Assembly: GCF_964355755.1 (NCBI RefSeq)
Contig: NC_092672.1
Location: 1,054,001-1,118,000 of the forward strand
DNA length: 64,000 nt
Direction of reading: 5' to 3'
Source: Antedon mediterranea
Lineage: Eukaryota > Echinodermata > Crinoidea > Comatulida > Antedonidae
Shown one piece after another: positions 1 to 64,000 of this stretch; within the stretch, counting starts at the first letter, position 1; every line of letters begins with the position of its first letter. Position numbers and translations under genes: made by a program. Below the pieces are notes generated by a model that was not told where the DNA came from, did not search any database, and saw only the letters and a list, made by a program, of their open reading frames with translations.

Positions 1-139
1 AATAAAAATGAATGATATGAACATGGTGAAATCATTAATTTACAATACTCTATAAAATACAGTTAAAACTTATACTATAATAATAATCTACATTATAACA
101 TAATAATTTATGTTAAAAAAGTAATTTAATCTTTCTTAG

Positions 140-1992
140 GTGTTCAACTGTTCAGCTCCAGACACAGGTAACATGGAGGTACTGGTGAAATATGGAACAC
201 CGGAACAAAAAGATAAATGGCTTACACCACTCCTAGAGGGCAGTATACGATCATGCTTCGCAATGACAGAACCTAAGGTTTGCTTTGAATAAAATTATTA
301 CTTTATATATATCTATTATTTGAAGTGACAAATAGTTTAAAATAAATAGTAAATCTGTCCTCTCACTACAAAAGTGACTACTTGGTTCTTTCTAGGTGGC
401 ATCGTCAGACGCAACTAACATTGAAGCCGAGATAAAATCAGATGGTAGTGAGTACGTCCTCAACGGTCATAAATGGTGGACGTCCGGTGCAATGGACCCC
501 AGGTGTAAAATATGCATATTCATGGGCAAGACAGACAAATCAGCCAGTAAACACCAACAGCAATCAATGATCCTCGTTCCAATGGACACCCCAGGTGTAC
601 AAGTTGTCCGACCTCTGACTGTGTTTGGCTTTGAGGATGCACCGTCAGGTCATGGTGAGGTCATCTTTGAAGATGTCAGAGTTCCGACTGAGAATTTGCT
701 TCTTGGACCCGGTAGAGGTTTTGAGATTGCTCAGGTATGTTGGAATATAAGTAGCTTTGTTAAAATAAAATGTTAATAATTGCTGTATGTATAAGTATGA
801 TAATGAATTGTAATAAATATAGGGCTAGTAAGAGTAACATATTTTTCCTACAATTTCACATCACTAATAAAACAAGAACTATTATGAATATCATCATTTG
901 TTGATGTTTTCATGAATGCCATTTTAGGGCCGGTTAGGACCAGGTCGTATACATCACTGTATGAGATTGATTGGCAGTGCTGAAAGGGCGCTAGCATTAA
1001 TGGTTGACCGTGTAAGTACTTAACATAATATTAATTACAGTAGGTTCTAAAAAATATGGATACTAACTTACCTAATACAGTACCAAATTCTACGCTATAA
1101 GTTACTTTTCTAACCATAAATAATGCTTATTTTTCATTTAAAGGTACATAATAGAGTTGCTTTTGGTAAGCCATTAGCTACACAAGGCACAATACAGGCT
1201 GACATTGCTGAGTCCAGAATGGAGATAGAACAAGCAAGGTTGCTAACATTGAAGGCTGCTAATATGATGGACACTGTTGGCAATAAAGTAAGTTAGACAC
1301 AATCATAGTTAAAGAAATATAATAGCCGTAGTTAGACTCTTAGTAACAAGCAATAAAATTATACTAAAAAAACAGAATGCATATAATGAAATATTACTTA
1401 TGGACCATGTGACCACTGACGAGATTCATGGAAATATGCAATGTCTACGAAAAACGAAAGTTAGAAGGTGATGAGATCATAAAATCGTAATAGCATATTT
1501 TAGTAAGACCCAATCATAACACTGAACATAGTAAATACATTACATTTTATTTTGTTAATCTTTATAAATTCTATTTATTTTAATTTAATTTTAATTGTTG
1601 CGTGTTTATCTTGTCATTGTATTTTTGTGTTGGTTCCTAATGATCAGCTTTGGCTGGATGCACCACCCTCATAAAATATTGTTGAAATAAATAAACAAAT
1701 TATTAAGTTAGACCCTATCATAGGAGCCATATAATTAAATGTTTTCTATACTGTTATTTTCCAGGCTGCATCAGCTGAAATTGCAATGATCAAAGTGATC
1801 GCACCCAACATGGCTCAGCGCGTCATAGACCGTGCAATGCAGGCATTTGGCGCTGCTGGGCTAAGCTCAGACTTCCCACTAGCCCAACTGTACACCTGGG
1901 CTAGGGTGCTGAGGCTAGCAGATGGACCAGATGAAGTACATCGTAGAGCTATAGCTAAAATAGAAAGCATGAAACATGTTGATAACCGATAA
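140..1992 (+). CDS. ACAD10: ACAD10/ACAD11-like acyl-CoA dehydrogenase, C-terminal exons (5' partial)
   Basis: Five exons join in frame: 140-277, 396-734, 928-1011, 1144-1287 and 1765-1992 (TAA). All have AG/GT borders and lengths divisible by 3. The product is the C-terminal acyl-CoA dehydrogenase domain of the ACAD10/ACAD11 family, FAD flavoproteins that oxidise acyl-CoA (in ACAD10/11, also 4-hydroxy-acid derived substrates) in mitochondria or peroxisomes. Visible family motifs are [22 protein letters not shown] followed across the junction by [67 protein letters not shown] and LADGPDEVH. Wording such as FGKPL and [10 protein letters not shown] is closer to ACAD10 than ACAD11, but I cannot separate them firmly. 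The N-terminal exons, including any hydrolase or APH-like kinase domain, lie left of the window. Confidence 0.93.
1622..1700 (+). repeat. Dispersed repeat, copy 1 (TAATGATCAGCTTYGGCTGG type)
   Basis: About 65 bp, from GTTCCTAATGATCAGC to the GTTGAAATAAATAAA end, are nearly identical to 6413-6484. The A-rich end resembles the 3' tail of a non-LTR retroelement. It sits in the last ACAD intron. Confidence 0.6.
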
Positions 1993-2170
1993 TACAAATG
2001 GTGTTATAAGTGATAGGTTATAATCATTCCCATACAGTGGTATTGTTTTAGGCAATTGAAATAATCTACTGTAATTTAAAATTTAGTACGAAACGAATAA
2101 GAACAATTATGGAACACATCATGTAAAAATTAATTTATAACTTTTGTAAAATATAATAACTATAGTTTAA

Positions 2171-2176
2171 AATAAA
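2171..2176 (+). terminator. Candidate poly(A) signal of the ACAD gene
   Basis: AATAAA lies about 180 bp after the ACAD stop codon. It is the first canonical hexamer seen downstream on the + strand. The assignment is by position only. Confidence 0.4.
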
Positions 2177-3348
2177 TCCCAGAAAAGTGAATAGAAGAAC
2201 AATGCTAACATTTTTATTTTATTGAATAGTGCCTAAAAAGGATATTCCCATATTAGGCCATATTTACAGTAAGCATGGACTTAACACTGACCTCGCACTC
2301 AAGTATGAGGTCAGGATCAATGTTTGTTGGCAGTGCTACTAATCTCATATATTTATTACGGGTAATTAAATTGAAAAAAAAAACTGTAATATGTTTGAAC
2401 ATTAATTATTGTCTTTGTTTAAAGAAAAAATGTTTTTAGAAAAATTATTGTTAAAATTTTTTCTGAGAATAAATTAATAAAATCACTAATGTATTCAGTG
2501 TAGTGATCATCACAATTAACAAACATAAGTTTGTGTTGTGATATTGTATGTCTGTGTTTCCACAGCCCGAACAAAAATTACAATTATTTTGGCTGTGGAA
2601 ACATGACCCAAGTACTCAAATAAATTATGTAAACAATTACATATTTTTCTTATAATATAGTTGGTTGTTGTCAAGTAATATGGAAGTAATTGTTGATATA
2701 GATATCTAGATATATTTTCAGATTTCAATGTGATTAAATTTATTTAAAAAACAAAATTTGCTGTGTTTTGTAAATGAATTATTTCTTTTTTATCCTGTGT
2801 GACTTCTTCAATAGAAGACAGTTTATACAGAGGGCGCAGTACAGGACCATTCAGCACACCAGGAGACAATTCGCAATGCTTTTCAAATGGTGTGCATGTA
2901 CAATGTTTATACACGGTCCCAACAGCTTTACATCCCATTCGAAGGACGAGTAAAGAATCTAGCTTAATGATATTAAGATGATGATTTTAAAGACAAATAA
3001 AAATCAATGAAATCACACAGTACTTTATATTTTGGTTTATTAAAATAAAATATTGTTTATATACATCTTAATAATAATAAAAATTAAAAATATAATTGTT
3101 AGTAACTAAAAGAGTATTACAATATTAATTTAACATTCAAATTTAAAAGTAATAATTTACATGCTTAGTTCAAATTAGAAAAAAAGTAGCGATTGGCTAT
3201 AAAATATGTCTATACAATTACTGTTACAATTACATGATTTACACATTCCCTCTCACCTGGCAAATATATACTGTAAAAATAAGTCAAAGAACATCGGAGT
3301 AAATGAGGAATCCATCATGAGCAAATGTTTGTATGTTTGAACAACCTC

Positions 3349-3491
3349 TTAAGCTCTGTCTACACCATCACACTTTATGTGACAATAAAATATGATGTGC
3401 CCATATATGGACATGATATCATATCACTACCACATTTAGGTACCATAATCTGGGCACATCACACCAGTTTGATAGTATAGACAGAGCTTTA
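3349..3491. mobile_element. MITE-A copy 1
   Basis: Palindromic element with inverted ends TTAAGCTCTGTCTACACCAT and GATAGTATAGACAGAGCTTT. The centre has the family words GTGCCCATATATGGACATGA and ACTACCACATTTAGG. Confidence 0.8.
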
Positions 3492-3891
3492 GAGCAGCCT
3501 TTCCCTCAAGGCATTACCTGATGATGTCACTAGCCACACTTAACAACATGAGATACATAACCCAACTGAACATTTAGGATATTGTGTTAAAAATATATAT
3601 AAAAATAGTACAACAAATTAACATATTAAAATTACTACATTGGATTCATTATGCACCAAAATCAGATATAATTAAGAATCTGTAAAAAATGCCCACTTCC
3701 TTACTATAGGGATGTGCTTTACTAACAAATGGTGACTTAGTGGGCTTCTTTAAAGGAGATATTAAAATGATTAACACATAAAAATGATATTACAATTATC
3801 GTACAATAGATTCATATGCACCATAATTTTGTTTTAGAATCTGTGAAAGTTAAAAATGTTTGCTTACAATTATGTTGTGCTTTGAGTAAAG

Positions 3892-6800
3892 CTAAAACCT
3901 AAGGGGCTTCACAGGAGAAGATGGAGACCTAAATGAATTCATTGGCAATGGAGAAGGGCTTCTTGCTTCCTGAAATAAAAAGAACGTACAATAAATATTA
4001 TTTCATTATCTAATATTGCACTATTTTATTTATTACATCCTAATAATATTATTTTTTTAAATAAAACAACTAAAAGATACTAATAATAATAGTGTTTAAT
4101 TTATATAGCGAAAAATGCCTCTATGCGCTGAACAAATCAAGTACCACATTAAGTTACTGAATTAAACAGTATGATAGCTCTAAAAACTAAATAATTGCAT
4201 AGACTTAGTAAGCAAGATGTAGTTACTGCAGTAACTGCAGTGGAGTAATTTTGACATTATCTCTAAAGAACCAATGTGATTGGTGTAAGTTTGTAAGAGT
4301 GATTATAATTTACCTTGAATTTTCGTTTCAATGCACGCGTCATTAGTGGCGTTAGTCCAGTCCCATTCTCATCCACGCATCGTCTTCTAAGTGGTGTACC
4401 ACCTGGACTGCGAGGAATGCTAACCTTCTTCAATGAAGTCCTAAAAGCAACTGCTTCATGCGGTAATCTGCAATCAGTAATCATTTATAATTTTATATTT
4501 TTTGAATTTACAAAAATGTTTGCATCTAAAGCCCTATCTACACTTTATGTGACAAACAAATTATGGTGTGTCCATATATGGGCATGATGATGTCATATCA
4601 CTACCATATTTGGGCATCTAAACATTTTAGAGTAAATACTGTACTAACAAAATTATGTTTCTTCAAATAATTTGAAAAAATTCTTACCTCTTTCTTAGTA
4701 CCACTTGGGTTTTAGGACTCACGTTTGACCCCAAACTAAATCTTCTCAATTTGACCTTTTGAAGGTCATTAAGCGATACTAATGGACGTCCCATACGATT
4801 ACCACGCCCAGAATCTGGTGTCTAAATAAAACATTTGAAATTTAAATCTTTAAATCTAAAACCAATTAGTCACTAAAAAGTACTTACAAGCTTAAATCGT
4901 AATGATTAGTTCTTAAATTTAATTGTTATAGTATCATGTGCTTACCTTTTTCTCAGACTCATTTCTGTTGACCTTTCTTAGTTTCACTTTACATAAATCA
5001 TTTGCAGAAATATGAAATGTTTCTTTGTCATTCTTGGTATTTTCCACTCGTCTCTGAAAGTAAGAGCACCCCAAAATACCAAAGTAGTCAAACACAGAAC
5101 AGATAAATAAAATAGTAATTAATTGATCAAAATCTAATAAGAGCTAAATAGTAAGCTATGTATGTATTGCTGGTCATGGAAAAGCTATGCAAACACATTC
5201 AACAACAAAATCTTACCTTCTTAACTTTGTTAAGAACCAACTTGAATTCTTTAACTTGTTTGATTGGCGGTGGGGGTGGTGGCGGTGGAGGAGGTGCACC
5301 AACAGGGGGTGGTGGTGCACCAGGAGGGGGTGGAGGAACGGTAAGTGGTACTGAGGCAGTACGTTTCAATGATGTTGATGAATTATCGGAATCTGACGTT
5401 GAATCAAAATGTGATTTTCCACAACAGCAATTTGCATCAGTCTTGGTTTCCTGATAATAAAGTATTCATTGAGTTAAGCTCTGTCTACACTATCAAACTT
5501 TATGTGACAAAAACAATGTGATGTGCCCATATATGGACATTATGATGTCACAGCACTACCATATTTGGCCATATCACTACCGTATTTGGGCATATCACTA
5601 ATTTACCATATTTGGGCACATCACTTTTTTTGTCAAACTAGTTTGATAGTGTAGACAGAGCTTAAGGTAAAATGTCAAAATTACACAGACTACTGCAGTT
5701 ACTACATTTTTTACACAAATAACGTATGATTTTAGTTTCAACATAGAGATATTATAGTGAACTGGAGAAACAACACTGAATAACCCCCATGGCTTATTGC
5801 TTTAAAACAAAGAGATCCGACGCGATAAGACAGGAAACCACGGTCTATTGATGTTTGATCAAGTCGACCGCCCGTACATGCTCTTGCCGTTGAGGGCGTA
5901 AATACAAGGAACCAGAGCTCGGGAACTAGAGTAGAAAACAACAATCGTTTTTGTGAGCATGCGCATTACTCAAGCTAGCTTTTTAAAAACTGTCGAGTAT
6001 AAAAAAACCGCAATTTTTTTCTGAACAAGTCAAAGAAAACCTGATTAAATTCCGACAATTTGGACGAAAGTTATGTAAGGTTGAAATGTTGGTAAGTTAT
6101 ACGTAATTTTGGATATTTTAGATAAATGAGGTAGTTAAAAAATGATTTTTAATGCATTTCTCATCTGTTCTCACAACTAAGACCTGTTTGGACATCGAGT
6201 GAAAATGCTATTTAATGTAAATATACTGATTTAACCCGTACCTAACATTCCCTATTTGAGTTATTTAAACCTTAAATATCACAATTTTTCACTATAATAT
6301 CTCTATGGTTTCAATCAGTAAACAGTGTATGTTTATAAAAAACAATAATTTGAAATCTTGATTTAAAAATATTACATGTATACTAATTAGTTAGACATAT
6401 TTCTACTGTATTTTGTGAGGTTCTCTAATGATCAGCTTCGGCTGGATGGACCACCCTCGTAAAATATTGTTGAAATAAATAATATAATTTCATTTTCCAA
6501 CTACCTTTTCTTGGAGGATTCTTTCCAGCGACTGCTCTAGTCGAAGCAGCTTAAGCTGAGTACTTTCTAGTTCTTTATGAATCTTAATAGATGGGAAGAC
6601 GATGTCCTTAGCTTTTTCAAAACTCTATACAATAAATGACAAAATATATATAACCATACAGTGCCAGTATAAATGTAACTAATACAGTCAACTGTCCCAA
6701 TACCGGACACCTTTGGGCTGGCCTAACATGTCTGGTTAAATCTAGAAAGTCTGGTATTCAGAATGTGTTTTTAATGGTAAAAATAAATTTGTTAGCCTTT

Positions 6801-7388
6801 GGACCTCAAGTCTCAGTCTGGTTTTGGAAGAGTTTCCAGTAGAGTTGACTGTACCTTTAATGGGAAACAGGTGGCAAAAAATTAAAAAATATTGTAAGTA
6901 GAGAGATTTAGTTTTACTGTACCTGTCCTACAGCCCAGATACATCGTCTATACATGCCAGTAAAGGTAGTCGGAATGAATGCTAGTGGAATAGAACTTAA
7001 ACTGCCGATCCAATTTGTTGCGTCAACCTCTGGAATATTTGTAGCGCCCTCAATAACCATTGACTCATCAGCATCATAGCTGAAAAATAATATTAGAATT
7101 GAAAACAATATTTAAATTTTAGTTTATACAATAATGTTATAATGTCAAATAGAGCTTTATATTTTTTTATTTTTATTTTATTTTATATGGGTCTTCTTTT
7201 TTAAAATTTATCATTAAAACAATTTATTATATATATATAGGTAGTATCACATTATAATTGTTTTAAAAAGTTCACCTATGCATGGCTGCTGCCTCTACTC
7301 TTCTAGCACAGTTGAGTTTAGTCTCTCTTTTTATTTGTCGATATTTTCGCTTCTTTTGTGAAATTGATTGACATCGTTTATTTTTCAT
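3892..7388 (-). CDS. PRR11: Proline-rich protein 11 homologue
   Basis: Eight coding exons on the minus strand: 7276-7388 (ATG), 6923-7079, 6505-6624, 5217-5450, 4946-5053, 4688-4821, 4314-4467 and 3892-3969 (TAG). All junctions are GT-AG and in phase, giving 365 codons; the vertebrate protein is about 360 aa. An N-terminal basic segment is followed by a hydrophobic exon and a leucine-rich helix (LKLLRLEQSLERILQEK). Next comes a polyproline run with two PPPPP blocks (the + strand reads as GGTGG runs at 5263-5340), then SLNDLQKVKLRRF. The conserved C-terminal block SPGGTPL...GTGLTPLMTRALKRKF is diagnostic of PRR11. In vertebrates PRR11 is a cell-cycle protein of late S to mitosis linked to actin and chromatin regulation. 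A 3' splice site just before the ATG (about 7400) implies an upstream non-coding exon. The gene is divergent from GLTP. Confidence 0.9.
4528..4617. mobile_element. MITE-A copy 2 (one half only)
   Basis: Only the left half remains: AAAGCCCTATCTACACTTTATGTGACA, then the CCATATATGGGCATGATGATG word and ACTACCATATTTGGGC. It lies in a PRR11 intron. Confidence 0.65.
5474..5665. mobile_element. MITE-A copy 3
   Basis: Full-length copy with perfect outer ends TTAAGCTCTGTCTACACTAT and ATAGTGTAGACAGAGCTTAA. The central CCATATTTGG block is repeated three times, which makes it longer than other copies. It lies in PRR11 intron 4. Confidence 0.85.
6413..6484 (+). repeat. Dispersed repeat, copy 2
   Basis: Matches 1622-1700: TAATGATCAGCTTCGGCTGG, then CCACCCTCGTAAAATATTG and TTGAAATAAATAA. 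It lies in PRR11 intron 3 near the donor side of the neighbouring exon. Confidence 0.6.
6684..6857. mobile_element. Short palindromic element with ACAGTCAACT ends
   Basis: The left end ACAGTCAACTGTCCCAATAC and the right end AGTAGAGTTGACTGTAC are inverted repeats, with ACCGGACACC just inside. Related pieces occur at 9826-9850 and 25180-25400. The end sequence resembles pogo/Tigger-type non-autonomous elements, which is an inference from memory of that class. Confidence 0.55.
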
Positions 7389-8512
7389 CTTCTTTCTGGT
7401 GAATATGAAAATGATAGTGTACAGTCAGTAGGTCTACTGTATACGTTATTTAGGAGCTTCAGATTTGTGACGACTTAATTAGAAACTCTTTATATTATTT
7501 TTGTAAATTATGCAGTTACCCCATTTTGTCCAAAATAAAAAAAATTGATATTTATTATTAATAACAAAACAATACACATGTAATTGTAGTGTAGGGTTCT
7601 AGATTAGCTAGGGTAGAGAGAGCTTGGCAGGCCTTAATAGCAGGGGATACGCGCTCCTCCCTAGAAGCCTATAAACCTAAGCCTAAGCCTACTGCTCCTA
7701 GGCCTAGGAGCCTAGCTAGAGGGTGGCCTACTAGTACTAGGCCTAGCTAGTACGTACGTAGTAGGCGGCCTAGCCTACGTGGGCTAGGCTACCTAGCTAG
7801 GCCTAGGCCTAGTAGTAGGCCTCTTTGTTTTGGCTAGGTAGTAGGCTAGTAGAAAGAAGAATATATCGACAGTTAGTATTTTGAGTAGGCCGTGTCCTAT
7901 GCTATATATTAAGGAGATTTCACACTAGGCCTAGGCCTAGTCCTTGATTACATAATAATTAAGTTATTTATTACTTACATTTTCAAGAAACTTTCAAATA
8001 TGTTAAACAAAGTTTGAAGAAGTTTGAATAAACCGCCGTCGCGATTTTATGACACGAAACTTTGGTTTTTTTTGTAATTAGACGTAGAGGGCGATAAACA
8101 CTATTTTCTATTTTCTAGAGGGCGACGTTATGTCAAAATAAAAACACACATAAACAGGTTAGAAGTTTTAACAGGTAAAAATGAATTATTTAGGCCTAAA
8201 ATGAATTATTTAACGTATGAAGTTGTTGCACACAATTAATACGTTTGTAGAGTAATTTAATTTATAATATTTCAACAAAATCGAGTTTAGTAGAGGAGTA
8301 GACTGGGTTAAGAATTTGGATGGGGAATGAATATTGAAGGTTAGGCCTAGGCTAGCCTCTATCTAGGCACTGAAGCGTGACCATCCATTCTACAGCTGCT
8401 CTGGTAGGTACAGTGAGTTTTATTATAGATAACATAAGATTTTGAATTATAATAAAAATATACAATTAAATTTAATTTTTTTTTAGAAGACGCACAAGTC
8501 AAACACAGGGAA
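7389..8512. promoter_or_regulatory. Divergent PRR11/GLTP intergenic region with a TAGGCCTA-rich block
   Basis: About 1.1 kb separates the two start codons. Positions 7600-7950 are dominated by overlapping palindromic words (CCTAGGCCTAGG, CTAGCTAGGCCTAG), unlike the AT-rich surroundings. A T-rich 3' splice site directly before the GLTP ATG (TTTTTTTTAG ending near 8486) and a donor-like GGTAGGTACAG near 8403 suggest a small 5' UTR intron for GLTP. A 3' splice site near 7400 suggests one for PRR11. The promoters therefore probably lie within about 7950-8350. Confidence 0.5.
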
Positions 8513-10147
8513 ATGTCATCTTTTTTTGGAAGCCTAAAGCACAATTATGAAGCAATAAGAGAAGATGGTGATATTGCAACCATTCCATTCCTGGAAGCAT
8601 CCAAGGATTCTGTTATTGGTTTACTAGGTATTATATTAAGACAACACTTATTGTATTACATTCTGCTTTATTAATCCTTTAGCTTTCTGTATTGTCATTT
8701 CCTAAATAATAATAATACATAATAATATTTATTTGTCAAGTTAAAAAGTACACAATATACTACTTTAATTTACTCTTAACGAGAGGTTAAAACGGACAAT
8801 GCAAATAATTTAATAATCTTAAATATAATTATTAATATAAAATATGACGATCTGTGCTGGGGAATTGGGGTGGGTGGAGAAAATTGATTCAAGCCCAGAG
8901 TGCAGTTTATGTAATATTTTCCTGTTTTTTTCCTTTGACCGCTTTTATACGTATATAAATTTGTAATAAACTAATTTTCTTTTATTTGATAATTCTATAT
9001 TTTTCCAGATATTCTTGGTCCAACAACTTTTGCTCTTGTCAAGTCTGATGTTGGTGGCAACATTCATGTAAGAGATGGTTTATGTAAAGAGATTCCAGGA
9101 GTGTATCTTTATTGATTTGATGATTTGAATAAAATTATATTTCCACCATGACAGACATTTTCTCTCTTTTTATTTGAATTACTAGAAATTAAATCTGAAA
9201 TATGAGAAAGACAAAGAGAAGTTTGTGACACTAGGAGCCATGTTGGATGAAGAGAAAGAAAAGGATGAAAGTTGGGGCAAAAACTCCGCAACAGATGCCC
9301 TTATATGGCTCAACAGGTAAACCCAAGTTGCTAATTCTATTTTGTGTGTGTGCTGCATGGCAAACCAACCAACATTTGTAAAGCTCTGTCTATACTATCA
9401 AACTTTATTTGACAACAAAATTTGATGTGCCTATATGGACATGTCATATAACTACCATATTTGGGTGTATCATTGCCATATTTGGGCACATCACATTTGT
9501 TTTGTCAAACTAGTTTGATAGTGTAGACAAAGACAACACAAAGATACAGAACATATTCCACATTTGTTTTTAACAATTTTGTTGTAGGGGTCTAGGATTT
9601 ATCTGCAGCTTCATTAAGAATGTACTAGAGACAACGGCAGCTGATAAAACTCTAGAGGGCTGCATGTCAAAGGCTTACGAGACATCGCTGATGGAGTTCC
9701 ATGGTTGGATGGCGCAGAAAGTCACAGCAGTATGTTAAAATCATTAATATACAATATAAGCCCTATTAAGGGGACACCTCTTCTTTCTACACTATCAAAC
9801 TAGTTTGACAAAAAAAAGTGTGATTTTCAGATAGTCCGGTATTGGGAGAGTTTACTAATAATAATATTTTGTAACTAAAATGAGAGATGGTTCCAGACAA
9901 TTGTTTTTACAACAAGTGTCTTCCACATCCATTTCTTTCCAATTTCACAAGAAGTTTGACATTTTAATTTCAGCTAACATTTAAAGCACTGCCCTACAGA
10001 GAAACATTCATCTCATCTCTATCCAACGGTGTATCTGAGGATCAGTTCTTTGAAGAGGTGAAAGCCTATCAGCAGATATTGGAGCTGCATGTACAATCTG
10101 TTGAGAAGCTGTTTACAGACAGGGCCCTTGATTTAAAACACCGCTAA
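8513..10147 (+). CDS. GLTP: Glycolipid transfer protein
   Basis: Five exons: 8513-8627 (ATG), 9009-9067, 9186-9316, 9588-9729 and 9974-10147 (TAA). They total 621 nt and 206 aa, in phase at every GT-AG junction; human GLTP is 209 aa. GLTP is a cytosolic all-helical protein that extracts and carries glycosphingolipids between membranes. The glycolipid headgroup site is intact. Asp52, Asn56 and Lys59 (VKSDVGGNIHK) keep the spacing of human Asp48/Asn52/Lys55. Trp99 (DALIWLNRG) corresponds to human Trp96, and His140 (SLMEFHGWM) to human His140. The start gives MSSFFGSL and is the only suitable ATG after the upstream 3' splice site. Linkage with an ACAD10-like gene is reminiscent of human 12q24. 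Confidence 0.95.
9379..9533. mobile_element. MITE-A copy 4
   Basis: TAAAGCTCTGTCTATACTAT at the left and GATAGTGTAGACAAAG at the right, with the CTATATGGACATGTCAT and CCATATTTGGG core. It is wholly inside GLTP intron 3. Confidence 0.8.
9783..9826. mobile_element. MITE-A fragment
   Basis: Only one terminal part remains, CTACACTATCAAACTAGTTTG plus AAGTGTGAT. It then runs into GATAGTCCGGTATTGGGAGAG, which resembles the 6684-6857 element. Confidence 0.45.
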
Positions 10148-10922
10148 TGTATCATGCAGTCTGACTGCATGTAGTCATTTGAATCTATATCTATATATAA
10201 CTGTATAAGTTTATTAGATGCAAATTGCAAACATATATAATATATATAAGCAAAAGCCATCCACCGTATTTAGCAAACCACCAGTGTATAAAAGTACTAA
10301 TTTATTTTCAATACTATTTATTTAAATGGTTTTAAAGTATTTAGCAAGCAAATTATGTTTTTAAACAGAGCTGATTAAATTATGCGTAAATTTACAATGT
10401 ATGATACACACATATTAAATATAATTGTGTCACTCAATATCTTCCTAACCATAATTTCACTTTCTTACCATACTCAGTACTGTTTATTAAATGCTGTTAG
10501 TATTGGTGTTGGTGTATTATAGCTAAAATTAAATTATAATAAATTGTTGATTACTTAAAAATGCATGTATATTAAGTACTTATAGTAAAATACATATTCT
10601 ATACTAAGTATAGTATAAAATATATGAATATTTTAATTTTTAACATTTTTTTTAGCAAATTAAGCATAACCAGATTTAAGTATTGCAGCCCTGTCATTGT
10701 TGACAGACAATTAAGCGTTGTTTTTTTAGCAGCTGTACTCCGCGAAAATGACTTAAGATAGACGAAACTTGTCCATACCTGCGCAATTCAGCGAGTCATT
10801 TGCTTTTTTAATGCAAGACTTCCTTGGAACATTGATGATAACTTTTTTTGCAAAATTGACTTTAAGGCTTGTTTAGTTACAAGCCATTGCCTAGAGATGC
10901 TATAAATGTAAACCAGTGGACC

Positions 10923-10928
10923 AATAAA
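10923..10928 (+). terminator. Candidate poly(A) signal of GLTP
   Basis: AATAAA in CCAATAAAGC, about 775 bp after the stop. A second AATAAA occurs about 55 bp further on. It is assigned by position only. Confidence 0.35.
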
Positions 10929-11016
10929 GCAATGAAGTATTATAGTGATTTATGTGTTGTGAATGTCAGTGGTTATATCAATAAAGTATATCGTAACCTG
11001 AGTACAAGTATTTTTG

Positions 11017-11446
11017 ACATTTTGTAGTTATCTGTTTTGTGTGATATGATATTAACACACTAGAACATCAACACTGACATTTTGTAGTTATCTGTTTTGT
11101 GTAATATGATATTAACACACCAGAGCATCAACACTGACATTTTGTAGTTATCTGTTTTGTGTAATATGATATTAACACACCAGAGCATCAACACTGACAT
11201 TTTGTAGTTATCTGTTTTGTGTAATATGATATTAACACACCAGAGCATCAACACTGACGTTTTGTAGTTATCTGTTTTGTGTAATATGATATTAACACAC
11301 CAGAGCATCAACACTGACATTTTGTAGTTATCTGTTTTGTGTAATATGATATTAACACACCAGAGCATCAACACTGACATTTTGTAGTTATCTGTTTTGT
11401 GTAATATGATATTAACACACCAGAGCATCAACACTGACGTTTTGTA
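11017..11446. repeat. 60 bp minisatellite, about 7 copies
   Basis: The 60 bp unit contains GACATTTTGTAGTTATCTG and ATATGATATTAACACACCAG and repeats with at most a few substitutions per copy. The unit is a multiple of 3, which creates a spurious 130-codon minus-strand ORF. It is not coding. Confidence 0.95.
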
Positions 11447-11875
11447 TGGCATGTGGAGTTTAGTTTGGCAATGTGAGAGGGGTGCAAGTAAATTAAACTT
11501 TTTATTTTTTATTGTTTATACAAATACATGTAATAAAGGATAAGCGTACGTGTGAACAGGACCTTTATTTATACTCATTTGAGTTAGAAAATTACAAACA
11601 TATAAAATATTTACAATAATATAAATAGTATTTACATAAATTTACATATAATTATTATGATTTTGCAAAACAGAAAGCACATGATATCAAGGTATGTTTT
11701 CTTAGAAAAAATCATCTTGAAAATATGAACAATTGGTTATCAAGAATTCAAGGTTTGCATGTAAAAATGGAAGAAACCGAATAAATAATGAGAGAAGGTT
11801 AAATGTAAATAAAAATATCTTGGTCCAATGAATTTAAACAAATGTCATCAAGCAGTGAACAGATTATGGCTAAAT

Positions 11876-11937
11876 ATAGTACTGCAGTATCATATATAGT
11901 ACTGCAGTATCATATATAGTACTGCAGTATCATATTT
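11876..11937. repeat. 20 bp tandem triplication
   Basis: The unit TATAGTACTGCAGTATCATA is repeated three times. It contains the palindrome TACTGCAGTA. Confidence 0.85.
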
Positions 11938-12250
11938 ATCTTTCCTCAGTACTCTCTTGACTAAATGGTTGATCCAACTTTGTATGTGTTCACCAGCTCC
12001 ACCAGCTGGTGCTATATATTTATAGACAGCCTTAACAATATGTTGTCATCTGAATATGCAGCAGCTCTGTGAGATCCCAACACACCAACTATCTATTCTT
12101 GATTGCATCCTGGTTATCCTGGTATAACTGACCTAAATGAATTTTGTCCATGTCTTAAAAGGATTGCTGTGGTTGAGATCTTCAAACCATAAAACTACTC
12201 ATAGCTGCTCCCAGTAGATACAAATATTCATTCTTGTTTGTACCATGGTA

Positions 12251-15200
12251 TCAAGAATAAATGGCTCTGACACAAAACGTTTCTTCATTTTTATCAAATT
12301 CATCGTTGATAAAAATCAAAATCTCAGTGCTACCACCCTGGTGACTTGGTGAAAACCGTAACCCTAAGGTACAGGTTTCTCCACCTCCAAGCTGCAAAAA
12401 CAAAACAATTTTTTTCAAACAAACAGTCAAAATCAACAACTATTCTCAAATTGTATATATTTATACACTCTTCTTTCTTAAACACTGTCTACACTTTCAA
12501 ACATTATGTGACAAAAAATGTTCATATAGACATGATGTCATATCACTACCATAGGCACGTCACAGTTTTTTTGTTTAAACTAGTTTGATAGTGTAGACAG
12601 AGCTTCAGAAAGATTGACCTTACTTCAATTCTTGTTTCTCTAAACTGTAGAAGGTCATCTCTGTTGCATCGGATGTTGAACACCTTCTTTTGTGGGTAAG
12701 GATTTTTGTAGGTGATTCTCTGAAAAAAATTTGGAAAGCAGTTGAAATACGTTAGTAACATCTTGTTGGAGATCAATACTGAAAAAAAATGTCCCTACTA
12801 CATTTCCTAAACAGTCCATACTACACCTCTATCAACCACTATTCCTACATATTCTGCCACATTACAGTACAAATAAAAGTTTGTGTATGTACCTTATTTG
12901 AGCCTTTCCCTCCTCCAATAGGCAATTGTAGTTCAAAAGCCTTTGTGATGATTGGTTGTCTGCATGATACGCATACCAACCATGAGCGAATCAGCTGATG
13001 GTACTCGTTGTCTAGCAACAGTAGTTAAGGTTAAATGCATAGTAGTACATAACATCAAATTAAAATAGGTCTATATTAATTAAGACATTGACAGATGAAT
13101 TATTTCAGTAATCAAGCAAACTAAGTTTATAAATAAAGCTAAGATTATAAATGCAATTTTCAAGAGACAAAATAAGTTAATCAGAGATGGCAAGTTGTAT
13201 ACCCTTAGAATTATTGTTCATATTACCATTAGCATGAGCATTATCTGTGATATTTTCAAATGAAAAATTAGTGTTATTTTCAGACCATTAAAAGGATACC
13301 GACAACATTAACATACATAAACTTGCTGCCAACAGCCATAGGACGAACACCTACATGAATCTCATGTACTGAGTTGGCCAACAACATGAATGGCTCAACA
13401 GGAGCTATCTGCATCTCCAAAGTGTGGGAGGAGAAAGCCTGCACCAGCCGTGATGCTTGAGTGCCTCTGAGAATCAATGAAAATCTGCTGGTTTGCCCTT
13501 CTACTGAATTCACATCCACCCTCTGAAGTGAATGTATGTAGAACTGCCAGGTTTGTAGAGGTCGTGATAGATAAGGGGTACTGGTGAAAAACAAATTTAC
13601 TACTATAATTCACAGAGTAAATAAATAAAGAAAATAACATATAACTCTTAAACAATTGATACTTACGAATATATTAAAACAAAGAACTTTTTTATCTCAG
13701 GTGAGCTTCCACAGGCTACTTTTAAAAAGACATCTTGAGGCTCCCCAGGTGACTGGAAAAATGTAAATGAAAAACATTACTAAACATGACACATGAAAAC
13801 ACACATGAATATAACATTAGTACAGTCATACTCATTTTATTGTGCTAAACATCATTAACTTACCACATTACGGGTACTGCAAATAACATTGTCATCACTA
13901 CATTTAACATACAATTTCTCAAGCCCTGGTCCACTAACAGGCACACCTGTTGACAACAACGCATTATTGAAGATTAAAATAATTAAAAAAATTACAGACA
14001 TGCTTTAAGCTCTGTCTATATTAGCAAACTAATTATTATTATGTGATGTGCCTATATATGACCATGAAGATGTCATAACACTTCCATATTTAAGCATATC
14101 ACTACTATATTTGGGCACATCACACTTTTTTTTTTCAAACTAGTTTGATAGTGTGGACAGAGCGTTAGATTGGCAGATGATCGTATACCTGGTAAATTCT
14201 GGAATGGTGGCAGTCTAATGCTCTTTTTTAAGAAGGAATGTTCCGGATGATGAAATCGGAATGTTTGGTCCAAGACGTGAGGCTGAGGTTCTACTTGAAG
14301 ACTTAAGACAGCGATGGATTTGTCGTCTTGTGTCTTGAAGTGCACTTTAAGTACTTTGGATTTTAGGGTCAGGTCTACTTTTTTTTCGTCGTATGGTGTT
14401 TGAATTTTAAATTGCGGTTTGATATCTTCATCTGGACCCTGAAATAGAAAAAACAAAAAATTACCTACACCCTCTAATAACATTAACTACACCTAATTCT
14501 AAAATTATCTCAACTCTAACAAAAAGCAAATTTTTAAACAACAAGGATACAATCTCCTCACAACACCAACTAGTTCGTCGAACATGTTGTTTCTTTTAAC
14601 TGAAAAATCAGGACTTGCCTGTTCTCCACACAAACATCGTAAAACTAAATAAAATTGCAAAGAATCACACTTACCTGTGGATTAACTGAATGGTTAGCCT
14701 GAAAACTCTGGTACTTAAACGGCACATTCACTTTCTCCTTTGGTCTAAGAAATATCTGAATACCAGGAATATCCCCCTTCTTATCTTGAGTGTTAAACAT
14801 GTTCTCTTCCATCGGGGTGTACGTCTCAAAAAGCTGCTTAAAGTGACGCCACTCTCGAGGCTCTGTTATCACACTAAATAATAATACCAAACATAGATAT
14901 ACAATTCAGTGGATTATTAAGTACCACTACAAGGAATTGACAATACACCTTCACAAGTTCAAATTCAAAATCAAACTTATATAGTGTACACCCTCGTTAA
15001 AAATAGATATGGTTGTAATTCATTGAATTATTAGGGAATTATTGGCAACAGTGAGTACACCTACCTAAGTTCTGTATCCTCAATTTGTATAGAGATTGTA
15101 TGATCTACATTATATGGATTCTTAAGTACAAACTCAAAAAACTCAGCATGTCCAAATGACGGATGAACTGTGTGTTCCGTTGTAATCACCGATTGCAGCA

Positions 15201-18200
15201 TGTTCAGAATATTCTCTTTCTTTGTTCGATCTCTGCAAAAAGAAAATTTCAGATGAGTATAACATACTATATAACACCTAAGTAAATTCCTGTCATTTGA
15301 TTGGACGATTGTGGGTCACATGGCGTGCAAGAGTACGCGCTATTAAATACATAACCGGCAACTTTAGTATTAAAGTTAACTTTCTCATTCAAAACACAAG
15401 ATATCAATCAGTTAAAAATACTAAACATCGCAGGTATAAAATGTGTTTGTTGGTGTACATAACAAACTTTATCACAAAATTAAAACTTCAAAAAGACATC
15501 TGATTTCCGTAAAGCTCTGTCTACATTATTAACTAGTTTAACAAAAAAAGTGTGATGTGCCTAAATACGGTAGTGATATGACATCATCATGTCCATATAT
15601 GGTCACAAAGTTTGATAGTGTAGACAGAGCTTAACATAAAAATACCAGTAGTAACCAACCTGTACAGCTCAATGGTTCTCAGGTCACGATTCCTCTGAAT
15701 TCTCTCTTCTTTTTTAAGCTAAAATATTGAAAATAGAATAAAAAGAATTAACCTAAAGTGACAATTACATTCACAAATGTACTTTTGCCATTATTAATTT
15801 GTTTTTTTATTAAGGGTGAGCAAACGCTGACAACCAAGGAGCCTAAAAAGTACAAAATTCACAAAATAAAAACAAACCACAAATTTTAATTAAAATTCAA
15901 AATTAAAATAAGTCCAAATCTTTAAAATAATGTTTTCTTCTGGTTTTATTAAATATATGAATAACAGGTCGAAACTTTGCACACATACATATATATTACT
16001 GATACAAAAAGAATTACATTTAAGTTCAAATCTGTTCATATATTTACACTGTAAATATATGAATCAAAATATTTAAATGGTGACAATAAAAAATAAAAAT
16101 TAAAAATATTACCAGAACCGATTTTGAAGTTCCATTTGATGCATTATCAAGTTGCCGCAACGCTTTCATTCGTGCTAACTTGCGTTGCTTCACAGCATCA
16201 CTCTCACGGTTTGATTCCTGAACAGCTTTATCCTGTCGTGAGAAAAGGGCCGAGGCCAGCTCGCGGTCCTTTTCTGTCATGTGAGATGCACGATAGCTCC
16301 GCTTCTGCTGTAAGCTAGCTAATCCTTGGCCTACAAAATAGATAAATTCAGACAATCACAATTCATTTATTAGAGTAGAAAGTTGCAGTGTGTGTTGTCC
16401 ACACCTGTGTACAATTCAGCCCAGTAGGCTGCAGGTTATTCCACATATTACCATAACCCTGATGGAATGGTGTCTTATTTTGTATGTTACTAATAATATA
16501 AAAGCAAGCTGAATTCAAAACTTGATGAATACTTTTAAATTCAAATATTTTTATAGCTGGGTCAAAGTTCAAGCAGGACGTGCATAAAATGCAAGTTTCA
16601 AATATTGTAATAATAAGACAATTGAGAAAGCCTATGAAATAAGAATTAGAACTGATAAAGCGCATTATATCCATAGAGCACTATCAAGTAGTACACACAC
16701 AAAAATGTTACAATTGTGAAAAGCCTACAATGTACACAACAAGTAAATAACACAATAAGTATAATAACATCTGATTAAGTATTTATAATAACGAAAGACC
16801 TTACATAATAAAACCACAACAATTTAAACATCAACAAAATAAATAAAAATGAACAGATATTTATGAAATTGATAACTAGTGTTTGCACCATACAAAGCAC
16901 AAACCTGCTATAGTTTTGGACATCTTAAATTCCTTAACCTCTTCTGGAAAATAATATTCATAATTTTGTTTTACACAAACTCACACTTTCACAAGAATTT
17001 AATATGATAATCGTCAATCAATGTTCAATTTCCAAAAATAGTTGGCGGAGGCCTAGTGGAACTATGTTGACACTATCGGACAACAATGGACCTTAAAGGG
17101 AAATGAAAGTTGTTGTATATGTAACCTCTAGTTCTCTAGATGTAAATGGTATAAAACACGGTATAAATGTAAAATTCATTAAATATTATTATGGTTTGGA
17201 AAACCAGTCAAAACCTCAAATCAAGGTTAAATTAGTGTCAATTATGCTTGGTTCTCCCTAGCGACGCAACACAAGGATGCAACGCAATCTAAGTGACTTG
17301 ACCAATCACAAGCGATTGATCGAACTGTCACTTATCAATTTGTTGCGTTGCGTCTCTAGTGGAAAGCACCAAGCTTCAGAGTACACTTACCTGATTGTCT
17401 AATTCCAGCATTGAGACTTCCTCCGAGGAAAGCTCCACTGCCATCTTCTTGAACTATCACCTTGCTTTCTTTCAACGTGTGATTTGTCAATTTTTGCCTC
17501 TTGGTGTCTGGCATGTGGCCAACATTTGCTAGTCTCAGGTGCAGACGTCCTTTGAGGATTGTTTGAACTCCTATGGCACGAACACTACCTCCTCTTGTCT
17601 GTGGAAAGAAAAATGAATACATATTTCTCTGGTCTACCATTCATTTCTTCTCTAAAGCTCTGTCTACACTATCAAAATAGTTTGATAAAAAAAATGTGAT
17701 GTGCCCAAATATGGTAGTGAAATCCTCAAATATGGTAGTGATATGACATCATCATTTTTTGTCACATAAAGTTTGAGAGAAGGCTTAAGAAACTTAAAAT
17801 AAACTAAGCATTAATACTTACAAGGTCACCTGTCATTGGTGGAGAATCGTCGCTGTATTCTGTTGTAATGATGTCAACCTCGTGACTAACCTGTACAGAT
17901 TCACGACCACACCGAAGAAGATGCTGCAACAAGATTAACAAAATAATCCAAATTATGACACAAGTCGCTAGAACAAATGTCCTATTGTAATTTTAGGTGG
18001 CTATGATCATTATGCACACGTAAACAAGATATTTCTCACAAGTCAATACATAAATTTCATTTGGTATTCAGTTAGAAAGGAGAATTGTAAATGTAAATGG
18101 TGATTCTGCTTTTAGCCTGAACTTAGCAACAGTTAAGAATTGTAGTGGAGCTGTAGCTTGGTGGTTATCCCAAGGTCCAGGGTTCAATCCTCACTTAAGC

Positions 18201-21200
18201 CTGAGATTTGTTTATAAGCACAATCAATTATAATACAGTTTATCCATCCTGTAATTGGCAAGTTAATGCTCGCTGTTAGATGCCTATGAAATAAAAAAAA
18301 AAAAAATCTGACCTTCAAATCTATTGCACATGACCCAATTAGCAGCAGTGAGTCTCCATCCCAGACGTCTATGTGTAAAGTTTGCTGGTACAGATACTTG
18401 AAGAATAGACTCCCTTCCCCAGACTTCAGGTAAGAAGGGTCTACATTGTATTTAATCTGGAAATAATAATATTACTACTGATGTAACATACAGAAGAGAG
18501 TCCATACAAGCCTCCTGTTGATAGGCCTGGGTGTATACTGGCATGACCATAGTGTTAAAAATGTTAATCCTCGATCGTTCTGGTAAAATTGTCTCTTGCA
18601 TAAGGGTGCCACTGTAAGTTGTCTACCAATACAAAATTTAATTCTAAACATTTTATTTGGGTATATTTTCTGTAAAATAATAAAAATACAAAATGAAAAT
18701 ATCAAAATAATTAAGACTGACTATCCATCCAGGTTTGTTGTCCACAGTGTTCTTGTTGCCTGATATTCTCTGTAGTACACAAGGCAAGGCTTGCGGATCA
18801 GCTGATAACTTGCCTTCCACATCGCCAAGTTGTAATCTAAAAAACAAAACATTACATTTGCCTCGATAAAGTTTTCCAAAATCTATATTTATTAACCATA
18901 CAGTGAAAAATATATGGTCATTATTATAACATGCTTAAGTAGCAGTACTCACCTAGCTGTTGTAACTTGGGGATACCTGTAGAATTGGAATGTAAAGAAC
19001 ACAGTTTTTGGTGTGTTACTCTGTGTCACTTGCGGGAACTGTAACACTCTACATAAAAAAAATGTGTTCTTTCAATAAATGATTATTAAAGTTGAAATAA
19101 AAATAAGTAAACCAACAATTTTGAATGTGTATGTAATATTAATAAAACACAGCAGTGGTACCACGATAGCATGGAACAAACTTCACATCCAATATAAACA
19201 ATATTGAATTCAAAAACTGTTATCACCATTTTTACATCTCAGTACCGATTTTTAATCAACTTACTTCATTTTGTATTATATTTTGTGCTTGTTCCGTACT
19301 GGTGTGTGTTTATGACAAACATCATTTCCAATTTTTATTTTTATAAAATATATTGAACAATAAAGGTTTTTGAATGAAACACAGCAGTGCTATACAATAG
19401 AAACATAAACCTCACAGAAAATCTTCTGATTGGTCAAAGGTCATAGGTTAAATTCTTATTAAAATCAATAACATGATTGTTTGTTAAAATAACTAGAGAC
19501 ATTTAATGAATAGGCAAACTGCCTTAAAATGTAACATGTTTTGAAAAACTCTTCTCATCATCAAAACAGAAAACAAAGCCTAGAATAACATGATTGTTTG
19601 TTAAAACATATAGTTCCATGGTTAAAATAACTATAGTGAGGCATTTAATGAGGCAAACTGCCTTAAAATGTGACATGTTTCTAGAAACTCTTCTCATCAT
19701 CAAAACAGAAAATAATGCCTAGAGTACTTATATACCAATAGTACAGGTTGTATGTAAATGAGGATTGTTTGTTATAATCCAAAAAAAATTTCCAAACATT
19801 TACTATTGTTTTATAAATCATACTGTCAAGTTATAGAAACATTTACTATTGTTTTATAAATCATACTGTCAAGTTATAGAAACATTTACTATTGTTTATA
19901 AATCATACTGTCAAGTTATAGAAACATTTACTATTGTTTTATAAATCATACTGTCAAGTTATAGAAACATTTGCTATTGTTTTATAAATCATACTGTCAA
20001 GTTATAGAAACATTTACTATTGTTTTATAAATCATACTGTCAAGTTATAGAAACATTTACTATTGTTTTATAAATCATACTGTCAAGTTATAGAAACATT
20101 TACTATTGTTTTATAAATCATACTGTCAAGTTATAGAAACATTTACTATTGTTTTATAAATCATACTGTCAAGTTATAGAAACATTTGCTATTGTTTTAT
20201 AAATCATACTGTCAAGTTATAGAAACATTTGCTATTGTTTTATGTATTACACATACAAAAATAAGATTTAGTACCTTGCAAAAGCTAATAACTGAATTAT
20301 AATTTCATTGCATTGTAACTGGTCAGCATTCTCTTTGGCTGGATTGAATGTCACATGATCTAATGGGTCAACAACCTCTGGAGGTTGCCCATGGCGATCC
20401 TTGATGTCTGGGAACCCTGCAGCATAAAGTCTGGCGTACGCTGCACGACTTAGTCCAGGACCGCTATGGGAAACAACAATATACTGATTAAAATGACACA
20501 GAAAATGAATACTGATAATGACAATAATCAATGATTATAATAGCAATGAAAATGTTTACTGATGAGAATGAAGCAAAATAGAGTGATATATCGGTACAGT
20601 AATACCAATGATTAGTGACCTACTAAGAAAAATGATTTTGATAAAAGGACAAAGAATTAGATAACAAATAGAAACAATTTCAATAATTTTTATTGAAATT
20701 TCAAGGACAATGTTTTTGATGGAGAAAAGTAGAATAATCAGAGAGAACAAAAAGAAGGAAAAAAATTAGTAAACAGAGTTTGCTTACCTCTTTTGGTTTG
20801 GTCCCATTGGCATGATAGGAGCATGTACTGGAGTGAAGGGTAGCTCCTCAAGCAAATTAGTAAACAGAGTTTGCTTACCTCTTTTGGTTTGGTCCCATTG
20901 GCATGATAGGAGCATGTACTGGAGTGAAGGGTAGCTCCTCAAGCAAATTAGTAAACAGAGTTTGCTTACCTCTTTTGGTTCGGTCCCATTGGCATGATAG
21001 GAGCATGCACTGGAGTGAAGGGCAGCTCCTCAAGCAAATTAGTAAACAGAGTTTGCTTACCTCTTTTGGTTTGGTCCCATTGGCATGATAGGAGCATGTA
21101 CTGGAGTGAAGGGTAGCTCCTCAAGCAAATTAGTAAACAGAGTTTGCTTACCTCTTTTGGTTTGGACCCATGGGCATGATAGGAGCATGCACTGGAGTGA

Positions 21201-24200
21201 AGGGTAGCTCCTCAAGCAAATTAGTAAACAGAGTTTGCTTACCTCTTTTGGTTTGGTCCCATGGGCATGGTAGGAGCATGCACTGGAGTGAAGGGTAGCT
21301 CCTCAAGCAAATTAGTAAACAGAGTTTGCTTACCTCTTTTGGTTTGGTCCCATTGGCATGATAGGAGCATGCACTGGAGTGAAGGGTAGCTCCTCAAGCA
21401 AATTAGTAAACAGAGTTTGCTTACCTCTTTTGGTTTGGTCCCATGGGCATGATAGGAGCATGCACTGGAGTGAAGGGTAGCTCCTCAAGCAAATTAGTAA
21501 ACAGAGTTTGCTTACCTCTTTTGGTTTGGTCCCATTGGCATGATAGGAGCATGCACTGGAGTGAAGGGTAGCTCCTCAAGCAAATTAGTAAACAGAGTTT
21601 GCTTACCTCTTTTGGTTTGGTCCCATTGGCATGATAGGAGCATGCACTGGAGTGAAGGGTAGCTCCTCAAGCAAATTAGTAAACAGAGTTTGCTTACCTC
21701 TTTTGGTTTGGTCCCATTGGCATGATAGGAGCATGTACTGGAGTGAAGGGTAGCTCCTCAAGCAAATTAGTAAACAGAGTTTGCTTACCTCTTTTGGTTC
21801 GGTCCCATTGGCATGATAGGAGCATGCACTGGAGTGAAGGGTAGCTCCTCAAGCAAATTAGTAAACAGAGTTTGCTTACCTCTTTTGGTTTGGTCCCATT
21901 GGCATGATAGGAGCATGTACTGGAGTGAAGGGTAGCTCCTCAAGCAAATTAGTAAACAGAGTTTGCTTACCTCTTTTGGTTCGGTCCCATTGGCATGATA
22001 GGAGCATGCACTGGAGTGAAGGGTAGCTCCTCAAGCAAATTAGTAAACAGAGTTTGCTTACCTCTTTTGGTTTGGTCCCATTGGCATGATAGGAGCATGT
22101 ACTGGAGTGAAGGGTAGCTCCTCAAGCAAATTAGTAAACAGAGTTTGCTTACCTCTTTTGGTTCGGTCCCATTGGCATGATAGGAGCATGCACTGGAGTG
22201 AAGGGTAGCTCCTCAAGCAAATTAGTAAACAGAGTTTGCTTACCTCTTTTGGTTTGGTCCCATTGGCATGATAGGAGCATGCACTGGAGTGAAGGGTAGC
22301 TCCTCAAGCTGTTCAGCATTCTCAGGTAGTACTGTACTTGCCTAATAAATCAATAAAATAAAATTCTTATATTTATTGATAGGCCTACCCTTTAGATTCA
22401 GACATAACATTCAACAATATATGTTTTACCATAGAACCCAACTTACTTATTTTTCAAGAAGTAAAGCATAACTTTTGTCAGCTTGTGTTGGTGAATGCAT
22501 ATTATATTTAAGGTAACCAGTACATGGGATTAATTAATTATAAGTATACAGTTATGAAACTGAGATGCATGACTGACTACCCAATTGGCAGGGCCTTGTT
22601 TGTGGTATAAAGAATGCAAGTATGACAAATTCATGTGTTTCTGTAAAATGGATGTTTTATCTAAACTCACTCAAATGCAGGACAGTTGGCAACTATAAAT
22701 ATATTTTTGATATTATTTTATTCGCATCTAACGGCAAGAAACTAGCCAATTACAGGATGGATAAAGTATTTTATAATTTATTGTGCTCATTTGAGGCTTG
22801 GGAAGTGGAGTTGAAAGAGTTACGGAGTAATTGTAAGAATACTACCTCAAGGTGGCGTATTTCCATTGGGTGCTTAGGCTGGTACGGATTAGGTTGAATG
22901 CTAGGATACGACTGCTGGTAAGGCTGTGGAGAGCTGCCTAGTCCTGCAGGCATAGTGGGCACAGTAGGAGGGCCTTGGCCCATCTGGGCTGTTTGGTAGG
23001 CTAGTTGTTGTTGTTGGTAATAAGCTTGACTGCCTGAAGTACTGTTACTTCTAAAAAGACCACAAAAACAAATTAATTAATGCTACATTCAAAAATATTA
23101 CAGGATTTGCAATTTTTACAAATCTGATTGCCAGAATCTTGGACAAGTATGATGACCACTTTAAAGCTCTATCTAGTTTGATAAAAATCTAGTTTGATAA
23201 AAAAGTGTGATGTGCCTAAATATGGTAGAGTAATATGCCCAAATACGGTAGTGATATGACATAATCACATCCATACTGTATATAGACACAACATATTTTT
23301 TTATCACATAAAGTTTGATAGTGTAGACAAAGCTTAAGACAATCTTTTCCAACAAGCTTATTCATTTTATCTAACAATTTTGCTATTTCCTGTTTCACTT
23401 TTACAAATTGAGAACCTGCTTTAATTGTTCTAAATAAATAATACAAAATTCACTTAGCAGCCGAGTCTGGGTTGAGAGGATCTTTATTTATTTTGATTTA
23501 ACCTCATTTATAGAGGGTGACCCTAAACAGTGTATGCTGACAATCAAGGGTCTCTCCTGATGAGAGATGATAAGTATCTGTGTGTGACAGAGTCTGTGTA
23601 TATACTAGTACTCGACTTAAAAGATGTACTAGACTCTTTTTACAGTGCACATAGGAATTTACAGATAGGCCCCACATATGATAGAAGATAGTCTGGGCTC
23701 CAGACGGAGTTTTGTAAAAATATAAATATTTTTGCACATATGGCGTTTCATACGTGTATTACTTGAGTTTGGATACTTTCAGACAAAAATCGCGGTCGAA
23801 ATGAAAACAAATAAATTTTTTAAAAAAGACAATAAATACAGACTTGGGGCAAGTCTAGATAGAAGAATGACAGCATTAAATGTACCTATAGGTCCTTGGT
23901 GTAGGCGATCCTTGTCTTGGCAAAGGGGGTCGTGATAAAATCCCTGGTTGCAACTCGCCTACTACCGATCCGTCAGTTGTTGTTTGTGAACGTAACGATT
24001 GCAGAGATGGATACTGCCCTCTATGATCTGATCTTACTGACTGTGGCGGAAAGATTTCATATGATGTATATTTAATTTTAGATTTTAGTAAAAAACATCA
24101 ATTTTAGTTAGAGAATTAAACAAGCTGGTGTTAAAACAATAAAAAACATTTATTATTACATCAAATAAAATATTTTTTAAATGTTAACATTTTGCGTTTT

Positions 24201-27200
24201 TATCATTAAAGTTTACTTTGTAAATATAAATTTTTGAATTGAAATGAAATACAATGAATTAAAAAGGTTAATAATAGAGACATAACTGATAGTAAAATAG
24301 TTGAAAATAGTCAAATGTTAGAAAACCAATGCCTAGACAAAATGTGTGATTAGTGGTTTTAGTATTAACTTTCATTCACCTTTGACCTTTATTTAAAATA
24401 TACATAATCAACTTTTAACAGTTGTTTATTATGAGAAAAACCTAAAGTTTCGTTCTCACTAGCACATAACACAAGGATGTAACGCAACGTAAGTGAGTTG
24501 ACCAATCACAAGCAATGGATTATTTGAACAGTTGCATTTCATTGGTCAACTCGCTTTTCATTAGTCAGCTCGCTTTTATCTATGTCCTTGCGTTCCGTCT
24601 TTAGTGGGAATCAAGCTTAAAGGAAACATGAATTGAGAACAAAATAAAGACAAAACAAAACTTAAAATCACAATGAACAATATATATGAACAATGCACTA
24701 CAAACAGAATGCAGAATAATGGGACTATACAGTACCTCTGGATCCAACTACGCCAACCAAAATGAAATGCAAAAAGAAGGAAAGAAAATAAAATAAATCT
24801 ACTAATAGCAAAGGGAATTGAGTCAATCTCTATAGTTAGAAAGAAAAAATTAACATTTTTATAAATTAATTTTTTATCAAGGCACACAGTTTTATTTTGC
24901 TTAGATGAATAAAGGATGAATTTTGAAGTGTAAAATATTTACTCTTCAATGATTGCTTAATTACAATACTATTTTCTTACCAAATGACCTTTGACCTGCT
25001 GGTCAGATAACAGAGACATGGGTGATGTAGGTCTTGACCCAGCAAGAGTCTAGAAATCAAACAATAAAGTACAGAAGAAAATGCAAAATAAAAAAAAATA
25101 ATATTAAAGCATCTATTCTTGTAAGCAGTAGAACACTGTAGAATAATAAAAGTGATAAAAATAAAATACGAAGCTTCAATTCTGTTAACTCTCCGATAAC
25201 TGGACACCATCGAGCCTGGCTCAAATTTAAAGAGTGAGAAATACTTTATACCTTCAAGAAAGTCTCTGGTATTTGGGAAAGAGTTTTCATGTGTATGGCA
25301 TTCAGGAGGGGAATTTTAGGGTATCTGATTTTTTGGAATGTTTCCATATTTCTGGATGTCCAGTTTTTGGAGCTGGAAATAACACAAAACTGTACTATAA
25401 ACCACCCAAAAAAGCTACTAAACACTCTAGGACACTATCATTTAATACAGATAGTGTATAATAATCATTACAGATAGTGTATATCGTTTAATCACCATAC
25501 CATACTACAATACTAGTAGTAATTGAAGTTACACCTCTACCACCAACAGTGAACCAACATTGAGTGCAAGTGTATTACTTATCACCCTCTATTACAGAAC
25601 ATTATCAAGTGTATTACTTATCACCCTCTATTACAGAACATTATCAAGTGTATTACTTATCACCCTCTATTACAGAACATTATCAAGTGTATTACTTATC
25701 ACCCTCTATTACAGAACATTATCAAGTGTATTACTTATCACCCTCTATTACAGAACATTATCAAGTGTATTACTTATCACCCTCTATTACAGAACATTAT
25801 CAAGTGTATTACTTATCACCCTCTATTACAGAACATTATCAAGTGTATTTTAAGTAAAAATATATAAATAATACTTAAATATGATGAATACCTTTAACTT
25901 GAAGAAAAACTGAATTTGGCCTCCAGCTTTTGGGGAATCTGCCACATCTAAGTCAGGAGGCTTAAACATAAGCATGTTGTCTGGGTTAAGTATGGGACCA
26001 CCTTGAAGTTGAAGTATGACACCAGCTTGGTTCTCTAAGTACACCGGCGACCATGACGCCCATCGTACACATACCTTCATTGTCTGGTTGCGAGTGAAGC
26101 TAGCTGAAAGCTATGAAATATATAGACATAATTGTGAAAGAGTCAAACATAATGCTAAGAGCCAAATGGGCTGAACAAAAAAGAATTTTAAAAAAGGCAG
26201 TAAAAGCGTTCTATATTTCTACTCCTATTTATTATCAATGGGCTTAAACTAAGGTTGTTTAGAGCGTAATAAAATATTAAGAGGGGTATCAATATAAAAA
26301 GACATTTTTTCACTAGAGTATAAAATAATAAAATATTATAACCAAGATGGTCTTATAAGTCTAACCTTTTTATTATCTTGAGCACCAGCCATTGGTATAT
26401 TAAGTATGTACTCTAAGACAAATACAATGGAATACAATGGGTCTTGTACTAGATCTTGTAGTTGTACTTTGTTCTTCATTACTAATGTAGCACCAAGACT
26501 CTCTCTGGCAACAAATTAATACAAATATTATTACAATCCAGAAAATGATTTTAACCGTTTGGCATCATTGATTGGGGAGTTGTTGAGCATAGTTCATTTG
26601 TTAACACAGTATTTAAAGTTTTCTCAAATAAAGTTAAAATAGTGTAAAATTTAAATTTTAAGCAATAAAACATATAAACTGAGAAATTATTTAATTGCCA
26701 ACAAACATAAAAGGTTTCCAATTTCAGATTTTTGTCACCTGTTGTTACTTTAAAGTTATTTCTTGGTCTATATAATTTCTATTTTCAATGTTATCAAAAC
26801 AGATCAACTGGTTGAAACACACCACTAATTATAAAGCTCTGTCTACACTATTAAAACTAGTTTGACAAAAAAAGTGTGATATGCCCAAATATGGTAGTGA
26901 TATGCTTAAATATGGTAGTGATATCACATCATTATGTCCATATATGGCACATCACATTTTTTCGTCACATATAGAAAGCAATAAAACAATCCCAGAATAC
27001 ACCACTACCTTGACCCAGCAGAAGACGGTCTGCCCTTGCTTTTCCTCATACTAGACCTACTCCCTCTGCTGCTGAATGCGTCTGTGTCAAGTAACACAAC
27101 GTGTGGTTTGTTAACATAACCCCAACCGTTGTGAATGCCAATTTGTAGACGTCGTTCAGAGATTGACACTGTGCCAGAATCTGCCTTCAAATCATCCTAA

Positions 27201-30200
27201 GACAAGAAATCATCAACAAACTATTATAAATAACATAATGATATCCTTATTAGGCCTAATACATATTTTAACAGTAAAGAACCTAAGTCTACTTATACAG
27301 GTCAAGTCAAATTATAATATAATTATTCTACTTTAACAGTTCATATATCTGTTCCTTTTGTTCAATGTGTGGAAAATAAATAAATGAAACAAACAAACAA
27401 ACAGTATCTACAGTTTTAGTTAAAATTGTACTTTTTTTAATTGTATACTAGTTGGAACTTACTCTGGCAATTCTGTCAGTGTTGAGCAATTTACAAAGTT
27501 CATCTTCAAATCTGTCCAATGTTGGGTATAGGTTTATCTGCAACCTATCTAAAGTTGCAGGAATCTTTTTTAGTGGCCTTGGTTTTCGGAAATTGTCAGC
27601 ACCTGAAAGAATAAAATAAATAAATTTTTAAACATTCAAAGGTACTGATTGTGTGTTGTTTAGGTAATTAAAATGCATACTACTGTACTAATAGGCATGT
27701 ACTGCCAGTACGAGTACTACTGTACTGTACTAATAGGCATGTACTGCCAGTACGAGTACTACTGTACTGTACTAATAGGCATGTACTGCCAGTACGAGTA
27801 CTACTGTACTGTACTAATAGGCATGTACTGCCAGTACGAGTACTACTGTACTGTACTAATAGGCATGTACTGCCAGTACGAGTACTACTGTACTGTACTA
27901 ATAGGCATGTACTGCCAGTACGAGTACTACTGTACTGTACTAATAGGCATGTACTGCCAGTACGAGTACTACTGTACTGTACTAATAGGCATGTACTGCC
28001 AGTACGAGTACTACTGTACTGTACTAATAGGCATGTACTGCCAGTACGAGTACTACTGTACTGTACTAATAGGCATGTACTGCCAGTACGAGTACTACTG
28101 TACTGTACTAATAGGCATGTACTGCCAGTACGAGTAGCAACATATGATGTTATCCTTTGTAAAATTCAATTGGAATAGAGTATTGAATCTTCATAGGTAC
28201 GACATGCTAGCATTAACATTAAAGAGGGCTTAATATGCTAGCCTTCCAATTCCAGAGGTATTTTAATATGCTAGCTATCCAAATCCATGGGTTTCATACC
28301 TATTTCAGGATCTGCTATGGCAACCCCTGGTACCACATCAGTGGCACCCACTATGACATTTTCTGGTAGGAGGTGCATAATCTTCTCCAAATAGCGATGT
28401 GACTTAATGGTGTAGGTCATGTGACAATCGGATATCAATACCGTGTTGGGGTCATCTAAAAGAAATATTGTACATGTTTAGTATACTATACACCACACCT
28501 TATACTGTATTAATTCAATTTAATTTAAAACAAAATGCAAAGTACAGCGAAATTATTTCACTATTATCCTTAAACATGACAAACCTGTTCACATAACAAT
28601 ACATACAATACATGCAAATATATACAGTATACACAATATACATAGAAAAAAATCAACAAACATAAAAAAAAAAGTTTGAAACAAGAGTTTGGGAGTGGAA
28701 TTTTTCTTTTATGATAACAAATTTGACAAGATTTGAACTCAAGACCCTGGGATTGGTGCATACTGTAAGCCTCTTAACACCAAACTAAATATGTTGCTGG
28801 ATTGGTAGTAATGATCTCATGCCTCACCTTCTATGTCACCATTTACAAAGAGTAGAGCTCTTGGTGTGCCGTGCATCAGATCAACTTTTTGACTCACAGC
28901 TGGCTTCCCATCCGATGAGTCTACAATATCTTCTGTGTATGTAATATAAAAAACTAATTTATTTAGAGGAACATTCAAAACTTTTAATTACATTTATAAA
29001 CGCACATTTTTGGAAGTGAAATAATTTTCTTTTTAAGTAAAGTAAAATTTTATAAGCATCATTTTAATAAAGACAAATTTTAAAAGACAACTTTTCTAAT
29101 TTCACTTGAAAAGTAAACTCAACTTTTGAAATTAAAAAATTAAAATTATTTATTTATTTATTTATTCAATTTCTGCCATATACATAACAAAGAAGACAAA
29201 ACAATTATAAAAGGAGGCACGGAAAGACCAAACAGGTGCTAAACACCTATGCTAGTTGGTCAACCCAGAACAGAGAAAAATAAATAAATTATGTGGCATT
29301 CTAGCATCTTGTATATAACTGTATTTATTGCTTAAATAGAAGACTCATATACCTTGTTCAAATGGCTTCAGTAATCCCCACCCACAGCTTATCTGTTGAG
29401 CCTCTCCATTCTTTGGATACATCGTTCCAACGACCTCAATAACGAGTACTATATTTGGGTCAGTCAAAGACGTATGGAAGTAAACAGGCTGCAATACAAT
29501 AGTAGTTGTTATAATTTAATTTCTATTATATTTTTAATAACTTTTTTGCATTAAGAGCATTTTCTCATCTCCTTCCTTCCCTTTAAGTGTTGCCATATTA
29601 AATTTCTTTTGAATTTGTTTAATTAATTAACTTTTGGAGCTGCAGGCATTCTTTATTTTTTATGTTACATTAACAGATGAAAGATGGAGGACATACAATA
29701 AAATGGAAAGACAATGAAAAAAAAACCTAAATTAGTAACAATTTCTAAATTCAAACAATATTAAAATTAATGTTTAAATTATTAGAAATAATATAATAAT
29801 ATTTATTTGGTCAACAATGAAAAACAACCAGATTCTGCACTCACGCCATAAAAGAAAATACAACATTATAGATAGATTTAGATGTAGAACACATTTAATA
29901 AAAACACAACTACATTTGTCTTATCATATATTATAATATAGTTTTTGGATTGCCTGCCTTTGCTAGCCTTATAACACATTTAATAAAAGTACAACTACAT
30001 TTGTCTTACCATATTATAATGTAGTTTTGGATTGGCTGCCTTTGCTAGCCTTATAACACATTTAATAAAAGTACAACTACATTTGTCTTATCATATATTA
30101 TAATATAGTTTTTGGATTGCCTGCCTTATAATACATTTAATAAAGTACAACTACATTTGTCTTACCATATTATAATGTAGTTTTGGATTGGCTGCCTTTG

Positions 30201-33200
30201 CTAGCCTTATAACACATTTAATAAAAGTACAACTACATTTGTCTTACCATATTATAATGTAGTTTTGGATTGCCTGCCTTATAACACATTTAATAAAAAC
30301 ACAACTACATTTGTCTTACCATATTATAATGTAGTTTTGGATTGCCAGTACTTGCCCCTTTACAAGCCTTCTTTGGTCCTTTCCATGTTCTTCCAAAAAA
30401 TCTTTTAAAGGTGACATCAAAGAGACTGAGTCGTATTTCATATTCTGGCTTCTTACCAGTTCCTTCCTGCAAGATTCAAAGTTAATAGGCGGATTGGAAT
30501 AAGTGGCTTAACGCATATGACAAACGCCCCTGGTTTAGTACTGCCACCATGGTACTCCACCATGGTACTCCTCCATGGTACTGCCACCATGGTACTCCTC
30601 CATGGTACTGCTAAGGGGCCCTCTAACTAACGCTGGGTAGTTGCATTGAGGCTGCTTAAGTTCTGGCCCCCCTATGTTTAGCCAGTGAGTGCTCATAGCT
30701 GTTATGCCACTGATATAATATAGTACTGTGTAAGTTGAGAAGGCAATGACGGTGACAGTGTAGCTTAAAGTATTGTCTCATGATAATTTTTTTGGTTTTT
30801 TTTGCTGAATATGCCATTTTAATGTCACATAATAATTATCCACTTCGACCAAAAATTGGATCGAAAAAAAAAATGTATTTACCTGAATAAACTGTAATTT
30901 AAAGCAAAAAATTTTCAAATTGGCTGCCAGCCAATGGGTTTTGGTGAAATTTAACCATTTATTTTGTGATTTTATAAGTGAGAACATTATTTTTTTTTTT
31001 TTTATACTACGCAAGTGATTAACTTTATTAAAACTACAAAATAACATTATTCAAAGTCCGATTTAATTAATCTTCATTTTTCATGTTTTTCGGGGACAAT
31101 ACATCTTTAATACAAAGCCATGTCTGGAGCTACAGTAGGTATTGCACCTGCCATTTATGCGAGATGATAGGAGTAAAAAGGGAAATTGTGGATTTGATGC
31201 ACTAAAATACTTGTTGGTGGTCTAACTGAACTTTAACACAGAGACCCCATTTAGAATTGGGGTGGCCAAGGGCCCAAACATAAGTGTAAATGGGGTCTTA
31301 GTGGGGTCAAAGGTTAGGTTTACATTACTACTAAGTGCATTAGCACAAAAAAGAGAACAAGAAAATAGATTAAAACATAACTGATTATGATGTACAGATT
31401 GTAATGTTTAACATTAATGTATAAATGTCCTATCTAATCAATGTTAGCCTTTCTTATCATAAAAAGCTGTAATTAATCAAATATCTAAAGATCATTCACC
31501 TAGTATGTTAGTATGTTAATGTGTACCCAGACTTTAGACCTCTTTCTAACGTTTTTTAAACTTACTGTTATTGTATTTTCAAATATTAGTTTGATTAATA
31601 CTGGTAATGTTATGGCAATCTAGTTTTAACTTCTCTTGGCAATGGGCGTGGCCTCGTATTTTTACTGATAGATACAGTAAATAATTTTTGGGGAAGATCC
31701 AGGGGTGGGGGGATGTTGGAATACAGTAGCGCTTGGGTCGCAGTAGCGCTTGGGTCGCAGTAGCGCTTGGGTCGCATGCTCCCCCAAAAATTACATTACA
31801 AAACTACTTTTTGATATCTACTTTTGACAGATTATTATTAAAATATTATTATGTTATTGTTAGTTGGATCCGTCCCTGAGCTCTAAAGCTCTGTCCACAT
31901 TATCAAACTTTATGTGACAAAAAATGTGGTGTACACATATATGGACACGATGATGTCATATCACTACCATATTTGACCATATATCAATACCATATTTGGG
32001 TACATCACACTACAGTATACACACCACATCAAGAAAACTGCCTTTTAAGTTATATAAATCCTGAAGAACTACAATAAATGCCACCCAGTTCTCCTTCCTG
32101 CTATTCACATAATCATATGTTAGAATCTTTGACAATGTCAAGCGGTCATGTAATTGCTTTACTTCATCCGCTGATTGGCGGACAGTTCTGACAACGGGAG
32201 GAGCTGATTGGTTGGCAGGTCTAGTGACGGAATGATGGCTTAAGCTTGACTGTTCTTCTACAGGGTAAATAACTGTTGTAGTGATGGGACTAGATGCGTT
32301 ATTATATTCATCGTCAAAGGTGACCATTTGGCGCGACTGCCTACCGCTATGTATGGGATCATTAAAAGGATTATTAGAATAATTTCCAGATGTAGAATTA
32401 CGGTAACCAAAATAATCTGGTGATGCGGCATGATGGGAAAATTCTTGTGTTGGACTTTGGCTTCGCTCATCACGATTTCTACTTGTTTGTTCATTCTTCC
32501 GATGTGATTGCGACTTTTTTCCAGTTTTCAATGATGTATGTTTTGAAATAACAATGTCTGGAATGACTGGCAAACCATTCCGTAGACTGGAAACTGATTG
32601 CTGCATATCCATTAATCCTAGGGGCACCTTAGAATATAAACCCCCAGGGGCACCTTAGGATATAAATCTCCACAGGCACCTTAGGATATAAATCCACAGG
32701 GACACCTTAGGGTATAAATCCCCAGGGACACCTTAGGGTATAAATCCCCAGGGGCAACTTAGAATATAAATCTTTTTCTCCGGTACCAATGATTGCGATT
32801 TTTCTGCGCGTGTTCTTCAATTGAGATCAAATTCAAGATGAGAAGCCCAAAAACTTTTGAGCATTAGTAAAAGTTTCTATTTGAAGTATATTGGTAATAT
32901 GTTTCTCATATAAATGAACATTTTTCATGAAAACTGGCTTATTATAAGCCAGTTGTGACCACTTTTTCACAGAGGCCTTTGACAACCCAGTGGCTTAAAC
33001 AGAGATTGTTTCCTTTTTGCGAAAACTAAACCGTTTTATTTGTTGTGGCTACATCCATTGTCAACTTCTTTAATTACTATAATACTGTATTAACTATCCC
33101 CTTTGTTCGCTGGTCTTAATATATTGATTGGTTCTGAGAGCTCTTTTCTGTAACAGCAGCATTCAATAAAAGATGAAAGTATCAAATCACTAGCGTATCC

Positions 33201-36200
33201 TTTGAAGTGTCAATTATCAAATAAACATTCAACATTTCATAATTCAGTTTCTTCTAAACACGAGGAAAAAAATATCTTATTGTATGTTAAAAATACAGTA
33301 AACTTTTCAAAAACGTTCCTTCTACTTATTTCTAAGCCTACATGTAGGAGGCTAGACTGAATATTTAGAGTAGCACCTGATTTATTGCTGTTATCTGCTG
33401 AGTCCACAGTCTAAAACCAATAAAGAAATTGATGAAAAATGAAATCTACTTTAGATTATGATTCTTTAGAAATGCAGCCTGAAAGCTGTAGTAAAACATT
33501 CTGTAAATTCCATAGAGTCCTCAATCTAATCAATTTCACAAAAACTTGAAAGGAAACCACAAAAAAACAGCTATTCAATGCGTAATGAAATTATTACGAT
33601 CAATACACAATTAAAAGTGTACCATATTCAGTAGCGTGTTACACATTATTTTTATTATTAATACTGAAATATGATGACATTTTCTGCCATTATCATTATC
33701 TTCTCGTTAAGATAATGCCTTTCATAAAATATGTTGCTTTAAGATCTATTTTCTTTGTGGAAATTTGTTAAGACAACAATCTTAAAGTTAAAGATGTAGA
33801 GTCTGATGTTTAAAGCACATATGTATAGTAGAACAGCATCATTGAGATTTTTTCAGATGTTAATCAGGGCCGGCCGTAGCCACCAGTACGGTTAGTAAGG
33901 TCTCAACTTTTTCACAGCGTGTTGCGAAAACTGCACCACTTTATTTCTTGTGACTACATCACTGTCAATCACTTACAATTTTGTGAAACTCCATGTCAGG
34001 TTATGAATCCACTGTCTAGTTTTATTTTTTCAACGTATAATATACCATATTTCTCTTCAAACTGACTCGTAATAAATCCTGTAAAAACTTTCTAGCAAAA
34101 AATCAATTTGTAATTCCGATAAATCAGTATCTTCAGAGAATAAATTAACACGAAAATTCCAAACTAGAATTATGTGAGATCACAAAAACACATTTAAAAA
34201 AAAAACTTTTAAATCCGACTGTGACGATTGAAATCATTAAACTAGAAACATAATTAAGTTGCCTATTGCGGATTGAGATGGTAATTAAAACACAATTCTA
34301 AAAGAACGGCTGATAAAAGGGCTCAAATTTGATCTCCTGATTGGCTGTTTATAGTGTGAGCTCATCCAATCAAACATAATCCTAGTTACAACTCAACACA
34401 AGAGTAAACAAAAGCTCTCTGTAAATAATCGTACAAAGACGGTTTTCTTTACTCGAGGGAAGTGTCAATAAGTTTGTTCTAATTTTGTTTTAAACCAATT
34501 CCTTTCTGGTAATACTAAACAAGAATTGTCTTCACACACAGGTTGAATAACAACATGAGAAATTGTTTAATGTAACTGGATACATCACCATGGTAACAGC
34601 TGTTAACAACTGTTAAACCAGCATACAAATAACTTAAGTTGTTATGCCAGAGTTACCTTTCTTTTTTATACCTCCATGCCTTTGCTGACTTCTCCTCAGC
34701 ATTTAATACCCTTTAATCCTGCCATCTTAATAGATAAGTTGATTACAGTAAGCTAGAGGTGAACCCATCCATAATTAAATGAATTGAAAGTTTCTTATGT
34801 AATCGAACACAGAAACTATAATAGGATCACCTCAAGGATGTGTGTTAAGCCCCCTCTTATTTATTTTATATACCAATGACTGTAAGTCAACTTCTAGTAG
34901 CATACATTATTTAAAATACGCGGATGACACAGAGCTAGTGAAACTGAATATCATGATGAAACCGTTTTCGAATTGGTGTAAGACAAATTGCCTCTTACTA
35001 AACGAAAAGAAAACCAAAGTTGATTTTCGAAAAAAAATGTGCTGCTCTGGCTCCCCTAAAAATTAATAATCAGGAAATTGAATCTGTTGAAAGCTACAAA
35101 TACCTAGGTATGACTGTTGATAACAAATTTAGCTGGGAGAAACACTGTAAAAATACTATAAAAAAAGGAAATACACGACTGTTCTTTCTCAGAAAACTGA
35201 GAAATTATGGGGTAGATAGAACTGTATTAAATTTATTTTACTCTTCGATTGTTGAGTGTGCTCACTTTCTGTTGTGTTGCCTGGTTCTGTGGATGTAGAA
35301 CAGAAGAAAAAACCAGATTACAACGAATATTAAATAAAGTAGGTAGGATCACAGGATCTAGACATAATCTGGATGACCTTTGCAACAAAATCATAAGGAA
35401 AAAGGCTATGAAAATATGCGACGACTCAAACCACCCTTTAAATAAACAGTATGTTAAAATGAGATCAAAAAGACTAAATGTGCTGAGATCGTGCAATAGT
35501 AGGGTAATGCGATATTTTTATTCTTTTGTTCCGTATTCCATTAGACTGTTAATGATATTGCATAATGTGAATTTTTTGATGTATTGCTGTTTTTTATTAT
35601 TTATATAGTCAATAGTAGTTTTATGTTCATACTTGTACATTGTTAAATAATATATAGTGTTTTTAAATATTGTAATTAATTATTTTTATATGAAACGTTT
35701 TATATATTTTTGTACTATATTGTGAAAAGCACTCAAAATATTTTCCTATGTGGACGAAATAAAGTTGAATCTTGAATGAATCTTGAATACTGTATACAGT
35801 TTACACACAATTGATCTTTTCATAAAAATGTACTTTGAACATGTTTCTTTTTACACTGTGTTGTTTGAAATGGGAAAAAACATTTGGGAAAACACTATTT
35901 CATGAATAACATGTCATTATTTTAAAATAAAAACAATATTCACACAATACATACACAGAGCTACAATAGCAACAGCTACAACCAGTACTGGTGGTGGTAA
36001 CTCAATTTGAGAAATGATGTCACGGCATATTGAATATCGTAATTACGTTTAATTAAGCATTTAATTCGGCGTAACACAATCAAGATGAGTTTACAAACCA
36101 AGGTTAGGAATTTGGGTCACAAACATTGTTAAACTACTTGAATTTGACAATTAAATCAATAACCATAATCAATGAAATATAATACTAATGTGTAGAATAT

Positions 36201-39200
36201 TAAAATATAATTTTGAGTAAATTTAAAACAGTATATTGATTGATTGATCATTCATTTCAGAATAAAAACACTGGCATTCCATAAACATAAATTTCTGTTT
36301 TCTCATCAGAAAACATTCTGGTCTTTCTACAGTGTATCTTCCACCTCCAAACCTTCTTTTAAAGATTTATTGTCCCCCTGAAAAATTATTTTTACAATTT
36401 TTTTGTTGAATATAGAATTTTAATGTCACATAATAGTTATCCACTTCGACCAAAAATCGGATCTAAAAAAATTGTACTTTACCTAAAAAAAACTGTAATA
36501 TAAAGCTAAAAATGGTCAAATTGGCTTCCAGCCAATGGATTTTGGTTGAATTTAACCATGTTATCTTATAAGTGAAAACATTTTTTATTTTTTTTTTATT
36601 TTTTTATACAGAAGTGATTAACTACAAAATAACCTATTCAAAGTCTGATTTAATTAATCTTCATTTTTCATGTTTTTGGGAGACATTACATCTTTAAGCC
36701 GGGATGTTTTTTAGAATATATATTATTAAATAGAATATATCCATCAATTTTAAAGTTATTTTGTGATTTTTATATAAATTTATCTCTATTGAAACTTGGA
36801 TAATTGCTAATTTGGTTGCTTGGATACAAGTGAGCATTGCTAAAGCCTTAATGTGCAGCATCATAGCTTAATGTTTATTGAGGACAAAGTAATAAGATAA
36901 TATGTTATTTACAACAATACAGAGTATGTCAAATATTAAAGATACCACAGTACAAGTCTGTACTCTTACAGGTGTAATGCACAGTACTATACTACTGTTG
37001 TTTTGGTACCTTAATTGGTGTAATGCCAAAAATAGTAAATTAATATTTCAAAATGTTTTTATAGTTACTTCTATTTACAATTACTATGTAGCTATGGCAA
37101 CAAATGTTGCAGCTACTACTATGTAGCTATGGCAACAAATGTTACAGCTACTACTATGTAGCTATGGCAACAAATGTTGCAGCTACTACTATGTAGCTAT
37201 GGCAACAAATGTTGCAGCTACTACTATGTAGCTATGGCAACAAATGTTGCAGCTACTACTATGTAGCTATGGCAACAAATGTTGCAGCTACTACTATGTA
37301 GCTATGGCAACAAATGTTGCAGCTACTACTATGTAGCTATGGCAACAAATGTTGCAGCTACTACTATGTAGCTGTGGCAACAAATGTTGCAGCTACTACT
37401 ATGTAGCTATGGCAACAAATGTTGCAGCTACTATGTAGCTATGGCAACAAATGTTGCAGCTACTACTATGTAGCTGTGGCAACAAATGTTGCAGCTACTA
37501 CTATGTAGCTATGGCAACAAATGTTGCAGCTACTATGTAGCTATGGCAACAAATATTGCAGCTACTACTATGTAGCTGTGGCAACAAATGTTGCAGCTAC
37601 TACTATGTAGCTATGGCAACAAATGTTGCAGCTACTACTATGTAGCTATGGCAACAAATGTTGCAGCTACTACTATGTAGCTGTGGCAACAAATGTTGCA
37701 GCTACTACTATGTAGCTATGGCAACAAATGTTGCAGCTACTACTATGTAGCTATGGCAACAAATGTTACAGCTACTACTATGTAGCTATGGCAACAAATG
37801 TTACAGCTACTACTATGTAGCTGTGGCAACAAATGTTGCAGCTACTACTATGTAGCTATGGCAACAAATGTTGCAGCTACTACTATGTAGCTATGGCAAC
37901 AAATGTTACAGCTACTACTATGTAGCTATGGCAACAAATGTTGCAGCTACTACTATGTGGCTGTGGCAACAAATGTTGCAGCTACTACTATGCAGCTGTG
38001 GCAACAAATGTTGCAGCTACTACTATGTAGCTATGGCAACAAATGTTGCAGCTACTACTATGTAGCTATGGCAACAAATGTTGCAGCTACTACTATGTAG
38101 CTATGGCAACAAATGTTACAGCTACTACTATGTAGCTATGGCAACAAATGTTGCAGCTACTACTATGTAGCTATGGCAACAAAAATGTTGCAGCTACTAC
38201 TATGTAGCTATGGCAACAAATGTTACAGCTACTACTATGTAGCTATGGCAACAAATGTTGCAGCTACTACTATGTAGCTGTGGCAACAAATGTTACAGCT
38301 ACTACTATGTAGCTGTGGCAACAAATGTTACAGCTACTACTATGTAGCTGTGGCAACAAATGTTGCAGCTACTACTATGTAGCTGTGGCAACAAATGTTG
38401 CAGCTACTACTATGTAGCTGTGGCAACAAATGTTACAGCTACTACTATGTAGCTGTGGCAACAAATGTTGCAGCTACTACTATGTAGCTGTGGCAACAAA
38501 TGTTGCAGCTACTACTATGTAGCTATGGCAACAAATGTTGCAGCTACTACTATAGCTATGGCAACAAATGTTACAGCTACTACTATGTAGCTGTGGCAAC
38601 AAATGTTGCAGCTACTACTATGTAGCTGTGGCAACAAATGTTACAGCTACTACTATGTAGCTGTGGCAACAAATGTTGCAGCTACTACTATGTAGCTGTG
38701 GCGACAAATGTTGCAGCTACTACTATGTAGCTGTGGCAACAAATGTTTAGAAGCATTTAAATTACAGAATAGGCTTTACTGTATATAGAGGGCACCTGGC
38801 TATCAGATCCCTGCCATTAAAAAATTTAATAAAATATTGTATCACAAAAAATGGTAAACGATAATTTTTCGATAACAATTAAGTTACAGTATACAGCTAT
38901 TTCATTTATGCATATCTGCTTCAAGAAATATACTTAATGTTAATTTTTTAAACATCATATTTAATGTCTTGTATTTCTTTTCATGTTAGTAATAATTAGT
39001 ATGTCTTAATAACATTAATATTGAATTTAATTGAAGAACTGTAAATATTATTCAACAATCGTTAAATGAAAATAAGTGTTTAGTTTCAGTATACAATAGC
39101 GTTGCTATAGTACCAACTGACAAATATTGTTTTATGGTCTCATATACTCTTAGCAACAAACAAAACAAAATCAACTTATAAAACATGGAACGAGTCTTCT

Positions 39201-41918
39201 AAGAATACAAGAAACACAGTGGTTTACTGTATTCTCATTTAAGAATAAGATTATAGTTATTGAAGTTATTGCTAAGATTAACTACAGGAATGATACCTTC
39301 TATTTACCACTGAAATGTTTTAATAGAATACTAGATTATACCGTAAGTTGAAAACTTTGCATTTTTATAATTTCATTATACTTGTAATTACGATACAGTA
39401 TCACTATCATTATTTCAAAGTTTATTGCCCTATTTATATTGAGTACATAAGCAATTTAAGATTGAGCAAACATGGCTGCAATATTTGAACAGAGCGTCAG
39501 TTTGCACAATGAATTGAGCAGAGCAATAATGATCAGTTTAATGAGAAAAGGCAATATTATCATTACACTCAATATCAATATTTAAAGCATTGTTTGAGAT
39601 TTTACCATTTTGAACTTTACTATTGCCGACAGAATACCTTAGTTGCAGACTGTACTGTATCTAGACTCTAGACCCGACAAAATACCTTAGTTGCAGACTG
39701 TACTGTATCTAGACTCTAGACTTTAGCTAAGCCTACATTATTATATTGCCGACAGAATACCTTAGTTGCAGACTGTACTGTATCTAGACTCTAGACTTTA
39801 GCTAAGCCTACATTATTATATTGCCGACAGAATACCTTAGTTGCAGACTGTACTGTATCTAGACTCTAGACTTTAGCTAAGCCTACATTATTATATTGCC
39901 GACAGAATACCTTAGTTGCAGACTGTACTGTATCTAGACTCTAGACTTTAGCTAAGCCTACATTATTATATTGCCGACAGAATACCTTAGTTGCAGACTG
40001 TACTGTATCTAGACTTTAGCTAAGCCTACATCATTATATTGCTGATATTTACTGACTGTATAATTATTTTAATGCCATTTGATTGGTTAATTCTGTAATA
40101 ACCACACAGTAATAATATATTTCCAATTATACAGTCATTAACTTGAGTAGAATTTTTACAGAGGGCGTACAGTATGATGTCTGAATATAGGTGGTAACAA
40201 TGATGGGTCATGAGAGAAGGATTTATAAGCAACCTAACCCTAACCCTAACCCAAGATGTATTGATGATTGTCCTCCAGCCAAAAACATGATATAAACTAT
40301 TGGTTTTCAGTTGCCAAACAATTTTTTTTTTTATATCGTGATAGACTCCCTCTATGTTTAATTTTACACCTGGCCTGGGTGCGAAAACTTGTTCTTGTTG
40401 TAGATACAGAGGGCACATACAGTATGATGTCTGAATATACCTGTAGGTGATAACAATGACGTGGGTGGGATAAATGAGATAAGGATTAATCAGCGGTAAC
40501 ATCAAACAATAATCCAATCTATGCTAAAGTATTGCTGCTAATATAAAATCAAATACAGTACTGACTAGTTTTAATCGGCAAGTGATCTAGATCCCTTGAC
40601 TTCATCATTTTACGATTAGCAAGCATAATCTCCAGATCACTTTTAAGATTTCTAAATTCAACTAATTGACTAATTTGCGGGGATTGTTGCATAACCTGGT
40701 TCATATCAATAAATCATACTATTTCATTAATTTAAAAATAGAAAACCTTCTAATAAAAGTCTTACTCAGAAAATGTATTATTTAAAAAAATAATTAATGA
40801 AATTGATTATTTAAAATAATCTTACATGACAAAATGACGTAATGTACAATACTTGAACCATAGATCTCTATGCTTGTAACAACAGTGTACATCCATGATA
40901 AAAGTTGTATTTGAAATAGAGGGCGACATTGCATAACAATAATTTCCAATTTAACAACAGTGTTTCCTTTCCCTTTTTAGTTTTTTAAACTTCCAGCAAA
41001 AATATGGAGATTCTCTGATCAGACTTTGACAAATAATTGTGAAGTATAAATTTAAAGAAAAAAAACAACAAGTTTAAAGATGTATATTGTCCCCCAGCCA
41101 AAAACATGAATAATAAAGGTTGATAAAAAAGACTTGAATTAAGCCATTTTTAATTTGCAGCAAGTCAATTTCTCTTCTGTAGAAAAAATAAAGTTTACTT
41201 ACTGTACTTCAATACTGTAAATGACAAAATAAACGGTTAAATTCAACCAAAAACGGTAAACCCATCCATCATTGACTTCCAGTCAATTTCATTTTTTTCT
41301 TTAAATTATCATACCGTAAATAATAATAACATAGGCTAATAATAATATATTAATAATATTATGATGTGACATATATGGCATATTTTCAAATTATTTTTTC
41401 AGGGGGACAATTATTTTTAAATCAAACTAAAAAAACAACAAAAATGTATCATCGACATTAAACTTGTTATTTTTTGCACACATAATTTGAAAAATAATTT
41501 CTATTTTATTTATGAATTATTTTAATTTCTCATAAACCTCCCTTTCTTTCCACATATAAGTAAGCTTAGTAGGCCTATTGCTAAAACAATGCATGATAAA
41601 ATATTTGTTTTCATCGTGGTATACGCCCTCTATGTTTAAAGCCTGGGACGCGAATACTCGCTCGGGGGGCCTAGACTTATTCTTGCCTAGCTGGCTAGCC
41701 TTCTTTTTGTGCCTAATCTAGGCCTAACTTTCAGGTATTCTTTATGTAGTACTTACAGGTACAATAAGTCCTTCAACATTCTTTATCTCAAGTGTGTATG
41801 GTTTAGAAAGGTTATCTTCCACTTCATCACTTCTTTCTCCAGCATAAGGCAATATATTTGACTCGAAAAATACATCTTTCCAATCTTTTCGCTTGGCAAC
41901 AGACGCCAACGCCGCCAT
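12251..41918 (-). CDS. NPHP4: Nephrocystin-4
   Basis: Thirty-one exons on the minus strand: 41757-41918 (ATG), 30320-30466, 29353-29488, 28828-28932, 28300-28455, 27463-27602, 27009-27196, 26366-26504, 25892-26110, 24981-25049, 23886-24040, 22846-23050, 22244-22341, 20275-20463, 18953-19048, 18722-18836, 18313-18456, 17822-17923, 17391-17598, 16905-16943, 16113-16330, 15660-15718, 15065-15232, 14675-14873, 14189-14438, 13864-13946, 13667-13752, 13300-13580, 12893-13011, 12624-12719 and 12251-12391 (TGA). They sum to 4512 nt, 1503 aa (human 1426), all GT-AG and in phase. NPHP4 is a ciliary transition-zone scaffold that acts with NPHP1 and RPGRIP1L. Diagnostic blocks include [88 protein letters not shown] and [15 protein letters not shown] near the end. 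A Pro/Gln-rich central part (exons 11-12) is poorly conserved. Five introns carry large tandem arrays. Confidence 0.96.
12480..12605. mobile_element. MITE-A copy 5
   Basis: AACACTGTCTACACTTTCAA at the left and AGTTTGATAGTGTAGACAGA at the right, about 125 bp. It lies in the last NPHP4 intron, ending 19 bp from the exon 30 donor. Confidence 0.75.
14005..14166. mobile_element. MITE-A copy 6
   Basis: TTAAGCTCTGTCTATATTAG to GATAGTGTGGACAGAGC, with the TATATGACCATGAAGATGTC and ACTATATTTGGGC core. It lies in NPHP4 intron 25 and ends about 23 bp from the exon 25 donor. Confidence 0.8.
15510..15634. mobile_element. MITE-A copy 7
   Basis: TAAAGCTCTGTCTACATTAT to GATAGTGTAGACAGAGCTTA. It is compact (125 bp), with one ACGGTAGTGATATGACATCA core. 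It ends about 25 bp from the exon 22 donor of NPHP4. Confidence 0.8.
17244..17376. mobile_element. Foldback element B, copy 1
   Basis: Inverted ends GCTTGGTTCTCCCTAGCGACGC and GTCTCTAGTGGAAAGCACCAAGC. Inside are GCAACACAAGGATGCAACG and GACCAATCACAAGCGATTG. It lies just beyond the exon 19 donor of NPHP4. It is related to 24443-24620 and 62207-62369. Confidence 0.7.
17653..17788. mobile_element. MITE-A copy 8
   Basis: TAAAGCTCTGTCTACACTAT at the left; the right end is worn (AGTTTGAGAGAAGGCTTAA). The AATATGGTAGTGA core occurs twice. NPHP4 intron 18. Confidence 0.75.
18147..18305 (+). mobile_element. tRNA-derived SINE
   Basis: A polymerase III box-A-like GTAGCTTGGTGGTTATCC is followed about 30 bp later by a box-B-like GGGTTCAATCC. 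A tRNA-unrelated body follows (TTTATCCATCCTGTAATTGG, GCTGTTAGATGCCTATG) and a poly(A) tail near 18291-18306. The body recurs on the minus strand at 22690-22775. It sits in NPHP4 intron 17, very close to the exon 17 donor. Confidence 0.75.
19145..19385 (+). mobile_element. LINE 3'-end remnant
   Basis: The sequence encodes a decayed AWNKL...IQ-type C-terminal tail of a non-LTR ORF2. After it comes a 3' UTR ending in GAACAATAAAGGTTTTTGAAT. Only the terminal part remains. NPHP4 intron 14. Confidence 0.5.
19470..19735. repeat. Two-copy tandem duplication, about 130 bp
   Basis: GGCAAACTGCCTTAAAATGT followed by ACTCTTCTCATCATCAAAAC occurs twice in direct orientation, with several small differences. 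NPHP4 intron 14. Confidence 0.75.
19795..20242. repeat. 43 bp minisatellite, about 10 copies
   Basis: The unit contains AAACATTTACTATTGTTTTA and ATCATACTGTCAAGTTATAG. Copies are almost identical; some carry TTGCT for TTACT. The array ends about 33 bp from the exon 14 donor of NPHP4. Confidence 0.95.
20766..22315 (-). repeat. 91 bp tandem array spanning the NPHP4 exon 13 donor, 17 copies
   Basis: Period 91, with copies at 20771, 20862 and so on to 22227. Read on the minus strand, each unit holds 65 nt identical to the end of NPHP4 exon 13 (encoding [20 protein letters not shown]), the donor AAGAG|GTAAGC and 26 nt of intron with TTTACTAATTTG. The copy at the high-coordinate end is contiguous with exon 13. 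The other sixteen lie in intron 13. Every copy keeps the GTAAGC donor by eye. Reading through a donor in frame meets TAA immediately. Confidence 0.95.
22690..22775 (-). mobile_element. SINE body fragment, minus strand
   Basis: The reverse complement reads TTTATCCATCCTGTAATTGG and GCCGTTAGATGCGAATAAAA, matching the tail half of the SINE at 18147-18305. NPHP4 intron 12. Confidence 0.6.
23161..23337. mobile_element. MITE-A copy 9
   Basis: TTAAAGCTCTATCTAGTTTG with a duplicated AAATCTAGTTTGATAAA at the left, and AGTTTGATAGTGTAGACAAA at the right. NPHP4 intron 11. Confidence 0.75.
23714..23900 (+). repeat. Dispersed repeat E, copy 1
   Basis: CACATATGGCGTTTCATACG, CGCGGTCGAAAT and GGGGCAAGTCTAGAT occur in the same order as at 63785-63906. 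The class is unknown. Its right end abuts NPHP4 exon 11. Confidence 0.6.
24443..24620. mobile_element. Foldback element B, copy 2
   Basis: AAGTTTCGTTCTCACTAGCAC at the left and GTCTTTAGTGGGAATCAAGCTT at the right are inverted ends. The interior has ACACAAGGATGTAACGCAAC and GACCAATCACAAGCAATGG as in copy 1. NPHP4 intron 10. Confidence 0.65.
25185..25400. repeat. Fragment related to the ACAGTCAACT element
   Basis: TGTTAACTCTCCGATAACTG and GGACACCATCG resemble the ends at 6684-6857, and TGGATGTCCAGTTTTTGGAG lies near the far end. The copy is degraded, so boundaries are approximate. Confidence 0.35.
25567..25848. repeat. 39 bp minisatellite, 7 copies
   Basis: The unit AGTGTATTACTTATCACCCT plus CTATTACAGAACATTATCA repeats with essentially no divergence. 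The period is a multiple of 3, which opens two overlapping spurious reading frames. It lies about 44 bp from the exon 9 donor of NPHP4. Confidence 0.97.
26832..26972. mobile_element. MITE-A copy 10 (right end lost)
   Basis: TAAAGCTCTGTCTACACTAT at the left, two AATATGGTAGTGATAT blocks, then CGTCACATATAG. The terminal repeat is missing at the right, 36 bp before the NPHP4 exon 7 donor. Confidence 0.75.
27676..28134. repeat. 42 bp minisatellite, 11 copies
   Basis: The unit has TGTACTGTACTAATAGGCAT then GTACTGCCAGTACGAGTACT. It contains the near-perfect palindrome GTACTGCCAGTAC. Copies look identical, suggesting recent homogenisation. The 154-codon ORF across it is an artefact of a period divisible by 3. 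NPHP4 intron 5. Confidence 0.97.
28700..28795 (-). mobile_element. tRNA-like SINE fragment
   Basis: On the minus strand TTTAGTTTGGTGTTAAGAGG (box-A-like) precedes GTCTTGAGTTCAAATCTTG (box-B-like) at tRNA-like spacing. The tail is not clear. NPHP4 intron 4. Confidence 0.5.
29137..29290 (-). mobile_element. LINE-like 3' tail with ATTT repeats
   Basis: On the minus strand a short 3' UTR-like segment (GGTTGACCAACTAGCATAGG) ends in TTGAATAAATAAATAAATAA. This is typical of a non-LTR retrotransposon tail. No reverse transcriptase part was seen. NPHP4 intron 3. Confidence 0.4.
29880..30345 (-). repeat. Tandem array spanning the NPHP4 exon 2 donor, about 6 copies
   Basis: Units of about 72-84 bp carry, on the minus strand, the end of exon 2 (CCAAAACTACATTATAATATG), the donor GTAAGAC and intron sequence ATGTAGTTGTACTTTTATT. 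The real junction is at 30320/30319. Copies near 30247, 30170 and 30010 keep GGTAAG. Copies near 29924 and 30091 read ATGATAAG and have lost the GT. Confidence 0.85.
30505..30712. mobile_element. Possible MITE with imperfect ends
   Basis: AGTGGCTTAACGCATATGA at the left is roughly inverted as TCATAGCTGTTATGCCACT at the right. Inside, CCATGGTACT-type words repeat at 30538-30612. Ends match only partly, so this is tentative. Confidence 0.35.
30538..30612. repeat. CCATGGTACT short tandem repeat
   Basis: TACTGCCACCATGGTACTCC and TCCATGGTACT variants repeat four to five times. CCATGG is itself palindromic. Confidence 0.8.
30765..31110. mobile_element. Element C, copy 1
   Basis: Bounded by TTAAAGTATTGTCTCATGA and GGGGACAATACATCTTTAA. 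The body includes TTTTAATGTCACATAATA, ATTATCCACTTCGACCAAAA and GCTGCCAGCCAATGG. It shares most of its length with 36359-36697. Ends beginning TTAA fit a TTAA target site. NPHP4 intron 1. Confidence 0.75.
31724..31776. repeat. 17 bp tandem repeat, 3 copies
   Basis: GCAGTAGCGCTTGGGTC is repeated three times in NPHP4 intron 1. Confidence 0.9.
31884..32008. mobile_element. MITE-A copy 11 (right end lost)
   Basis: TAAAGCTCTGTCCACATTAT, TATATGGACACGATGATGTC and CATATTTGGGTACATCACAC. It stops exactly where the 32010-32612 ORF ends, so the insertion may have supplied or trimmed the 3' end of that ORF. Confidence 0.75.
32010..32612 (-). CDS. Unidentified 200-codon ORF inside NPHP4 intron 1
   Basis: An open frame starts at ATG 32612 and stops at TAG, 32012-32010. 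It gives 200 aa on the same strand as NPHP4, between its exons 1 and 2. I do not recognise a family. The first 130 residues are rich in Ser, Asn, Gln and Arg (for example [15 protein letters not shown]) and look disordered. The last 45 ([20 protein letters not shown] then [14 protein letters not shown]) look like an amphipathic helical region. NPHP4 exon 1 joins exon 2 in phase without it. It could be a nested intronless gene, an alternative NPHP4 exon (a GTGTGTAT donor-like word lies near its end), or chance. Uninterrupted length in AT-rich DNA and a protein-like composition favour a real exon, with moderate doubt. Confidence 0.4.
   Translation of the reverse strand: MDMQQSVSSLRNGLPVIPDIVISKHTSLKTGKKSQSHRKNEQTSRNRDERSQSPTQEFSHHAASPDYFGYRNSTSGNYSNNPFNDPIHSGRQSRQMVTFDDEYNNASSPITTTVIYPVEEQSSLSHHSVTRPANQSAPPVVRTVRQSADEVKQLHDRLTLSKILTYDYVNSRKENWVAFIVVLQDLYNLKGSFLDVVCIL
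32619..32775. repeat. Imperfect 25-28 bp tandem repeat, about 6 copies
   Basis: Variants of GGGGCACCTTAGGATATAAA followed by TCCCCA repeat directly upstream (minus sense) of the unidentified ORF's start codon. Confidence 0.85.
32945..34000. repeat. Two diverged copies of a dispersed repeat
   Basis: ACTTTTTCACAG, then TTGCGAAAACT, then TTTTATTTGTTGTGGCTACATC at 32960-33065 recurs in the same order at 33905-33975. The sequence between them shows no gene. NPHP4 intron 1. Confidence 0.45.
34803..35790 (+). mobile_element. 5'-truncated non-LTR retrotransposon (RT fragment)
   Basis: Frames spread over 34803-35610 encode a reverse transcriptase palm: [19 protein letters not shown], then the catalytic YADDTEL, then [10 protein letters not shown] and [19 protein letters not shown]-terminal region follows with [20 protein letters not shown]. 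Frameshifts near 35020 and 35250 break it. The 3' end is marked by GAATAAAGTTGAATC and a short TTGAATC repeat. It is inserted sense to the + strand within NPHP4 intron 1, so antisense to NPHP4. It is not functional. Confidence 0.88.
36359..36697. mobile_element. Element C, copy 2
   Basis: Inverted ends TTAAAGATTTATTGTCCCCC and GGGAGACATTACATCTTTAA enclose the same body as copy 1 (CACATAATAGTTATCCACTT, GCTTCCAGCCAATGG). This is the best-preserved copy, about 340 bp. NPHP4 intron 1. Confidence 0.8.
37080..38748. repeat. 35 bp minisatellite, about 48 copies
   Basis: The unit is GTAGCTATGGCAACAAATGT plus TGCAGCTACTACTAT. Each unit is an imperfect inverted repeat: GTAGCT pairs with AGCTAC and GCAACA with TGTTGC around a 2 nt loop. 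Recurrent variants are TATGG/TGTGG, TTGCAG/TTACAG and occasional units with one triplet fewer. NPHP4 intron 1. Confidence 0.97.
39625..40045. repeat. 75 bp minisatellite, about 5-6 copies
   Basis: The unit contains CAGAATACCTTAGTTGCAGA, CTGTATCTAGACTCTAGACT and TTTAGCTAAGCCTACATTAT. The first and last copies are shortened. NPHP4 intron 1. Confidence 0.93.
40158..40490. repeat. Direct duplication with an interstitial telomere-like tract
   Basis: ACAGTATGATGTCTGAATAT and GGTGGTAACAATGA at 40158-40228 recur at 40406-40490. Between them 40230-40252 is CCTAACCCTAACCCTAACCC, i.e. about three and a half TTAGGG units on the minus strand. NPHP4 intron 1. Confidence 0.75.
41074..41420. mobile_element. 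Element C, copy 3 (inverted)
   Basis: TTAAAGATGTATATTGTCCC at the left and CAGGGGGACAATTATTTTTA at the right. The body is in the opposite orientation to copies 1 and 2 (TCCATCATTGACTTCCAGTC) and more diverged. A further end fragment lies near 40253-40300. Confidence 0.65.
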
Positions 41919-42074
41919 TTTAACGAGGATTGAAAGAAGAAAGTTCAGAGTTCATACGTCACATGTCATGGTGTCTTGCAGGAATTCTCATTATGCTGAG
42001 AAAATAGAAGAAGTTGACAGCTACGCCTAGATCTCAGTAGATTCTTTAAAAAAATCGTAGGAAAATTACAATTT
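41919..42074. promoter_or_regulatory. Bidirectional NPHP4/PIGP promoter
   Basis: The start codons of NPHP4 (41918, minus) and PIGP (42075, plus) are only 156 bp apart, so both 5' UTRs and the promoter must share or overlap this interval. It has no TATA box of note and includes CATACGTCACATGTC, a CRE-like ACGTCA. Direct transcript evidence is not visible here. Confidence 0.75.
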
Positions 42075-43597
42075 ATGAGTAACAAGAACAGCCCAGGCCC
42101 TTCACATGAACGGGCAATTTACGGTTTTGTCATGTACATGTCTTCAACCTTTGCTCTTTGTAAGTTACTAGACTAGATAAATCGGCCAAGTTCAAAAGGC
42201 GAGATACTAAACTTACTTATTATTTAAATACAGTACTAAACTACGGAGCCCGTAAAGTGACATCATAAAAGTAGGAATGAGGAGGAAAAACTACTATGGG
42301 ATTATAGTAATTGTTCCCTCAAAATAATTGTTCGACTTTGATTTGAGGAAACAAAATATCATTTAAGGGAATTACTATTTCGATGGTAAGAAATGATTAA
42401 TTGTGATTATATATATGAAGAAAAGAGTAAACGAAATATTATTTCAAGGGACGAAATAATATTTTTCGAGCTTCATTATACACGGAGCATAAAATAGTAA
42501 ATGTTTTTCAATTATGACGGGTAGCCTACTCATATTTAATTTATTCCTATGAGTTATTATTATTCTAGGTCTGTACTTGATATGGGCTTATCTTCCCAAG
42601 AGTTGGTTACACTATGTTGGACTAACATACTGGCCACAAAAGTAAGTTGACATTTGTAAAATCAACACAGTATTTTTCTTTTAACATTGGTCATTGATAG
42701 GTCATAATTGCCAGACATTAAACAGCCTTTTCATTACCAAATCCCTTTACAAGGATTAAAATAAAAATAATAGTACTTTCTTTCTTTCTTTCTTTTATTC
42801 AATTTTTCACATTTCCAAAATAATACAAGTTATGTGAAACAATGATAACAGGTATCATAGTAATAAACAATAAGGTAATCAAGCTAATTAAAAAAATATA
42901 TATAGAGATACTTGTACTTTAAAAAAACAAAGAAGTGTGAAAGGAGGTCAAATAAGTATGATACTTTAAGCTTTACCCCTAACAAGACTTAACAAATAAA
43001 AATAATTGTGCACAACCATGCCTTTTGCAATTCCAAATCTCTTACTTTACAAACATTGTTCTTTTTCTTATGTTGTAGATACTGGGCGTTAGCAGTACCT
43101 GTATACTGTTCAGTTTGTGTTCCTTTTCTTTATTTCTTCTACACAGCGTATAATTTCACCATCACTTTACCGCTTGACTCTATCAACACTATGCAAGGCA
43201 AGTGTACAACAAAGATTGTTAAGTAATGCTTACCTTAAGAGAAATAAGGAGGTAAAAAGTATTACTAGTTTTGGCTACCGCCTCTCATACCTATAGTTTT
43301 TATGCTAATGAATAGTCATATGTAGAGGCAAAGTGTATTACTTGTTTCGGCTACCTTCTCTCATCATAGTTAAATATATGTGTGAATCGTATGTTTGTTT
43401 AAAAATATTGAGTGTTGAACTTAATATTTCCATAATGTACTAAAGTTAATGTTTTTGCAGATATCCATTCTAGAGCGGCATCGCACGTTGCAGAACCGTC
43501 CCTTTCAATACCGCAGATTTCAGACATTCCAATAAGTGAGGTCAACAAACTTTTATACAGACGGCCAAAACAAATAACAGAAAGCGACGTAAAATAG
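42075..43597 (+). CDS. PIGP: GPI-N-acetylglucosaminyltransferase subunit P
   Basis: Four exons: 42075-42159 (ATG), 42569-42641, 43079-43197 and 43461-43597 (TAG). They total 414 nt and 137 aa; human PIGP is 134-158 aa. PIGP is a small ER membrane subunit of the GPI-GnT complex (PIGA/C/H/Q/P/Y) that starts GPI-anchor synthesis on phosphatidylinositol. Conserved blocks are [58 protein letters not shown] and ISEVNKLLY. Two membrane helices are evident, at about residues 14-36 and 56-80. Intron 3 begins with GC instead of GT (ATGCAAG|GCAAGTG), a GC-AG intron, which the reading frame requires. Divergent from NPHP4 and convergent with AP2M1. Confidence 0.95.
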
Positions 43598-43677
43598 AAG
43601 AACAAACAAGAATGTGTATAAAAATTGAAATATAAGGATTGAAATTCAATTGAAGGGACGTCCAAACCAGCTTTTTC

Positions 43678-43683
43678 AATAAA
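43678..43683 (+). terminator. Candidate poly(A) signal of PIGP
   Basis: AATAAA lies 80 bp after the PIGP stop codon, in TTTTTCAATAAAAAG. It is well placed for a short 3' UTR. Confidence 0.6.
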
Positions 43684-43944
43684 AAGTTTATATTATTTTT
43701 AATTTATGTTGAAAACCAGTGCACTACAGGACTGCGATTTTGGGACCAGTAAACAAAAAATGAATATCTTTGCTTGTCCGATACAATTTATCAAAGCATG
43801 ATAAATAAAGATGTATTTATTAGTTTGGCTTAATATTCCTAAAAAACAACATTTTGGCATACATGGCATGTCATATTTTAGCTGGAATCATCTCCATTAT
43901 TTATAAAGAAACACAATAGACTTGTGGAAATATAATGGTAGCTA

Positions 43945-44040
43945 TATGCCCAAATATGGTAGTGATGTGCCATCATCATGTCAATTTATGGGCACATCAT
44001 ATTTTTTCGTCACATAGTTTGATAGTGCAGACAAGGCTTA
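43945..44040. mobile_element. MITE-A copy 12 (left end lost)
   Basis: ATGCCCAAATATGGTAGTGA, ATGGGCACATCATATTTTTT and AGTTTGATAGTGCAGACAAG. The left terminal repeat is missing. Confidence 0.65.
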
Positions 44041-44838
44041 CAAAATTACATGTTTCTAAGGGCACTTTAAAATGTTATCAACCTAGTTTTTTTATCTTGT
44101 AAAAAGTGTAGTAATATATTTATACTGCATTCTGTAAATAAAATATGACATCAGGTATCTATTCTTCGTATATTCTATATTTACTTTATTCATATTTGTT
44201 TCAGATTACCATCACATGCAAAACAAACATTCTGAAAAGTTACTAAAAATACAGTGTACTAGTATTCTGAAATATTTAAGTAAAATAGTGTGGCTTTTGA
44301 ATACGGACACAAGGGCCATAGCCATTATAAAATGTTATTTTACGGTATGAACCGATACCAACACGGTAGATTGAGGGTATCCACAGACACCAATATGGTT
44401 AATACTAATCCATATTATTATTGACATGTCATTTTTCAGACAATACATGGATGCATAATTTGTATAATGTTATACATTTGGTCTCCACAAACATAGTTCT
44501 GACAATAAACATTGTTTTCATGATATATAAATCATACAAGGGGTTAATAATACGGTACTAATAAACTACAGTGTATCATATAAGATATTATACTATTAAT
44601 GTGCAAAACAGAACAACAGGACAACATATGAATATAAAATAATTTTACGATATTTTTCTACACAAATTTCTGTCAAATTCAGTAAGAAATTTTAAGATGT
44701 TTTTGTTTTTAACAATAATATACAAGCTAATTGAGTTAAAGTATTGATTTTCTGTAAATAATACATTTATTTATTTACTATATTAGGTATAGTTATGGTT
44801 ACTGATTACTCTACTAATAAAGCAATAGATGGCATGTT

Positions 44839-44995
44839 TTAAGCTCTGTCTACACTATCAAACTAGTTTGACAAAAAAATGTGATGTGAGTGCCCAAATA
44901 TGGTAGTGGTATGGCCAAATTGATGACATAATTTCCATATATGGGCACATCACATGTTTTGTCTCATACAATTTGATAGTGTGGGCAGAGCTTAA
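44839..44995. mobile_element. MITE-A copy 13
   Basis: TTAAGCTCTGTCTACACTAT to GATAGTGTGGGCAGAGCTTA, complete at both ends. Confidence 0.85.
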
Positions 44996-45862
44996 AATCA
45001 AACAATGGAGGAGGATACACTCATAGTGTAGTTTGAAAAAATTGTATTTTAGACAAATTACAGTACCTATAACAATGACGTATTCACACTTGAAAACTCA
45101 TTATCAACATGGCATTTAGTGGAGAATTTCCTTGAACAAACAGAAACCCCAGACAATCACCCTTGGCCTAGCAAATCAAAAATAATTATAAGTTTCAATT
45201 TGTTTTAATCTACAATGTATAGATAGTACCTGTAGGATTTTTAATTTGGTAATATTTAATACAAAGATGATTTCAAATCTCAATTAGACAACAACATGTT
45301 ATTATATAATATAGACAGAAACATATGTTTCTGTAATATAAGACTTACACATGTTGAACCAATACAATGCTGCTAAAGCCACTAACAGTATAATGGGATT
45401 TACATATGTGCTTTAAAGCACTTTAATCTTACAATATTAATAACGTTCCTAAAAAAAGTAGTTCCACATTAATCGAAGTTGGAATCAAGATAAATTTTTA
45501 GTTGAATTTTTTTAAATTGTGACATTTTTTTTTTAATCGAAAATCCTTTTTTCCTTTCATATTCACTACATAATTTTGTTACTGTTTTTTATTTTTTGGC
45601 AAATTTGTACTTTACAAATTTAATTCAGCACAGAATGGAATGCATCAGGATATGAAAGTCAAGAATGTGAACACATTAGCATGTGTGCAATCTAGTGTGT
45701 AATATGTACACCCGTGTGTGTGAAATATGCACACATTCACAAAGCAATTACACACACATGCAGTAGGTATGCATGTGTAATTTATATACCATTATATGCA
45801 CATTCACATAAATGCAATAGTGTACTAAATCATGATCAATACATGTCCTTTTATCGTTTTAA

Positions 45863-54063
<8,201 letters not shown>

Positions 54064-57000
54064 ATGAAAAAGGCGTGTAAAATCCGGACGTTGTCCGGTT
54101 CCACAAAGAAAGGGATTGTTGTGAAGGACCTCAGAGATTTAGTGAAGAGGGGCTGTCAAATTTTACAGGTAGGCGGGCCTGGCCGACTCTCTGAAGTTTT
54201 AGTTTTTAAATGTATGATCAAACTTGAGTGTTTAGTGAGAGAAAAGGGGTACCCTAGGTGGAATCATCATCATCCCCCATTTCATTTGCATCCTCCCTCC
54301 ACCTCCTCCCCCTGTTCGTTGTTGGTGCAAAGTTCTTAGGTCATGATCCTGTCACACCAAAACCAGTCCGGGCCAAAATCGGTCCGGGGGACCATTTATG
54401 GCTGCCAAAACCTGTCCGGCCGGACCAATTTTGGCCGCCAAAACTGGTCCGGCCTGGATAAAATCGGTCCGGGCAGTAGGACTGTTTTTGGCCGCCAAAT
54501 ATGGTCCGGTCTTACAAATATATGGTGTGCAAAATGAGTCATAATGTATATATTATCATTAAAAAAAGGCCATGATTAGTCATATTGAAAACTATGGGGT
54601 TTTATTTGTTATTTTAATATTATAAATTAAGCCTGTTTTTTTATTATCATTATTAGTAGTAACTCATCAATAATTAGTACTAATTGTTAGGCTTTTCGTA
54701 TACAATATGTATCTCTGCCTGTTTGTAATCCATTTTGTTCTTTTTTAACATCTTCGTTTCCCCATGATGTTAAAAACAATTTAATTTATTAATTATTTAT
54801 GGTTAATCAATCAATATATCAATTCAATACTATTATTATAAAACAATTATCCAATATTGATTAGGCTGAGGAAGGAAAAAGGCCTCAATCATAAATAAAA
54901 TCTAGCTGGCAATATCAGCGTCTCATACCCGTTCATGTGAGTGTGTGGCAGGCCGAAATATGAGTGAACACCTAAGTCATGTTTTTAGATAAAATACGTT
55001 TATTTATAGTATTTATCCGACAAGATAACTTACTAATAATAAATATATATCATGGAATATTTTTCTAGCCATAAACAACTTAAAACAGCATCATAGGCCT
55101 AGTAATTCAATTAAAATCGACAGAAGAAAAGCCGGACCGATTTTGGCAGTGGCGGACTGCTTTTGGCCACAATTTTAGAGCCAAAACTGGTCCGGCCGGA
55201 CCGATTTTGGCCCCGGACCATATTTATCGTGACAATCCCCTCTCACATAACTTACATAAATAAAGACTTTTAATAATCTTTTCTTTTATTCTGTGTCTTC
55301 AAGTAGATATGTGATGCAGATTTCAAGGGAGTTTATGAAGAAGACCAGACAGAGGTGGTTGATAATGAATACTTTCAACAGTTGCCGTCAAACACAGTTT
55401 TCGTCTTCCTTGAAGAAGAAGAAGAATTTCCAGGGGGTAATTTGCTTTCTTGATTTACTTACTAGCCTAATATTCATCCATACTTAACAGTGAAATTGAG
55501 GTAAAAGACAATAAACATCATATTATAAAGGTCTATTAATTGCAACTATTTTAGTGTAGTATGTAAAAGTATTTCCATTTGTAGTAAATGGTGATACTAC
55601 AAAAAAGTCTAATAATGTACTATAATGGTTTTGCCCTTACATTTAACATACAATATAATACTATGTTAGTATTATTATTATTATTATTATTTTTATTGTT
55701 AGAATTTAAATCCATTTGGCCTCATATAAATAGGCCATGAAATACTGTATGTAATTTTGAATTTTTGAAAATTAAGTACTAAAATGGATTATTATCTCTT
55801 TGGCCATGAATGCTTTAAATTGCAAGAATTAAGTTGAAGTATGTACAGTAGATATTTTGGTATCTCTTCTTTAGCTATGTTTAAACGGTCTGTTCTGTAT
55901 TGGTGAATTCCTACTAATAACGACATATCACTACCATATTTGGGCATACATTACCATATTTGGGCATATCACACTTTTTTTGTCAAAATAGTTTGATAGT
56001 GTAAACAGAGCTTTACATTATGGTTTAGTATTTGTAACCTAGCAACTACAGTATAGCTATCCCTTTTTTGTGTTTTAGATTTTTCTTTGTTTCTCAAAAC
56101 TCTTGAGGGAGTGATGCAAGAAGATGAATCTGCGAAGGAAATAAGGTCATTTTTGAGAAGCACCGCTGATCTAGGCGACATGTACAACGTCATCGCATCT
56201 GTGTCGGCCTCTTGGAATACCAACAACGAGGAAACAAGAGAGAAAGATCCTGATTGGTTTCAAGGTGCTGTCTTTGACCTTTGACACTGACCTTAATAAC
56301 ATTTAGGGGGTGGAAGTTTGTTTTAATGATATTGTGTTATATTCTTTGAATTAAAATTCAGTTCACATACTGGTCTGTTAGATTTTAAAGAAAAACCAAA
56401 AAGTTATTATAAATAAATACAGTAGTATTTATTATATCTTTAGGTTTAGATAAACGTTTCAAAACCAAGTCTGCTGTCATGAGAGACAGAGCTAAAAACA
56501 GAATACGAGGTTACTTAGATACAGTGAGTTTTGCTTTTATTTAACAAAACAACCAGACACTTAAAATAGCAATTATTTTTTATCATTTTGTTGCAAAAAA
56601 ATGAATGTATTAACAAAATGAAATAACATATTATATGAAGTTGCTTAGTTAAAAAATCAATTGCACATTACCTGAAATAAAATAATGTTTGTTCATAATA
56701 CAAAATAAGAATTGATTTTATAAACAAATAATTTTGCTTGTTATAAATTATTGTTCGTTTTGTACTTTAACTTCTGTAACTCAATTACTTTGGCTTAAAA
56801 CCAAAGAAAACAATGTTTGCTTTTTGTGTACAAAGGCATACAAACCTTAACTAGAATGCTCAGCTAACTAGAATGCTCAGCTAACTAGTCTGCTAGTTTA
56901 TAAGAAAACACTACATTATAGATTTTCTTTTTGTTTTTTTTTAGGCCAAGACGTATTTCAAAAACCAGGACAAAACTACTGCTAAACTTGCCACAGAAAT

Positions 57001-57702
57001 TCTAAAACAGTTTGAAGATGAATTACGCTATAATGAATACTTTTGCTCCCTATTTGATCGAAGCGCTCCGATCAAAGGTCCGCAACCACCACTATGTAAC
57101 AAAGAAGGCTGGTTTGGATGCCAGGGTGTGTACAACGAGGCAACGTGTCAGTTCTTTCATACTCTGAATCCGTACAGCTCTAGGCAGTATTTTATCATCT
57201 TCAGCACCTGGAACTTGGACCATATGTAAGTACTCTTGTAAAATGATTTAAGATGTGGTCTTGTGGTAGAAGTGCACTACTTCATTTTTCAGGGTCATTG
57301 GTTCATATCTTGAAATATTATGGTTAGATCATGGAAATGTTATTCATATAACTGTATATCAATGTTTTCCTTATAATAAAGGCATAGTTACCACCATTTA
57401 GACATAACATAAACACATACTCTGCCAACACCAACCACAGCACCCGCAAGGGTCTGGTTTCATACTGTATTCTTGAAATTTGTTTGTGTTATTTTTTCAG
57501 AATTGAGAAGAGTCGTCAGGTCCTACCTGACCTTCAAGCCGCATTGACCTCTAAGAAAAAAGGTCAAGTCGTAAACACTGACTATTTCTTTAGGCTGCTG
57601 TTCACAACCCAAAATTTCAAATTGGTTCACATCGTGTGTCACGATAAAGGTGTTCACACCGGAAAAAAAACAGATAAAAGACAGTGGTATATACGTAAAT
57701 AA
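54064..57702 (+). CDS. DFFB: DNA fragmentation factor 40 kDa subunit (caspase-activated DNase)
   Basis: Six exons: 54064-54168 (ATG), 55307-55436, 56079-56264, 56444-56523, 56945-57225 and 57501-57702 (TAA). They total 984 nt and 327 aa (human 338), in phase throughout. DFFB is the nuclease that cleaves DNA between nucleosomes in apoptosis after caspase-3 removes its inhibitor DFFA. Residues 1-79 form the CIDE-N domain (IRTLSGSTKKGIVVKDLRDL, then DQTEVVDNEYFQQLPSNT). Matching family blocks are DPDWFQGLDKRFKTKS, CNKEGWFGCQG, LNPYSSRQ and FSTWNLDHIIEK. The HNH-like catalytic cluster is kept: the DH of NLDH, and the H-x-K and H of HIVCHDKGVH, equivalent to His308, Lys310 and His313 of mouse CAD. 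The C-terminal basic nuclear-localisation tail is short (KKTDKRQWYIRK). DFFB and NPHP4 are also neighbours on human 1p36. Confidence 0.96.
54335..55245. mobile_element. Possible non-autonomous DNA transposon with GGTCCGG subterminal repeats
   Basis: At 54352-54520 words such as GGCCAAAATCGGTCCGGG and GGCCGCCAAAACTGGTCCGG repeat five to six times. At 55130-55225 the inverse words GGACCGATTTTGGC recur. GTCATGATCCTGTCA at the left loosely mirrors TCGTGACAATCCCC at the right. The GC-rich ends contrast with an AT-rich middle without coding potential. It lies in DFFB intron 1. The class is unknown. Confidence 0.55.
55923..56015. mobile_element. MITE-A copy 18 (left end lost)
   Basis: CATATCACTACCATATTTGG, then TGGGCATATCACACTTTTTT and AGTTTGATAGTGTAAACAGA. 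DFFB intron 2. Confidence 0.65.
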
Positions 57703-57703
57703 T

Positions 57704-57950
57704 TAAGTAATTATTATTTAATCAATTTTAATTAGTAATTATTAATTAATCAATTTTAATAAGTAATTATTAATTAATCAATTTTAATAAGTAATTATTA
57801 ATTAATCAATTTTAATTAGTAATTATTAATTAATCAATTTTAATAAGTAATTATTAATTAATCAATTTTAATAAGTAATTATTAATTAATCAATTTTAAT
57901 AAGTAATTATTAATTAATCAATTTTAATAAGTAATTATTAATTAATTAAT
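57704..57950. repeat. 28 bp AT-rich minisatellite, about 8 copies
   Basis: TAATTATTAATTAATCAATT plus TTAATAAG repeats immediately after the DFFB stop codon. It forms the first part of the 3' UTR. Confidence 0.95.
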
Positions 57951-58030
57951 TTTATCTGACATCGCATTATGGACTAGCAAACGTTTTAGCAACATGACTG
58001 CTTGTTGTAATTTTACTATACAGTACTGCA

Positions 58031-58036
58031 AATAAA
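58031..58036 (+). terminator. Candidate poly(A) signal of DFFB
   Basis: AATAAA in GCAAATAAATTAATAAAT, about 330 bp after the stop and just past the minisatellite. A second hexamer follows within 15 bp. Confidence 0.45.
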
Positions 58037-58163
58037 TTAATAAATAAAATTCCATTTAACTACATTCCTTGATATAGATGAATTAATTTGACATGGTCTA
58101 CATTATTCTCAGGGCTACAGTGTGAGAATCATCAATGACCAGCTGTCCACCTTGGTATCTCTG

Positions 58164-58332
58164 TTAAGCTCTGTTTACACTATCAAAACAGTTTTACAAA
58201 AAAGTGTGATGTGCCCAAATATGGTAGTGATATGCTTAAATATGGCAGTGATATGACATCATCATGTCCATATTATTATGGGCTCATCACATTTTTTTGT
58301 CACATAAAGTTTGATAGTGTAGACAGAGCTTA
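58164..58332. mobile_element. MITE-A copy 19
   Basis: TTAAGCTCTGTTTACACTAT to GATAGTGTAGACAGAGCTTA, complete. It is downstream of DFFB. Confidence 0.85.
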
Positions 58333-58779
58333 ATAGACAATAAGACATTTAATCATATATTTTGTACTTATACTTAATTATAAAAGAAAACATTGATTTG
58401 ATATAGATGCAATTAATGAGGACTCAGGTTCAATAGAATAATTTATTTTATATAAATCATGGATTAAAATTATAATTAAAACTTATATTTTAAATAGTAT
58501 TTAATTCAATTTCAGGTTAAACAATTTGACGTGCCAATTGTTTTTATATTGTAAATAATTTTTAAACTGATTTTAAGACTAGATATGTAGTTTCCATTTA
58601 ATAGTAGAATTGAGAATACTTTTACAAATAGATAACAAATATTGTTTTTGAAGATTGATGGTTTGTTTGTGAAGAATAAGCTATATTATATAAAATAAAA
58701 TTCATATTAACTAAAGTCTTCTTTGTAAAGTATGGTTTAAAATAAAAAATTATTAAACGGTGGACTAGATCAGATTCAG

Positions 58780-59680
58780 ATTCGATTTATTAAGTCATTC
58801 ATACATAGTATAATGATACTTGTTTCCTTGGCAGAAAAACACAAACAAAACAATACTTATATAATATTACATTCATGATCAACATGGAACTTAACAACAA
58901 CATCAACAACTGATTAAGCAATATAAAATACAACAGACCTAATGACCTATCTTTCAAACTCATTGCTGTGTAGTCTAATAGCGCTAGGTAAGGATGAAAA
59001 TTGATGTACATTTGTTTTAACTGGAATTGTTGTTAATCTTCCAGATCTGGTAACTACTAACTTATTGTTGAGAATATGAGATTCATCAGCTAAAATACTA
59101 TTTAATTTAGATATCATTCCATCAATATACATTTGTGTGATACCTTTAATCTCGACACCAGTAATTTTGCTTGCATTCCTAACTATTCTGTTTAACTTAC
59201 TCAAATTTGTCTTTGCTAGACCATTTACCCAAGTAACACAGCAAAAGTCTAACGGAAACACAAAATGAACACCTTTAGCATACACTTTGCACGTAAGTGT
59301 ATATATTATCTATCCAAACCCGTAAATATTTATGAGACTCTGGATTTTCAACATAATATCAATCCGTCAATAACAAGTGGAATGTGATTAACATTTTTTC
59401 TTAAGTCAAATATATTAAGCTCTTTGGTTTTTTTAGAATTAATACACAAATAATTAGTATTGTACCAATCCAAAACCCTTGATACTTCTTCTCTATATAC
59501 AAATTCATCTCCTCCTGTAATAAGACCAGTCAAACACATGTCATCCGCAAACTTGATTAGGTTAAATGAATTGACATTACATCTTAAATCACTAACATAT
59601 ATTGAAAATAAAAGTGGGGATAATACACATCCTTGCGGTGTTCCCGTATTAGAGTCAATATAATTCGAATTAAAATTGTT
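58780..59680 (-). mobile_element. 5'-truncated non-LTR retrotransposon (RT fragment)
   Basis: The minus strand encodes [20 protein letters not shown], then KFADDMCLTG (the catalytic FADD), then LCINSKKTKELN. A C-terminal region follows with LDFCCVTWVNGLAKTNLSKL and RIVRNASKITGV. It is split over several frames, so it is inactive. It differs from the 34803 copy in sequence and orientation, but the order of motifs is the same. It is interrupted at its 5' side by the 59685-60222 palindrome. Confidence 0.85.
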
Positions 59681-59684
59681 AACC

Positions 59685-60222
59685 TAAAGCCTATTTTCCA
59701 CTAGGCGCGAATCCAACGTTTCGAAGAGAAAATCTTTTTCCACTACATATGAGCGAATAGCTGCGACGTTCATGTTCCTCGCGTGGTTGCTGAGCATTTC
59801 GATTCGCATGAGTGCTCATGAAAGCGTCATAGCTCATTTCCTGAGCTCTGATTGGTTGCGCAATATTTCGCTTCGCAAAAAGTAGAAACAATTCGAACTA
59901 GGCCTAGTAAATTTCGCTGAAGCGAAAAATCAAAGGAACTAGAATTCGTCGAAGAAGGCAGCTGACAGACAGAAACGCGAATACGCATGTGCATAGCATG
60001 ACGCTTTCGATTCGCGCGCGAACAATCGCCTAGTAGAAAATCGGCTTCTATGCACATGCGTTTCTGTCTGCCATACTGCCTTCTTCGACGAATTCTAGTT
60101 CCTTTGATTGAACGTCGCAGCTTTTCGCTCATGTAGTGGAAAGAGAGTAGGCGATTTTTTTCTTTTCGAAACGTTGGATTCGCGCGCGCGAACAAATTCG
60201 TCTAGTGGAAAATCAGCTTAAA
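59685..60222. mobile_element. Long palindromic foldback element, about 540 bp
   Basis: The outer arms are inverted: TTTTCCACTAGGCGCGAATCC at the left against CTAGTGGAAAATCAGCTTA at the right. They also share AACGTTTCGAA, TTCCACTACAT-ATGAGCGA and GCTGCGACGTTC. An inner pair (CTAGAATTCGTCGAAGAAGG near 59940 against its complement near 60085) extends the palindrome almost to the centre. It has many CpG (TTCGCGCGCGCGAA). No ORF with known domains. The CCACTAG ends relate it to element B. Confidence 0.8.
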
Positions 60223-61475
60223 GCCAATCTCTTCAATGATTTCACTTTCAGACTGAAAAACAAATACCACTTCCTTTTCTCAATGCAAAGAAAATAAATA
60301 TCAGTGCATATTCATTTGATATGATTGAGGTAAATTGCGGTGCGTGTAGGCGTACATTGCGGTGCGCGTAGACTTACGTCATTCCACTGAGTCAGTGTAC
60401 TGATGTTATTCCGTACCCTACTCACATAGAAGTCACACCAAACTATCCCTACCTATTTCTATATGCTCTTAAATACTGTAAGGGAAAATGTTAGGCCTAA
60501 ATTGAAATGCTTATACACTTATCAAACATGACATCAACTTTGAAATTTTAATTCTCCTGCACACAACGACAGTAATTTGTACAGGCCTACTGGTTTACTT
60601 TCTGTAGAAAAACTGGACGTTTCATTTTTCAAAAACCAACAATCGTAGTAAATGAACTGTAACTATTGATACTCGAAATATTCTTCATTGAGTCATCCTT
60701 TTACGGTCTGCTAAGTTTTTATAATATTATTATTATATAATGTTATTATATATATATTTAAAATTAAAGCATCGTGTGGCCGCTAAGTATGATATGAAAA
60801 TAATAAATATAAATGGATCTAGATTACACAAATATTTAATAATTGGCGCCTTTTTAAGCTGTCGCGTTTAATTTGTATAATGTATGTTGTAATTAACAAA
60901 TTGCAATTCCTCTTTGTATTTTTAATTAAAAAATATGAATGGTTGACCGCCATAGAGAGGTCAGTCCTGCGTTTCTCTAATTATAGACAAAATAATGATA
61001 TTCTTTTTTGTTTTAGATGGGATTTTATTGGCGTATCTGGTAACAGCGCGCCGAGTTTTTCATTCTTCCTGCAATTATCTAATACTTTTTTTAATAGGCA
61101 TATTCGGTAATGTGTCCATTCGAGTCACCGAATGACTATAGACTACTAAATTCACGTAAAATCACTTTTATTTGGTCCAGAAGTACACACACAAACTTTT
61201 AAATATTGAAAATTACTCGTTTTTTACATAATGCTAGGAGCTATACATGAGTACTTCTAACGTTACGAAGTGACTCGACCATTTCGACGGCTTGTACAAA
61301 ATCATAATATTCAAGGTTTTTGAAAACGTCAGGGAAATGTGAATTTACACCAGAGGAGATATATACACGACAGAACACAATGTGACGTATGGAATGCACA
61401 ACAAATAATTCGCAAACTATCACTTTTTCTCAAGGAATTGATAACTTAAACCCAAACGGTCAGTTTTAATTATTT
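60223..61475. other. Intergenic stretch, no gene seen
   Basis: AT-rich with a few CpG-containing words (TTGCGGTGCGTGTAGGCGTAC and a near copy at 60336-60375). The GPCR 3' UTR presumably enters from the right. No coding sequence is supported. Confidence 0.5.
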
Positions 61476-62042
61476 TTACAGTATTGACTGCATGATTGTG
61501 TTTATTGTGGAAGGCGTTTTAGATGCGGCTTTTTTCCAAATTTTCTTTTCTTTAATTTGTTTCCAAAAAGCCTTGCGGAAATTCTCATTAAAAAGTGAAT
61601 ACATAACAGGATTTGCACAGCTATTTACATACGGTAACACAATTGCGATGTTCTTTAAATTTGCGTTTAGCGTTCCATAGTAGCTAACTATTTGATAAAT
61701 AGCGAATAAAAGATAACATAAGAAATATACGACGGATACCATGACAAGTAACTTTGCCATTCTCCAGTGAAGTTTGACGGAATTGTGGGATTGGTAATGC
61801 TTCACTGAACAATGCGAGTCGATCCACGCTGAATCTTGAGCGTACCTTCGCATGAAAAGTACGATTCGTGCGTTGAAGAATGCGATGATGAAAACTGGTA
61901 CAAAAAATAAGCAGACATTGAAGTATAGCGCTTTAAAGTCTCCAAACCAAGGTATATAATCCGGATAGACCACTTTGCACGCAAACGGGATTTGACCGTT
62001 GAATTTTACGTCCGCGTTGTCCAAATTGTCTTCGTATTTAGT
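61476..62042 (-). CDS. Class A (rhodopsin-family) GPCR, last exon (5' partial)
   Basis: A terminal exon runs from a 3' splice site (TTTTTTATAG|ACTAAATACG at 62043) to the TGA at 61476-61478. It encodes about 188 residues from extracellular loop 2 to the C-terminus. A cysteine in PFACKVV would be the loop 2 half of the conserved disulfide. TM5 follows (ALYFNVCLFFVPVFIIAFFN), then a basic third loop with LHWRMAKLLVMVSVVYFLCY (TM6). TM7 carries NSCANPVMYSLFNENFRKAF, which is the NPxxY motif and helix 8. This is typical of peptide-type receptors, but the ligand cannot be assigned. TM1-TM4 are not seen in the rest of the window, so the 5' exons lie beyond 64000. Confidence 0.85.
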   Translation of the reverse strand, partial: TKYEDNLDNADVKFNGQIPFACKVVYPDYIPWFGDFKALYFNVCLFFVPVFIIAFFNARIVLFMRRYAQDSAWIDSHCSVKHYQSHNSVKLHWRMAKLLVMVSVVYFLCYLLFAIYQIVSYYGTLNANLKNIAIVLPYVNSCANPVMYSLFNENFRKAFWKQIKEKKIWKKAASKTPSTINTIMQSIL

Positions 62043-62206
62043 CTATAAAAAAAGATAATATCAATTATCAAATATGATTAAAAAAATAAATAAACGAGTG
62101 GGGGGGGGGGGGGGTAAATGTTTCGACATTCTAAATACTCTCCTAAAGTTCACTAATAAAACAAAATGGTGAAATGAATATTTGATATTTTGAGTACAAG
62201 TCATAA

Positions 62207-62369
62207 GATTGGTTCCTACTTGGTCGCAACGTGACGTGTGAAATAGGCGCACCGCAAAACGACGCGCAATAATGGATCATCCGAACTTTTGATTGGACAA
62301 CTCACTTGCGTTGCGGCGACACCGTTGCGTGCCAAGTGGAACTTTCAGCCTTGGGAAACCAAGCTTTAG
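62207..62369. mobile_element. Foldback element B, copy 3
   Basis: TTGGTTCCTACTTGGTCGCAAC at the left against TTGGGAAACCAAGCTTTA at the right. Internal GTTGCGGCGACACCGTTGCG and CACTTGCGTTGCG echo the other copies. Confidence 0.5.
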
Positions 62370-62374
62370 GATTT

Positions 62375-62460
62375 GGAGCAACGTTCGTTCGATTTGGAGT
62401 AACGTTCGTTCGATTTGGAGTAACGTTCGTTCAATTTGGAGTGACGTTCGTTCGATTTAT
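62375..62460. repeat. 21 bp tandem repeat, about 4 copies
   Basis: GATTTGGAGTAACGTTCGTTC repeats with small changes. A single related unit (GATTTGGAGAGACGTTCG) lies at 63508-63525, on the far side of the LINE insertion. Confidence 0.85.
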
Positions 62461-63505
62461 ATAAAGTATGTGAATGGTGTATTGTAAATAAATTAACAAT
62501 CAACTATAACAAAGCTAATTATATTTTATTTCACAATAAGGGCAAAATTATTAATAAGATAGGCTCACTTTTTGTTAACGATAAAGTAATTAATGAGGCT
62601 GAGACTGTGTCGTTTGTTGGAGTATCACTTGATAAGAATCTTACATGGAAAACTCATCTCAACAATTTATGTAAAACATTACGTACAAAAATAGGTATTT
62701 TTTATAAGTTAAGGTATTTTCTTTCTCAAAGTATATTAATGTTAATTTATTAATCATTTATTTTACCACCTATGGTATTGAAGTATGGGGAAGTTTAAGT
62801 TACTTAAACCAAGTTCTACTTATTCAAAAGATGTTCGTTCGCTGTGTTACGTTTTCTGATTTTAGAGCACATTCTATACCTTTGTTTAAGCAATTGTTGA
62901 TTTTAGATGTGTTTAAATTGTATGAGTTGCATGTGCTTAAATTTATTTCCGATTTATTTTATTCTAGATTACCTCATCATATTATACTATACTTTAACTA
63001 TGTAAACCATCCATTTAACACCCGATTTAATGACCCGTTTAATCTCTCGATCCCCTTTTGCCGTACGACTCTATCTCTAACCAATATAACATACCAAGGT
63101 CCCAAATTCTGGAATAAACTCCCAGTAAATATTAAGTCAATTTTATTTAGAACACAATTTGCCATCAAAGTCAAAGAACATTTAATAACCTTATATGATG
63201 CTTAGTTTTTTTCTAGTTTTTTCTATTTAAAAAACAAAAAAAAATGTGTATAATACTCTTCTATTACTTATTTCATATTCATATTGATAATGCCAGTGAG
63301 TTATTAATTTTCATTTATGTAATTAATTTTCTTCAGATTTTTCTTTCTCAGAAATGATAAACGTTCTAGTTTAAGTTTTATTTATTTTAAAGGCCAAACT
63401 CGATAAGCGAAAGCTTTTTTTTTTTGGTCTTTTGTCTTTAGTTTTGATTTTATGTATGTGAAAAAGAACTAACAAGAAAGAAAGACAATAAAGATTATTA
63501 TACAG
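62461..63505 (+). mobile_element. 5'-truncated non-LTR retrotransposon inserted in the 21 bp repeat
   Basis: Encodes an RT thumb and C-terminal part: ETVSFVGVSLDKNLTWKTHL near 62600, then KTLRTKIGIFYKLRYFLSQS. After frameshifts, the ORF 62831-63205 ends with NITYQGPKFWNKLPVNIKSI. No catalytic YADD is present, so it is a fragment. The 3' end is near ACAATAAAGATTATTATACA, followed by the flanking GATTTGGAG unit that may be a target-site duplication. Confidence 0.8.
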
Positions 63506-63784
63506 ATTTGGAGAGACGTTCGACAGCAAGCCTATTGAAATCGTTGGACATTAGGCACGTAGTTGTCCATACAGCTTTTACATTGTAATTATGATTATTC
63601 AGTATCATAGGCCTATATGATAATGCCAACTACGATGATTGAAATATACTGTACTAATATGACATGTTTAGGACGACGTGAACGTTTTCTTCAATCTCAT
63701 TTTATTTAATCAAATCGAACAACAACAGAATATTTTCGGTGATTAATTATGATTAACATTAGTTTGGAGTTTTGTCTTAATATT

Positions 63785-63906
63785 AGTAAAAAGATAAATA
63801 TTTTGGCACATATGGCGTTTCATACGTATACTACTTGATTCGCGGTCGAAATATAAACAGATAAATAAAAGAAAAAGATAATACCGGCTTGGGACAAGTC
63901 TAGATT
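63785..63906 (+). repeat. Dispersed repeat E, copy 2
   Basis: GCACATATGGCGTTTCATAC, TCGCGGTCGAAAT and GGGACAAGTCTAGAT in the same order as 23714-23900. Confidence 0.6.
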
Positions 63907-64000
63907 AACATTTGCCTTGTAAGTAAAACATTGCTGGGTAAAATGTTGTGCTATGCTGAAAACATGTTTTGCATTTACTCAGGAAGTTAGGCCTACATGG

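Follow-up and report, generated by a model that had tools for sequence, protein, structure and literature searches.

Minisatellites whose units contain splice sites are known from lancelets as 'mirage' minisatellites and occur there in Adh3, TnC, the globin genes BflGb6 and BflGb9, and PGBD5 (PMC3087553, PMC3902484). Splice signals (AG/GT) are present in many of their units, amplification may affect 5' as well as 3' boundaries, the central units are homogenised, and regular splicing is left undisturbed (PMC3087553, PMC3902484). A comparable case in human is the 31-bp VNTR of CBS, c.1444_1467+7, which has 16-21 repeats and lies at the exon 13/intron 13 boundary (PMC2630376); its HGVS name denotes 24 nt of exon and 7 nt of intron, so that each unit would carry a copy of the donor. 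Higher repeat numbers of this VNTR have been associated with reduced CBS activity (PMC5188458). In another CBS variant, 844ins68, an intron/exon junction is duplicated and one of the duplicated sites is used almost exclusively (PMC2630376). Tandem duplication of AG|GT has also been put forward as a route of intron gain (the Rogers model), for which a case is reported in potato RdRp (PMC4974935).

The locus described here lies in the window, the whole stretch of 64,000 nucleotides that was analysed. Whereas CBS 844ins68 duplicates one 3' junction once, the present locus is an array of donors. It resembles the Rogers model in its duplicated exon segments containing AG|GT, but its unit lies across an intron border that already existed, and there is no sign of a new intron. 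The gene gave 22 collinear minus-strand tblastn matches to human NPHP4 at 12.26-30.45 kb, including one at the array. Pfam and PDB searches for confirmation of NPHP4 gave no match, so that the name derives from the tblastn comparison; the gene is referred to as NPHP4-like, and the labels exon 13 and exon 14 come from the earlier sequence-only reading. The features of the array region are as follows.

20763..22309, minus strand: tandem array of 17 x 91 bp with a GTAAGC donor in each unit (Tandem Repeats Finder and unit split).
22244..22341, minus strand: NPHP4-like exon of 98 nt, phase 0 in and phase 2 out, the 3' 66 nt of which are copy 1.
22238..22243, minus strand: donor GTAAGC of copy 1, the sole donor from which the next exon is read in frame.
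20782..22152, minus strand: 16 further intact GAG|GTAAGC donors (22152 to 20787, step 91), intronic and putatively decoys.
20275..20463, minus strand: next coding exon, with the acceptor CCCATAG|CGGTCC.

The sequence-only reading had claimed seventeen tandem copies of an exon-intron junction with the donor GT kept throughout, and both points were confirmed. Tandem Repeats Finder gave a period of 91, 17.0 copies, 98% matches and 0% indels at 20763-22309 on the minus strand, and base-by-base splitting of that strand at GCTTGAGGAG yielded 17 uninterrupted units of exactly 91 nt, with GAGGTAAGC present and GAG|GTAAGC intact in 17/17. The first intron bases of the donors are at 22243, 22152 and so on to 20787 in steps of 91. 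The unit had been divided into 65 nt of exon and 26 nt of intron; the correct figures are 66 nt from the 3' end of the exon and 25 nt from the start of the intron, because the exon sequence ahead of the array does not match the unit until GCTTGAG. An acceptor-like word had likewise been assigned to each unit, which applies to 16 copies: TTTACTAATTTGCTTGAG was counted 16 times and is missing from the last copy, where the sequence continues into TTTTCC. Copy 1 is the consensus unit, and at two sites of the unit alignment copies 1-7 read consensus, G, A, G, A, G, A; this alternation points to amplification in 182-bp dimers as well.

The array-bearing exon (22341-22244) has the acceptor TTATTAG|GCAAG. 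The intron upstream of it is about 504 nt long and follows an exon with the donor CACCTTGAG|GTAGTA; the downstream intron is 1780 nt long, of which 324 nt would remain if the 16 extra copies were taken away. Triple matches to GGTAAG number 15 in the 17-unit array and one in a second array of the same gene described below, where dinucleotide shuffles of the window lead one to expect zero. In a DNA search of the 354-Mb genome (18 contigs, with the window on contig 3), the 91-bp unit was found at a single locus; dispersed copies, as expected of an introner or mobile intron element, were sought genome-wide and none was found outside the NPHP4 locus. Clean minisatellites were also seen in other NPHP4 introns at 19794-20243, 25567-25849 and 27681-28136, with units of 43, 39 and 42 bp; they begin 31, 42 and 163 nt past donors.

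The consequence of donor choice for the reading frame was examined by translating donors 1, 2, 3 and 17 with the next exon from 20463. Joining 22243 to 20463 leaves the frame open, while with every later donor the reading runs into TAA a single codon beyond the first junction, since these products share the stretch that follows it; the earlier claim that only the first donor keeps the frame is thus borne out. Signal strength was judged against 118 introns with phase-consistent GT-AG pairs, taken from dynein and NPHP4 exons of the same genome. The donor GAG|GTAAGC stands at the 91st percentile of the donors in this set, in agreement with the earlier description of an array built from a functional, strong donor junction. 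The acceptor-like word before each repeat reaches the 27th percentile of the called acceptors, and AAAAGAG|G, scored as an acceptor, lies under all 118 of them. The shortest of the 118 introns is 68 nt, compared with a gap of 32 nt between neighbouring exon-like segments and 123 nt for a non-adjacent pairing. On these scores, the repeats are predicted to offer strong donors, a mediocre possible acceptor and no ratchet acceptor, with neighbours probably too close for mutual splicing.

The array, which the sequence-only reading had called unusual, is not singular: five further arrays over splice sites were identified, one in this gene and four in dynein genes. The one in the same gene involves the following features.

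29888..30345, minus strand: second donor-straddling array, 6 units of 71-85 bp.
30320..30475, minus strand: NPHP4-like exon, the donor of which (30319) is amplified in the second array.

Donors of the form AATATG|GTAAGAC are intact in this array at 30319, 30247, 30165 and 30009, and two have been lost, at about 30091 and 29924 (ATATATGATAAG). The others were found in 12 dynein heavy-chain segments (120 kb) of the same genome, in which exons were called by paralogue similarity; this sample held one donor array of 82 copies, two more donor arrays and one acceptor array.

C1:19357001-19371000 (segments L042 and L051), gene on the minus strand: dynein array of 82 x 68 bp.
C2:40860001-40870000 (segment L046), at 2741-3431, 6113-6505 and 8763-9214: a 10-kb stretch of one dynein gene with three arrays, two of donors and one of acceptors.

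The 68-bp unit of the 82-copy array has the exon end ...DKVAK|GTAAGTCAC (CKWVRAMDIYDKVAK then GTAAGTCAC) and the consensus donor AAG|GTAAGT; its intron is 5621 nt long and would measure 113 nt without the extra copies. The last copy reads AAA|GTAAGT. In segment L046, the donor arrays have units of 114 bp x 6 (GATAAG|GTAATAC) and 23 bp x 17 (AATATG|GTGAGTT), and the acceptor array 64 bp x 7 (TTTAG|GTGTTAAAA). The 114-bp units also carry an acceptor-like TTATTGCAG, which delimits 46-nt exon-like segments separated from their neighbours by 68-nt introns. In each splice-site array described, it is the outermost copy that continues into the unique exon sequence.

Other repeats and elements were observed in the window. 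A 35-bp unit with an inverted repeat (GTAGCTATGGCAACAAATGTTGCAGCTAC) is present in 48 copies at 37082-38747. A dispersed family with a 21-bp motif (GTGATATGCCCAAATATGGTA) forms short tandem runs throughout the sampled genome, in the window at 5554-5626, 14079-14123, 26876-26924, 47471-47528, 49288-49358, 50039-50088 and 58206-58255, and also in segments L040, L044, L052 and L056; it is probably part of a mobile element. Reverse-transcriptase-like open frames at 34803-35300, 58947-59683 and 62445-63205 suggest remnants of non-LTR retrotransposons.

How often arrays take in splice sites was estimated, under a corrected null, from 17 dynein segments in which 13 arrays qualified. Four of these arrays have a splice site within the unit, against 2.2 expected (P 0.19), and three have a donor there, against 1.1 expected (P 0.10). 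Capture near the chance rate fits random birth followed by tolerance, and the most cautious interpretation is that the genome is rich in minisatellites, which are born irrespective of exon borders and are kept after swallowing one.

An attraction of arrays to donors was also considered. In NPHP4, 4/5 large arrays overlap a donor or begin at most 45 nt from one, and a permutation gave 8/15 against 1.7 expected; this test is biased, because NPHP4 prompted the idea and because donors close to arrays had been entered manually, and the attraction is unproven. In five new dynein segments, chosen before looking, 0/3 arrays were within 50 nt of a donor, and a null restricted to dynein genes and based on a more complete exon list showed no significant excess (4 against 2.2 expected, P 0.17). 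Genome-wide counts of tripled donor words gave no evidence of enrichment either: GGTAAG gave 3523 against 2602 for the reversed control, a count inflated because coding zinc-finger repeats carry GGTAAG, and AGGTAAGT gave 361 against 1599 for the control, with 1477 of the control hits on one strand. A large zinc-finger-like gene cluster was seen at about 8.09-8.51 Mb of C1, with 84-bp coding repeats that each contain GGTAAG. Tandem arrays with full AGGTAAGT donor words were seen at C1:416891-418691 and C1:17483664-17484321.

The array is very probably a minisatellite whose founding unit chanced to span an exon-intron junction, that is, a splice-site 'mirage', which is tolerated while the first donor is used. 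The repeat unit spans an authentic boundary, copy 1 being the end of a coding exon; splice signals are present in the units (17/17); and the authentic boundary is the edge copy with the rest intronic, as the frame is kept only with 22243. Replication slippage or unequal exchange would have multiplied 66 nt of exon end and 25 nt of intron to 17 copies, 16 of which would be inert pseudo-junctions within the intron. Recognition by the spliceosome would span the exon itself, which is short, from the acceptor at 22341 to the first donor at 22243 (98 nt), and the first donor would be chosen almost always, so that the extra donors leave with the intron; the array would be tolerated rather than functional. 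Use in splicing is most likely confined to the first copy. This view follows from the undisturbed splicing of the lancelet mirages (PMC3902484) and from an exon-defined minigene with two identical strong consensus 5' sites 52 nt apart, in which the upstream site was exclusively used (PMC9225289). Of two identical donors, intron definition favours the downstream one (PMC9225289), and exon definition cannot safely be assumed at the birth of every array, because the dynein intron measures 113 nt without its extra copies. The CBS VNTR is linked to lower activity, and junction arrays may on that account not be fully silent.

Several other explanations can be weighed against the tolerated mirage. 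If U1 snRNP were spread over the 17 donors and transcripts from later donors met TAA and were degraded, the array length could tune NPHP4 output. The equal strength of the 17 donors (91st percentile), the immediate stop after any later donor and the lower CBS activity associated with more repeats of the exon 13/intron 13 VNTR (PMC5188458) are in favour of such a copy-number-sensitive regulator, one of the roles suggested in the sequence-only reading, and owing to the CBS literature it is kept as a minority possibility. However, regular splicing is intact in the lancelet mirages (PMC3087553, PMC3902484), identical tandem donors in an exon-defined setting give the upstream product only (PMC9225289), and dynein genes hold similar arrays near the chance rate, with no sign of a gene-specific role; regulation by copy number is considered unlikely. 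The units might instead generate pseudo-exons, with TTTACTAAT as the branch point and TTGCTTGAG|GAG as the acceptor, so that 59-nt segments would be spliced in and joined at GAG|GAGCTACC. Such inserts would be mostly out of frame and in frame in multiples of three, three or six in series keeping the frame without a stop. The percentiles of the acceptor-like word (27th) and the donor (91st) would allow this, but the branch-point-like A is only about 10 nt from the AG, and the 32 nt between adjacent copies fall below the 68-nt minimum of the 118 introns, so that splicing would need to skip units. The earlier suggestion of pseudo-exons is thus unlikely to apply to adjacent copies and may apply to rare non-adjacent use, which length (123 nt) would allow, with an acceptor-like word at the 27th percentile; as an explanation of the array it is very unlikely.

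Two further explanations are extremely improbable. Recursive splicing would take AGAG|GTAAGC as joined 3'/5' sites and remove the array in steps of 91 nt. AG stands immediately before every GTAAGC, and such removals would therefore be sequence-neutral. The sequence-only reading had named the array a recursive-splicing substrate, which the sequence does not support: CCAAAAGAG|G scores under every called acceptor, as does GGGACCAAACCAAAAGAG|G, which has no pyrimidine tract ahead of it, and AG is missing altogether from the ATG|GT junctions of the second NPHP4 array and of one dynein array. The near identity of the copies could also come from misassembly of a single junction; against this, the six positions that vary between the copies do so in a pattern, divergence and donor loss are seen among the units of the second NPHP4 array, and unrelated genes hold similar arrays with different units.

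The variation between copies bears on how a tolerated mirage may be renewed. Among the six variable positions of the 17 NPHP4 units, five are synonymous changes at third codon positions and one is I>T; with a synonymous expectation of about 23-30%, this gives P 0.003-0.011, on small numbers and post hoc. Four arrays analysed together gave 7/11 synonymous (P 0.003-0.02, also on small numbers and post hoc). This pattern suggests turnover of the array through the functional edge copy, a mildly novel point: as internal copies become the edge copy, damaging variants would be lost. All six variable sites are in the 66 exonic nt, and the resulting invariance of the 25 intronic nt has a probability of about 0.15 by chance and is not significant. 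A more far-reaching scheme, in which minisatellites of this genome regularly capture donors, arrays renew via the edge copy as internal copies serve by turns as the true exon end, selection on both protein and donor disciplines all copies (5/6 differences synonymous, 17/17 donors intact) and array length modulates the proportion of productive transcripts, appears rather doubtful.

With 17 to 82 identical strong donors in a row, these arrays in conserved ciliary genes provide natural experiments on the choice that the spliceosome makes among equal sites. A first-donor rule under exon definition predicts one product, whereas an intron-proximal rule predicts nonsense transcripts, and since one genome holds several arrays with ancestral introns of 113 to a few hundred nt, the rule is testable by long-read cDNA. 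Junction-array loci would also lend themselves to measuring how unstable minisatellites are under coding constraint.

In comparison with the known systems, the NPHP4 array shares with the CBS VNTR a tandem repeat across an exon-intron boundary and differs from it in that the CBS unit is shorter, polymorphic in copy number and associated with enzyme activity. Compared with the 3-6 units of lancelet BflGb6, there are 17 copies in NPHP4 and 82 in the dynein gene, and the genes concerned here are NPHP4 and dynein heavy chains. In marker searches of the genome, which has a GC content of about 33%, let-7 was found, and COX1, bantam and the GFP family were not; the bantam and GFP-family searches gave no match in any control genome either, so that no extension of the mirages beyond lancelets is claimed. 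The architecture itself has already been published for the mirages and the CBS VNTR, and the NPHP4 array is a further member of this group, notable for its copy number and for its recurrence across genes.
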